Shown here piece after piece: positions 1-64,000 of a DNA stretch of 64,000 bases. The position numbers were made by a program, and so were the translations under genes. Location of the stretch: contig OZ038381.1 of NCBI GenBank assembly GCA_964036045.1, forward strand, positions 145,709,596-145,773,595, given 5' to 3'. Every line of letters begins with the position of its first letter. The stretch's first letter is position 1. Source of the DNA: Eutreptiella sp. 'Long Island Sound 2002' (taxonomy: Eukaryota; Euglenozoa; Euglenophyceae; Eutreptiales; Eutreptiaceae). The notes beneath the pieces were generated by a model that was not told the origin of the DNA, ran no database searches, and was given only the letters and a program-made list of their open reading frames with translations.

Positions 1-49
1 TGCGGGGCAGCTGCAAGATGGTGGCCTGAAAAAAACAAAAGAAACAAAA

Positions 50-245
50 AAAAAACACGCAATAACCCGCGCGATAACCCCCGCGATAACTAGGTTATCG
101 CGCGATAACCCCCGCGATAACCCCCCGCGATAACCCCGCGATAACTGGTTAGAACGCGATAACCTAGCGCGATAACTAGTTAGAGCACCTAGTTAGAACG
201 CGATAACCTAGCGCGATAACTAGTTAGAGCAGGGGTTAGAGCAGG
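50..245. repeat. Palindromic GCGATAACC tract, 3' side of the dioxygenase gene
   Basis: Tandem and inverted copies of a 9-10 bp motif (CGCGATAACC and its complement). They are arranged so that longer perfect palindromes such as GGTTATCGCGCGATAACC recur, mixed with GTTAGAGCA/GTTAGAACG variants. The same repeat family lies on the other side of the gene at 2447-2600, so the gene is bracketed by it. This suggests complex terminal inverted repeats of a mobile unit. The left limit is uncertain because the window starts here. Confidence 0.8.
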
Positions 246-261
246 GTGTTGTGGGAGGTTT

Positions 262-2391
262 TCACACCTGGTGACATGGACACATGCCTTGGCCCTCCTT
301 CTTGGCGTCGTCCAGCACCAGGCCCAGCCTCCGCAGCCACACGAAGTCCGTGACGGCCGCATACTCCCCCACCTGCCGCCACTCCACCACCTGGGCCACC
401 CCCTCCTGCTCAGGGGCCACCCTTGCCACTCCCCCATACAACCCCCTCCTCACCACCAAAATGGTGCCCGCCGGCACCTTCATCCCAACATGCCCTTGCA
501 AGGTGGGCCAGGGCAGTGCCTCCCCATGGCACACCTTGGCCAAGGGGCACTGATCGGGGTGGCCTGCGACCGCCCCCGCCTCCTCATTAGTGAGGGGGGC
601 AATCACCTCCCTCCCAACCCCCCACCCCGACAACAAAAAATGCCCTGTGGTTGTTCCCACCGGGAGCAAGCACTGAGCAGATTGCTCAATGCTGACCCCA
701 TTGGGGTCCACCACCACCTCCTCCTCCTCCCCCCCCTCCACCTCCTCCCCCTCCTGGCATGGCACAGAAAGGCCATCTTTGTGGGCGGTGCACAAAATCA
801 GCCGATTGCATCCGTAGCAATTGGCTACCACCTTCCCCCTACACCTAACCGCCCCATCACACTGGACTGTCCTGGCCACCCGGCCACCAGGTGCCCCCAG
901 CTGGGGCCTCTTAATGGACTGGGTCACGTGCAGGTTGGGGAATCGAAGATTCCCCCCCACGGTAAGCTCAATGGCAAAAAATGCCATGAGGCGGGGGTGG
1001 GACACCCCCGTGGGGGAGGCCTTGGGAATCCCCGACCCCCTGTGGACATCAAGGGCATTAAAAAAAAAGGCAGTGCCCCTCTTGAATGGCACAGCCCTCT
1101 CCACCCAAGGGTCAGGGAACCCCGAACTGCTGGAGGGCACAAAAAGAAAATGTGACCCATCCTCCTCCTCATGATTATGGGTTAGCATAATAAGGCAATT
1201 GACAATCAATGTGCCTTCAGGAATGGTGTAGGGGGGGGCGTCGCGATGGAGGTGCTGGGGGGTGTGGTCATAGCTCGAAATTTCGGCCATGTCAAGGATG
1301 GTGCAGCTCCATCCAACCCCCCCCACCACAGTCTTCTTCGCCGTCTCAAGCACACGATCTGCCACCCTTTTGAGGACTGGCAGATCATGGAGCTTGTGGG
1401 GGTTGTGCCTGTGGTGGTTGGTACCCCCATAGTTGCCGTACAATGTACGGCGGGTCCCAGAATCTTGGGGCCTGCCGACAATGGGGGGGTTCTCATTGAA
1501 AATGGGTGCCTTCTCTGAGAGAGGCACCCTATCCAAATCATCCAAAAGACTTTGGAGCTGCCCATCACTCAAAAAATCGTGCTCCAGGAGGTGGTTGACC
1601 ACCAGCTTCCCCCCCACCGTGAGCACAAGGTCATTGGGGTCCCTATTAAAGGCCCCCAAGGGCTCGGCGGCAACCACCTCCTCCGCCTCCCCAATAAGGG
1701 GGGGTGTTGCCCCAAATGGAAAAAGAATCACCCCCTGCCCCGAAACAATGTTGGGAGTGGTGACCCCATACCACTCACGCTCCCACTCCCTTGTGGGGCA
1801 AAGGGAGTGCATGGGGAGCTTGTTTTCGGGGTCGTCAGTGCAGACCCGGCGGGTGTTGTGGGTGAGGGGTTGGGGGAACCAACCATCCGACTGCCCCTTC
1901 CCCTTACCCTGTCGGATCCTTACCTTCTGGACACTAATCATGAGGGGGTTGTGGGGCTTCTCCTTCCTCCCCCCAGCCCCCACCCCCCCCGCATCCTCCT
2001 CCTCCTCCTCCACTTCCTCCACTTCCTCCTCCTCCTGACCCACATAGAGGGTCGTCTTCGTCCCCGCACCCTTCTCGGCATGGGCGGTGACGGACTCCAC
2101 CACCGCGTCCACATCGTCCGGATGAAGCTGGATCAAAAATCCAGCAACCCCTGGATTTACCTCTAGCAACTCGAAGATGTAGTTGCTGAGAACCAGGGGG
2201 TCTCGGTCGTCCGCCATGAAGGGGGACTTATGGACAAGGAGTCCAAAGTCCACAGCATGTTCAAAGCGGGTCGCCACAGGGCGCCTCACATTGGCATCAC
2301 CCATCGTAAACCCCTCAGGACCGCCAAGGCGACGGACCCCAAGGAGCTTTTGATGGTGCTCGCACCAAGCGTGGGCAGCAGCAAGGGCCAT
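262..2391 (-). CDS. 2-oxoglutarate/Fe(II) dioxygenase-like protein with Cys/His cluster
   Basis: A 709-codon frame read from the first ATG (2391); a TTG lies two codons upstream. Around residues 360-475 it shows the double-stranded beta-helix signature of Fe(II)/2-oxoglutarate oxygenases: an HRD iron-binding pair (H382, D384), a distal histidine in VHRGSG (H450) and a likely 2-oxoglutarate-binding arginine in HPRLMAFF (R467). Residues ~511-545 hold a C-x5-C-x7-C-x2-C-x5-C-x2-H-x7-C cluster that probably binds zinc. Acidic low-complexity stretches lie near 122-133 and 549-560. The substrate is not evident; nucleic acid is possible, since TET/JBP-type members of the fold travel with transposons in fungi, but I see no TET-specific signature. 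Palindromic tracts bracket the gene and a truncated inverted copy sits at 5790-6095, so it belongs to a mobile or duplicated unit. No frameshift or internal stop is visible. Confidence 0.72.
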   Translation of the reverse strand: MALAAAHAWCEHHQKLLGVRRLGGPEGFTMGDANVRRPVATRFEHAVDFGLLVHKSPFMADDRDPLVLSNYIFELLEVNPGVAGFLIQLHPDDVDAVVESVTAHAEKGAGTKTTLYVGQEEEEVEEVEEEEEDAGGVGAGGRKEKPHNPLMISVQKVRIRQGKGKGQSDGWFPQPLTHNTRRVCTDDPENKLPMHSLCPTREWEREWYGVTTPNIVSGQGVILFPFGATPPLIGEAEEVVAAEPLGAFNRDPNDLVLTVGGKLVVNHLLEHDFLSDGQLQSLLDDLDRVPLSEKAPIFNENPPIVGRPQDSGTRRTLYGNYGGTNHHRHNPHKLHDLPVLKRVADRVLETAKKTVVGGVGWSCTILDMAEISSYDHTPQHLHRDAPPYTIPEGTLIVNCLIMLTHNHEEEDGSHFLFVPSSSSGFPDPWVERAVPFKRGTAFFFNALDVHRGSGIPKASPTGVSHPRLMAFFAIELTVGGNLRFPNLHVTQSIKRPQLGAPGGRVARTVQCDGAVRCRGKVVANCYGCNRLILCTAHKDGLSVPCQEGEEVEGGEEEEVVVDPNGVSIEQSAQCLLPVGTTTGHFLLSGWGVGREVIAPLTNEEAGAVAGHPDQCPLAKVCHGEALPWPTLQGHVGMKVPAGTILVVRRGLYGGVARVAPEQEGVAQVVEWRQVGEYAAVTDFVWLRRLGLVLDDAKKEGQGMCPCHQV

Positions 2392-2780
2392 TATCAAAGA
2401 ATACGAAGGCTTTGAGAGCTAAAGCGAAAAGGGGAAACATAAAATGAAGCGCGATAACCCACGCGATAACCCACGCGATAACTAGTTATCGCGCGATAAC
2501 CCCCGCGATAACCCCCGCGATAACTAGGTTATCGCGCGATAACCCACGCGATAACTAGTGCTCTAACCCCGTTCTAACCCCGCGATAACTAGTTAGAGCA
2601 CACAAAGATCAAATCGCAAAAAGTGCAAAACGGGCAATATCGAGCAAACAATACATGGAAGGCACATTGTTGCATCATAGTGCACCCATGTAACATGTGA
2701 AATTCCGGGTTCCAACCATATTAACAACACCCAAAATTGGGGGGGTTCCGCACCACGCCCTAGAACGCTGCATCCCATGG
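2391..2780 (-). repeat. Inverted-repeat arm carrying the dioxygenase 5' flank
   Basis: Read on the minus strand, this segment closely matches 5400-5790 on the plus strand, including the palindromic tract and the gene's start. The two arms face each other across a 2.6-kb spacer that holds a TIR element. The match stops abruptly near 2780/5400. Confidence 0.85.
2447..2600. repeat. Palindromic GCGATAACC tract upstream of the dioxygenase gene
   Basis: Same repeat family as 50-245. It contains the 20-bp perfect palindrome CGCGATAACTAGTTATCGCG and the 18-bp palindrome GGTTATCGCGCGATAACC. It lies 50-200 bp upstream of the gene's ATG, so it covers the likely promoter. Confidence 0.8.
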
Positions 2781-2895
2781 GTCTCGGGGCCGTTTTGGGC
2801 AAAAAAAGGCTGTTTTGGGGCACAAAATGCTGTGTTTTGGGAGGGCACCTCCCGACTTGGCGCCCCCGCCCCGGGGCGCCACCGGTGAAATCCAC
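2755..2895 (-). repeat. Dispersed repeat module R1, copy 1
   Basis: On the minus strand this begins with CACCGGTGGCG and runs through a GC-rich box and then a motif with repeated CCCAAAA blocks. A similar module occurs at 9230-9370 on the plus strand. No coding content is apparent. Confidence 0.6.
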
Positions 2896-3425
2896 TCCAC
2901 TCCAATGACCTTATCCCTAGGGACTTTATACAGGAAACGTGACATGATAACAATTCTACCCCTCACATTTCTTGGCCAAGAAATGTTATCATGTCACGTT
3001 TCTCTATATCCGTTATCGAAGTCTCACAATTTCTCGACGAAGAAATGTAATCGCCGACCCCGCATGGCGAAACCCGCATTTCAAAGACATCAACATCAAG
3101 AGGGATCAACAATTCAATTGAGCTGCGAAATGTCATCGTTTCATGTGGCACCCCGCACAAGTGGAGGCGGAATGGCTACCACATGGCTACTACCTCTTAG
3201 CCATAAATAAGGAAGGACTACGGGTTCATGGTGCAACTTTCGCAAATCCATGAGCCATGCCGAGGCACTTGAGTCAACTTGGCACACCGAAGGTGGTAGG
3301 CACGGCATGCATCACATGACACCGGCTGAAGAGCAATGGTGTCGCGTTTTTGGGGGATCACCGCATCACACATGTAGCATAAACTTGGTTCTTAGGGAAG
3401 AGTTGAGGACGAAGACACGGACTGA

Positions 3426-4062
3426 TCACAACAAAGCAAAAGCGAACAAATCAGTGAAGCATGTTGAGGTCTGAGACAACAACGTTAGGTACATATCTTC
3501 AAACACTTGATTGTTTGCTGCACCCTCCTCACTTGGTGGGGCTGCAAAAGCTGCTTCACGATATGCATCCTGACCTTCTGCACGTGAGGAAAAGACATCC
3601 CCCGTTTTAGACAATTCTGTCTATCAATCTCACACAGGCAGCAGGCACTGGATCGTCAGTGGATTGGGCTGGGGGGAACTCTTCATATTCATTTGCGTCA
3701 TCTACTGATGAGGAAACAATAGAAGTATTCAACAAATCGCAAGAATGTGAGCTTAGCGAATGATCATCCGAGATAGTATATGCACTTAGTTGACGATTGT
3801 CCATTTTGGGTGGTGACTCTGGTTCCACTTTAATGGGTGAGTCTTTCTTTTGTGGTTTTGGGCAAGGTTCCGCTTTGCCTTTCGGTTTGGGGTATGGTTC
3901 CGCTTTGATTTCTTCCTCCACATCATGTTTGCTCAAGAGCATTGCTGCTTTTGATTTCACTTGCTTACCCTTTGGGTGATATTCACCAAGTGTTCTCGCA
4001 ACCACACCAACATGCTTTCCCCCCCATTTGATCCTCATTAGGGAACGTTGCACAACACGCAA
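3426..4062 (-). pseudogene. Decayed HTH/PHD-family gene, PHD finger lost
   Basis: Two minus-strand frames (3607-4062 and 3426-3614) match successive parts of the gene at 6399-7233: KHVGV...RTL, GKQVKSKAAMLLSKH, repeated AEPCPKP units, EEFPP and EYRDAAFAAP-like segments, then NQVFEDM. The frames are separated by extra sequence and a stop near 3607. After FEDM the sequence diverges and the PHD finger of the other copy is missing. The N-terminus is cut by the insertion at 4064. The first frame has no ATG start, so I treat the whole as a pseudogene. Confidence 0.65.
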
Positions 4063-4063
4063 C

Positions 4064-4804
4064 GTTACTCAGGTAACACCAGACCTTGACCCCCTACCCC
4101 CCCTCTCCTTGTTACTCAAAAATGGTCGGCAACCATGCAAAAATACGTGGCACCGGGTAAAAGTGTGTACACAATGCAAAAGCAAAACGAGCAAAAGGCT
4201 CAACAGTGTTTTTCAGAACATAACCTGCAGATCACAGTCAAGCAGTGCAGAGGATGAAGCTTGTCTACCGTCCATAGATCCTGCTTATCGGCTTTCGCCT
4301 AAACTCTTAACAAAGCATATGCATTTCTGGTTGTTTCACATGTCATGGTGCCCACCCTGCCCTGCCCATTGACGTCCCTGCTCATACCACTTCTTTACGG
4401 TATGCAACGGGATGATATGCAACATGTTTCATGCCTTAAATCTTACCCTGATGTGCATCCACCACCATGCCCATTTGTACGCCTTGAAGCCACAACCTTG
4501 TACAATACAGCGGACATTCGCCTCTAGGGACCCAGGAGACCCATGCAGGTGGAACGTTTTCTGTGTGAGTGCCGGTATCATGGACTGGAGCACTGGCGGA
4601 CAGTTTGGGGACCACGGGTCAGGCCAGCGCTGCCACAGTCTGACAGCTGGCCCCCCACCACTGCAAATTGTGACACCCTTGATACACATGTCAATGGAGG
4701 GAGAGGTCAGCAGGCGGGTGTCGCACCAATCCGCCGTTACTCCTGTGACATTGTTTCTCAAGGGATGGTTGGACCCCCCCCCCCCCCTATTTCACCCGAG
4801 TAAC
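4064..4804. mobile_element. Small TIR insertion inside the B-prime gene
   Basis: The ends pair as GTTACTCAGGTAA (left) and the complement of TTCACCCGAGTAAC (right), each followed internally by C-rich runs. Homology between the two HTH/PHD genes stops at the left end, which fits an insertion into the gene's 5' part. No coding frame inside resembles a transposase, so it is MITE-like. The target duplication is not clear. Confidence 0.45.
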
Positions 4805-4979
4805 ATAAGATGCCGTGAAACATTCCCTTATCGGAATCATGCCCAAACATGTTGCTACTCACATTTCTTCGCCAAGAAATGTTATCTACTCGCATTTCTT
4901 TGCCAAGAAACGTTATCAGCCAGCGGGGTCGGTGATCACATTTCTTCGTCGAGAAATTGTGAGACCGATAATGGATATA

Positions 4980-5399
4980 ATGCATGCATGCATGCAACTG
5001 CCCACACCCCCTTGCTAGGGAGGCCGTTGGGCGATAGACAAAGGGTCTTACAACCCAAAAAGGGAAGGAGGCTTGTACATGTGCATACCAGCCATAGTGA
5101 TTGAAAAGAGCCAAGGGTAGAATGGTGATGCTCCCCATAAAGCAGAACAAGTGTGAGCACTCACTGCCATATGCCGCGTGGAAAACAAACGGGGCAAAAC
5201 GTAGTTACACCAATGGTTTCCGGTGCACTGGGTCCCTGCAGCCCACAAATGCACCACAAATGATAATTTGGGACCTCGACATCCCAAATACAACAATTGG
5301 CCACCCATTCGTGATACTCAATGCCCTTATACTCCATGTGTCCAAAAACACATGTCCCACCCACCCGCAGTTCAGTACAACCGCCAAACAAGGCGATAC
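4980..5399. other. Spacer without recognisable gene
   Basis: It begins with a (GCAT)n-like run just outside the TIR element and continues as non-repetitive sequence up to the inverted-repeat arm. The open frames here are short and unlike any family I know. Confidence 0.5.
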
Positions 5400-5790
5400 C
5401 TATGGGATGCAGCGTTCTAGGGCGTGGTGCGGAACCCCCCCAATTTTGGGTGTTGTTAATATGGTTGGAACCCGGAATTTCACATGTTACATGGGTGCAC
5501 TATGATGCAACAATGTGCCTTCCATGTTTCGTTTGCTCGATATTGCCCGTTTTGCACTTTTTGCGATTTGATCTTTGTGTGCTCTAACTAGTTATCGCGG
5601 GGTTAGAACGGGGTTAGAGCACTAGTTATCGCGTGGGTTATCGCGCGATAACCTAGTTATCGCGGGGGTTATCGCGGGGGTTATCGCGCGATAACCTAGT
5701 TATCGCGGGGGTTATCGCGTGGGTTATCGCGCTTCATTTTATGTTTCCCCTTTTCGCTTTAGCTCTCAAAGCTTTCATATCCTTTGATAA
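5400..5790 (+). repeat. Inverted-repeat arm, second copy of dioxygenase 5' flank
   Basis: Mirror copy of 2391-2780. It contains the palindromic tract at 5585-5740 and leads directly into a second copy of the dioxygenase start codon. The near identity of the arms suggests a recent duplication or gene conversion. Confidence 0.85.
5585..5740. repeat. Palindromic GCGATAACC tract, third copy
   Basis: Same family as 50-245 and 2447-2600, in mirror order relative to the latter. It includes two GGTTATCGCGCGATAACC palindromes spaced by GGGGGTTATCGC units. Confidence 0.8.
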
Positions 5791-6095
5791 TGGCCCTTGC
5801 TGCTGCCCACGCTTGGTGCGAGCACCATCAAAAGCTCCTTGGGGTCCGTCGCCTTGGCGGTCCTGAGGGGTTTACGATGGGTGATGCCAATGTGAGGCGC
5901 CCTGTGGCGACCCGCTTTGAACATTATAATGGTGTGGACTTTGGACTCCTTGTCCATAAGTCCCCCTTCATGGCGGACAAGCGAGACCCCCTGGTTCTCA
6001 GCAACTACATCTTCGAGTTGCTAGAGGTAATACAGTTCTTCAAGAACATCGCCGCACTATTGCAGTCGGCAACAAGTGGCGAAGTACCTATGTAA
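5790..6095 (+). pseudogene. 5' fragment of the dioxygenase gene
   Basis: From the ATG at 5790 the first ~80 codons match the N-terminus of the gene at 262-2391, with an 8-9 bp insertion near 5927 (extra residues YNG replacing A) and few substitutions. Homology ends abruptly at the codons for LLEV (about 6027). The frame then runs into unrelated sequence and stops at 6095. The catalytic region is absent, so this is a truncated copy that keeps its upstream region. Confidence 0.8.
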
Positions 6096-6204
6096 TACTT
6101 GACCAATGTGTTGGTTCTTCAAGTATTGTAGATGAGGGGCTGGTATGATGTATCTGGTGTTCCTGAATGGTAGTACTAGGTGTAAGGCACTAATATTCGT
6201 GAAT

Positions 6205-7447
6205 TATATCCGCTCTCGGTCTCACAATTTCTTTGCAAAGAAATGCTATCGCCAACCCTCCTGGCGATAGCATTTCTTTGCAAAGAAACGCTAAGGGGTA
6301 GCATTTCTTCGCAAAGAAATGTTAGGCGATAGCATTTCTTCGCAAAGAAATGTTAGTGTGCATTTTATTCCCTCTGTGTTTACTAGAATAGCACAACAAT
6401 GTCCAAGAGGTTGACTTTCAAATCTATTGCACGACGGGTGGTGTTCACCAAACTTGCAAATACAGATGAGATTACTTTGCATGATGCCGCAAAGCATGTT
6501 GGCGTGCAGCCTAGGACACTAAATGAGGATCACCAAACAGGCAAACAGGTGAAATCCAAAGCAGCAATGCTCTTGAGCAAACACAATGTGGCAAAAGAGG
6601 AGGAGCAACGCAAAGCAGAACCGTGCCCCAAACCAGAGATGAAAGCCGAACCTTGCCCAAAACCACCACAGAATCCTTCACCAATGAAAGTGAAACTTGA
6701 GTCTCCCCAAGAGATGGACAATCGTCCAGTAAGTATTTATTTATACTATCTCTGATGATGATTTGCTGAGCTCACATTCTTGCGATGTGTTGAATGCTTC
6801 TATGGTTTCCTCGGAGCGTTCCTTCGGAGATGAAGCAAATGAGTATGAAGAGTTTCCTCCGACTCAATTGTCTGAGAAGGGGGATGTGTTTGCCTCACTT
6901 GCAGAAGGTATCAACGAATATCGTGATGCAGCTTTTGCCGCCCCACTTAATAGTGAGGAGGGTGCCGCACATTGACACAATCAGGTGTTTGAAGACATGC
7001 CTAGCCCCTTCACAGCAGCAAAGCAGCCTAACAAGGCCCCATGTAGACCCAAGGTGGAACCAAGTGTATGCTATATGTGTGATGAGCCGATCCCTAGGAA
7101 ACGTGACACTATTGCTCTTCAACCGGTGTCATGTGATGCATGCCGTGCAACCTACCACCTTCGGTGTGCCAAGTTGACTCGAGTGCCTCGTCATGGGTCA
7201 TGGATTTGTGAAAGCTGCACCATGACGCCGTAGTTCTTCCCTATTTATGGCTAAGAGGTAGTAGCCATGTGGTAGCCATTCCGCCTCCGAATGTGCGGGG
7301 TGCCACAACAAACAGTGCCGTTTCGCAACTCAACTTGACTTCTTTACCCCTCTTGATGTCAATGTCTTGGGAATGCGGGTTTTGCCATGGAGGGTCGGCG
7401 ATAGCATTTCTTTGCAAAGAAATTGTGAGACTTCGATAGCGGATATA
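6205..7447 (+). mobile_element. TIR element carrying an HTH/PHD-family gene, copy B
   Basis: The terminal inverted repeats are ~50 bp: 6205-6254 against 7394-7447. Both begin TATATCCGCT and run through TCTCACAATTTCTTTGCAAAGAAATG to GCTATCGCC. Inside the left end, three or four more 20-bp palindromes of the form CATTTCTTNGCAAAGAAATG follow one another (6255-6345). The right end is followed by a short GAAACGCTA hairpin. The only gene inside is the HTH/PHD-family pseudogene, with no transposase. It is oriented opposite to the relative at 3005-4979. Confidence 0.75.
6399..7233 (+). pseudogene. HTH-like plus PHD-finger gene, frameshifted
   Basis: It starts at ATG 6399. The N-terminus contains a helix-turn-helix-like stretch (LHDAAKHVGVQPRTL, residues ~28-42), loosely like RWP-RK or transposase DNA-binding helices. 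A Lys/Pro-rich linker with AEPCPKP repeats follows. A ~4-bp insertion near 6735 shifts the frame relative to the copy at 3426-4062. The second frame (6763-6975) continues through EEFPP and NEYRDAAFAAP and meets an in-frame TGA at 6973-6975. The same frame resumes and ends in a canonical C4HC3 PHD finger (6985-7233: CYMC, CDAC, YHLRC, WICESC), normally a reader of histone H3 tails. Splicing the GTAAGT...AG segment at 6730 does not restore the frame, so decay is the simpler reading. Confidence 0.65.
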
Positions 7448-7670
7448 GTGAAACGCTACCCGATAGCGTTTCCTGTATAATATGATCTCTCTTGCACACC
7501 GTGGCTCATTCCTCAAGGACACATTGTACGTGACCCACAATTTGATGGAGTATAGTGCTGTCCCAACAAATCTGTCCATCCCCAAGGTGGCAAAAAAAGA
7601 TGTGGCCACCCGTTTTGCACCTATCAAGACGGCTCCCAGGCCTAGCGGTGGACATTAGGCGTGTTAACAC
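7448..7670. other. Spacer without recognisable gene
   Basis: Sequence between the TIR element and the GTGTTAACAC repeats. I see no coding frame or repeat that I can name. Confidence 0.4.
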
Positions 7671-8276
7671 GGCCGGCCAACACAGAGGTAGAAAGTACCC
7701 CCCCACCCCCTCCTGTGTTGTGTTAACATAGGCCCAACACGGACCTGAAAAGTACCCCCCCCCCTCTGTCCACCCCATGGCAACACACGAACCCGAAGAT
7801 TTTGTGTTGTGTTGTGTTGTGTTGTGTTGTGTCATGTTGTGTTGTGTCATGTTGTGTTGGGTTGGGTTGCCCAACCCCACCAACCCAACCCAACCCAACC
7901 CAACCCAACAGGCTGCAAGGGCGAGCAAACACGTACAAGAACTCCTCAGACAGACATGACACAACACATGACAAAACACAACACAACACAACACAACACA
8001 ACACACAACACAACACAACACAACACAACACAACACAACAAAATAAAAAAGAAGAACACTGCACAAAATGACACAAGAAAAAAACCCAAAACAAAACAAG
8101 GAATGGCACAACACAACACAACACAACATAACACAACAACACGTACCACAACACACCACCTATTGGACGTGTTAACACGGCCCCAACACAGGCGGTGAAA
8201 AGTACCCCCCCACCCCCTCATGTGTTGTGTTAACACAAGCCCAACACAGACCTGAAAAGTACCCCCCCTCCCCCCC
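7671..8276. repeat. Pentanucleotide satellite palindrome flanked by ~105-bp direct repeats
   Basis: The core holds (GTTGT)n at 7802-7865, (CCAAC)n to about 7912 and (CACAA)n at 7960-8040 and 8107-8150. The two halves are complementary and could fold into a long hairpin. On each side sits a ~105-bp unit (7671-7775 and 8169-8276) made of two ~55-bp subunits. Each subunit begins with GTGTTAACAC or a close variant and ends with AAAGTACCCCCC. The long open frames here on both strands are repeat artefacts. Confidence 0.8.
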
Positions 8277-8572
8277 CTGCCTATTGCTCGGTGTTCAACT
8301 CTTTAGGATGAAGAAGGGCCTCTGCTCACAGAAATGCTAATTGAAACCCTTTGACCACTTTGTGTTTGTCTGGGCTACTCATGCACGGTGTGCACAGTGC
8401 GAGCGTGCAGTGCGTTTCAGCCCTAGCAATCCTGTCTTCCCGTATTCCTTGTCTATAACCCTTGCGGCATGTCTTCAGGCACAAGAGGGCATGAAAAACA
8501 CATGCAAACAGCTATTGGCATAGTACAATGGTACCAATGAATGTAGCCCAAAAGTGCTTATAGGTCCAAGTT
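8277..8572. other. Spacer without recognisable gene
   Basis: No convincing frame or repeat is visible in this stretch. Confidence 0.35.
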
Positions 8573-9225
8573 TTGGCTCAAAACTTGGATTTGGCAAGGC
8601 CACCACCTAGGGAATAAATAGGATGGCTAGATTAGAGAAGGATCCGAGGCGATGGAAGGGAGAAACGCCAAAATGGAGGCGTGACGTGCTTGCTTGCTTG
8701 CCTGTTGCTTGTTGTTAGCTAAATTTAAGGGGAGAGGGGTGTAGTAATATGTGTGTGTGTGTACAACGCAATGCCAAAGGCAACAAAGGCTCAACAGATG
8801 TCACACAGACATTAACCTGACAAATCAAGTTGATTCATGCAGTTGTTTTCACACATCACTTTTTCAAACAACGGCAAATTGTTCATTGACGTCCGTGTGT
8901 GCGTGCACCCTCCTCCCCTCCCTATTAATAGATTTAGGGTGATGGCCTTTCCGTTGGCAACCCAGCCCTTCAGTGCTCTGTATTCACATAGGCCTCCAAG
9001 CCCGAGTGCTTGTAGTCGTCTCCTCTCCCCCCTCCCCTTAAATCTAGCTAACAACAAGCAAGCAACAAGCAGGCAAGCAAGCAACAAGCAAGCAAGCAAG
9101 CAACACTTCTCCTTTCCGTTTTGGCCATTACTCTGTTCCACCGCTTTGGGCTCTACTCTACTCTGGCCATCTCATACCCTTAGTAAGACCCGGTGGTGGA
9201 CTTTCCAAATCCAAGTTTTGAGCCA
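8573..9225. mobile_element. Foldback element with (GCTT)n-containing arms
   Basis: The arm at 8573-8740 pairs with the complement of 9020-9225. The outer ends share GGCTCAAAACTTGGATTTGG. The inner parts share runs of GCTTGCTTGC followed by TTGTTAGCTA and ATTTAAGGGGAG. The arms are clearly homologous but diverged. The short loop carries no convincing gene, so this is a non-autonomous foldback or MITE-like element. Confidence 0.6.
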
Positions 9226-9229
9226 AAAA

Positions 9230-9370
9230 CTCACCGGTGGCGGCTCGGGGCAGGGGCGCCAGGTCGGGAGGTGTTCTTCCAAAAATGCGCGTGTTGTGCC
9301 CAAAAACAACCATTTTTGGCCCAAAACGGCCCCGAAACCCACTCAAAACGGCCACATGAAGGGAAACGGT
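9230..9370 (+). repeat. Dispersed repeat module R1, copy 2
   Basis: It begins CACCGGTGGCGGC and runs through GGGGCGCCAGGTCGGGAGGTG into CCCAAAA-rich sequence. It is similar to the complement of 2755-2895 and directly abuts the foldback element. Confidence 0.6.
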
Positions 9371-9729
9371 TGCTACACTCCACGTGCGCCTCGATTGCCT
9401 GGTAACCAAGAGCCCTTTGTTGCCCTCGACATGTCCACAATTCGTCCGAGAAACGGCCCAAAAAAGGCTAGAAATGGCCTAAATGTGCGCCATTTGTCTC
9501 AAACAGCCCCAAAACCAAGAATGGGCTTATCTTGGGCTGCGTGGCTCAAAACCAAATTCCGAGGGCACCTAGTCCACCCGTAAGCCCCCACTTTTTGTGG
9601 TTTCCAAGCCTCGGAATCGCCCAACGAGACGCCTAGACCCCCGTAGCAGTGGTCACTTGGTGGAGCCGGAGGGCAGCCCGGCCTACGCATGGTGGGGGCC
9701 AACGGGGGGTCCACCAAGGTCCCCGAGGC
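9371..9729. other. Spacer without recognisable gene
   Basis: Sequence between module R1 and the tandem array, with no named feature recognised. Confidence 0.35.
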
Positions 9730-10470
9730 GAAAAGAAGAGTTTTTCCAAAGTTGTTCCTAGACCACTTGTGATGCTCAAACAAGCCGGTTTTCAGCCCGC
9801 GGTGACGCGTTTTTGACCCATGGACAATCCCAAAATGCCTTGAAAATGGGCTGTTTCGGGACCACAAATGGATCAAAAATGGGTCAAAAACAAGTCAAAA
9901 GTGATCTGGGGCCACGTGGGATGCTCATTCAAATGTTTTTGGCCCATTTTGAGCTTGTGGTGACGCGTTTTGGCCCATGGAAAATGCCAAAATGCCTTGA
10001 AAATGGGCCGCTTTGGGAGCAAAAATGGCTCAAAAATGGGTCAAAAATGCGTTTTTCCAAAAGTGATCCTTGGGATGCTCAAACAAGTGTTTTTATTAAT
10101 TATTAATATTATTAATAGCCCATTTCGAGCCCGTGGTAACACGTTTTGAGCCATGGAAAATTTCTAAATGCCTTGAAAATGGCCCTTTTGAGACCAAAAA
10201 TGGGTCAAAAATGGGTCAAAAACACGTTCTTCCAAAATTGATCTTGGACCATGTGGGGTGCTCAAACAAGTGTTTTTAGCCAATTTTGAGCCAATGCTGC
10301 AGCTGACGTGTTTTGGCCCATGGAAAATCCCATAATGCCTTGAAAATGGGCCGTTTTGGGACCACAAATGGGTCAACAATGGGTCAAAAACGCATTTTTC
10401 CAAAAGTGATCCTAGACCATTTGGGGTGCACAAACAAGTGAAATGAGCCCATTTTGAGCCCATTTTGAGC
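9730..10470. repeat. Tandem array of a ~170-bp unit, about four copies
   Basis: The unit contains GACGCGTTTTGGCCCATGG, then ATGCCTTGAAAATGGGC, AATGGGTCAAAAATGGG and GATGCTCAAACAAGTG. Units begin near 9803, 9959, 10133 and 10304, a spacing of 156-174 bp. Copies differ by substitutions and small indels. No coding role is evident. Confidence 0.75.
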
Positions 10471-10544
10471 AAGTTTAGCCCCTTCCGCCACTTGTATGCA
10501 CCAAGTTGTACACTTCGCAGGTACCTTAGAATTGTATGGTGGAG

Positions 10545-10640
10545 TCACCTAGAGTTGGGGAGAGGGGTGTAGATTAGAGGATATATATTACTACACCCCT
10601 ATCCCCTTAAATCTCGCTAAAAAGCAAGCAACAAGCAACA
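10545..10640. repeat. Third copy of the foldback element terminus
   Basis: ACTACACCCCTATCCCCTTAAATC and the following GCAAGCAACAAGC run match, inverted, the segment at 8685-8745. The pair could define a composite unit of about 2 kb (8690-10640) that encloses module R1 and the 170-bp array. Confidence 0.5.
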
Positions 10641-10990
10641 AGTTCCATGCACGTTTCCAACGTTATTCGCTCTTAGATGCCTCATGCCGCAAAGGTTCTT
10701 TGTCACTTGCAAGGTAAATTTGGGAACTTTACCCCTTAGGTCTTCGCAATATTCCACACAAAAGCATAAGGACATTAAGACACCCTTGAATTGTGGCCAG
10801 AAAATTGCATTCTTTCCGGTAAAGAGCTTTATTGTCCTCCGTCAAGCACACATTCCAAAGTGTGATTGTTGGTTACGATGATGTTCATGATATAAAATTG
10901 GAAAACTTCATCACTTTGCGCCGTTGGTTGATGAACGAAGTGAAGCTTTTTGCGAGGAGTTGCGTGCTTTCTCACTTGAGTGTAACTTCT
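10641..10990. other. Spacer without recognisable gene
   Basis: Short open frames only, none resembling a known family. Confidence 0.35.
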
Positions 10991-11405
10991 TAGGGCCTTT
11001 GATTGCCACATGCTCCCAAAGGACATCCATGGTTTGTCTCAAACTTGTGCAACGTCATGCCTCAGTCATTCTATGCGGTGACGAAGGCACTTGCGAGGAC
11101 ACCCGGTGGTTGAAAGAACCATTCGTCGCCGAGTTATGTTTCGTCGTCAATCTACTCGAGGAACAATCTACTCGAGGAACAAAGCAAAGTACTTGGACGT
11201 TGGTTGTAATCTGCGTTCTAAGGTTTACACCAATATGGGGCTACATGCACATCCCAACGGAAAGAGGAAAAGATGACACTGAAACCATGTTCTTCTTTGC
11301 ACTTGCGTGCTCCTAACTTGCCACGAGGTGTGACAAAACTCACCGCGTGCGACACAAAGATGCATGTCCAGTTTGCAATAGAGGCCTTACAATGCGTGAT
11401 ACCAT
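10991..11405 (+). repeat. Inverted-repeat arm, left
   Basis: It matches the minus strand of 13555-13975 over about 415 bp, from AGGGCCTTTGATTGCCACATG to TACAATGCGTGATACCAT. I judge the identity high but clearly below that of the 2391/5790 pair. Both arms could encode a peptide ending MGLHAHPNGKRKR, but no intact gene spans either arm. Confidence 0.75.
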
Positions 11406-12355
11406 GGCGATGTTCCGGGCCCGGTAGCTCGGAAAATGTGCAGTAGGCATTTGTCCGAATTGACGAATACTAATGGCCTTCCCATACCTGTCCTTTTTCA
11501 TTATCCTTGCTTTCCAACAATGTGGCCCAAAATACCATGAGTTATATTTCAAATTTTGGATGGTACTTGTAGTAAAGCAAGCACGCATAGGGATGACAGG
11601 CAAGTGCATAGGATAGGCTTGAGGTGCCAATACGACATGTCGCGCACTAAAACCATGTAAGTAACAAGGCAACAACAGGTAGGCAACAACAATAGTAATA
11701 CGCTTTAAGTGCTTTCAGAGCGGGTCGCAGGCAAAACTAGTTTTCCCCAATTCAAGTAGGGGAGGTAGCGGACAACCCAACATATTAATAATGCAAGCGG
11801 TAGCACGCACCACTTTCAGTTTGCAACGCACCACCCACAATAGACGGCTCGGATGGCATTCACTACAACTAAGGAACGACGCTCAAAGCGAAGCACAAAG
11901 GAGATGGTGAACGGTCCAAGTGCCCCCCAATGGTGACACATTGCGTAACTTCCAAATCACTCTACGGATTCCATGCACGTGTGACCCATGTGCAGTACCA
12001 TTTGGCTACTTACCGAGACCATGCAATGTATGCATGACCACAACACACACATTGCAATTTTAAGATGCCCGATGCCAGGCAACATCATCCACATACACCA
12101 ATCAACTGCACCCCGTGTGGGTTGGCACTGTGCTCCCAGCAACCAAAGCTCGCGGCCAAAGGAATGGATTTTCCGTCACAAACGGGCAGCTTGGCCAGTA
12201 CCAGAGCCTTGGGCAAGCATTCTTTGACAAGAGTGACAAAAAAAGCAACGCTTCCAAAGTCTTCTTTGACAATCAAAAAGTGTTGGCAAACTATCAAAAA
12301 TCATCACTGGAACGTAGGCGGAAACTTTGATGCCCAGCCAGCCTGCACCTAAGTT
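11406..12355. other. Inter-arm region with no recognised gene
   Basis: Short frames only. A 12115-12330 plus-strand frame is lysine- and glutamine-rich and could be the remnant 5' part of the neighbouring PHD-family gene, but I see no clear motif match. Confidence 0.3.
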
Positions 12356-12492
12356 AAAAACGGGTTAATAGCCCGTTTTATTTGGCTGAAAAACGGGTTA
12401 ACCTGTCCACAGTTTTGGCAGGATTTAACCCGTTTTCCTCAATGAAAACGGGCTATTAACCCGTTTTTCTAGAAAGAAACGGGTTAACCCCA
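12356..12492. repeat. Hairpin cluster (ACGGG...CCCGT), left of the PHD-family gene
   Basis: Repeated inverted units with stem AAAACGGG/CCCGTTTT and loop CTATTAA or TTAATAG (core ACGGGCTATTAACCCGT). Neighbouring units are themselves in inverted order. The cluster ends a few bases before the ATG at 12499. Confidence 0.8.
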
Positions 12493-12498
12493 AATTTT

Positions 12499-13041
12499 AT
12501 GGGCTTATGGGTGGAGGCCCCTCCTCACCCTGCTCCCGTGGCCGATTTGAGCCGTGAACCGGTGGAGGCTCCTCCTCACCCTGCTCCCGTGGCCGATTCG
12601 AGCCCTGCAAAGCTTAGTGTGACATCCTCCCAATCAGGTGGCTCTGTTGACTTGCTTGCTGGTGGTAGAAGTGAGTCTAGTGAGTCGGTGTGGGACTATG
12701 ACGAGCGACCCTTGACACAGGTGTCCCTGAAGCGCTCTTTGGAGGATAGTCGCCAAGAGTATAGGGATGCACCTCCCACCGCAGCTAATGCTCCCATTTC
12801 CCAAGATCTCTCGGATATGCCTTTCCAAAAGATGCGGCGACCAAAGTGTCCGCCTGCGGTTAGGCAAGTGGCATCCGAGTTCATTTGTCATAAGTGCTCC
12901 CGAGAGATCAATGTGTGGTGTCCTTTGCGACGGCAGCATGATGTCTTTTGTGTGATGTGTAATGCTCCGTACCATGAAGCTTGCATGGGCGAGGGTGCCA
13001 AAGATGGCTCCATGCGTGGCCCTTGTTGCCCCAAGGAGTAG
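12499..13041 (+). CDS. PHD-like zinc-finger protein (family of 6399-7233)
   Basis: A 180-codon ATG frame with no internal stop. The N-terminus has two near-identical PP(H)PAPVAD-type repeats (residues ~6-35). A Ser/Gly-rich acidic middle follows, then QEYRDAPPTAANAP (~85-98), which matches the EYRDAAFAAP block of the TIR-element genes. The C-terminus (~128-180) is a PHD-like finger: CHKC, CVMC, YHEAC, then GPCC. The last metal-ligand pair is compressed (CC where CxxC is expected), so folding may be altered. Hairpin clusters flank the gene on both sides and a larger inverted repeat flanks the whole, as for its relatives. The protein may be only the C-terminal part of a longer ancestor. Confidence 0.55.
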   Translation: MGLWVEAPPHPAPVADLSREPVEAPPHPAPVADSSPAKLSVTSSQSGGSVDLLAGGRSESSESVWDYDERPLTQVSLKRSLEDSRQEYRDAPPTAANAPISQDLSDMPFQKMRRPKCPPAVRQVASEFICHKCSREINVWCPLRRQHDVFCVMCNAPYHEACMGEGAKDGSMRGPCCPKE

Positions 13042-13361
13042 ATCATAATTATTGTGCACTATTATTAATAATGTACACTCGGATTCGAAGGACAAATCAA
13101 AACAAACTAACATTATACTATTATACTATTATACTATTATAAACGCTAATGAAAGGTGACCACTCGAAACTATCCTGTCTCGTGTATGTACAGTGGAGGC
13201 GTTTTTCCCCATGCCAGTGGTAGGGTTTTTTATCACGTCATCCAACATTTCACATGCGGTACTTTCGTTTTTTCCTTGCCTCTCCTCCATGTGTCAACTG
13301 GAACCTGCACCGGTCGCCGGGAGGTTTGCACAAGTGTCCCAAGAACCTAACGTCGGTCTGG
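13042..13361. other. 3' flank of the PHD-family gene
   Basis: AT-rich sequence with a short TATACTATTA repeat near 13110-13140. No further gene is recognised. Confidence 0.4.
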
Positions 13362-13530
13362 TTAACCCGTTTTTCAGCCAAATAAAACGGGCTATAATAA
13401 CCCGTTTTTAGGAAAAACGGGCTATTAACCCGTTTTCCTCAATGAAAACGGGCTAAGGTGCTTACGCACCTTTTACAGCCCGTTTTCATTGAGGAAAACG
13501 GGTTAATAGCCCGTTTTCATAATAAAAATC
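13362..13530. repeat. Hairpin cluster (ACGGG...CCCGT), right of the PHD-family gene
   Basis: Same hairpin family as 12356-12492, with at least four units. A central palindrome (AAGGTGCTTACGCACCTT) is flanked by mirror-image copies of GAAAACGGG units. The cluster lies immediately inside the right inverted-repeat arm. Confidence 0.8.
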
Positions 13531-13554
13531 ACCAATAAGTGGTGGTAGTAATGG

Positions 13555-13975
13555 TATCACGCATTGTAAGCACTCTATTGCAACCTTGGGATGCATCGTG
13601 GTGCCTCGCGGGGCTTAGGTTTGGGACACGTCCTGGCAAGTTACGTATACGCAAGTCTCAAAAAGAACGTGGTTTCAGTGCCATCTTTTCCTTTTTCCAT
13701 TGGGATGTGCATGAAGCCCCATATTGATGTAAACCTTAGAACGCCGATTGCATCCAACTTCCAAGTACTTTGCTTTGTTCCTCGAGTAGATTGTTCCCCG
13801 AGTAAATTGACGACCAAACACATGTTGATGACTCGGCGACGAATGGTTCCTTCAACCACCGGGTGTTCTCCAGAGTTCCTTGGTTGCTGAATGAAACGAC
13901 CGAAGCATGACGTTGCACAAGTTTGAGACAAACCATGGATGTCCCTTGGGAGCATGTGGCAATCAAAGGCCCTGG
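13555..13975 (-). repeat. Inverted-repeat arm, right
   Basis: Counterpart of 10991-11405. Together the arms enclose about 2.1 kb containing the PHD-family gene and its hairpin clusters. Confidence 0.75.
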
Positions 13976-16900
13976 AAGAAAGGCATAACAAGAACTACAC
14001 CAAGGAAAAGGAAGGTTGGAAGTGGGGTTGGTGGGGGGGCCGCAGAGGGATATGTGGGGCTACATGACCACCTATCGGACTATGCAACCCCTATAGCAAC
14101 CCGTTGGGCACCCTTTGACCACCCAAACACTTCAAGTGGGCATGGTACGCGCACAAGCAAAGCGGTGCAATCGAGCCAAAGTTGGGTTAACGTGTTAAGC
14201 TAAAATGACCAGTTATTGTTACAATGAGGCCAACGATTTAGCGATGGGCCTGGCGCCTGCAAGTACTGCTGGATGGTAAATTTGAAAAGTGAGGTAGATC
14301 AACAGTGAAAGCTGTGATTTTACATCTATCCTTACTTGCAATTCATTAATGGTTGGCTTTCTGCCGGGCACCGGAATGGCACTGGATTTAGCGCGGTGAC
14401 CAGTCCCGAGCCAGGCAAGAAAAGGTGTTTTACGCTGTTCTTAAGGATTTCATCAAAACATTTTGCCTGCCAGGTGCCCTTCAAACATCATGGCTGCTAT
14501 GCAAACATTTAGATGCGGGGGGCGACGGGTCGTGCAAAGGCTGGCTCATGGAGGTCACCTCAACGGAGCGAAGGAGGCCTCGACGGCCTCAGCAGCAGCC
14601 AAGCAAGCCAAGGAAACGAAAGGTGGAGAAGACGAAAAATCTGCATCTCTGCCCTCCTGACATCCTACACCAAGTCGGGGGGTATTGTAAGTATGTATCA
14701 GTGTACTGCATGTAAGTAAAATGGCTGCAGATAACGTGTGAAATATGCAGTGAACATACGTAAAGTGGCATGAGAACTGCCATGGTACACCAGCTGCACC
14801 AACTCGAAAAAATACCTCACAAAAAGTGTCTTGTCCCACACAAAAATGACACGAAAATACAACTCTGTGGAATCCTTGAAACCGAAGTCGGGAGCTTTGA
14901 TGTCGGTGCTGAAGGTGCTTGTAGAAAGATGGTACTGTTTGGGCGTCATCGGGGGACATTGGCTGTCCAAGGGACAAATGCAGTGAGGGTAGACAAAAAT
15001 ACAGTATCTACAAAGATACTTCTTTGATTCTAACTGTCACTCAACATGCACAATCCTTCAGCCAATCCAGACTGCAATCGCCGCACCTGACGTGCACGCC
15101 AAGACGATGGCGGGAAAAACTCTCTACCGAAAATCAGTAGGGGGGTAATCTCAAGAGGTGCCAAATCCAAGGGCGGGCCAACCAAGGCGTGGCCGTGGCT
15201 CAAGGGCAAAAGTGGTCGTAACCCTGGCAACTCTGTTCGCACCTCACGAGCCTTACATACTGCGGATGACGGCGCCAGCAGTCACCATATGCCCCGCTTA
15301 CAATCTAAGCTCAAAGGTCGACGGGAGGTAGAGATGTCCCTGGATGTCTAAAACTTCAGTGCCCCCTTCCGTCTTGCGCCCGGACTGCGTCGCCTTATCT
15401 GCTGTCGGGTGCTGAGTTATTGGGGCGATCCGGCCTCCACACCTCGCGTCACCATCGGCGATAACTTGTCGACTGGGGCATGCAGCCAGAGCCGCCAAAT
15501 AACCCTAAAAAACTGATATAAACCACAAAACTTCAAGCAAATGAATTCACGGCGGAATTTCACTTTCACGGGGCGCCCCGGCAACCGTTACAGCCGAGTC
15601 AGTATGGGTAGGCGGCGGATACCATACTTTGGGGTTGGCGTAAGAGATATTTACCATGTCTAGTCACATCCAAAAAATTTGGCACCAGGATACCGCCAAA
15701 AGTCAACCTAAAAGGCCGGACAGCTCACCTCCCTTGACGGAGGCACAAAAGACATCGCATCCGAACTTGATCCCATTAGATCTAAGCGGCCGAAGCGGTC
15801 ATCAAAAAGCGATCAGCTCCCGAGAATAACGCGGCCGAAAAGGGACACACCCAACAGCTCGCGCAAAGAAAAAACAGTCACAACAGCCACAGGAGCTGAA
15901 GTGAGCACCGCATTGAACAGCCGAAACAACCGTTTCGAATTGACGTGAAGAAAACCCGTTAGGGGGAGAAGAAAAGGTAGATTTGCTTGTGTTTTCTGAT
16001 AGGCAAAGGGCCCTGCCCAGTGAACTCAAAGGTCTAATGGGACTGGCTAGCCATCGCTGGCTTTCCCCACAATTTTTTCCCACCCACCCTGAATCTAACC
16101 GGAGTGCTAAACTCACCACACCCACAACGCTGCCCAAACGTAGCCTCGAAAGGCTCCAGAGAAAAACTGATATTGACGGACACTCTCCTCACACGCTTGC
16201 CGACAGTCGTTCCAAAGACTTGGAACTCTAGGGGTGGTGCAAGTGGCGAGTTACGGGCTGTGGTTGCCTATCATGGGGAGGTGTCGCCATGCGGCAAGCC
16301 CTAGTCTAGGACTGGCGCACCCCAGGCAGGTGGGGGGGTGGGTTGGGGCGAGGCGAAACGAGGGACGGGATCCCGCCCAAAGATTGTCGGGCTGCATCAA
16401 AGGCATGTGGATCACGTCAACGGTCTCGTTCAGCTGCATGGTTAGGGGCGGCGGGAAAGGAAACCCTGAGGCGCACATCTCGGTCATGAAGAACAAGTCG
16501 ATGTTGGACCGTTTGGGGGTGACTATCTTCATGGCGGTAGTTGCGGGGTGCTTGCTGTTCCCAGACGATGCGTGGATGGGGGATGACTTTCCCATAAGGC
16601 TCGTCGGGGGTAGACTTCCCCGGGACGGAGGTGATGGAGGTGTTAACTTCCCCTTTGACGTTGGTGGCTAGGCCGCATGTTTGAGTCGACGGCCTCCTTT
16701 GGGGTTGGCCCTGGGCCCTAAGGGCATGAGGGCCCTCGGATTCTCGGACGTCTCGATATCGTCGTTCTGCCCTGCTGTCCACGGCCTTCTCCTCTGGATG
16801 CTGTGCAGCTGGTGCCGCGCAGTGCCACTCAATGCCACGGGGGAAAGGGTCGAGCACGTACACGGGGTTGTGCATGCTCGCCTACCTACACCACACACTC

Positions 16901-17792
16901 AGGTTAGGGAGAAGAGAGTTAAATGTACCTACCTCATATAGCGGGGGTCTCACTCTAGGCTTCACACTCCTGAACGAGGGCCAACCCGCTCATGGTTAGA
17001 GATAAAATAGAAAAAATGAATCTCTCGCGGAATCACTGAGGAGAGAGAATGGAGGAACTAAAATTCCTAAAGTCTAAAAGTTCACAATGGCAGAGACACC
17101 GTCGGCTCAAGGTGGGGTTGAACGAGCGGAGGTGCATGGGCATTTTTGGGGTATGGGGGGTGACCGCCTACCACTGGTTTCCCCCACTAAATCCTTTGAC
17201 AGACGGGTGGTGGGTCATGTATATGTGGTGGGTTTCCGCTCGTAAGCCCAGTAAACGGGTGGGGGTAACCACAAGGGGAAATGGAAATTATACAATGTGA
17301 GAGGGGCAAGAGAATGGAAGGGGGTGGTGTCGATACCCTACTTATGTAAGAGTACAGTGGGGTGGCGTGATACCCTGGTTGGGGTTTAGGGTGTTGTAGC
17401 CCATTGCCGTGGGTCACCCATAAAGCACAATCCAAAATTCAGCCCACAAATGAGTGTATCAAAGCACTCACTAACGAAATGGTAACCCCGAAGGAGAAAA
17501 ATGAAAGACAAACTTGGAAAGGTCAACCTTGAGTCCGAATTTTTCATGGCTCTCGCTCCTTGGGCTGCAAAATGTTGAATGACTTTCCTTGGGTGAGGGC
17601 TTTCTCTCTCCAAAGGAGAGTTGAGTGGGTGTCTCTACCCTCAGAATTCCTTGCCGAGGAGGAGGGGGGTTGGGGGGCGTTTGGCTGGATATGGGGGGAA
17701 CGAGGGGTAATGTTTGTGATGGAGAAATGAGAACTTTCTGTGGGTGTTCATTGAGAGTGGCAAGTGTCCACTCACCCACTGATACCTACTAA
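13976..17792. other. Region with no recognised gene
   Basis: None of the open frames shows a known domain. A frame near 14550-14715 encodes a short basic stretch (RRRPRRPQQQPSKPRKRK) that could be chance. The frames at 16234-16671 (plus) and 16417-16875 (minus) overlap each other and neither is convincing. I see no LTRs, no long tandem repeats and no clear splice-linked exons. Confidence 0.4.
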
Positions 17793-18215
17793 TCCCAAAT
17801 TACATGTGACATGCCTGCAGCCGGGCCCGACATCGGAAGTGCCGGCGCTTGTCTGGTTACACAGCCCCACTGGGACACAACCCAGGGGCGGCACAACATG
17901 TGGCCGTGGCCGAAAAACCACAACAAGACAAGCGAGTGCCAGAATAAAATGGAAAATGTGGGTTAAGAGCAACTCCAAGGGGGAAGACATTGGGGTGCGC
18001 CACTACCGCATACTCCGACCCGAGCTACGAAGGTGATAGGGGGACTCTTGAAACCTAGGCCGTGTAGACTTAACGACTTCCCCAAGGCGAGAAGTACCAA
18101 GGGTCAAGGCCGCCTAGGAGCTTCACATGGTTTCTTTCCCCACTAAAACACAAGAACATGGCAAGAGAAGCCTAGAGGTAATGGCGCCACTATCCATATA
18201 TAGGCACTAAGGTTG
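17793..18215. repeat. Diverged direct repeat, copy 1
   Basis: It begins CCCAAATTAC and passes through GGCCGTGGCCGAAAAA, AATGTGGGTTAAGAGCAAC and CCTAGGCCGTGTAGACTTAA to AAGAGAAGCCTAGAG. It matches 19408-19985 in the same orientation. On the minus strand a TATA-like CTATATATGG is present in this copy. Confidence 0.7.
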
Positions 18216-19407
18216 GAAATGATGTCCGAAAATGAGAAATGCCGCAAATGAACATTCGCAAATGAGGTTGATTACCAGCCAAAATGACCTCAATCTGTAG
18301 AGATGGAGACAATCAACAAGGCAACTAAGACACTAGGCAAACTCAAACTCACGCAACAGCCAACATTAAGGCAAAAAGCCAAACCACTGACCATGGCAAG
18401 CAGCTGTTTTGCAGGACGGGCAGTTGGTTCAGCCGGATTCTGACCAGCAGCAGTATGTACAGGCAAATGGACCCTTAATTGCTATCAAAAAAAGGCGGAA
18501 AAGTTCACAAAACAGTGGCACAAAAGACCCAGAACACCTGCTAGCTTGCAGGGATGTAGTCTATGTGACTGCTATCTTGACCGAAGAAATTCGATCGTGT
18601 TCATTCCTGCTGAAAACTGCCCAAAAGGGTCAACCAGGCCTCCGAAAGCCAGCAACTGTGAATGGGACCCAAAATCAAGAGAATCTACAAGATGAGCAGC
18701 GGCGACGCATCTCCGGCTAGCCGGCGACAACGCCGACTTATCTATTATCTGTTGAGGGCGCTTGGCGCCGCCCGATGCATCAAGAATGGCCACAAAGGTG
18801 AAAAAAGACACAAACAGGCCAGATTAGTCTTATATTCCCTGAAAAACCTGGAATGTTGTCGATGATCAAGGGGACTGTGTTCCTCGACGCCCGCCGGCGC
18901 CGGACCACACCACGGACGCGTAGGCGTTGCTCCCAGGTCGCGAACAGCGCGTATAACTCACCGATGAGTGCGAAAACCCACTGCAGGTACCTTCTTGGAC
19001 CCGAAGAGGTGATTTGTATTGATGAAGGCCTCCGCAGGTGAATAGGTGCATTCCCACATCCCTGCACCTGCGGCCACAGAGCTGCCTCTGGCGTGCCAAG
19101 AAAGCACAGGCACAGCGGTGGAGATCATCAAACGGACCTGCTACCATGATACTAGGTCGATCATTTCCTTTGATCCCAAATACGCCAATCACCAAGGACA
19201 CGAAGAGCACCACACTGATGGGCTCCTCAGCTCTAGGCCCACAGGAGGTGAGAAAAATCTCCTGATCTGTGGGCCCTGGTTGACCCAATTACATGTGTAT
19301 GACAATGAAGGGAATAAATATGAATGATGCATAAATGCATGTAGAATAAGCATAGAAACACTATTGGTACAATGCTATCGTCCATAAATCATGGAATAGC
19401 CGAATGA
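18216..19407. other. Region between the direct repeats
   Basis: Frames at 18409-18720 (TTG start) and 18866-19288 (minus) show no recognisable domain. If the flanking repeats are LTRs, this would be the interior of a non-autonomous element, but I see no primer-binding site like the one used by the other elements here. Confidence 0.35.
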
Positions 19408-19985
19408 TCCCAAATTACCGAGACGTGGCTGCAGACGGGCCCGGCATCGGAATTCCCGGCAACAGGCACAGGCACAGGGCAATCATTGTACCATTGTGGT
19501 ATCCAAATGTGCATAACATGGAGTAATGAATGTGCACAAATGAGATTGAATATGCAACAATCAATACATTCATGTATCCGATGCGAACACGCGCTTTTCT
19601 GGTTACGCCCCCCCACTAAGACACAACCCAGCGGGGCACACCATGGGGCCGTGGCCGAAAAAACCACAACAAGACAAGCGACTGCCAAAAGAAAATAGAA
19701 AATGTGGGTTAAGAGCAACCCCAAGGGGGAAGCGAATGGGGTTACGCCACTACGGCATATTCCGGCCCAACCTACGAGGGAGATGGGGGGACTCCAGCAA
19801 CCTAGGCCGTGTAGACTTAAATACTTCCCCAAGGCGAGAGGTACCAAGGGGTGGAGGCCGCCTAGGAGCCTCAACTGGCTTCTCTCCCCACCAAAACACA
19901 AGAACAAGGGAAGAGAAGCCTAGAGCTAGTAGTGACTCTACTACCCATACAATGGCACAACACTCAGCAACCCCTCCACTTTTAA
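19408..19985. repeat. Diverged direct repeat, copy 2
   Basis: Second copy of 17793-18215, with an additional ~105-130 bp inserted near 19465-19590. Confidence 0.7.
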
Positions 19986-20220
19986 GCTGAAACTTAGGGG
20001 GTTGGCTGAAAATCAGAACTGATTTCTGAAAAGAAAAGCGAGATGCAGAAATGCATGATGCGATGATGCTGATCATGGCCTGTGGAGGGGGTTTTTTTCT
20101 GATGTCCCCACCAACCCAGCTCAGAACTCCCCAAAATCTCTGATTAGGGTGTCCGTCCATAGTTTTGGAACCAAAGAACAAGGCTGAGCTCCAAACTCCA
20201 CAAAACAGTGGATTTAGCTT
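19986..20220. other. Left flank of element 1
   Basis: No gene seen. The bases just before the LTR (GATTTAGCTT) do not match those after the 3' LTR (GGCACCCC), so no target duplication is recognised. Confidence 0.4.
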
Positions 20221-22549
20221 TGAAGCCGGTTCGGACCCCCGTGGCAATCTTGGGGTCACTTGGGGTGTGTATCTATGTGCCGGCAAGCCGCCATTGGCTG
20301 ATATCAAACTCTCCCATCCACCTGACCTAACCTGATGTGATAGTGTGATAGGTTTGGCCATTCCAGCTATGAGCGGCCATATTCAGTACCGAGGCGCCGC
20401 CAGCTGAGATTTATATATCAGAATATCAGGAATCAACAGGGTTTTTTTATCATAAAGTTTCCGTAATTTTTCCGCCTTCCGTTCTGATTTTCAATGTATC
20501 GACGGCTGTCAGTTGGCTCGCGATTTTGCGGTAACCGATTGGTTAACTGTTATTTACAGATATTTTGGCGGAAACCCCGCTGAAGGGTCGGATTTCATCA
20601 GTAAAGGGTTCGTTGCTTCCGCAATTTTCATATTATACACTCGCAAAATTAATCCGATTTTCTCAGACTTTCAGAATCGGATTTTCGACTTCGACATCGC
20701 CGCGCTTGATATGATGAATCTCGAGTGGTCCTACATGTTTCCCCGATCACGAATCAACCTTCCTTTTGTTATCTCCCTCATTTTTCTTGGAGATATAGTC
20801 GAAACAAAAGTGATTCCTGAGACTACTTTGAAGAATCATATCTCCGGCTCACGGCGGGGAACATCAATTTCGAGAATTGGGTTAGAACCGCCTTGGTCTC
20901 AACTTAATTTAGGAAGCATCAAACGCCCTTGATGTGTACACATGCCCGGTGTAGCAAGGGATAATGGCCCAGAGGGTAGAAAGTGGTTTACAACTCTTGG
21001 GCCATGCAACCGAATATTTTATTGCGACTTTCGAGTGTACCGCATGAGTGTTGGTGTTGCATAGAAACTTTCCCTGGGTTCCTACGTATTTTTAACGTGA
21101 AGTTATGTCCATGGAGGGGCATGGCATATCATGGTGGGAGCCACTTTTTGAGGGTATGTGTTATATGCATGGTATGTGCTTCGATATGCTCACGCCCATG
21201 TTATATATCTCCGTTTGTAGGAAGATATATGGAGTCATACGTGGCAAGGGCTTCGCCCATGTCCCAATGGTGAGCTCCATAGCGCTAGACTTAGTCTACC
21301 GCTCATATACTGCATGTGGGAGGGCTTACGGAGCGACCCACAAGCGCCACTATCAATTTTCTTATTTTCATGGTGCGTGTTGGGAGGAGGTTCGAAGGTG
21401 TCCCTATGCGTCCATGTGGGGATCCAAGTGGGGGGATTGTTTGCAAATGGTCCCAAGCAATTTTGTTTTGAATCGTATGTCGATACCATGGGTGAAGGAA
21501 GTTATATACTATTGTAACTATCTTGAATTTGGCATTATTTGCATGTTTTTAACCTCATTTTATGCTCATTTTTGTATTTTCTGTGCTCAACTGGTCGGCT
21601 AACAGTAAAGTGCCTAGAGATCCGTGAACTATGGTATGTTGCTTATAGGTTGGCATATGCTTCGGTGTTGCACCTCACCATATGCCGGATCACGTGGTCA
21701 CTTTGGCGTGGCACACGAGGCCCCACAAAATTAGGTCTCAAATTCATGAGTTGACTTGTGAAGCATGTCATGTACATAACCGGAGGGGTTTCCGAGCCAA
21801 TTATGGGTTATTCTTGGGCATGAACCTTTGGTCTATATCACCCTTGTATATTACTTTCTGGTTTGATACATGCATGGAGCATTTGAATATTTGCCGTATG
21901 CATTTTTGAGTATATAACTAAATTTTGGGCACTATGGTGTGATTTGCCTGATTTTGCTAGGTTATGAGGTCATCTTCATGGGGCAGTTCTCCAAGCCCAA
22001 TCGACTCCAAGTCCAACCAAGGTTATGTCAGGGTAGGGCATGGTCCTGAGTGCTACTCTAGGTCATGACACGCCACCTCCCCTATTGGGCTAGGATTTAG
22101 GGGCTTGGTAGGGAACACATTTTTGGGGTTTGTGTAGTGACTTTTGACACATGGCATTTAGCCATCTTATTTGACCTGGTTCAGGGCATCATGTTGGCGA
22201 GTCAAGGAAAGGTTTTGAGTCCATGGAATGAGGGGTCTATGGCTGTGATTGTGTACGTTTCCATCTCCCCCCAACTTTGCTTGACATGTGTTCATATGCC
22301 AATTTCAGGGCTTCCTCTTTGGTGCAATTTTTGTACATGCCCGCCACCGTGAGACAACCGGTGTGTTGAACGGAAGCCCGCAGTGTGGATTGGATTTGGA
22401 TTGTGCTTGGGTATTGCAAGGGTTTGTGTGAAGGAGTTTTTTTCTATTTTTTGTGGAAATGCAGACCCTGGTGAGGAGCAAGACCCTAGGAGTGACGGGT
22501 TATGGTGGAAGGGGTACAGCAGGGGCCGGTCCTGGTAGGGACCTTCTTT
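20221..22549 (+). repeat. Element 1 5' LTR
   Basis: It begins TGAAGCCGG and matches 31005-33332 along its whole 2.33 kb. The matching region ends at CCTTCTTT, one base before the primer-binding site. A TATA-like TTTATATATC lies near 20410. Open frames inside (for example 139 codons at 20513) start at non-ATG codons and I do not call them genes. Confidence 0.9.
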
Positions 22550-22550
22550 A

Positions 22551-22562
22551 TGGTAGCAGAGG
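22551..22562 (+). promoter_or_regulatory. Element 1 primer-binding site
   Basis: TGGTAGCAGAGG, one base after the LTR. It is complementary to a tRNA 3' end CCTCTGCTACCA, the form seen in many eukaryotic initiator-Met tRNAs. The same 12 bases serve elements 2 and 3. Confidence 0.85.
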
Positions 22563-22746
22563 AGTACCTGCCCCCTACCGCCGCACCGGGGACTTGGGCC
22601 CTCATGAGCCGTGCCCAAGGACGCCCCAGGTGCAGATCGTGGAGTCCGTCGAGTCGACGCCGGACTGGGAAGCCCGAGAAGAGCGAAGATGCTCAGAACG
22701 GAGAGCCCTTGCAGGACATGGGCTGGACATGTAGGACCTGGCCTCC

Positions 22747-25416
22747 ATGTGTGAAAGGCAATGCCGTAAGGCTTGCAATCTTCGCTCCGCTGCGGAGGAG
22801 TTGGAGGAGACTGGCAGCAACGGCAGGGCTCGGCGCTACGGGAAGCGCGGGTCCCCAAAACCCGCGGCGGAAGCCAGGGCGATGGAGACGGATCCCAGCA
22901 CGGTCAGGCTGCGGTCAGCTGCAGATTCCGAGGGGCACTCCGAGGGCTATCGGACAGCCTATGAGCACCCTTCGGAGTCGGAGGAGATGGCCAGACCGCC
23001 CACAAGGGCGAACACGGCCCCAGAACCCAGCCTGGAGCATGACGCCGATGCGTTGGAGAGACCTGCCAGAGCCAGAACGGCGCCTGTGGCCCGGCACACG
23101 GAGCCAACGCGGGATAGCATGGGCGACACACCCATGGCGGAGGAGTCCGAGGCGCCGGGAACCGTGGGATGCGCCGGATCAGGTGGAAAGCACGTTGAGT
23201 GCCACTGCGAGCACGTGTCCTTCCTCATCGGCAAGTACCCACAGATGGGGATGGACGCCATCGTGCAGCACCTCGAATGCCTGGACAACGCGAAGGACGG
23301 TCTAGAGGAGGACGTCACGGGGATCCTGGATGACCAGTCGGCAGCGGAGAGAGACATGGCGGAGCTGCGAGCGGAACAGGACCAGTACCGGGAAAATCTG
23401 GAGCTGGCCTCGCAGAAGCAGCAGCGAGTGGTGGACAGCCTCCTCCACCTGGTGGAGGACATGTCGGGACGCCTGAAAAGGCTAGAGGAGTTACAACCCC
23501 TCACCTCGGATCTGGAGCTCCCGGCAAAGCCGGCCGCGGCAGAGCTGGTGGAGCGGGTTAAGACCCTCAGGGGCGCCATGGAGAAACCCATGGGCGGCCC
23601 TGCAGAGGCACCGTACGCGCCTCCCCGTGTTGACCCGGGTGCGCTGCCGTTTGTTCCCATCTTCAGCGAATCCACAATGCTCGGGGAGCAAACGGCACCG
23701 GCTGGGTCCATGCGGGAAGGGCGCACAACCACGGACCTGAGGAGCCTGACTGTACAGATGTCCCATGCCGCCCAGGATCCACCGACCACTACGACTGCCC
23801 ATGCAGTTTATGCGGAAGAGGAGATCCAGAGCCAGACCATGCAGGGGCGAACCATGGGAAGCGCCGACGGACATGGTCGAGGCCATCCAGGCGGAAACCT
23901 GTGGGTGAAGGACCTCGATACGGGGATATGGACAGCCGGTGGAGCAAGTCCTTCCCGCATTCCAAACCCCATGGGTTCAGGCCCAACTGGACCGCACTCC
24001 ATGGATGAGAGGGATGTACGGGCAGTGTACTCACACCCCCCGGCCACAGGTGGTATCCGTCTCGGTGGAGTGGTGGCTGCGGACGTCGGAGATGCCATCA
24101 GGATTGACGACCTCAGGGGAATCAAAATCCCCTATTACGATGGCAACCCCTCCAACCTGGATGACTTCATCCTGGATTGGGAGGACTTCGCCGAGGAGGT
24201 CGTTGGCGAGATGAAGGGAGCGCCAAGGGATAAGTGGGTATGTCGGACATTCCCACACAGGCTGGCGCAGGACCTGAAGGAGGAGCTCAGGGATCAGATC
24301 CGGGAAGGAGCGATCCAGACAGAGCAGGCCTGCCTCCAGTGGCTGGAGGACGAAGAGCGAGTGGACGCCCCCAACCAGAAGTTGGAGGATTTGTGGTCCA
24401 TTCCGCTGCCGCTGGAGCGCGGGGAACTGAGGGTCCGAGAATGGAATCGGTACATCCGCAAGTACCGAAGAAGCCTCAAGCTGGTGGAGGACTGGAATGA
24501 GGCCAGCGAGATCCGACACCTGCTGAAGGACGTCCTCCCCGGGCACTGGAAGAGAAGAGTGGAGGATGAGGAGAAGAAGAGAGCAAAGAAGCGCGTGGCC
24601 GTACGGATCATGGCATCGGAGGACACCCACGCCGGAATAATGGAGTTCTTCCGGCGAAACCTCGGCGAGCCCAGCCGAATGTTGGGGTTGAAGAACGCCA
24701 TCTACGTGGAGGTATTCGGCGACACCATGCGGCAAAGGCTGATGCGCCTCAACAACGACGTGGAGTGGAGGCGCGGAGAGCCGCTGAGGATGCAGGTCAT
24801 CTTCGCCCGCATGAGCCTGGACGAGATCGTGAAGTACATCACGGTGGAGCTGAAGCTCAACGCCAAGAACGAGGCCCACGTGCAGGATCGACAAGGCCCA
24901 GGACATCGAGGTCATCGAGAAGGTCGCCACCAGCGAGATATCAAGGGGGACACGGTCGGCACCGCGGAGGAAGGGAGTGGAAGCGGCCCAGATCTCTGGA
25001 CCGCGACCACCCCAGAGGATCATGAAGAAGCCCACTTCTTCGCGTTCGTAGTGCACAACATGAAGGAGAATGGGCAGGACAGGTCCAGGTGGAACCGCCT
25101 GGACCCCAGGTCCAAGAACCGCAGAGAACCGCGGAGGATCGGGAACCCGCCGCTCTCGTTCCGCGAGTACAGATCGCAGCACACCGGTTGCTGGGTCTGC
25201 TACGGCAAGGGGAACAACCATGCACATGACCACCGGCATTGCAAGGTATATGAGGAGGACAAGAAGACCTACTTCGCCGCCCATCCCGACAGGAAGCCCA
25301 AGGAGCAACGAATTGCCGATTGGAAGGCAAAGGGCGGAGACGGTGGAAAACGCCAAGAAAAGGGCCAAGGGAAAGGCGGAGGAAAAGGCTATGGTGGAGG
25401 ACCCGGTCCAGAGTGA
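22747..25416 (+). CDS. Element 1 Gag
   Basis: An intact 889-codon ATG frame. The N-terminal third is charged and low-complexity, with a likely coiled coil at about residues 190-265 (repeated LEE/ERDMAEL-type heptads). The retrotransposon Gag core runs from about IKIPYYDGNP (residue ~460) through the helical DWEDFAEEVV, RDKWVCRTFP and WKRRVEDEEKK segments. Near the C-terminus a CWVC...HAHDHRHC motif resembles a zinc knuckle, followed by a Lys/Gly-rich RNA-binding tail. The frame ends in TGA at 25414-25416 and the same frame stays open beyond it for some 40 codons, so the stop separates Gag from Pol without a frame change. Gag would form the cytoplasmic particle in which reverse transcription occurs. 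Confidence 0.88.
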   Translation: MCERQCRKACNLRSAAEELEETGSNGRARRYGKRGSPKPAAEARAMETDPSTVRLRSAADSEGHSEGYRTAYEHPSESEEMARPPTRANTAPEPSLEHDADALERPARARTAPVARHTEPTRDSMGDTPMAEESEAPGTVGCAGSGGKHVECHCEHVSFLIGKYPQMGMDAIVQHLECLDNAKDGLEEDVTGILDDQSAAERDMAELRAEQDQYRENLELASQKQQRVVDSLLHLVEDMSGRLKRLEELQPLTSDLELPAKPAAAELVERVKTLRGAMEKPMGGPAEAPYAPPRVDPGALPFVPIFSESTMLGEQTAPAGSMREGRTTTDLRSLTVQMSHAAQDPPTTTTAHAVYAEEEIQSQTMQGRTMGSADGHGRGHPGGNLWVKDLDTGIWTAGGASPSRIPNPMGSGPTGPHSMDERDVRAVYSHPPATGGIRLGGVVAADVGDAIRIDDLRGIKIPYYDGNPSNLDDFILDWEDFAEEVVGEMKGAPRDKWVCRTFPHRLAQDLKEELRDQIREGAIQTEQACLQWLEDEERVDAPNQKLEDLWSIPLPLERGELRVREWNRYIRKYRRSLKLVEDWNEASEIRHLLKDVLPGHWKRRVEDEEKKRAKKRVAVRIMASEDTHAGIMEFFRRNLGEPSRMLGLKNAIYVEVFGDTMRQRLMRLNNDVEWRRGEPLRMQVIFARMSLDEIVKYITVELKLNAKNEAHVQDRQGPGHRGHREGRHQRDIKGDTVGTAEEGSGSGPDLWTATTPEDHEEAHFFAFVVHNMKENGQDRSRWNRLDPRSKNRREPRRIGNPPLSFREYRSQHTGCWVCYGKGNNHAHDHRHCKVYEEDKKTYFAAHPDRKPKEQRIADWKAKGGDGGKRQEKGQGKGGGKGYGGGPGPE

Positions 25417-26987
25417 CGCGTGAGGTCGATCGAGGAGGTTGCTGAGGACATGTTGAGGACGTTGGAGGAACTCAAAGCCCAGCAACGTGGTGGACAAAGT
25501 CTGAGCGGATCGCAGCAGGAGGGAGCTGTGGCAGGCCATGTCTAGAGGAGCCTCCACGGGAGTGGGACTTTGGAGGTCTCTCCTCCGAAAAGCAGTGGAA
25601 TCCCAGAGAAAGCGAAGGCACATCGGGTGCCGAAGAAGGCTCCAGAAGAGCCAAAACCAGTGAGTTTCGCCACTCCCAACCCCTGGAGCGCCCTGCCAAG
25701 GGAAGTTTATGTCGGCAAGGGACGTGGCAAGAAGGAAGGAGCAACCACGGAGAGCCCCGTGGACGGGCAGGACCAGCCCAAGATCTACACCATCCGTGAC
25801 CATACCCTCGAAGTCCCGATGCACCCGGATGTGCTAGAGTTGCATGCTGTGAGAGTCGTACATACACCGCACGGTGACGAGCGGCAATTGCACTTGAAGG
25901 TGCGTGTACGGTGCTGACAAGAGGAGTTGCTGGTGGATGTTTTGGTGGATACGGTTGCGCAGGTGAGCCTGGTCCGGAGAGGGTTGTTCAAGGAGGAATC
26001 CCTGCAGCCCAGCCCGAGACCGGTACGCCCGAAGGTGGCCAATGGAGAGATTATGGGTGGTGGCACCAATGAGGCCACTATCAGTATGGAATTCTGGGAG
26101 CATGAGCGCTTGAACCGCCCTGATTAGGCGAAGAGAAGCACTCTATCCGGGAACTTCTATGTGGCCGACATTACAGATTGGGATATGATCATGGGGTATG
26201 ACTTCATGGTGGGAAACGCCATCGGAGCCCTTCCCCATCGTGCAACGCTGGTCCGGGAGGATGATGAATGCCTTACATGGCTGTCCACGGACTATGCATG
26301 CGGATCATCCCAATGGAATGCTGAGGAAGAGGATCGGATCGTCCGAGCGGTGCAAGCTGTGGGTGCCCAGTCCAGAGGAGCCCGAGGAGTTCAGCTCACG
26401 GAGTATGGAATGGCGCCGCAGGTGTATGACAGGATGATCCAGACGCTGGGAGCCGAAGCGCCCGAGACGGACGTCTTTGCTTCCCGGGATGCCCCACTTT
26501 TGCGGAAGTGTAGGAGGCATTGGCATCGAGGAGACTCAGCCTGGCACAGGCATTGGGGTTTGAAGGAGTGGGGGCCCATGTATTGGCATGGCTCCCTGGA
26601 CAATACCAGACGTACGGTGGAGAAGATCGTAGCGGATAGGGCGAAGGGGATCCTGGTCATAACTGGCATAGGATCCACCCCATGTCCGCTGGAAGGTCTC
26701 AAGTCGACGCTGGACTCCATCACCCTGAACGAGATGTCATTCGGGCCAGAGGAGGAGCTGTTCATCGACGCCAAGGGTGTATCAATGCCCTCCCCGGGTC
26801 AAGCGTGGGGTACCAAGGCTTTCCTGGTGGATGGGGCGCAAGCCCAGCCCACTGGTGATGAAGCATTCATCCGTAGGGTTGAGGCGGTGCCCGTGCGGGT
26901 CATGTTTGAGCCCAAGGGGGGACGGATCAGCCAGTTGATGGCATTGACATCCTGTCCCACTCCGATATCGACGACGTCGTCAACTAC
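25417..26987 (+). pseudogene. Element 1 protease and middle domain, broken
   Basis: This continues the Gag frame but has stops at 25543-25545 (TAG), 25915-25917 (TGA) and 26125-26127 (TAG). The retropepsin active site reads VDTVAQVSLV near 25940, with Val where the catalytic motif (D-T/S-G-A) needs Gly. WDMIMGYDF near 26180 matches the usual second protease motif. A segment near 26465-26660 (TDVFASRD ... SAWHRHW ... AKGILVI) corresponds to the unusual domain found between protease and RT in elements 2 and 3. A one-base shift near 26935 moves the rest of Pol to another frame. Confidence 0.75.
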
Positions 26988-29900
26988 ATGCGGATGGGGA
27001 TGCATGACAGTGTGGCAGCCAAGAAGAGGCGGGCCATGGTCACATCTCCGCATTGGTGGGATAACAAGATGTTGGTCACCGGCAAGTACGAGAAGGATGA
27101 GTTCGTGGCGAGGGTCATGGATCACATCGCGGACCAATATGATGGTCCGGTTGGGTCGGACCCGCCGACGTGGGATTTCCAAAGAATGGGGGCCGATAGC
27201 GACAAGAACCAGGCCGATGCCGCAAATTTTCGAAGATTATCGGTGGGAAGCGCGCCCGACGACGATGAAGACGGCATATCGGACGAGGATCAGTCGGACT
27301 CGGACCCGGAAGAGGCCTACACCGCAGTGAGGTCGGTTGTATCGATACCGAAGCAAGCAGCTGAAGAGGCCCAGGAGAACCCGAAGGTCGCCGACCTGAA
27401 GGAGTGGCTGATCAATGCCTATCCGCGGCTATTCAGTGGCGTCGCCAACAAGAATCCTCCAGATCGTGCGAGGTTTGGTACAGCGAAGATCAAGCTGAAG
27501 CCGAGCCCTAAGATCTATCGTCATCGGGAGTACCAACTTCAGGGGGATCGGGCCGAGGCCATGAAGAAGTTGTTGGCCGAGTTTATTGAGCGGGGCTGGA
27601 TCGAACCCTCCGACAGTGAGTGGGCCAGCCCAGCCTTTATCGTGCCCAAGAAGGAGAAAGACGAGTGGATGTTGGTGGTGGATTACAGGGGTTTGAACGA
27701 GCAAACCGAGCACGAGTCGTACTCGCTTCCTCTGATCGACACCATCCTCCAAAAGCAGCAGAAAAAGCGGATCTTTACGGTGTTAGACCTGAAACACGGC
27801 TATCACCAGATGCCGCTACACCCGGACCCCAGACCCTGCACAGCGATGTCGACGCCGCTGGGGCCCATGCAGTGGAAAGTGGTGCCTATGGGTGCCAAGA
27901 ATGGCAACGCCGCTTTCCAGCGCATGATGGAGGACCTACTCGGTCCTGTCCGGGACTGTGCCGATCCCTTTGTGGATGACATCATCATCGGGTCCGGCAC
28001 GGAGAACATGACTGAGGACGAGCTCATCGAAGCGCATGAGAAGGATCTGCGCCGAGTGCTCAGCGAGCTGGACAAGCACAACATGGTGTGCAAGCCCGCA
28101 CAAGGCTCACTCTTCGCGAAGGAAGTGGAGTTCGCGGGTCACGTGGTTGGTCACGGGCAACGCCGTCCCATGCCTGGGAAACTGGCGTCCCTGCACCACT
28201 GGGAGAAGCCCCAGACCATCAGTGAACTCCGATCCTTCATGGGGTTCTGCAACTACTATTCGGGCTATGTCCGGATGTATGCAGAACTGTCGGGGCCGCT
28301 GCACAAGATGCTGCAGGTGGGCAAGTTCGATGGCCGGAAGGGGAGCAAGAAGAAGCTTGCCTGGACCCCTGAGGCCAAAGATGCGTTCAACCGCCTGAAG
28401 GAGCGACTCCTGGGGCAGCTGGGGCTATTCCTGGTGGACCCGGACAAGGGATTCGCGCTACGGACGGACGCCTTGGACTATGCTGTAGGGGCAGTCCTGG
28501 AGCAGATCCGGGACGACGGGTCACACGTACCCGTGGCGTTTTGGAGCCGGATCCTGGCCGAGGGCCAACGCCGAACCTGGACCGCGAGGGAGAAGGAGAC
28601 GTACGCCATCGTTTCTGCGCTCAGGAAGTGGTCTGGCCACATCGGATTGCAACCGGTGGTGGTTTGTACGGACCATCAGTCCTTGCAGAGCTGGCACAAG
28701 GAGCACGTCGACACCCCCTCGGGACCGGCGGCAAGGAGGGCCCGATGGCATGAGACACTCGCCAAGTTCGACCTCAGCGTCGTGTACGTCCCGGGGAAGG
28801 ACAACACTGTGGCGGATTGCCTCAGTCGATGGGCCTACCCCGCAGGCAAGGCATGGATGGACATATCCAGCCATGGAGACGCCGAGGGGACTGAGGAGGC
28901 CAAACGCATCATCGAGACGGAGAAGGCCATGGAGCAAGAGGGGGTCAAGTGCTTTGTGGTGATGGCAAACCGTACAGACCTGGCCAAGTTCCAGGGCGCC
29001 CGAGTCCAAGCTATTCGAGAGGAAACCCTCGAGCAATGGATGGTGGCCCCTGTAGAGCTAGTCAGGTCGGTGCTTACAGAGGACTGGTCAGATGACTATG
29101 CGGCATCCGAGCACTGGAGCAAGTCTTGGAATGCCGTGAGCGCCCCGTCGGACGACGAATGGCCCGAGGGCTTGACCGAGGATGGGGATAAACTGTTCCT
29201 CAAGGACAAGTTATTGGTCCCTGAGAACCGAATGGAGGAGCTCATTGACCATTGGCATAACGCCCAGCTCATGCATCCTGGTCGGGACAAGATGCAGCAG
29301 GACCTGGAGTGGTGTTTCAAGTTCCCACCGGGGTACTACGCCCTCCTAGACAAGTACTGCAGCGACTGCGCCGTGTGTCGGGCCACGAAGAGCCCTAACC
29401 ACTCCACGGCTGGCAACCTGGTGTATACGGCTATACCGGAGGCCCCTATGCGGTCCGTTGCCATGGACGTACTCGCCATGCCTGAGGTCACTGTGGAAAG
29501 AGAGACCTATGACTGTGTCATCCTGGCGGTGGATAGGCACAGCGGGTATATCGTGGCGGTCCCTGGCAAGAAGTCCAAGAAGAAGGACAAGAAGGACAAG
29601 AATGGAGTGGGGCTGCAGGCCAATACCGTCGCTAATGCCATGATCAGGCATTGGCTGACGATTTTTGATGTCCCAGCTGTCATCTGCAGCGATCGGGGCA
29701 GCCATTTCGTGGGGACGTGGTTCAAGACGATGTGCAAGCACACGGGGACTTGGCACGCCAAGACTGTGGCGTACCACAGCCGGTCGAATGGCCGGGCTGA
29801 GGTGGCCGGGCGGCAGATGTTCGAAAAATTCCGCCAGGTGCACATTGACGAACCGGGCCGGAACTGATACAATTCGCTGTGGAGAGTACTCCAGGCGTAC

Positions 29901-30611
29901 CATGACCTTCCGGGGCCCACTGGACTGTCGCCCCATCGCATCCTGTTCCTACGAGATCGAGTGTCACGCACTCTCCCGTGGTTGAACCATGGCAAGGTGG
30001 CCCGAGATGCGAGTGCCATGATGGCTGAGGCGGATGACACAGCGGCCAAGGTGTGCAAGGCACTTCAGGACGAGCATGACAAGAGGGCCAAGTACTTCAA
30101 GCAGGGGAAAGTCCACAAATATGCTCTCCAAGACAACGTATGGGTAGAGCGGCACCACAAGGATGTCCTGTCCAGGCATCGGCAGGCGTCTTGGTATGTG
30201 CCGGGGATAATCGTGCGGAAGGTCGGGCAGGATGTGTATGCGGTTCGTGTGGGGGATAACAAGATCCTGGACCGCGACCATACCCAGCTTCGTCCCCGAG
30301 CACCAGACCCCAGCGGACGTCCCGTCACCTTCGAGTTCACGGCCGGCGATGTGGACTCGGACGACGAGGGTGAGGACGACGACTTCACTGACGAGAGGAT
30401 CCTGACGGACAAGCCGGACCCGGGGACGCCTGGGGGGAGGCTTTATAAAGTCTGTTGGAAGGGATTCGCCGCATCCAGGGACTCGTGGGAGCCTCCGAGC
30501 AGCTTTGTGCCGAGGTACACCACGGTCTGGATGGAGTATCTGAAGGAAAAGAACATTTCTTTGGATGTCAAGGACGTGTTGGTCCATCTGGTGGCTGCAG
30601 TAGCACCGTAA
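26988..30611 (+). pseudogene. Element 1 RT, RNase H, integrase and chromodomain; one nonsense codon
   Basis: RT: WMLVVDYRGLNEQ, FTVLDLKHGYHQM, PMGAKNGNAAFQ and a catalytic FVDD box (27969-27980) where YxDD is usual. RNase H follows with RTDALDYAVGAVL (~28460) and VCTDHQSLQSWHKE. The integrase has an HHCC zinc module (MHPGRDKM ... CSDCAVC) and the DDE triad in SVAMDVLAM (~29460), ICSDRGSHF (~29690) and SNGRAEVAG (~29800). A TGA at 29865-29867 replaces a probable Trp codon and cuts the frame. The same frame then runs to 30611 through the C-terminal integrase region and a chromodomain (RLYKVCWKGF ... DSWEPPSSF, ~30430-30520). A chromodomain usually steers integration to marked chromatin. Confidence 0.85.
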
Positions 30612-30993
30612 TGGATCCCCCTTGGCATTTTTGTTTGTTTTTGTGCATGGGAGACGGGTGAGGGCGTTCATCCGGGGATTTTTGGGCCTTGATTGGCCAT
30701 ATACCCCCTTCACTCGATCTCCACATATATATTTCATTGTGGTATACTTATTTAGGTCGATCGACGACGTTTCTCTATCTTTGATCCCCTTGGTCCATGT
30801 TGTAGATCAAGAGAGACCAGATATGGCGTACGGCACCGATTATGAGTGTCCTCACCCCTCCCTTCGGGCATGGGGGACCCCTACGACATGTGTGGGGCCT
30901 CCATGTGTCCTTGGGACATGGGGGGGGGTGTGTGGAGCCCATTGGGGTCCTCCCGTCCTCTCTTCGATGACTTCCGAGCGGATACAACGCTCT

Positions 30994-31004
30994 GAGAAGG
31001 GGGG
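30994..31004 (+). promoter_or_regulatory. Element 1 polypurine tract
   Basis: GAGAAGGGGGG directly abuts the 3' LTR start (TGAAGCCGG). It is the expected primer for plus-strand synthesis. Confidence 0.8.
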
Positions 31005-33332
31005 TGAAGCCGGTTCGGACCCCCGTGGCAATCTTGGGGTCACCTGGGGTGTGTATCTATGTGCCGGCAAGCCGCCATTGGCTGATATCATACTCTCCCA
31101 TCCACCTGACCTAACCTGATGTGATAGTGTGATAGGTTTGGCCATTCCAGCTCTGAGCGGCCATATTCAGTACCGAGGCGCCGCCAGCTGAGATTTATAT
31201 ATCAGAATATCAGGAATCAACAGGGTTTTTTTATCATAACGTTTCCGTAATTTTCCGCCTTCCGTTCTGATTTTCAATGTATCGACGACTGTCAGTTGGC
31301 TCGCGATTTTGCGGTAACCGATTGGTTAACTGTTATTTACAGATATTTTGGCGGAAACCCCGCTGAAGGGTCGGATTTCATCAGTAAAGGGTTCGTTGCC
31401 TCCGCAATTTTCATATTATCCACTCGCAAAATTAATCCGATTTTTTCAGACTTTCAGAATCGGATTTTCAACTTCGACATCGCCGCACTTGATATGATGA
31501 ATCTCGAGTGGTCCTACATGTTTCCCCGATCACGAATCAACCTTCCTTTTGTTATCTCCCTCATTTTTCTTGGAGATATAGTCGAAACAAAATTGATTCC
31601 TGAGACTACTTTGAAGAATCATATCTACGGCTCACGGCGGGGAACATCAATTCCGAGAATTGGGTTAGAACCGCCTTGGTCTCAACTTAATTTAGGAAGC
31701 ATCAAACGCCCTTGATGTGTACACATGCCCGGTGTAGCAAGGGATAATGGCCCAGAGGGTAGAAAGTGGTTTACAACTCTCGGGCCATGCAACCGAATAT
31801 TTTATTGCAACTTTCGAGTGTACCGCATGAGTGTTGGTGTTGCATAGAAACTTTCCCTGGGTTCCTACGTATTTTTAACGTGAAGTTATGTCCATGGAGG
31901 GGCATGGCATATCATGGTGGGAGCCACTTTTTGAGGGTATGTGTTATATGCATGGTATGTGCTTCGATATGCTCACGCCCATGTTATATATCTCCGTTTG
32001 TAGGAAGACATATGGAGTCATACGTGGCAAGGGCTTCGCCCATCTCCCAATGGTGGGCTCCATAGCACTAGACTAAGTCTACCGCTCATATACTGCATGT
32101 GGGAGGGCTTACGGAGCGACCCACAAGCGCCACTATCAATTTTCCCATTTTCATGGTGCGTGTTGGGAGGAGGTTCGAAGGTGTCCCTATGCGTCCATGT
32201 GGGGATCCAAGTGGGGGGATTGTTTGCAAATGGTCCCCAGCAATTTTGTTTTGAATCGTATGTCGATACCATGGGTGAGCGAAGTTATATACTATTGTAA
32301 CTATCTTGAATTTGGCATTATTTGCATGTTTTTGACCTCATTTTATGCTCATTTTTGTATTTTCTGTGCTCAACTGGTCGGCTAACAGTAAAGTGCCTAG
32401 AGATCCGTGAACTATGGTATGTTGCTTATAGGTTGGCATATGCTTCGGTGTTGCACCTCACCATATGCCGGATCACGTGGTCACTCTGGCGTGGCACACG
32501 AGGCCTCACAAAATTAGGTCTCAAATTCATGAGTTGACTTGTGAAGCATGTCATGTACATAACCGGAGGGGTTTGGGTGCCAATGATGGGATGTTCTTGG
32601 GAATGAGCCTTTGGTCTATATCACCCTTGTATATTACTTTCCGGTTTGATACATGCATGGAGCATTTGAATATTTGCCGTATGCATTTTTGAGTATATAA
32701 CTAAATTTTGGGCACTATGGTGTGATTTGCCTGATTTTGCTAGGTTATGAGGTCATCTTCATGGGGCAGTTCTCCAAGCCCAATCGACTCCAAGTCCAAC
32801 CAAGGTTATGTCAGGGTAGGGCATGGTCCTGAGTGCTACTCTAGGTCATGACACGCCACCTCCCCTATTGGGCTAGGATTTAGGGGCTTGGTAGGGAACA
32901 CATTTTTGGGGTTTGTGTAGTGACTTTTGACACATAGCATTTAGCCATCTTATTTGACCTGGTTCAGGGCATCATGTTGGCGAGTCAAGGGAAGGTCCTG
33001 AGTCCATGGAATGAGGGGTCCATGGCTGTGATTGTGTACGTTTCCATCTTTCCCCAACTTTGCTTGATATGTGTTCATATGCCAATTTCAGGGCTTCCTC
33101 TTTGGTGCAATTCTTGTACATGCCCGCCACCGTGAGACAACCGGTGTGTTGAACAGAAGCCCGCAGTGTGGATTGGATTTGGATCGTGCTTGGGTATTGC
33201 AAGGGTTTGTGTGAAGGAGTTTTTTTCTATTTTTTGTGGAAATGCAGACCCTGGTGAGGAGCAAGACCCTGGGAGTGACGGGTTATGGTGGAAGGAGTAC
33301 AGCAGGGGCCGGTCCTGGTAGGGACCTTCTTT
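31005..33332 (+). repeat. Element 1 3' LTR
   Basis: Full-length partner of 20221-22549. A cluster of differences lies near 32565-32620, and scattered substitutions occur elsewhere. Confidence 0.9.
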
Positions 33333-33821
33333 GGCACCCCAAAGTGGCTTCCGATTGGCAGGATTGACGTGCTCTGTGGGCCAAAAGCAGAGAAATGGCC
33401 CTACCAAAGAGCAGAAAAAACTGCTACCAGACACCTGTAACCGCCGGCCAGGGGCACTAAACTGAAGTGTCTTGATCTAAAGTTTTTGGATCCCAATGGG
33501 GGTGGGGCTGTGAGTGGCAGCAGGGCTCTGCCAGCCCCAGATGGCCCTGATGAGCGCCAAAACTGTACAAACAGTTTGAAAAGACCTGAGATGGTCAGTG
33601 AAAAAGAGATGGCAGTGGCGACGACAAGTGGCAAACCTCTACCTGAGAAAGGGCCACTGCCAAGGGAAGGACAGACAAGTGCGGACAGTGCCAGAAAGAT
33701 TGGACAGACAGTGCTGTGGATCAAAGATGTGCAGTGCTGTGCTGACAGTGTGACTCACTGACAGCAAAACTGGAACAAACAAGGGCAGGGCAAACTGTTT
33801 TTCCCACAGCCCCAAACGATG
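33333..33821. other. Right flank of element 1
   Basis: A 91-codon frame (33486-33761) starts at TTG and has no domain I recognise. Nothing else stands out. Confidence 0.35.
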
Positions 33822-34749
<928 letters not shown>

Positions 34750-34763
34750 CTCTCTAAGTAGCA

Positions 34764-35285
34764 TTTCGCCCGTACGCATCCTCCACCCCTAGCCCCCCCA
34801 ACCGCCGCTCTAGGACCTCCACCTCGGAGCCCTGCCCCCCCCAGGCCCCCGCCCACCTCGCCTGGTGGTCTGCCCCCACCTTGCGGGAGCTCCGCCGCTG
34901 GATGAAGGGGGCCGCGGGAGCGGGAAGGCGAGAAGGAGTGCACATGGTGCACACCTTCGAGGAGATCCGCACCCGCGGCCTCGCCAACCCCAACGAGGCC
35001 GCCCCGGAGGCCGTCATGCAGCAGGCGGCATGGGAAGCCCTCCTCCGGGACGCGGTCCAGGGACTCTGCCGCCCCTACACCCCCAAAACCCTCCGCCAGT
35101 GGCTCCAGACCACCCGAACCCAGGCATGGGCCACCGGCGCCCCAAAGCCCCTCCCCCCCACCCCACCACCACCACGCCGGGAAGGGAGAGGGCAAGGGCA
35201 TGGGAAGGGCAAAGGACGGGAAGGAACACCCCGGCAAGGGGGCGAGGAGGGGCCCAAGGTAACAGGCAGGCGCCCACAGGGATAG
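34764..35285 (+). CDS. Partial ORF at the 5' end of the LINE-like insertion
   Basis: Open in frame from the target duplication to TAG at 35285 (~173 codons), with no ATG near its start. Residues ~38-112 look protein-like (LRELRRWMKG, VHMVHTFEEIRTRG, EAVMQQAAWEALLRDAV, TPKTLRQWLQ) and helical. The last third is a Gly/Arg/Lys-rich tail. It could be the C-terminal end of a LINE ORF. No catalytic motif is visible. Confidence 0.35.
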   Translation, partial: FRPYASSTPSPPNRRSRTSTSEPCPPQAPAHLAWWSAPTLRELRRWMKGAAGAGRREGVHMVHTFEEIRTRGLANPNEAAPEAVMQQAAWEALLRDAVQGLCRPYTPKTLRQWLQTTRTQAWATGAPKPLPPTPPPPRREGRGQGHGKGKGREGTPRQGGEEGPKVTGRRPQG

Positions 35286-35994
35286 GGCACCGGGCCCAAC
35301 GCAACACGGGGGCAGGAAACCACCCACGGGCCAGGAAGGGGAAGGACCAGGGGCCGTGGGGCAGAGGGAGAGGACGCAACGGCGGGCACCAGGGCGCACA
35401 CACAGCAAGGGCACGCCACAACGGAGGGACCAGCTCTGCCCCACCCCCCGCTGACACCGCGCGACCTCCGGAGGCGCACGCCCGCCAAGACACGCCGCCA
35501 AAGCACGGACCTGACGCCACACGGACCGCACCGGCTCACGCCCACCGACCACCGGACCCCACGCAGGGGGAGGAGGGCACACCCACACGGGGAGAAGAGG
35601 CTACACCCACCGAGGGAGCCGCCGAGAACGCCGCCGCGCAGCCCACCACCACGCCCTCACCGCCAGGCGACGACCCCGGCCACAGCAAGGGCGACCACAC
35701 AGCCACCGGCAAAGGAAGAGGACACGACCGCGACGCCCAGGACTAGGGGCAACGACCCCCAGAGGACAGGGGACCAAAGCAGAGGCCCCCAGGGAGGTCA
35801 GTCCCGCGGACACCTACCTGACCCACCAACCCCAGCGGCACACCCGAACCCCCGCAGCACGGATCCAACGAGCCATGCCACACCTAACCGCGCCCCCCAG
35901 CCACCAGCCAGCCACAAAATCCCGACCCGCGTCCCGCACCACGAAACAGGCCAGTCTCACAACCGCCCACGCCACCCCAGGCCCCCACCACGAC

Positions 35995-36245
35995 AGAAAC
36001 GAGGCAACACGGCACTCTGCACTGCAGCGCACCGCTGTGCAACGCACCACGACAAGGCACCCCACGACACCACACACCACAACAGGACACGGCGCGACGC
36101 GGCACAGCACGGCGCACCACGGCACGACACGGCGCAACATGGCACGACAGAGCAGGGCGCACCACAACACAGCACGGACCAGCACGACGCACCACGGCAA
36201 AACACGGCACGACACAGCATGGCGCACCAAAGCACACCACAACAC
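35995..36245. repeat. Low-complexity CACGGCACGAC-type repeat
   Basis: Imperfect copies of GCACGACACGGC / GCACCACGGC run through this stretch, which is almost free of T on the plus strand. All reading frames here are unreliable. Confidence 0.6.
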
Positions 36246-37289
36246 CAAAGCAAGGGACACTAACTGTGGGTCTAACCCGAGCCAGCCGCTGCACACCCCG
36301 GAAGGGGAGAAAACGCGCCCACAACCGTCGGATGATACCACATCAGCCCGCCACATACCGCCTAGGGGCCACCGCACGCCCAGCAGCGACAGCGGCGGCC
36401 CGCCCACACAAACCGCCACCAGAAAGTTAAAGCTGGCTTCACGAAGGCGGAGGGACACGGAAAACCTTATCCCCCCTAAATCAGGGCCTCACAAAACCGC
36501 CTGACGCAACCGCCCGGCCGGCAGAGCCAGAACCTAACCCGACAGGAAAGGCCACCGGGCCGAGCGTGTACATAACCCACCCAACCAATGGGTCCGGGGC
36601 ATGGCCCAGCACACCGCAAGCACCAACAGCAACCCGGTAAACCACACCGAATGCCGACCAGTGCGTGCACCAGCCCAGGGAAGGCAGAGGGAGGACCAGG
36701 CAGACCCCCGCCCAGAAAAACAAAAAGGGGGGGAAAACAAACAAACAGCCAAAAAAAAGGGGGGGGGGGGCACGAGACAGGCACACAGCCACAAAGTCGC
36801 CCACCCAAACCACAAGGGGCGGGCAAATCCCCCAGCCAGACGGCACCGTAGACGGCACCCACGGGGCCCCCCGAAAGACACCGGAGGACCACCCAGCCAA
36901 AGCCGGCGACACCCAACCGAGAGCAGCGGCCCATCGGAGAAAAGGACACCCCAGACACGCCGACACACACCCCACTGGGGCAGCGGCGGAAAAAAAAACA
37001 AACCTAGGCGCAGCCCAAACGACAGGGGAAGGGGGGACGGAGACCAAGAGACCCAAGACCAGGAGAGGCAGCGGCGGACACCACAAAGCCACGACACAAC
37101 AGGGCCGAAAACCACACCCCCCCCCCACAGCCGGAAAGGAGAAAAAAAACAAAAGGGGAGGGGGGGGACAAACCCCACCCACGGCAACTCCCGCACACCC
37201 CCACGTCACAGGCACCCGCCCCAGAAGGTGACGGGAAACGGACGCGGCGCATGCACAAGGCCACGCGCCCCAACACCCAAGCCAGAAAA

Positions 37290-38320
37290 AAGCGGGCAGC
37301 GGACAAAACCCAAACCCAGATACACACACACCACACCACCAGGAGTCGCGGGGGACAAGGGGGGCACGCACACGAACACACACACACCCCAACACCCCAA
37401 CCAGGAGTGGCGCGGCGCAGCCGAAACCCGAGCTCAAGCACACACACCCATACGGCACACCCCAGCCAGGTGTGGCGGGGTACAAGCGGGGCGAGCACAC
37501 AAACACGCACAGCCCAACACCCCAGCCAGGAGAGGCGGGGCGCAGCCAAAACCCAAGCCCAAGCACACACACCCATGACACACACCCGAGCCAGGAGTGG
37601 CGGGGTACAAGCGGAGCACGCACACCAGCACAAACACACCCCAACACCCCAACCGGGACTGGCGGGGCGCAACTGAAAGCCGAGCCCAACCACACACACC
37701 CACGCCATACAACCAAGCCAGGAGTGGCGGGTTAGAAGCGGAGCGCGCAAACGCACACCCCAACACCCCAGCCAGGATTGGCGGGGCGCAGCCGAAACTC
37801 GAGCCCAAGCACACACACCCACGCTGCACACCCCAGCCAGGAGTGGCGGGGTACAAGCAGAGCGTGCACACGAACACACACATACCCCAACACCCGAGCT
37901 GGGAGTGGCGGGGTGCAACCGAAACCCAAGCCAAAGCACACACACCCACGACGCACACCCCAGCCAGGAGTGGCGGGGTACAAGCGGAGCACGCACACGC
38001 ACACCCCAACACCCCAGCCAGGAGTGGCGGGGCGCAGCCGAAACCCCAGCCCAAGCACACACACCGACGCCGCACACCCCAGCCAGGAATGGCGGGGTAC
38101 AAGCGGAGCGCGCACACAAACACGCACGGCCCAACACCCGAGCCAGGGGAGGCGGGGCGCAGCCGAAACCCGAGCCCAAGCATACACACCCACACCGCAC
38201 AGCCCAGCCAGGAGTGGCGGGGTACAAGCGGAGCGCGCACACAAGCGCACACACACCCCAACAACCCAGCCAGGAGTGGCGGGGCGCAGCCGAAACGGGA
38301 GCCCAAGCACAACCCAGTCC
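37290..38320. repeat. 123-bp minisatellite, about eight copies
   Basis: GTGGCGGGGTACAAGCGG and close variants recur near 37473, 37597, 37723, 37845, 37968, 38090 and 38215, a spacing of 122-126 bp. Each unit also holds AGGAGTGGCGGGGCGCAGCC and CAAGCACACACACCCA. Because the unit is near a multiple of three, long frames stay open on both strands without implying protein. Confidence 0.88.
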
Positions 38321-38839
38321 CAAACACAAGCAACACACAACAGTAGGAAACCCAGCGTCCATAGCCCGGGCACTGAGGCAGCCCGTCCCATGCAGGTGAC
38401 CCGGCCACACGAGATCCGGAGACCGGGTGTAAGGCTGCATCCTAAGGCCTGCGCTGCTTTGGGACGCGAGCCGGAGCGTGCGACACCCAAGCGCCTCGGA
38501 ACCCCAGTACCAAGAACATGCATGCATGCCTTGGGAACGGGATACACAAGGAAGTCCAGTGAACCCCTAGGGTTCCCCCCAAAGGAGGGGACGTGCGCAA
38601 GCACGGGGGCCCACTCTCCCGGCATGACAAGTACGTCACACTGGCGGCAATCAGCCCTCCCCGTGTTGCCCGGGGCCGCTTTATTGGGGGCCACCAGTCA
38701 GGTCTAGCGGGATGTAAGTCGCCTTCCCTCTTCAAGCGCGGAGCCTCTTCCTGTTCGTCACAGGGGTGACGCCAGGGGGAACCATGGGGCGCCTTTCCCT
38801 GACCGAGTGCACCTACCTACCTACCTCTCTAAGTAGCAT

Positions 38840-39044
38840 GCATTAAATTGGTACGGTGTCACAAGAACATACCAGTAGGCAACTCTGATTTCACGCCGTG
38901 TGGATTGTCTCTGATGCGCACGCTGATTTGAGACGTGAGGCATGCGTTGTTTGTTGGCTTTACCTCCCATTCATGAACCAGGTTCGCGACACTCTATCCG
39001 CAGGAGCCCAACAATTGGTCTGTAGTATGCACTGAACAGGTGAG
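38840..39044. other. Spacer between the LINE-like insertion and the RT fragment
   Basis: No recognisable feature. Confidence 0.35.
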
Positions 39045-40427
39045 GTTCGGTGGGCTGGCCCTTCTTGCTGTTTGGGCTGGTGGTGGACTACCGCGGCCTG
39101 AATGCTCAAACGCAGCATGACAGCTATACGCTGCCCCTCATTGAGGACATGCTGCAGAAGCAATTCCGGTGGAGGATTTTCACGGTGATTGAATGCCTCT
39201 CGCCGATGAGTCCTGTGCCTGCACAGCCATGAGCACCCCACTCGGACCACTCCAGTGGAAGGTGATGCCCATGGGCGTTACCAACGGCAATGCGGCTTTC
39301 CAGAGGATGCTGGAGAACTTACTGGAGCCGATGCGTGAATGTGCAGACCCCTTTGTCGACGACGTGATCATTGCATCAGGGGACCCCAGCATGAGCTAGG
39401 ATGAGCTGCTGGAGGAACATGAGAGGGACATTACCAGAGTGCTGGACTTGCTGGTTCGGCACAGACTCACGGGCAGCAGTGACAAGGCCACTGTTGCTGT
39501 AAGCGAAGTCGTCTTCGCCGGTCAGGTAGCTGGCAACGGGCAATGGAAGCCCATACCTGGAAAAGTAGCGGCGATTGAACACTGGGAGAAGCCCAAGACG
39601 GTGTCCGAGTTGCGGGCATACCTGGGGTTCTGCAACTACTACTCGGAGTATATCAAGATGCATGCCAAGTATGCAGCCCCCATGACAGCCATGCTCAAGG
39701 GCAACCGGGTGGAGACCAAGAAGAGGTCCAAGAAAGCTGTGGTCTGGAATGAGGAGTCCGATTGTGCCTTTGAGGGAGCGATGCTATCCGCAGTGGGTCT
39801 GCACCTTGTGGATCCGGACAGAGGGTTTTTCCTGCGAACGGACACCTCCGACTACGCCGTTGGTGCCGTGTTGGAGCAAGTGCTTGGCGATGGGAGGGAC
39901 GTGCCTGTGGCATTCTGGAGCTGAGTCCTGGCGAAAGGCCACAGGCGGACATGGACGCCCCGGCAGAAGGAGGCGTATGCCATTGTCATGGCCCTCAGAA
40001 AGTGGGCCGGGTACATAGCCCTGCATCCGGTCGCGGTCTGCACAGACCATCAGAGCCTGCAGTCGTGGCACAAGGAGCACGTGCACAGCCCCTCAGGTGA
40101 AGCGTTGCATAGAGTGAGATGGCACGAGACCCTGGCCAAGTTCGATCTCACGGTGGTCTGGATCTCACGGTGGAAAGGACAACACCGTGGCGGACTGTCT
40201 GAGCAGGTGGGCCTATCCCGCCAGCAACGGCATGACGGACGTTTCTGCCCATGGGAATGAGGCTGAGACCACTGAGGCCAAATTTTGTTTTGATATGGAG
40301 CGTATGATGGAGCAGCAGGGTGTCAAATCTTTCGATGTCATGGCCGCAGAGGCTCCCCTTCGAAGAAGGGTGAGCAGAGCGGTCCGAGTACTCGCCCCAG
40401 AGGGTGCTGAGTCCGATAAGCACCTCT
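39045..40427 (+). pseudogene. Element 4: RT/RNase H fragment related to element 1
   Basis: Pieces in more than one frame match element 1 Pol: VVDYRGLNAQTQHDSY, TAMSTPLGPLQWKVMPMG, a catalytic FVDD box near 39355, the RNase H block RTDTSDYAVGAVLEQ (~39840) and CTDHQSLQSWHKEH (~40040). The stretch between the two RT motifs is deleted with a frame change near 39190. TAG at 39397-39399 and TGA at 39922-39924 interrupt it. Gag, protease and integrase are absent, and the right end is cut exactly by the LTR of element 3. Confidence 0.85.
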
Positions 40428-41218
40428 AGTAAGAAAAAGTGCGTTTCCAATGCTTTAGGGTATACTTTGGTTGCATTAGAGGTGCTCTAAACACTCAGGC
40501 ATTTTTATCTTAGTATTGGCCCAACCAAAAGGGGTGATAACACATGTTGACCTATGGCACCAAACATCAAATCAGGATGTGGTGTGGACCCCTTTATCCC
40601 CAAGCTATAGGCACTAAAACATCTTTTCCTGGGTTGCTGAGGCAATGATACACTGAAGGCAGAGCCTAAAAATTTATCTATGTCTTTTCATGAATTCTTA
40701 GCTATCCTAGTGGTATGCACCCTAGGGGGCTGGGGCACCTCTTTTTGAGAGGTCCTGGGTTCAATACCCAGTCAGCCTAGCTAAGTAGGAAAATCCCATG
40801 TGACATAACAGTGACCTCATCGCCACACGCCATGCCACCTCAGCACCTATGGGACCCAAAAACAAAGAGTGCACATCTCAAGATGGCACTGTGGATGATA
40901 GTGAGCCCTTGGGGCAGTTTTCCAATCAGTTTGTCTCAAACATGTAAAATATTTCATCCCGAGTTGCAATGTATGCCAATTGCTGTGGTCTATTGTTGAT
41001 AGTTGCTTTTATCTAACTCTTTGTGACTGCAGCCCTTCATGCTTTGATCCTGACCTTCTTCTACTTGCTTATCTCTGGCTTGGGTTATCCTGGATTGGTT
41101 GTATTTCAACAATAAAACATTTTCCTCATCAAAAACAAGCAGCAGAAACCCTACACCAGCAGCAAGCAGCAGGAGAGGCACAACAAACACACAGTGTTGA
41201 AATCAATAGAAAACGTTC
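40428..41218 (+). repeat. Element 3 5' LTR
   Basis: It starts AGTAAGAAAAAG and matches 63872-64000, the visible start of the 3' LTR. The right limit is taken from the primer-binding site at 41219, since the partner is cut by the window end. An AATAAA at 41111-41116 could be the polyadenylation signal. Confidence 0.75.
40695..40776 (+). other. tRNA-like / SINE-like segment inside the element 3 LTR
   Basis: CTATCCTAGTGGTATGC resembles an RNA polymerase III A box. GGTTCAATACC sits in a perfect 5-bp stem (CTGGG/CCCAG) with a 7-base loop, like a T arm and B box. ACCTC/GAGGT with a TTTTTGA loop imitates an anticodon arm, and flanking CTTAGCT/AGCTAAG are complementary. The variable region is too short for a normal tRNA, so I read it as tRNA-derived and not as a functional gene. 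Confidence 0.4.
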
Positions 41219-41230
41219 TGGTAGCAGAGG
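41219..41230 (+). promoter_or_regulatory. Element 3 primer-binding site
   Basis: TGGTAGCAGAGG, identical to the sites at 22551 and 42145. It fixes the end of the 5' LTR. Confidence 0.85.
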
Positions 41231-41319
41231 CAGACTGTCTCTGCGTACTGGCAGCAACCCTTTGCCGTACATCCAGTGCGCCGAGATCAGTCAGATATAA
41301 GCAAGAAGGGCGAACGAAT

Positions 41320-41800
41320 ATGGACACCAAGAAAGAGGACACCGACGTGAAGACGGCGCCTGAGGCACCAGCAATGCCAGCACCTGGTGAACCTGGACCT
41401 GGACCTAGCGCTGTACCTTCGGAGCCCTTACATGGGCCAGTGGACGTGGCGGAGGATTCGATGGAAGGACTTCAGTCGGCCTTCCGGGCCCTCTCAGTCG
41501 AGGAGGTGGACACCCATCCTGTGAAGAGAGAGAGAGAGAGAGAGAAGGATGCTGGAGAAAGCATAGCAGACGAAGGACTAGACCAAGGGCACGACCCGAC
41601 GAATGCTCCTACCTTCGATGGCGCACCAAGCGCTTCTGGCCTCCACGCATCACCCTCTCCTATAACTACCACACTCCCAACTCCAGACCCAGCCGCTGCA
41701 GCATCCACACCCATAACCAACCCGCCTATGGCTGAGGGCATAGGCTTTACTAATATGCCTACCTACCCTGCCTATGGTGTGAACCCACCTACCACTGCGT
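41320..41800 (+). pseudogene. Element 3 Gag, N-terminal part (split gene)
   Basis: It starts at ATG 41320 (MDTKKEDTDVK) and runs 159 codons of Pro/Ala/Glu-rich sequence, including a (GA)n run that encodes KREREREK, until element 2 interrupts it. The frame resumes exactly in phase at 54717-54720, after the second copy of the GCGT target duplication. The codons just before 41797 and those after 54719 belong to one original reading frame. Confidence 0.85.
41797..41800. repeat. Target-site duplication of element 2, left copy
   Basis: GCGT immediately before the LTR start TGAAGC. It is repeated at 54717-54720 after the 3' LTR. Confidence 0.85.
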
Positions 41801-42144
41801 TGAAGCAGGTCACAACCCTACCCTGGCATTTTACCCCTAAGGGAGCATTATTTGGCCCTATATATGGGATATATGTGGGATAGGGTATATCATATTCCAT
41901 TTCCTTGTTAGGAACATAGGATGTGGGATAGATAAGGCAATCATGGATGTTTAGTAGATATATGAATTAGTGGATGATAGGGTGGATTTCTCATATGTGC
42001 ATATCAGGTATTTCATTGGCTATGTGTACCATATCTGTTTGCAGGATACTATTCAGTCAACACTATCGTTATGTCTTCGGTGCCAAGCAATGTTGCTGCC
42101 CATGCCACTGCGACCTCTGCTCCTGACCACCCGGTCTGGTTTCA
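41801..42144 (+). repeat. Element 2 5' LTR
   Basis: It runs from TGAAGCAGGTCAC to GGTCTGGTTTCA. A TATA-like CTATATATGG lies at 41858-41867, so transcription would start some 25-35 bp downstream. The Gag ATG (42071) lies inside this LTR. Confidence 0.95.
41858..41867 (+). promoter_or_regulatory. Element 2 LTR TATA box
   Basis: CTATATATGG, about 200 bp upstream of the Gag start codon and the only good TATA motif in this LTR. Its use as the core promoter is inferred from position. Confidence 0.55.
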
Positions 42145-45100
42145 TGGTAGCAGAGGCGAAAATTTTTCGTCTCTGTTGGGCGCTTGGCATCGCGGAAAGC
42201 GATCGGTCCAAGATTTCGTGGACCAAATTCAAGTTAAAATCTCTTCCCCGGGAGGGATAGCTGAGGGTGTCCAGGTCCCCACTCTCAGGACCACCTCGGC
42301 CCTGACCCCATCGACCGGGCAGGGGCCGCAAAAACGGGCCAAGCCCCAAGTGGCTACAAATCCTAAGTTTCCGAAATCCCCGAATGTTCCCATCGGGGCC
42401 CCCCATCCTCGAAATCCAGCTGGTGTACCTGGGATGGTTGGGGGGGAAATAGACGGCCACCCTCAGGGAGCGATAAGAGGACCACAATCGCCTATTATGG
42501 GCTCGGGAACCGTTACTAGCGCCGAGAATCGGGCAGTAATCGACCTATCTACTGGGGTGATCGAGCGTACGAACGCTGCGCCCTCACGCGCTGCCGACTG
42601 GGGTACGATGGCTTCGCCAATGGGGCCTATCGTGGTCGACTCTGGCACTCCTCCGTCGCTAGGGGGGTTGCCAGAGCCTCAGGTCAGAAAAAACCTGTTT
42701 GCGGCAGGGCCCATCAGCCCCATTGTTGACCAACTCGACGCTGAAAACCGTCGAGTACTCGCGCTCACGCCTGATCCCCATGGCCATCTGGGTCCGGCTC
42801 GAGAGGCCGTGGCCCTGATCCAGCAAGCCCTGTCGGGGACTAGGCAGAACCCCACTGTGGTGGAATCGTCGCCCACTCCAATGAGTGGATCGCGGCGGTT
42901 TCCCTCCCTGGTGGAGGAATCTCCTGCCTTGGGAGCGTATCCCAATCCCCCGAGCGGATCCAGGCTAAATCCTACGATCATCGAGGAATCCCCCACGCAA
43001 ATCGAGGAGGATGAGTGTGACCAGTGGTTCCCCCTGGCGGTGGAGCAGTGGAACGACGATGAGGAGGAGGAGATTGGAGTGTTGGAACGTCATGAACTCC
43101 ATCATTCCCCTATTTCCGTTGCCTCGTCGCCTGCACCTCCTGAACCTATGTCAGGGACCAGGGATCGCCCCATGCTTGTGGAAGAATCCCCAGCCCCCCA
43201 CTACATCACGGTGGAGGACTCTCCGGCCCCTCAGTTCATTGCTGTGGGAGAGTCCCCGGTGCCTATGAGCGGCGTCAAAAACCGCCCGTGTCTTGTCGTG
43301 GAATCTCCGGAGCCTACGGAGGACCGGGCCGGTACTACATCTCCAATGCCTATGAGTGGCACGAAAGATCGTCCATCCCTAGTGGATGATTCTCCGGCGA
43401 TGCCGAAGGTCAACAATCTGTGCTGGGGGGGAGGGAATCAGGTGGAGGGAGGTTCAGCAACCCTCCCAATAAATTTGGTCTCTCCCCCCACAAATACATC
43501 TCCTACGGAGGACCCCCAACTGCCCAATTGGGGGGGGGATCCAGGGGTTGCAACGGAATCGGAGCCTGTTTTTGCTTCCCATCCGAGAACTCGATCACCT
43601 ATGGTGGTTCATGAGTCACCACAGTATATTGTGGTGGACGATTCCCCACCCCCACCGCCGCGACCGAATGCTGTTGGTCATGTTCCCCCTCCGCCGTCAC
43701 CCCGCCACCGCCAGGTGGCTTACATCGAGCACGTGCAAGGAATCCCGCACCTGGTTCGGCCATCTAGTGGTGGGGGTTCGGGGGGGGGACATCCCTCTAG
43801 TGGGGGGGCGCCAGCGCCTGTTGCTGCGCGCCCCACACCCCCGTCTCGCCCTGCGGGGGGGCCCTCTGGTCCCTCCGTGGCAGGGGGGGCTGCTGGGGGG
43901 GGCGGTGGTGGCTCATCTCCTCCTCGTGGAGGGGGGGGTCCATCTTTTCGACATTCTGGGGGCCCCACTCCTACACGGGGGGAGGACGACCTACAGCACA
44001 CCTGTGGCTGTCCCCGGTGTGTGGTGCACTACGAAACGTGCATCCAATCTCTGATGGCACAGGTGAGGGACCTGCGAAATCAGAATCTGGAGTTGCAGCG
44101 ATCCCATCAGGAACTTTCTCAGGCAGTAGCCTCTACCGTGGGCATCAGTCAGTCCTACGGGGACCGGATGACCCAAATCTTGTCTACGTTGGCTAAGTTT
44201 GACGCGGTGGTTCAGGGCTACCAACGGGATTCTAAGGCGGTGGAGGCTAGTGTGTCGGATCATCTTAAGATGTCCAACGGCAACACGGCTAAGTGCTTTA
44301 GCGCAGTGGAGTCGCTCGCTACACGTTACGCCGCCGTTGCATCTAGGATCGATGCGTGGGACCACTGGTACTCCACGCCTGCGGAACTTGTTACGGTGGT
44401 CCCACCCCCGCCATCGGCGCCTCCGCCCGTTCCTGATCCTACACCGGCGGCGCCTACGGCGCCCATGGGCGCGCCATCCGGTTCATCCGGTGGTGGGTGT
44501 GTCCTTCCTTTCTCCGTCCACCCATCCCACGATTGCATCTACAATCCGAACGCTTGTCCGGATTCGGGGTGGCCGAGGGGGGGGGAAGAACACCACGAAC
44601 ACCCCCACCCCCAAGAACCTACATCGTGGAGGGGAATCGCCGAAAAGCAGAAGGAACGTGCTGTTCCCGAGTGGAGGGCGACGCCTAAGGGCGAAGAACA
44701 CCCCACGGAGCCTACGGCCCCGTGGGCCAATGAAGAGGAGAACACCTCTTCGTTGGGGAACATTAATCCCCTCACGAAAAATGTTTTCACTTCCCCTGGG
44801 AAACCTTTGTACACGCCCTCTCATCCTACGGATACGTGTACAGTCTCTCCAGTGAAAGTTGCACCAAGTGCAAGTGGAGGTGCACCCCCAACCATGGCTC
44901 CCCCTGCTTACCACCCGTACCAAATGCCTATGGTGCAAAATAGTTACACCAAAGCGGTGGAGGATAGTGATATGCCTAAACCGCAATTTAATGGGCAGCT
45001 AGAGTGCTACGACGAGTGGGTGGAGAAGCTTCAACAATGGTTGGGGGGGTGTGATTCCATGTACCGAAAGGCCAACGAGGCAAAAATGATTTTGAGTACC

Positions 45101-46222
45101 TTGCCCCCATGGCTAAAGGCGATCATCAACGCCAGGGTTGCCGAGGCCACCCGACACACACGCACGGCCCCCACCCTCAAAGAGTTGTGGGACTTTTTGG
45201 AACAACGTTTCCACGAGTATGACCCCTCAAGGGCTGATGAAAGGTGGCGAGCCCTCACCCCCAGGGTGGTTAGAGGGCAAGTGACCCTCATCGACCTTGA
45301 AGATTTCTATGCTCGTTGGCAACGTTTGTTGCCTCTGAGCAATGAGACTCGTCCCCACGTGATCCGGGAGCAGCTCCTAAGCAAGCTCCCGTGGATCAAG
45401 GAGAAGGTCGTCAAGCAAGAGGCTAAGAATAGCCCAGACAGCTATGTGGTGGATTTTAGTGGCCTTGACCCTTCGCCGGGTCGCGCCCCGCTCGAAAAAG
45501 AACTCAGGACTCATAGCGCTCAAGCTTGCACTACGGTTCCTGAGATTGTTTCCTATTCGGGGCCGGGGGTGATAGTTGACTGCAAAGACCCGGCTCTCCA
45601 GGAGTGGATCTTGAAACTCAACAACACACCTCACACACGCGGCTACACTATGAAAGTGGAGCAACGTAGGCCTCGTTTGAAGCCTGCGGAAATCTACGCC
45701 CTTGCCCATAAAAGCGTGTCAGAGAGGGAAGCTCTCGAACGCCTCAATAAAGGAGACAAGACGACGGTGACGTACACTCATCGCCCTTCTCACAATAAAA
45801 CCGCGGTGCATGCGGTTAATGCGGAGGCTACGGCGGACCCTGACACCTCCGAACCCGCTGACACCTCCGTCAACGCCGTGGGTCACTCTAAACCTCCGGC
45901 GAAGAAACCCGTCGACCCCGGGGCTAAACCGCCACCTACCTTTTGGGTTCCGTGTTCCAAACATTGGAAAACACGTAAACAAACGGATATGGACATGTCT
46001 TCGATTGATTGGGGTGCCACCAATACCACCCTTTGGACGTGTAAGCCTAATTCTCCGTGCAATGACACTCATTGGAACATTGCGGGTAAGTCTAAAGGTG
46101 GTAAGCCTAAGGGTGGCGATAAGGGTGGCGGTGGTGATAAGGGTGGTGGTGGTTATAAGGGTGGCGGCGGCAAGGGCGATAAAGGAGGCAAGGGAGCGCC
46201 GAACGGGCGCGGACGTTGGTAG
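42071..46222 (+). CDS. Element 2 Gag with SIM-like repeat array
   Basis: An intact 1383-codon ATG frame, long for a Gag. The first ~25 codons lie in the LTR and the frame is read straight through the primer-binding site (translated ...GSRGE). Residues ~255-525 hold about ten copies of a short module: (M/P)SGxRxxP followed by a hydrophobic-acidic core and SP (LVEESP, IIEESP, ITVEDSP, IVVDDSP). A Pro/Gly-rich stretch follows, then a CGCPRC...C motif and a coiled coil (~640-760). The Gag core lies at about 975-1160 (MPKPQFNGQLECYDEWVEKL, LKELWDFLEQRF, LSKLPWIKEKV). The C-terminal ~40 residues are GGK/GGD repeats, a basic RNA-binding tail in place of a zinc knuckle. It ends at TAG 46220-46222 with Pol in the same frame. 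Confidence 0.9.
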   Translation: MSSVPSNVAAHATATSAPDHPVWFHGSRGENFSSLLGAWHRGKRSVQDFVDQIQVKISSPGGIAEGVQVPTLRTTSALTPSTGQGPQKRAKPQVATNPKFPKSPNVPIGAPHPRNPAGVPGMVGGEIDGHPQGAIRGPQSPIMGSGTVTSAENRAVIDLSTGVIERTNAAPSRAADWGTMASPMGPIVVDSGTPPSLGGLPEPQVRKNLFAAGPISPIVDQLDAENRRVLALTPDPHGHLGPAREAVALIQQALSGTRQNPTVVESSPTPMSGSRRFPSLVEESPALGAYPNPPSGSRLNPTIIEESPTQIEEDECDQWFPLAVEQWNDDEEEEIGVLERHELHHSPISVASSPAPPEPMSGTRDRPMLVEESPAPHYITVEDSPAPQFIAVGESPVPMSGVKNRPCLVVESPEPTEDRAGTTSPMPMSGTKDRPSLVDDSPAMPKVNNLCWGGGNQVEGGSATLPINLVSPPTNTSPTEDPQLPNWGGDPGVATESEPVFASHPRTRSPMVVHESPQYIVVDDSPPPPPRPNAVGHVPPPPSPRHRQVAYIEHVQGIPHLVRPSSGGGSGGGHPSSGGAPAPVAARPTPPSRPAGGPSGPSVAGGAAGGGGGGSSPPRGGGGPSFRHSGGPTPTRGEDDLQHTCGCPRCVVHYETCIQSLMAQVRDLRNQNLELQRSHQELSQAVASTVGISQSYGDRMTQILSTLAKFDAVVQGYQRDSKAVEASVSDHLKMSNGNTAKCFSAVESLATRYAAVASRIDAWDHWYSTPAELVTVVPPPPSAPPPVPDPTPAAPTAPMGAPSGSSGGGCVLPFSVHPSHDCIYNPNACPDSGWPRGGEEHHEHPHPQEPTSWRGIAEKQKERAVPEWRATPKGEEHPTEPTAPWANEEENTSSLGNINPLTKNVFTSPGKPLYTPSHPTDTCTVSPVKVAPSASGGAPPTMAPPAYHPYQMPMVQNSYTKAVEDSDMPKPQFNGQLECYDEWVEKLQQWLGGCDSMYRKANEAKMILSTLPPWLKAIINARVAEATRHTRTAPTLKELWDFLEQRFHEYDPSRADERWRALTPRVVRGQVTLIDLEDFYARWQRLLPLSNETRPHVIREQLLSKLPWIKEKVVKQEAKNSPDSYVVDFSGLDPSPGRAPLEKELRTHSAQACTTVPEIVSYSGPGVIVDCKDPALQEWILKLNNTPHTRGYTMKVEQRRPRLKPAEIYALAHKSVSEREALERLNKGDKTTVTYTHRPSHNKTAVHAVNAEATADPDTSEPADTSVNAVGHSKPPAKKPVDPGAKPPPTFWVPCSKHWKTRKQTDMDMSSIDWGATNTTLWTCKPNSPCNDTHWNIAGKSKGGKPKGGDKGGGGDKGGGGYKGGGGKGDKGGKGAPNGRGRW
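42145..42156 (+). promoter_or_regulatory. Element 2 primer-binding site
   Basis: TGGTAGCAGAGG directly abuts the LTR end (TTCA). It matches the complement of an initiator-Met-type tRNA 3' end and lies inside the Gag reading frame. Confidence 0.88.
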
Positions 46223-49200
46223 GAGTGCCCAGAGGCGCCCCCTTCGAAAGAAGAAAACCCCGGGCACCCCTGTGACACTACCGTGGCTCTCGTTCCATCG
46301 AGAGTCATGAAGGGGCATATAGTGACTAGTGAGATTCAAACCGAACTTTCCGTCCAGGTTGTTTTGCCCAATGGAGAGCGCAAGGCCCTCCGTGTTTTGG
46401 TGGATTTTGGGTGCCAAGCGGTCGCTTTGGCCAACCCCAATGTTTTTGGAGACCAACTCTCCGAAAAATATGAATCCCCTCAACGGAGGCGCCTACTCCA
46501 AGCAGATAATGAGACGCCTTTGCCAGGGGGGGACGAGCAAATAGACGTCAAAATTCAATTTACGGGGGTTGTGGATGGTAGTGTTTCACTTCCTCGTGTT
46601 GCCCAGTATGGCGTGTCCCCGTACCTTGTCCCGAATTTACCTTGGGATATGGTTTTGGGGCACCCATGGGGTTACGAACATTGTGTGAGCCATTTTGCCC
46701 GTTTCAATTGTTTGTACTCTCACCATCCAGTGCACCCCCGTTTTTGGATTGAGGACTTCCGTGAGGCTCCACGAACCGGCAAACCATTTTTGGTGAAACC
46801 CATTCATGGTAAGGTGTCACGTCAGTCCGTGTGGGGCCTAACCGTTCCAGTCATTGGGGCGGTCGCTCCTACGCACCCTGCCCCGGCCATTGTGGTTACG
46901 CCCCCTGGTGGCGAACCGCCTAACCGTGTTGAGGCCGAGAAACACATATCCTATGCCTTGACCGCTTCCTCCGTGGCCCCCGTACAGGACCGGGCTTGTG
47001 CTTTGGAGCTCGTTGAATTCGCTCCCGAAGCCCTTGCCCGTGATGTTCTACCTACGCGGCGTGATGGGTCCATGTGGACCCAGTCTGACTATGGCCTCAC
47101 GCCATATTGGGCCGCACGTGTCAAAAAACAATTTGGCAAAAACCCCGACGTGGACGCCTTCAATAGGGTCCCGGGTATGGCTCAGGCTACCCGTTGGGTT
47201 TCGCCGCTTGAAGATTTCCTTTCCACTCCCGCGGACCCCTCCAAATTGTATTGGATGTGCCCTCCCTATCATCGGTTTTCCGATTGTGTTCGGAAAATTC
47301 GGCAAGAAAAACTACGAGCCATCGTCGTAGGGCCGAAGTGGACACATAGGGAGTGGTGGAAACCCCTTATGGAAATTACTTTGCAAGGGTACCACCTTCC
47401 TGGGCCAGAGACTAAAGCCTGTCTCTATCAGAATGACCACCTCACGCCCCTTCCTCAACGGGGTTGGTCCACGGTGGCGCTATACGTGGACGGTGGTATT
47501 GCGGAGGAAAATTTGGCGGCCACTAAATGTCATGTGGCCTCCGTTTTGGCACCGGCCGTCTCTAACCCCAACACGGATGGCGAGCCGGGCATGACCTCGG
47601 AGGAAGAGTCGGAGGATGAAAGGGTGCCTAACCATTTGGCTTCGGTGCGCACCCTCACGTATCAGGCGACCCATAAAAAACTCCTCGCACCCGTTACTCT
47701 TGATCCTACCCCCGAAGATTTGGAGGCACAAGAATGCGTGCGTTCACGCATTGCGAAAATTGAACGAGAGTTATTGGGTGGGAGGGCCACTACCGTTAAG
47801 CGTTACCGAAAACGTAAAGGCGCCACACGATTGTTGGCGGCTTCTCGTGTGGGTGGCGTTGTCACCACCCAAGAGCCTATTGTGTCTCCGGAGGTGGAGC
47901 TCATGAGGAAACGCATCCTCGCGGACTATGAGCGGGATGTTTTTAGTGGGGAGGTTCGTCTCCGTCCGGACCAGGAACACCCTAAGGTCCGTGGTACGGA
48001 GCGGTTGGGGTTTGCTAAACTTGACCTATACCCGAACGCCAAACCCAAGTCCGTGAAGCCTATACGGTTGGTGGGGGAGCGTGCTGCGGCGGAGCAAGAA
48101 ATATTGGAGGACTTTTTGGCTCGTGGCTGGATTGAGCCGTGCCCTGCCTCCGAATGGGCGTCCAACGGTTTCGTTGTGCCCAAGAAAGAGAAAGGAAAGT
48201 GGCGCCTCGTGGTGGACTACCGCCAACTTAATGAGGCTACCTTGCCCGACGCACACCCCCTCCCCTTGATAGAAAACATGTTGGAAAATCAATCCAAACA
48301 CAAGATTTTCACTATTGTGGACTTGAGTAAAGGGTTTCATCAAATTTCCCTTCACCCTGAATCCCGGGCTAAGACCGCCATGAATTCGGCGGGTAAGCGA
48401 TACCAATGGCGTGTTATGCCTATGGGTATCAAGAATGGGCCCGCTATTTTTCAACGGGTCATGGACCATGTTTTGCAGGGTTTGCATTGTGCGGACGTAT
48501 ATATTGATGATATTATTATTGGTTCCTCCGGTGCGACGGAGGAGGAGCTATTGGCTAACCACGACCGCGACGTGCGTGCCGTGTTGGATAGGCTACGAAA
48601 AGAGGAGTTGGTTGCTTCGGTTAGCAAAACCGATTTCTTTGTTCGTTCGGTTGAGTTTTGTGGCCATGTGTTGGAAAATGGCACACGTCGGCCGGCGCCA
48701 GGGAAAATGTTGGCGCTTGAGCGTTGGGACAAACCGGATAATGTTCGGGAGCTCCGGGGGTTCTTGGGGCTCGCCAACTATTATTCGGGCTATGTCCAAC
48801 ACTACGCCTCCATAGCTACCCCTTTGATTAATATGTTGAAGGATTTGCCTAAGCATAAGAATGGCAAAAAGATAGGCCTAACGTGGAATGCTTCGGCTAA
48901 CGAGGCCTTTTTGAAGCTCAAGCGTGCTATTACGGATATTGTTCCCCTCCAACTAGCCGATTGGAATAAGGACTTTGTCCTCACCCCGGACGCTAGTAAT
49001 TGGGCGGTGGGGGCGGCCCTACAGCAGGAAGGTCCCGATGGTGCCCTACGCCCCCTTGCCTTTTTCTCCCGCAAATTGTCAGGCAGCCAATTGAATTGGA
49101 GCCCTCGGGAGAAAGAGTGCTACGCCATAGTGGCGGCGCTTTTAAAATGGCATGGTTGGGTGGGGAACAAGCGCGTGGAGGTCCGTACGGACCACCGTAG

Positions 49201-51199
49201 CCTTGAAAATTGGGCTACGGAGGACCTCAAAACCGTGGGGGGTCCCTCTCCACGCCAAGCACGTTGGCATGAATTGTTCTCTAAATTCGACCTCCATGTG
49301 GTTTACACACCGGGGCCAGTGAACCCCGTGGGTGATTTCTTGTCCCGTTGGGCTTACCCTGCTAACCCGGCGTTGGGTGATGTGTCCATACATGGGACGG
49401 CCCAAGCGGCCGGGGATGTGCGGGACATGATGGCGGCCGAGAAGGAGGAACTTCTCGCCCGCCCCCTTGTATTTAGGGCGGTTGTGGCGCCCGTTGTTAC
49501 TAGGTCTAAAGCGGCGCCTCGGGCTCAAGGGGCACCCGCGTGTGATCCACCCCCTCTGGCTTCGCCTCCAGTGGGGGGGGGGACGAAGCAAAAGAGAAAG
49601 CTTCGGAGACTGGAGCGAATTGTCAAGATAAAAAAATCTTGGAAGTCCCACAAGAAAGCAACTCCTATACATGGGGAGGATGCTCCCAATGTTTTTGAGA
49701 TAAATTGGGCTAAACACTACCCAAATTGTCAACGCTACAAACAAATGTGGCAAGATGCCTTGAATGGGATCTTCCAAGATGGAGTGAGGTTGGTGGATAA
49801 CAAGCTCGTCCGTAATGGACGGTGGTGTGTTCCTACGCCGCTAGTGCATCGTTTGGTAGCCGAATACCATGATGCATTTCACTTAACTACCTCCAGTGTG
49901 GAAAAACACTGGAAGGAAATTAACCATGGCGTGGAAGGTGAGGGGTTGTACAAAGCAGTGGAACTGCAATGTCAAACGTGTCCCTCATGTGCCATTCACA
50001 CGCATGACACCAAGCGCAAGCAAGGGTACATGACCCCTATGCCTATACCTATGGAGCCCATGGACTCCATAGCGCTTGATGTGTTTCACTACCCTTCCAC
50101 CTCCCACGATGGAGAGGTGTAAAACCGAATGCTCCTATGTGTATGCCGGCTTTCCGGCTACCTCATCGCGATCCCTATTCCTAAACCCCGTCATGAAGAC
50201 AAGGATGAAGGGCTAACGGGGAGAAGAGCGGCCCATTTGGTAATGGAGCGCTGGGTGGATAGGTTCGGAGCCCCTCGTGAAATATGCTCCGACCGTGGGC
50301 CACAATTTGTGAGCCAATATTTCCAAACCCTTTGTTGTAAGATTGGTGCCCGCTCGACTATGTGTCTCGCGGGTAGGCACCAAGGTAATGGCAAGGCCGA
50401 AAATACTGGCAAGCAGCTAAGGCGTGCCGTTGCTAAAGCCATTACCTTGAAGAGAAAGAAAACTAATTGGGTAGAGGTTTTGCCCGCCGTTGTACGAGCG
50501 TGGCATGAGACTACAGGTCCTTCAGGTTATACACCTAACGAGATTGTGTTTGGTAAACACAACCGTACTAAGGGGCCTCCTCTTGCTGAGCCTAAGGGGG
50601 TGGCCCAAGACGCCGCTCACTACTTCCAACGGCGTGAGGAGCTTATTGCTCTTGCACGGAGGGCTATGATTCAAGTGCAAGAGACAATGGCTCGTAAGTA
50701 TAATAAGAGTAGGAGGATGTCCCCCAATTTCTCAAAAGGGGACCGCGTATGGGTCCGTCGCCAACGCAAAAATCTTGGCGACAAGACTTGTCCCTATTGG
50801 GATGGGCCCTATGAGGTTGTGGCCAAGAAGGCGCACGACCTCTATGTTATTCAAGTGGACCAACGGAGGTTAGTTGACGTCCACGTTGATTGTTTAATGA
50901 AAACGGTCAACTCCCCTCGCTCCCCCGTGCCTCTAAATTACACGGAGGAGGTTGCTAGGGTGCCCTCCCAGTTTGAGGAGGACACCTATAATGTCAAGAA
51001 AATATTAAGTCACCGTACTTACCGCAAGAGACTTCTCTTCAAGGTGCGGTGGGAGGGTTATACCAAAGATTGGGATATCGAGGAACCCGTTGAAACCTTC
51101 TTACCATCCTACAACAAAGTTTGGAGAGATTACTTGCAGAAACAGAATCTCACCCAAACCGTTGACATCCTTGCCCACCTTGGTGGACCGCTCTCATGA
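46223..51199 (+). pseudogene. Element 2 Pol: protease, novel middle domain, RT, RNase H, integrase, chromodomain; one nonsense codon
   Basis: Open in the Gag frame right after the TAG, with no ATG near its start, which suggests readthrough expression. Protease: VLVDFGCQA (~46400), with Phe where D-T/S-G is expected, and WDMVLGHPW. The middle domain has DVDAF ... LYWMCPPYHRF ... IVVGPKW (47145-47350). RT has WRLVVDYRQLNEAT, FTIVDLSKGFHQI, PMGIKNGPAIFQ and a normal YIDD box (~48499). RNase H has PDASNWAVGAALQ and RTDHRSLENW. The integrase has an HHCC-type zinc module (~49870-49995), D in ALDVFHYP (~50080), D in ICSDRGPQF (~50290) and E in GNGKAEN (~50399). TAA at 50120-50122, probably once a Tyr codon, cuts the catalytic core. 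The chromodomain is LLFKVRWEGYTKDWDIEEP (~51030-51090). Confidence 0.9.
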
Positions 51200-54100
51200 G
51201 CGTGCCACGAAAAGAAAACCCTAACCAATATGGATATATTATTGTTTGGGGAAGGGAGGAGAGAGCGAGAAGCGGTGGGAGACAGGAAAGAAGATGTGCA
51301 TGCACGGCGCGCTCCTCGGTTACAAAAATCCCCACCGGAGCAGGGCGGTGGGTACCGCAGGTTTACCCCACCGTCTACCTCTCTCACCGCTAAAGGCTTG
51401 AGAGTCCTTGGGGTGGGGTGGCGTGGCATATAGCCTGGGGCGGAAGTGGGACGTGTTCTTTCGGGGGTCTTAATGCCATTCAAACCCCTATCCTTGGGTC
51501 TTACTGGAGCACTCCTACCACCACCAGGACTACTGCCGTCAGTCCTGCCCACGATGACGCCCCCTGTCAAGGGTGCTAACAACGTGGCAAGCACTTCCCG
51601 AAGACTCTGCCGGGTTGTGCGCATGGTGGTGTTTGCAAGGTTTCGGAGTGCCGCCCCGTACCGAAACCACGACCCCACGACTGTCCCTGACCCGTGACCC
51701 AAGCCAACGAGCTGGATCATTTGCTCAAAATGGCGAAGGCTTGAAAACTTCGTTGGGTTGGCGGGTACAACCCATTTTCCCTTTTTGTGTTGGGCGTGAT
51801 GGTTTTCCACCGATTTGCCCTTGTCCACACGAGGGTAGGTATACAAGGTACGAAGTACTCGTGTGGCTCACATTACGTGGAAAAAATTTCGTGGCGTGCG
51901 AAATTGCCACTACATACGGCGAGGACTTAAGCCTAGAGGGAGGGGTCGTCCTCTACAATACAAGTATTCTAATATGAATTGCAATGGGTGCCTTTGCCCC
52001 GTCACTCTATGAGTGGGTGGGGTCTTCAAAGGCAGAGAGTGGCGTTGCGGATTTGGGCCGTCTCCGCCGCCTGGATATTCGTCCCCGGTCGCTATGCGTG
52101 CCCGGGTTGGGAGTGGGTACCCTCCATTGCCATTGCATGGGGCCGCATGCTGGCTGGGTGTGCTCTTCATGTCCTTGATGAATTTCGCGGGGGAATTCCT
52201 GCCTGCAACGAGAGGGAACAAACAATATGATGAAAAGGGCGAGTGTGCACATGCATATGTTTATGAGAGAATATGTATATTAATGTTTTCTCTAGAGTTC
52301 CCCACGAGTGGACTTAGATTTCCACAACACCCGAGGGGTCCTCTATCCCAACACCCAACCAAACGGGTTGGGATATGGGCGTGGCATTTTTCTTTATAGA
52401 GACCCGTGCGTGGACTTGAATTTCCACAACACACACGAGTCTCTCTGTCCGAGACACACCAAAACCGGGTGTGCCCGTGGCCAATGGTAGCGTGTGTGTG
52501 CGCATGCCATTAATTTAATTACGGGATTATATGGTTGCCTATTACGTTGGTTATCACCCGCCCCCCGAACAAGCAAGACCTAGGTTGACACCTACCTTTG
52601 GGGTTTGGTAGCCGTGTACACCGGCCCAAGTTTTCCACACGGAGGTGTAAACATGAATCCGTCATACACGGTGTAGAGGGGTTGGGGGAGTAAAACTCCT
52701 TCGGGGCGTGTCATCGTGCCCCCGGGGAGCAGGGTGGGCTGATACACCAGCGGGACCGTACGGGCGACCTCCCCAATTTGCAACCTGGAGGTGACCCCCT
52801 GCGCTACGGCCCGCCGGTGGCACACCCACCGACAAAGGTAACACGCAAGCTAACCTAAGTGTTTATACGCACGCCCCCAAGACACACACGAACACCAAGC
52901 AACAAGGTGGCGTATCTATACACGTGTTCTATTGTGGATATGCTTACTGTTTGTTGTGTGTACGTGAGTAGTTTGTGGAAGCTCTTGCACGTGCCGTATG
53001 TGTGGAGTGCCCCCATCACGTGCCCCAAGGCCGCCACCGCGAGACCCACACTCTGTGATGCCCTCCGGGCGAGTGTGTGCCCCCGGGCCCTGCCAATGGG
53101 TGTGCGCGCACAAGTGTGTCTTGTGTTTGTCGGTGTGCATCGCTCTATTATGTGTATATATGATATATATACGTAGTATGGCTCCTAGGTGAGGGGTTAG
53201 CAGTGAGGTCAGGTTATTATTACATGGTTATGAAGTTTGTCTATTTAAGTGTGTCTACTCACACCCTCATTGCATCTCCGTACCTCCTCCTTTACCCTCT
53301 ACGTGGTGCATCACGTGTGACACACATGCTAAATTAAGCATCCACACGGACACGGCCCTTGGCTGAGCCGTGCCCGTAGCATTTAGCCACAGCCGTGGCT
53401 GGTTTCCGGCAATCCACACACAAGGCACACCGGCCTTCGTTTCATTTTTGTTGTGTGTCGGGTCAGTTTGACAAGTGGGCCTTTGGCTAGGCCTTGTCTG
53501 GACGTTTACAAGCAAGTGAGCAAGCAAGTTTACATCTTACAAGCAAGAGCTCACTCATTACTACAAGCGTTACGGGCAAGCACATCAAGAACATCAAGCA
53601 CATCAAGCCCTCATAAACGATCTAAAGCACGTGGGTGCAAGGTGTGGGCATCGTACCCGTGTTTCTCTTTGTGCCTAGTGTTTACAGCGGTTCTTTTACC
53701 CTGAGGCCATCGTGGCCTCTTTCCTCTAGTTAGTGAGCTACCGCGCGCACGGTGGGCCATCGTGGCCGTGTTTGTTAAGTGACCTAGGCATGCACAAGGC
53801 AGTGGCGAGCACAAGTCAGACATGCATCCCTGCCCTCTATCGTTGTTTCCCCACGTGCTCCCTTGTGCAGGCACAGTCCTACGTTACTGTTGGACATTCC
53901 CGTCAATACTCCTGGCAGTTTTTCTTTTTCAACATGTGAAATTTTTGCACTTTCGCGTTGCACCGCTTCGCATGTACCATTACCTTCAGTTTTGTTTAAA
54001 AGTGTGATTTCACTTTGCCTTTAGTTTTAATTCTTTGAAAAACTACCTGCCCTTACCTGCTGGACCCCACATGCCTCATGCGACACGCAGGGACCAGACT

Positions 54101-54361
54101 CTACGCGCAACAGCTCGCGATTTCGCCTACTATACTACTTATTGCGGGCCCTGCGGGATCCCGTTCGTCAATTTCCGTATTTTGGCGGTGGTTCGATTCC
54201 CACTGATCGGAGCTACTTCAGCGGCCGTGCGGCCGGCTCCGAGATTGCCTAGCGTAGGTTCGATTCCCCATGGGAGGGAATCTGCTAACCTGTGATTTGC
54301 TGCTGTTTGTGACTGCTACGTTCCTCTTGGGCATGTACTTCCTGCCCGTGGCAGTCGTTTT
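51200..54361. other. Element 2 long 3' non-coding region
   Basis: About 3.2 kb between the Pol stop and the polypurine tract. A minus-strand frame (51130-51846, TTG start, 238 codons) overlaps the end of Pol antisense and has no recognisable domain. A short duplication around TGGACTT(A/G)(G/A)ATTTCCACAACAC occurs near 52312 and 52412. Near 54188 and 54256 two GGTTCGATTCCC motifs resemble RNA polymerase III B boxes. No sense-strand gene is convincing. Confidence 0.55.
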
Positions 54362-54372
54362 AAGTGGGGGGG
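54362..54372 (+). promoter_or_regulatory. Element 2 polypurine tract
   Basis: AAGTGGGGGGG, ending at the 3' LTR start TGAAGC. The tract is nearly pure purine (one T). Confidence 0.75.
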
Positions 54373-54716
54373 TGAAGCAGGTCACAACCCTACCCTGGCA
54401 TTTTACCCCTAAGGGAGCATTATTTGGCCCTATATATGGGATATATGTGGGATAGGGTATATCATATTCCATTTCCTTGTTAGGAACATAGGATGTGGGA
54501 TAGATAAGGCAATCATGGATGTTTAGTAGATATATGAATTAGTGGATGATAGGGTGGATTTCTCATATGTGCATATCAGGTATTTCATTGGCTATGTGTA
54601 CCATATCTGTTTGCAGGATACTATTCAGTCAACACTATCGTTATGTCTTCGGTGCCAAGCAATGTTGCTGCCCATGCCACTGCGACCTCTGCTCCTGACC
54701 ACCCGGTCTGGTTTCA
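54373..54716 (+). repeat. Element 2 3' LTR
   Basis: 344 bp, identical to 41801-42144 on direct comparison. Confidence 0.95.
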
Positions 54717-54720
54717 GCGT
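54717..54720. repeat. Target-site duplication of element 2, right copy
   Basis: GCGT, matching 41797-41800. Confidence 0.85.
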
Positions 54721-56165
54721 TTCCAGAGGCAACTACTACCAGTGAGCCGATGACCTCCAGTTCTGCGCCGCGAGGGTATGCGGCTGACTATCACCATCCT
54801 CTACCCGCTACGGGAGCCTATGTGGATGTTCCTGGGTATGCAACCTTGAGTGCGTTGAGGAGAGGACCTGAGTCATGCGGGAGCAGGAGTAGAGGATCGG
54901 GGAGATCCTCCAACAGGGCCCTGACGCGGTCGGAGATCAACGAGGTGCTCCGAGGAGCCACCTCTAAAATTGTTGGCGACCTCACTCAAGAGATTCGAGA
55001 TAAACTGGAGCCCCTGATACCGCCCCAAGCGTCACCTACCACGGTGGGAATGTCACCCCATCGAGTACAGGCCAAACACCTGGTGGCAGGGCTGACAAAC
55101 ACCCTGGGGAGCCTGAGGAGCCGACCAATGCCGACCCCTGCAGCGATACCTAGAAGCCCTTTCGTGCCGAGGACGGCCCAGCCACCCTACAGTCACGTGG
55201 GGAATTCTACGAGAGCCGAGCTGGACCGGCTGGGGCTGACAGCCCTGAGGGCAATGGTGGATGTGGAGCCCTACGGCTCCAGTGACCTAGGCGGAGATCC
55301 CTCCGATGATGAACCGCCGTCGATGACTTCTGCTTCGCCCTTGGAGGACGACGACCCGGAGGACCCCGAGAACGCAAGTTGGAAGAAGAAGAAGAAGAAG
55401 AAGAAGACCCGACGCCCTGGGGGACGCAGGTCTCAGGAGGCTAAGGCTATTGCCACCTCCAAGATCGTGGTGAACCTGCCTGAGTTCACAGGCAAGGACC
55501 TCAGCGAGTTCGCTGAGAACTTTGGCCGGTTTCTCCGATTGACCGGCCGGACCCACGCTAGTGGACGGGTCAAGTGCGATCTGCTCCTGCAGTGTTGCAA
55601 GACCAAGTACCTGGAGAAGCAAGTCAAACAGATCGTGACTAAGTCCGCCACCTTTGCCGATGTGTTGGTTGCCTTGCAGAGGCAGTACCCGACCTATGAA
55701 ACAGACCTCTTCATCAGGGCCGAGATCCAGAACCTGCCCATGCTGCCCAACAACCCCAAACCTGGCAGGGTCTCTGAGCTATTGGCTGACCTGGATCACT
55801 GGGCTGCACGATTGACGCCCGGTTCCTACAGCAGCAACAATCTGTTTTTCTGGTTGGTGGCTAAGCTCCCTCGAGAGCTGTGGGACGAGTGCTGTTCAAC
55901 GGCAGAGCGCAAGGCTAGAGCCCTCCACTACGAGGATCTATGTGTACTACTCCTCGAGCTGGCGCTGGAGAAAGAAAGCGACCAGGTGGAGGTGGAGGCT
56001 CTGGAAGCCATGGCAGCTACCAAGGATCCAGACCTGGGCAGGGGACTACCCCCAAACACGCCTGTATCGTGGAAAGCGTCAAGGAGCTCTTCTGGTGTGA
56101 TGCCAGAGACGAGCAGGGCCACCTGCAGCACGCCCCTGACTGCGAGCAGCGAGACTGCTTCGTAG
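54717..56165 (+). pseudogene. Element 3 Gag, C-terminal part (split gene)
   Basis: It continues the frame of 41320-41800; with element 2 removed, Gag would be about 640 codons. A poly-Lys run from an (AAG)n tract lies near 55383. The Gag core spans about 55470-55980 (LPEFTGKDLSEFAENFGRFL, SELLADLDHWAARL, FFWLVAKLPRELWDE). After about 56030 the plausible protein continues in another frame (see the next entry), so a one-base change or programmed shift lies near there. This frame itself stops at 56165. Confidence 0.82.
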
Positions 56166-56707
56166 TCCAAGGGAAGAAGCAGGAGACCAACACCGGCGCC
56201 AAGGCGAAGATGCCGGATCACTACAGGTGTACTATCACCTGTGCCTTCTGTGGTAAGAGGAAGTCCTACGAGGATGAGTGCTACCATAAGCAGCGCCTGT
56301 CGGCGAAGCTGAAGGGTGAGGATCCTGACAAAGGCTCTGGCAGGGGTGGAGGCAAAGGCAAAGGCAACGACTCCGGCAAGGGCAAGTCGAAAGGACGTGG
56401 ACAAGGGCAAAGCAAAAGTCAAAGTGGACTAGGAGGAGGCGCTAACCGCCAGCCAGACGAGGACAACAAGAACACGGACAAGAACGGAGGCAACCCTAAC
56501 TCTAATCCAGGGGGGAACTCCGAGCCCTCTGGAGGGCAGTCTGGTCCCACCACACGCTCGCAGACGCAGGCCCAGCGAGAACAGGGAGCCAAGCGTGAGC
56601 ATGAAGGTGGTGATGACGGCAACGCTAAGAAGAGGAGCCGTTTCATGAGGATGGCCCGCAAATTGCGAAACAAGGGGTTCGAGGTGACCTGTCCCGCGGA
56701 GTTCTGA
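55940..56707 (+). pseudogene. Element 3 Gag-like zinc-binding and basic region
   Basis: From about 56030 this frame looks coding: VKELFWCDARDEQ, a Cys/His set (CTITCAFCGKRK ... DECYHK) and a long Gly/Lys/Ser-rich basic tail resembling a nucleocapsid. It ends in TGA at 56705-56707, and the protease lies in the same frame beyond it. The upstream part, which overlaps Gag, is probably a shadow. Confidence 0.6.
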
Positions 56708-57469
56708 CGGGGACGCTCTGGTGGGGCCCTGGACTTGGTGTTCTGGGTACGTATCCAGCTACGGGGACGCAAATATCTGGGGTCATTGGATACCGGAGCC
56801 ACCATATCTATAGTGGCCAAGAAAATTCTACCTTGTGGGAGCCTGAAGAACACCCTGACCACCGCGGCTTTACGAATGGGGGATGGACATGTGGTGCACA
56901 GCTGCGGGGACTGTGAAGTGGAGGTACCTATGGGCTCTCGAACTATCGCCCATCGGTTCTATGTGATGGACACTGAGGCCTTCGACTTTGTATTGGGGAC
57001 TGACTTCTTCGTGCAGCACTCCAAGATACAATCCCTGACGCTGCAAGCGCCCTACCTCCTCTACGTGAACCGCGGCAGTGGCAGAGAGTCTGTGCCACTG
57101 GAGCAGTCGGAACATACCTCGAGCTACCTGAGGGTATCGAAGGAGGAGCCCTCGAACATGATGGCGGCCTCCAAATATCAGAACTATCAACTATTGGGGG
57201 AAGTCCTAGACCAAGGTCTGAAGGAGTTGGGTTACTCTAGAGAAGACCTGAGGGTGGAGTTGTTCGCCAGCGACAAGCAGCATGTACTGGACCTTTACTG
57301 CAGCAAGGGGAAGAACTGCAGCTACGAATTTTACTGGCCCTCTTTCGGGATGGCCTACGGGAACCTCAGGTTCAGTGAACTGGGGAAGGTCTTGACCAAG
57401 GTGGCCTTGGAACGTTCCCGTATGGTCCTGTGTTCCCCCGATTGGGGAGCCCATGGGGGCAACGAGTAA
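56708..57469 (+). pseudogene. Element 3 protease and middle domain
   Basis: In frame with the nucleocapsid-like region across the TGA. The retropepsin signature is intact: YLGSLDTGATISIV (~56790) and FDFVLGTDFF (~56985). Near 57255-57435 the segment VELFASDKQ ... CSYEFYWPSFGMAY ... ERSRMVLCSPDW corresponds to the middle domain of elements 1 and 2. TAA at 57467-57469 and TGA at 57473-57475 interrupt the frame. Confidence 0.78.
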
Positions 57470-58678
57470 TGGTGAAACCTCCTGGACAGGCTGACTATCA
57501 GCTCTGTTCGGTTACCTGATGAGGCCATCTACGTGCCTCTGGGGCGTAAGACGCCTATTGGGAAACCCGGATGGGGGAGTATGCTCAGCGTGGTGGACGG
57601 AGGTCTTACCTCCATCCTCTGGGAGCATCTGGACACAACTCTGGTCCAGGCTATACAACGAGAAAGCGATGGACTCGCCTTGGGTGACTTGAAGGATCGA
57701 CTACCACCTCAAGATGCTATTGAGACTATACCCGGAGGAGATGAATACGTCGTGACTAACACCAACCCCCCCAACTCTCCCATGTACCTGTTCCTGATGG
57801 AGTCTCTGAGTGTGGACTATCCGAGCTACCTAGCTCTATCCACTCAGATGACGAAATTGAGCACGACGCCTTTTCGTGCAGACCTGTGTGGAAGAAGTGG
57901 AGAACGCCGAGTATGTTGCCCCACTGAAACCCCTACTCTCCATGAGGGTGGAAGACCCCGTGGACGAAGAGCTGGACCCTCGATCCAGGGTAAGGGAGTA
58001 TGTGGACTCCAAGAGGAAGTTGGTGGCGAAAAAGCTATGCTACGCTAAGCCTACCCACAGCTCATGGCCACTGAAGCAAGGACGTATGGGAGATCTATCC
58101 CAATTGAAGGAGGACCTCGAACAGAAGATCACCACCTGGCAAAGGGAGGTAGGTCTCAAGCTCATGAAGAGCGTGTGGGCTGCCCATGTGAGGACCCCAG
58201 AGGAGGACGATGTGTATGTGAACTGCCTCGAGCGTGCCTATGTTGCCATCGTCCATCGGAGATGGTTGAACGAGACCTACTATATGCCTACCAAGGGTGG
58301 AAGGATACTACCAAGGGCGAAGAGTCGTTGGAGGATCACCTCCCGACGTCTATTACTCAGGGGGCAAGCAACTTACACTCTGATGAGGACATGGAGGACA
58401 AGATCAAGGTATTGGACCCGCGGGTGCAGACGCTTATCAGGACCTATCTGGAGGTGTTCGGAGAACTACCCCCTCCAGCCTCATGTGACAAGCTGGTACA
58501 GATGGACCTCAAGCTGAAACCCGAGTTCGTGGGTCACAAGATCTGGAGGAGACCCTATCCAGCTCCTAAAGAGCAGGCCGACGAGATTGAGCGACAGATA
58601 CAAGAATGTATCGACGCTGGCCTAGTCCTGTAGTACAAGGACGCAGACTACCCCCAACACTGCAGCCCCTGTTTCCTG
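57470..58678 (+). pseudogene. Element 3 protease-RT connection, frameshifted
   Basis: Coding character moves from one frame (57533-57870, YVPLGRKTPIGKPG) to a second (57876-58280, YVAPLKPLLSMRVEDP, KITTWQREVGLKLM) and back to the first (58280-58633, VQTLIRTYLEVFGELPPP, DEIERQIQECIDAGLVL). A TAG at 58631-58633 follows. Relative to elements 1 and 2 this stretch is extra long, and I do not recognise a domain in 57533-58280. Confidence 0.65.
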
Positions 58679-60289
58679 GTGGCTAAACCTGGGTCTACAG
58701 CCAAACGGCTGGTAGTGGACTACGGAGAGCTGAACAAGAAAACGCTGAACCACTCAGGGTCCATTCCTAATATGGAGTCTACCCTTGAGAAGATAGCCTC
58801 CTGTCGCTACAAGACCAAGATGGACAAGAGGAGCGGATTCTGGCAAGTGGACCTGACGCCCAACGCTCAGGAGCTACTAGCCTTTATCACCCCTCAGGGG
58901 AGGGTGTTCAAGTGGAAGGTCATGCCATTTAGCGTGGCCAACGCACCCGCTCTATTCCAAGAGCTGATGAACAAGATCCTGTCCATCCTACGAAGGAGAC
59001 CTAAGGTGCAGGCACTTATATCCCGTGGGCCCCAGATGGAAGCACACATCGACGATGTATGCCTCGGGACCAATACCCAGGAGGACCACCTAATCCTCTT
59101 GGGTGAGTTCTTTGCAGTCTGCCAAGAGAACCGCACACGACTCAAGCTGGAGAAGTGTGAGTTCATGCAGGAGACCATGCAGTACCTGGGGTCCGACGTT
59201 GGCTATGGGTGCTGGACCCAAGCGGCCTCTAAGGCCAAACCCCTGATGGACGCTAAGGTACGACACGAAGACCCCAAGAAGGGACTTCATGATGTACGCA
59301 GTCTCATTGGGGCGTGCAACTTCTATCGCCGCCATATCAAAAACTTCACCTACACCAGCGCCATTCTGACGGACTTGATCAAGAAGAGTACTACTTGGCG
59401 CTGGGGCCCACAAGAGCAACAAGCGTTTGACGAGCTCAAAGACAAGGTGGCCAACGCTAAGTGCTTGGGCGTGCCTAGGGCACAAGGGGGGATTATCCTG
59501 GTGACCAACGCCAGCAATGTGGGCGGTGGTGGGACGTTGTTCCAATGGCAAGCACTAGAGAAGGAGGAGTTCCACTCGGCCATTTCCCAATGGGGGACGG
59601 AAGGTCTCAACCGAGATGGAACTCTCAAGCACAGCTACCCTGACGACAAGTGGGTCCTAGTACCTCTGGGCCACTGGAACTGGAAATGGAACCAGGCCAG
59701 GGGGAACTACTCCATCTATGAGCAGGAATTGCTCGCAGGTATGCTAGTGCTATCCTCACAAGCACGACTGCTGGAGAGTAACCCTGTGGTCTGGCTCTGC
59801 GACCAAGAGCCGGTCCGCACTTTCCAGAAGGGCCGCCCACCTGAGAAGGCCAAGCTACGGCGCTGGTGGACCTACCTCAGTCAACTACGGCTGACGGTAC
59901 ACCATATCCAGGGAGTGAAGAACGAGTGTGCAGACTACATCAGCCGCAACAACTTCGACGCCCTGATTGGTGCCCGGTCTGAAGCGCTGGCTAAGGAGGC
60001 GTTCAGCCGTATGGACGTCCACTTGGACCTCAACATGACTATAATACGCCCCCTGGATGGACTCCAACAATCGGAGTACCTGAAGGAGTTTGAGGATATC
60101 TACAAGCGGCTGGAGAAACACCTTGAACCCCTCCTGGTCAACCAAGATCAGTGGAAGAGGGACAAGAGCTACCTCTGGCACGAGGACCGCATCGTGGTAC
60201 CTAGTGACAGAGTCCCAGCGCTGCTGAAGTGGACCCATGAGTCCAGCGGTCATGTGGGTGCTGACCGTACCCTGAGGCTATTCAAGTAG
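58679..60289 (+). pseudogene. Element 3 RT and RNase H
   Basis: RT motifs: KRLVVDYGELNKKT, YKTKMDKRSGFWQVDL, WKVMPFSVANAPALFQ and a catalytic box HIDD (59045-59056) where Y/FxDD is expected. RNase H begins VTNASNVGGGGTL (~59503), with Asn where the first catalytic Asp (TDAS) should be. WLCDQEPVRTF and CADYISRNN follow. The integrase zinc module begins at HESSGHVG and meets TAG at 60287-60289. The altered RT and RNase H residues would be expected to impair catalysis. Confidence 0.85.
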
Positions 60290-61620
60290 TGGTTCCACAC
60301 TACGTGGACCGACGACCAACTGCGGAAAACCCTCCATCGTATCGTGGACAAGTGCCCGTGCAGGTCCTGCAAACCAGGGGATATCAGGGACAGAGGTCTC
60401 TACTCGGCCCTGCCCATCCCTCACTGTGCTAACAGTGTTCTATACGTGGACTACACGGAGATGCCGAAGTTAGGGGGCTATGTCTTCGCCCTCGTGGTAA
60501 CCTGTGGGTTGACCAGATTTACCAGGGTGTTCCCATGTACCAAGCACATACCGGGGAGGAGACTATCAAGATACTCCTGCAGGAGTGGTTTTGTGTCTAT
60601 GGGGCGCCCAAGGAGATCAACTCCGATGAGGACGTACAAGTACGCTCAGATACCGGCTGGTACAAGAGGGTCCTGAGATCCCTCAATGTCGAGGTGTCTA
60701 CGGGGATCCCCTACTCGCACACGAGCAACCCCCTATGTGAGCGACAAATCCGCGTCCTCAAGGAGAATGTAAGGATATGGTGCAAACCTGAACGCACCAG
60801 AGACTGGGTGAGACTACTTCCCGTCATATCCTTGATGATGAACTCCCAAGAGAGTTCAGCTACTGGCTACTCGCCCCATGAGCTATTCCTAGGGCGCCCG
60901 GCGTGGTTCCTACATGCCCCCTATCCAGAGGACACCCATTCTTCTGTGGGTGAATGGGTCCGAGAGCAACACGCGAAGGTGGACAAGGCCAAGGCTATGC
61001 TCCAGAGAGTGAGGGAGCGTCAGTGGAACAAGAAGAACAAGCACCGAGTACCGGCCACCTACCAAGAGGGGGACTGGGTGCTGGTGCACCACAGCCGACT
61101 ACCCGCCTGGCCGCGCTCTACCAGCGACAACCCATACTTCAGGCCCTACAAGATTCTATCTGTGGATGGACACCGTATCACCGTGCGGTGTTCTCCCCGT
61201 CTAGGGGGGACCCTGGTGTGCGCTGCTCAACATCTGAAGCGCTACTATGACCCTGAAGACCTCTGTGGGGAAGAGTGGGAGCTTAACGACGAGGAGATCG
61301 TCGCCCTAGACTTACAAGGGGCTGCCAGCCCTATGGAAGTTGAAGGGGAACTCCCCGACATGAACGCCGAGAAGATGGCTAAGGAGGGCTTCTACCTGGT
61401 GAAGTCTGTCCTACGCCACCGCTACCGCCACGGTTGGCGCTTCCTCACCCTCTGGGAAGGGTTTGGAGTCGAACAGGCCACCTGGGAGCCCTTCTCTGCG
61501 TTTGTTTTACCTGGGGGACGCCTAAACACAGTTCTGGTTGACTACTTGTCCCAGAACAACCTTGGTGAGTTGCTGAGGCTCGCTGAGACGCTTGCCTCCA
61601 AGACTAAAGCTAGGGACTGA
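60290..61620 (+). pseudogene. Element 3 integrase and chromodomain
   Basis: It continues the frame past the TAG (CPCRSC zinc ligands near 60355), with the first catalytic Asp in LYVDYTEMP (~60450). A frame change near 60535 moves the rest to 60535-61620, with D in EINSDEDVQV (~60630) and E in NPLCERQIRVL (~60740). A C-terminal barrel (EGDWVLVHHSRL) follows, then a chromodomain (WRFLTLWEGF ... ATWEPFSAF, ~61430-61500). The frame ends at TGA 61618-61620. Confidence 0.85.
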
Positions 61621-63860
61621 ACCTTACCCTTACCTGCCTAAGCGTATGTGTGAGTGTGCTATTCCTAAGGTCCTGAGAGCAAGCCGCAGAAGTGGTGTCC
61701 TAATTATACCCAAGTCTGCACGCTTGCTAAACTTGGAGGGTTGTCTTATTGATTCCACGGGGTACGCCCCGGGTCTCCCCTCCCCTAAGCGCCCAATTTC
61801 TGTGCTGGCGCAAAACCTTTGGGGAATACCCAGCGTACTAAACCAGGTATTGTTTCCCCTACCTATCTGTCTACTACAGGGAGGGGTGGCCAAAAGCTAT
61901 GAAGGCATGAAACCGCCATTTTGCTAAGTGGCCAAAACGCTGACCTAACCAGCCCCACAGCCCACCAACCCTGCTAAAATTGCAGGAAACGGGTGGGACA
62001 GTGACACACGCACTACAGGTCCTACACACCCTACAGTGGCACCATCCTGGTGGGCGAGCAGTACTGCAACGGGCTCAAGCCCCCACTCAGGATTACCACT
62101 CCTACACTCACGCTGTACTGGGTGGTGTTGAAGATAAAGTCATGGGTCCTAATGACCCTCCTGTGAAGAAGACAAGAGAACACAGCGCTGCTAAGCAACT
62201 GTGGCCTAACAGGGATGTCACAACACGTTTCCCTACTAGGGCTTGGAGGGGAGAGGCGCACTGGTGGCGTGCACAGCGTGGATGTCGATGGAGTCGAACT
62301 GCCCTCGCCACTCCTGGCTGAGGCGCAGTTAATTGATTGTGGGATCAGCGCCCTTGTTTAGCAGGGCAAGAAAAAAATGAACGCTGCTGCACCAATCACC
62401 CTACCTGCTCACCTGTAAAGCAAAGGCCAATGAAGGGATGTTTGCGGCTGAGGAACCAAGCCACACTCCAAGTATTATACGCTTCTCTGTGTGACCTATA
62501 ATACGCTGTCCTCAAACACCCCTGTCAAGCAAGCAAGCGTTAAGACACTCCTCAGGTTCTCTTAAAGAACGTACCGAGGAGCCCCTGGGTAACCTAAACA
62601 AGGTTTACCGCGCGCATTTCGCGTGGCCTACCCTTTAATGCGTGTGTGAATGCACGAGCACGCACGAGTGGACGCTCTGCCTGTGGCAAACTTCCTAATC
62701 TTACACACCATCACGAACCCCACCAGGGGGTGGCCCCACGTGGGCTTACCTACCTTACCTACCGCTGGAGAGTGAAGCAAGGTGAGGAGAAAAGCGTGAC
62801 ACAAGCGAAAAACGTCGCTATGCACTTGTGTGTAGGTCTAAGCACCCTAATCTTACCTCTAATCATCTGCAATCTTTCTAATCTATCCCTCTATCGTGTT
62901 CTATCGTGCTACCAGGCTTGAAAACGACGACAGATGGCGAGCACTGTGCGTCGGGCAAACAGAACGAGCACACCTGCAGTTTATACCTGATTCATTCAAG
63001 TCATATTCTTATTTTTCGAATTCTTGATTTTTGGTTGATTCTGGCATTGTGGGTGGAATCTTTAATCACATCTATTTATGTGTGTCTCGTCATTTTCCTG
63101 TTTACGTGAGACATACGTTTATAATCTCATTATTTCTTCATTTTCCGGCGCTTCGCTAGGAGCCGCTCCTGCGCGCCGCCTTTTTCTGCGTAAGAATTTC
63201 TTGATTTAAAAAATCAAGAGATGACTGCAAATTTTATAAAAATGTGCATCTGATGCACAATTGGATTCTGTCCAGGTGTGTGCCTTCAGAAAAATTCTAG
63301 CCCGTCATTTGACGGATTTAGGTGTTGTCGCTTCGCGCTTGCGTGGATTCGTCCCTCACTCTCCCATTCCTCTGTTGTACAGACCTCCTCGCAAAGCCTC
63401 GTTGAGTAGGCCGCTGTTCTGGCCAAAAAGCAGCAGCAGGAGACTGAACCAGAATCAATACCCCTCCAAGGGGCAATTTTAATTAAAGCAGCGCACCCTT
63501 GCCCCAGTACCAGGACAGGTGTCTCCATCAGGTTCCTTGAGACTTGGGTCGAGCGTCCTATGAGAGTCTGGCGTTGGGCTGTGTTACGCTGCAGCTTGGA
63601 GGGAGGGATGCACATGCATATGGTTTTGGCATGCCCTACTCTAACCCCACCAAGCCACAGGAACCCCGGCAGGGCTAAGAGCGCTGAGTTTTCTGTTGGA
63701 GATTGTCATCAACGATGCGGCAAGAGTCGCTGGCCATGGGAAAGCGCTCTTTTCCAGTGTTAGGGAAGCTATGGGTATTTTAAAGTAGGTGTGGAAACCA
63801 AGGAAAGGCCAAGAAAAAAATCCCTTTTTCCTGAAAATGCGACAGTGGTGGCCACCACAG
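61621..63860. other. Element 3 3' non-coding region
   Basis: About 2.2 kb with short frames only. Small palindromes occur near 63200-63250 (GATTTAAAAAATC, TGTGCATCTGATGCACA). No gene or RNA is recognised. Confidence 0.5.
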
Positions 63861-63871
63861 CACAAGGGGGG
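63861..63871 (+). promoter_or_regulatory. Element 3 polypurine tract
   Basis: CACAAGGGGGG and the following G/A immediately precede the repeat that matches the start of the 5' LTR. Confidence 0.65.
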
Positions 63872-64000
63872 AGTAAGAAAAAGTGCTTTTCCAATGCTTT
63901 AGGGTATACTTTAGTTGTATTAGAGGTGCTCCAAGCACTCAGGCATTTTGATCTTAGTATTTGCCCAACCAAAAGGGGTGATAACACATTTTGACCTATG
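63872..64000 (+). repeat. Element 3 3' LTR, cut by the window end
   Basis: It matches 40428-40556 with about eight differences over 129 bp and marks the right end of the element's internal region. Confidence 0.8.

Follow-up and report, generated by a model that had tools for sequence, protein, structure and literature searches.

The window analyzed here, a stretch of 64 kb (C4:145709596-145773595), carries in its first 14 kb copies of three units, hereafter A, B and C, whose features are collected in Table 1. The three palindrome families, one per unit, that a preliminary description had placed in these 14 kb were recovered at the same positions, and copy comparisons across the 2.28-Gb genome (2205 contigs) identified A, B and C alike as dispersed repeats. 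Mobile elements bearing an oxygenase or a PHD protein, as proposed at the outset, are real, and their boundaries and the reading of their genes had to be revised.

Perfect even palindromes of at least 14 bp numbered 17 in the whole 64 kb, with ten inside units A and B, one at 8225 and four beyond 44 kb; two of the 17 overlap each other within a TGCA run adjoining B1. None of this kind was found in unit C, whose hairpins are imperfect. The observed/expected ratio of CpG was 0.70 for the window, a modest deficit, and 0.55 for element A, with a TG ratio of 1.24 in the window; an Rfam scan of the window gave no match at gathering scores.

Several other features were noted along the window. Long GTTGT and ACAAC pentanucleotide arrays lie in inverted orientation at 7800-8160, a CCCCTTAAATCTAGCTAACAACAAGCAAGC-like motif, perhaps a MITE end, occurs in both orientations at 8687-8739, 9027-9079 and 10574-10640, four direct repeats of ~110 bp occupy 9804-10413 with spacings of 157-175 bp, and a long CT dinucleotide repeat spans 33820-33960. 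In addition, a Ty3-type LTR retrotransposon was recognized by eye at 20212-33340 (gag-like and pol ORFs at 22747-25416 and 26988-29867; long, very similar direct repeats starting near 20225 and 31007), together with two more Ty3-type elements at 42071-51199 and 54750-61620, in which the integrase ends are chromodomain-like (RKRLLFKVRWEGY; FLTLWEGFG).

Table 1. Features of elements A, B and C (positions in the window unless marked otherwise)
Feature	Position	Strand	Remarks
A, whole window copy	G000:C4:145705231-145712372	-	left 4,365 bp outside the window
A, right part of the 7,142-bp copy	1..2777	-	TIR pair; sharp ends common to copies
A array between ORF1 and ORF2, 11 units	71..220 (element 2558-2707)		240 bp before first ORF2 ATG
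ORF1 of A, 709-aa PhyH-like 2OG-Fe(II) oxygenase (putative)	262..2391	-	HxD...H motif; Cys-rich C-terminal part
A array of 11 octamer units before ORF1	2451..2589 (element 189-327)		ends 59 bp before ORF1 ATG
A right TIR, 36 bp	2742..2777		962 + 945 exact genome copies
A array upstream of ORF4	element 4887-5036, outside the window		ends 65 bp before ORF4 start codon
A array, fourth cluster	element 6833-6895, outside the window		
B1, diverged rearranged copy of B	2927..4979	-	TATA at both ends
A2, 628-bp terminal fragment of second A copy	5403..6030	+	inverted; TIR and ORF1 start
B2, copy of B	6205..7479	+	TATA at both ends; ~1.03 kb present in the 2.3-kb copy L050 is missing at 6408
ATTTCTTTGCAAAGAAAT palindrome array, upstream end of B2	6227..6351		
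B2 gene remnant, broken frame	6399..7233	+	C-terminal end of recombinase-like domain, acidic linker, PHD finger
PHD finger in B2 remnant	7006-7233	+	PF00628
C, 1.17 kb, dispersed	12354..13528	+	full-length copies: query 1371-1377 to 2547-2551
C left hairpin array, AAAACGGG...CCCGTTTT	12357..12487		
C ORF, 180 aa	12499..13041	+	homologous to C-terminal part of B protein
C right hairpin array	13361..13520		

Element A is a DNA transposon with its own transposase gene

Copies of A were compared in 20 stretches around the first listed of 2838 genomic GGTTATCGCGCGATAACC sites (0 for the reversed-pattern control) and in a further 15, of which two lie immediately upstream of the window. The element terminates on both sides in an identical 36-bp TIR, TGGGATGCAGCGTTCTAGGGCGTGGTGCGGAACCCC, for which 962 and 945 exact matches were counted genome-wide and none for the control. 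The window copy is flanked by TG on either side, and a direct repeat was present at nine of the ten TIR pairs examined (the longest match measuring 2 bp at eight pairs and 4 bp at one, a C-rich site) and absent at the tenth, one wrong TIR pairing in the c10 contig having been excluded from this count. Among the first 100 listed ends, 33 neighbouring pairs lay less than 15 kb apart, comprising nine of 7.08-7.14 kb, 21 shorter and three longer ones; the seven full-length copies are 94.3-99.6% identical.

Beyond the window edge, A encodes a 552-aa protein (ORF4) with a DDE layout of the RAG1/Transib type. Its predicted structure matched the RAG1/Transib fold (Foldseek and VIA matches; mean pLDDT 59, pTM 0.54), and in alignment A1 the residues C274-x2-C277 and H470-x4-H475 are situated between D260 and E495, following the motif definition in the accessible part of PMC12730594. 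ORF4 matched no Pfam family at E <= 5 and nothing in NCBIfam, and its alignment gave no PDB sequence match; the lack of a KDZ transposase family among the Pfam results (E <= 5) is itself weak evidence. The transposase of A has a predicted RAG1-type core, at modest model confidence.

Given the 36-bp TIRs, the 2-bp target duplications, the high copy number and the 552-aa RAG1/Transib-type DDE ORF, A is a cut-and-paste DNA transposon. The statement that no transposase is present holds for the part of A inside the window and fails for the whole element.

The oxygenase gene of element A

The best Pfam match of ORF1 was PhyH (E 0.0061; 17.3 bits, below the cut-off of 22), followed by 2OG-FeII_Oxy_3 (E 0.082, likewise sub-threshold), and no Tet_JBP match was obtained in Pfam at E <= 1. 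No match was found in NCBIfam or among the sequences of solved structures, and the structure model failed (pLDDT 28). Owing to the match below the cut-off and the failed model, the oxygenase fold of ORF1 is putative and its substrate conjectural. A protein search listed 33 relatives, including 90%-clusters with 220 and 491 members; IMG/VR, where records from the same genome are possibly omitted, yielded no confirmed relative.

A second oxygenase type was encountered in protein P0125, whose first ~165 residues correspond to ORF4 and are followed by an oxygenase that shares the HxD...H motif, ends in a Cys-rich tail and is 27% identical over the aligned row; one member of this second family lies at G000:C1:22797632. 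From 4780 first-look candidates, the top 75 yielded 75 genomic matches to this type at 94-100% identity, 61 of them without stops; one score and frame length was common to 16 of the 75 and another to 11, and these identical values point to a recent spread, with the proviso that scoring the best candidates biases towards similar, open-frame copies. The same holds for the genome searches generally, in which scoring was confined to the best copies and open frames are favoured.

We next consider constraint, as estimated from the seven full copies of A (21 non-independent pairs). The pN/pS values (codon bootstrap ranges in brackets) were 0.46 (0.34-0.65) for ORF1, 0.54 (0.39-0.80) for ORF4, 0.61 (0.38-0.96) for ORF2 and 0.85 (0.45-2.10) for ORF3, the ranges of ORF1 and ORF4 overlapping those of ORF2 and ORF3. 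In these copies, the oxygenase gene is about as constrained as the transposase gene. These pN/pS values, the clusters of 220 and 491 members and the second high-copy family together suggest that the oxygenase is a kept gene of A, and the PhyH-like oxygenase looks like a constrained standing gene of the element and not like an accidental capture. ORF3 (L005:2290-2853) was considered separately as a TET/JBP-like enzyme and rejected: the resemblance was a by-eye impression only (TGGEFWVE...GERWSVIFYS), the HxD motif is not intact, no Pfam match was found, and the pN/pS of this ORF, with its wide range, indicates little constraint.

Palindrome arrays upstream of the genes of element A

The window copy of A has four clusters and contains 39 GTTATCGC/GCGATAAC octamers, where its composition would predict 0.17; the same four clusters recur in two further copies. 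As the arrays stand at like places of the element in all three A copies scanned, they do not behave, in these copies, as a general satellite without connection to the genes. The motif is CpG-rich. Arrays upstream of ORF1 and of ORF2 explain why the palindromes seemed to bracket the oxygenase: they do lie on both sides of it, and they are internal to an element that extends 4,365 bp to the left of the window. Their repeated placement upstream of genes points to promoter or operator arrays.

Element B and its putative recombinase-PHD gene

The B family (447 first-look candidates, 40 scored) starts with TATATCCG... on the left and finishes with ...CCTGTATA on the right. TATA was present at the left end in 10 and at the right end in all 11 of the 11 copies examined, and could be fixed element sequence. 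The inverted arms, previously described as TIRs of similar length, were confirmed; they measure ~60 bp and lie at the ends or close to them. The arm pattern gave 50 and 63 exact genome matches (control 0), and 100 listed arm matches formed 36 neighbouring pairs less than 40 kb apart, 23 of which span 1.15-1.48 kb and two 2265 bp.

One of the two 2265-bp copies (L050) contains a single 618-aa ORF (L050:232-2088) in which, by eye, a core-binding-like region is followed by a TG(F)Q box and by the residues RR...KHVG...Y, ahead of an acidic linker and a C-terminal PHD finger; the candidate R-R, K-H and Y residues were likewise assigned by eye, and the first catalytic Arg is seemingly Gln. The PHD profile PF00628 scored above its cut-off of 24 for B2 (27.6 bits) and P0036 (24.4 bits), and below it for L050 (21.4 bits) and P0038 (23.2 bits). 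Apart from this finger, Pfam returned only C1-type and chance matches and NCBIfam two chance-level matches, all 35 listed matches to solved-structure sequences fell within residues 548-618, the PHD part, and the comparison with the phrog_1 integrase was weak (E 0.12). No DDE transposase matched the 618-aa protein in the Pfam, NCBIfam and phrog searches. Judging by the order of these motifs, the gene most probably encodes a Crypton-like tyrosine recombinase ahead of the PHD finger.

Of 71 scored candidates, 5 were full-length, stop-free gene copies, including two at 78% identity; the remaining scored copies are partial or broken, and many retain the PHD end alone. Since the ORF of L050 is whole and most copies are broken or partial, what had been described as an HTH/PHD gene is a remnant of internal deletions. 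The window copies of B are deletion derivatives of a small single-gene element and are non-autonomous, the supposed HTH reads instead as the end of the putative recombinase domain, and the PHD finger is no cargo, since it forms the C-terminal end of the long ORF of B itself. In the search for a longer autonomous form of B, the informative copy was the 2.3-kb L050 with its whole gene; the 5.28-kb L049 is a B copy with another element nested inside. This nested element (L049:1046-4955) contains a transposase-like ORF (1538-2284, minus) that appears piggyBac-like by eye and has a Cys-rich C-terminus.

Element C

The C family (636 first-look candidates, 40 scored) encodes an ORF whose alignment with the C-terminal portion of the B protein had a local score of 130, compared with a mean of 35 and a maximum of 64 in 500 shuffles. 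Above the cut-off, this ORF matched nothing in Pfam. On the strength of this homology and the lack of an own Pfam match, C is probably the remnant of a second, diverged B-type family. An inverted repeat of ~420 bp, 81-88% complementary in pieces, surrounds C; its arms at 10987-11405 and 13551-13980 were considered as the true ends of C and ruled out, as C copies stop near 12354 and 13528.

Discussion

Taken together, the main outcome of this analysis is a RAG1-fold transposon equipped with a constrained PhyH-like oxygenase gene and promoter-like palindrome arrays, alongside a probable recombinase-PHD fusion in B. The units first described as palindrome-associated are real transposons that had been misbounded, and the earlier interpretation is partly supported: non-autonomous elements are found in the window copies of B and C, and not in A, a TIR element with its own transposase.

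These observations suggest a model, which we consider likely as a whole, in which A is a RAG1-fold oxygenase transposon, B and C are deletion derivatives, the arrays are cis-regulatory, the oxygenase acts against silencing and the PHD finger in targeting. The palindrome arrays would be element-specific cis-regulatory arrays, and a single dimeric DNA-binding protein would control the genes of A together, as is suggested by the shared motif of the arrays that lie 59 bp before ORF1, 240 bp before ORF2 and 65 bp before ORF4. The ORF1 enzyme would most likely oxidise a repressive methylation mark, either on DNA or on histones, and through this oxidation A would escape silencing. The PHD finger of B would probably steer the recombinase, or integration, to a chromatin state, and in B and C the finger or its remnant may help in coping with host silencing.

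Instead of being promoters, the arrays might be subterminal sites bound by the transposase or recombinase, a real if somewhat doubtful possibility. Subterminal repeat arrays bound by transposase are found in CACTA/EnSpm elements, in B and C the arrays lie subterminally at either end, and A has one array near each end; A, however, has two more in mid-element, before ORF2 and ORF4 and ~2 kb or more from either end. As for B, we regard it as rather unlikely that the element belongs to another superfamily with TA or TATA targets and is no Crypton-like recombinase element: the tyrosine-recombinase motif evidence is weak, the TATA ends are possibly fixed sequence and the inverted arms of ~60 bp differ from Cryptons, which the accessible part of PMC3212892 describes as lacking TIRs, but the 618-aa ORF shows by eye the core-binding-like region, TG(F)Q box and RR...KHVG...Y in tyrosine-recombinase order and gave no DDE transposase match.

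That the oxygenase is a functionless passenger copied from the host appears unlikely. 2OG enzymes have many small-molecule substrates, and Pfam revealed no TET/JBP or demethylase signature in ORF1; against this, the gene is retained in very many copies, as the clusters of 220 and 491 members attest, its constraint in seven copies is close to that of the transposase and it recurs as a diverged second high-copy family. Foldback or non-autonomous elements with palindromes as boundaries are partly true of B and C, in which the palindromes are found close to the ends, but are a very improbable reading overall; for A this reading is rejected, as its TIRs lie outside its palindromes and it has 2-bp duplications and its own transposase gene.

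The model of an oxygenase transposon under array control can be carried further, in a form that we hold with considerable doubt: within one genome, two unrelated machineries, the RAG1-fold DDE and the putative tyrosine-recombinase one, would each have acquired a chromatin module, a new PhyH-like type of mark eraser in the first and a PHD reader in the second, and each would express its genes from element-specific palindrome arrays acting as promoters. In A, the CpG-rich arrays would form a methyl-sensitive switch that its oxygenase keeps open. If the role of the oxygenase is as proposed, A would be a self-protecting transposon using a PhyH-like class of oxygenase for which erasure of DNA or histone marks is not known, with ORF1 as a concrete enzyme candidate for such erasure. 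A different oxygenase class in a RAG1-fold family and a second oxygenase family suggest that carriage of a mark eraser is a recurrent solution. The whole B gene, in turn, may join a site-specific recombinase and a PHD chromatin reader in one naturally fused protein, and the RAG1-like ORF4 would represent a lineage with 2-bp duplications among the relatives of the V(D)J recombinase.

Comparison with known systems

Transib and RAG generate 5-bp target duplications and have CAC-type ends. Unlike these, A has 2-bp duplications and TGGG ends, its ORF4 is 10-12% identical to Transib, RAG1 and ProtoRAG (BbRAGL), and no RAG2-like gene was recognized in A.

According to the available part of Kojima and Jurka (2011, PMC3212892), Cryptons lack TIRs and have short direct repeats of 4-6 bp at their termini. 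B resembles them, as described there, in being a small single-gene element with a recombinase-like ORF, TATA direct repeats and non-autonomous derivatives, and differs in its inverted arms, in the palindrome arrays near its ends and in the C-terminal PHD finger; the term PHD has 0 occurrences in the accessible text of that paper on Crypton diversity. Among the listed titles and abstract starts of open-licence papers, we found no report of a Crypton with a PHD finger or of a PhyH-like oxygenase in a DNA transposon.

The comparison of A with fungal transposons that carry TET/JBP dioxygenases, made in the preliminary description, is a good one, with the reservation that ORF1 lacks a TET/JBP match and is closest to PhyH at a sub-threshold score. 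The further link to KDZ elements does not fit the RAG1/Transib fold model of ORF4 or the duplications of A (2 bp at eight of ten pairs, 4 bp at one, none at one), given that Zisupton of KDZ has 8-bp duplications in the accessible part of PMC12730594. That source assigns target duplications of 2-5 bp to the CMCT clade, which A fits with at least 2 bp at nine of ten TIR pairs, and 5'-CA..TG-3' termini 'in most cases', not as a strict definition, which A does not fit with TGGG..CCCA. PlavakaA, a CMCT member, shares with A the 2-bp duplications and termini starting with TG (5'-TGT..ACA-3' in the same accessible text); A begins TGGGATGC, unlike PlavakaA, and the likeness is one of description and not of sequence comparison.

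As far as the accessible part of this source extends (Kojima 2025, PMC12730594), TET/JBP dioxygenases are found in fungal transposons of many lineages, including ESTA, which is RAG1-like, and the related Plavaka; an escape from methylation silencing has been proposed for these enzymes without experimental validation. Compared with ESTA/PlavakaB of CMCT as given there, A differs in its PhyH-like oxygenase without a TET/JBP match, in the arrays upstream of its genes, in its TGGG...CCCA termini and in 2-bp duplications that are not TA alone. Both cases nevertheless combine a RAG1/Transib-related transposon with a 2OG-Fe(II)-type dioxygenase, a putative one in A, both involve several transposon lineages per genome with such a gene, and for both an anti-silencing role has been proposed.
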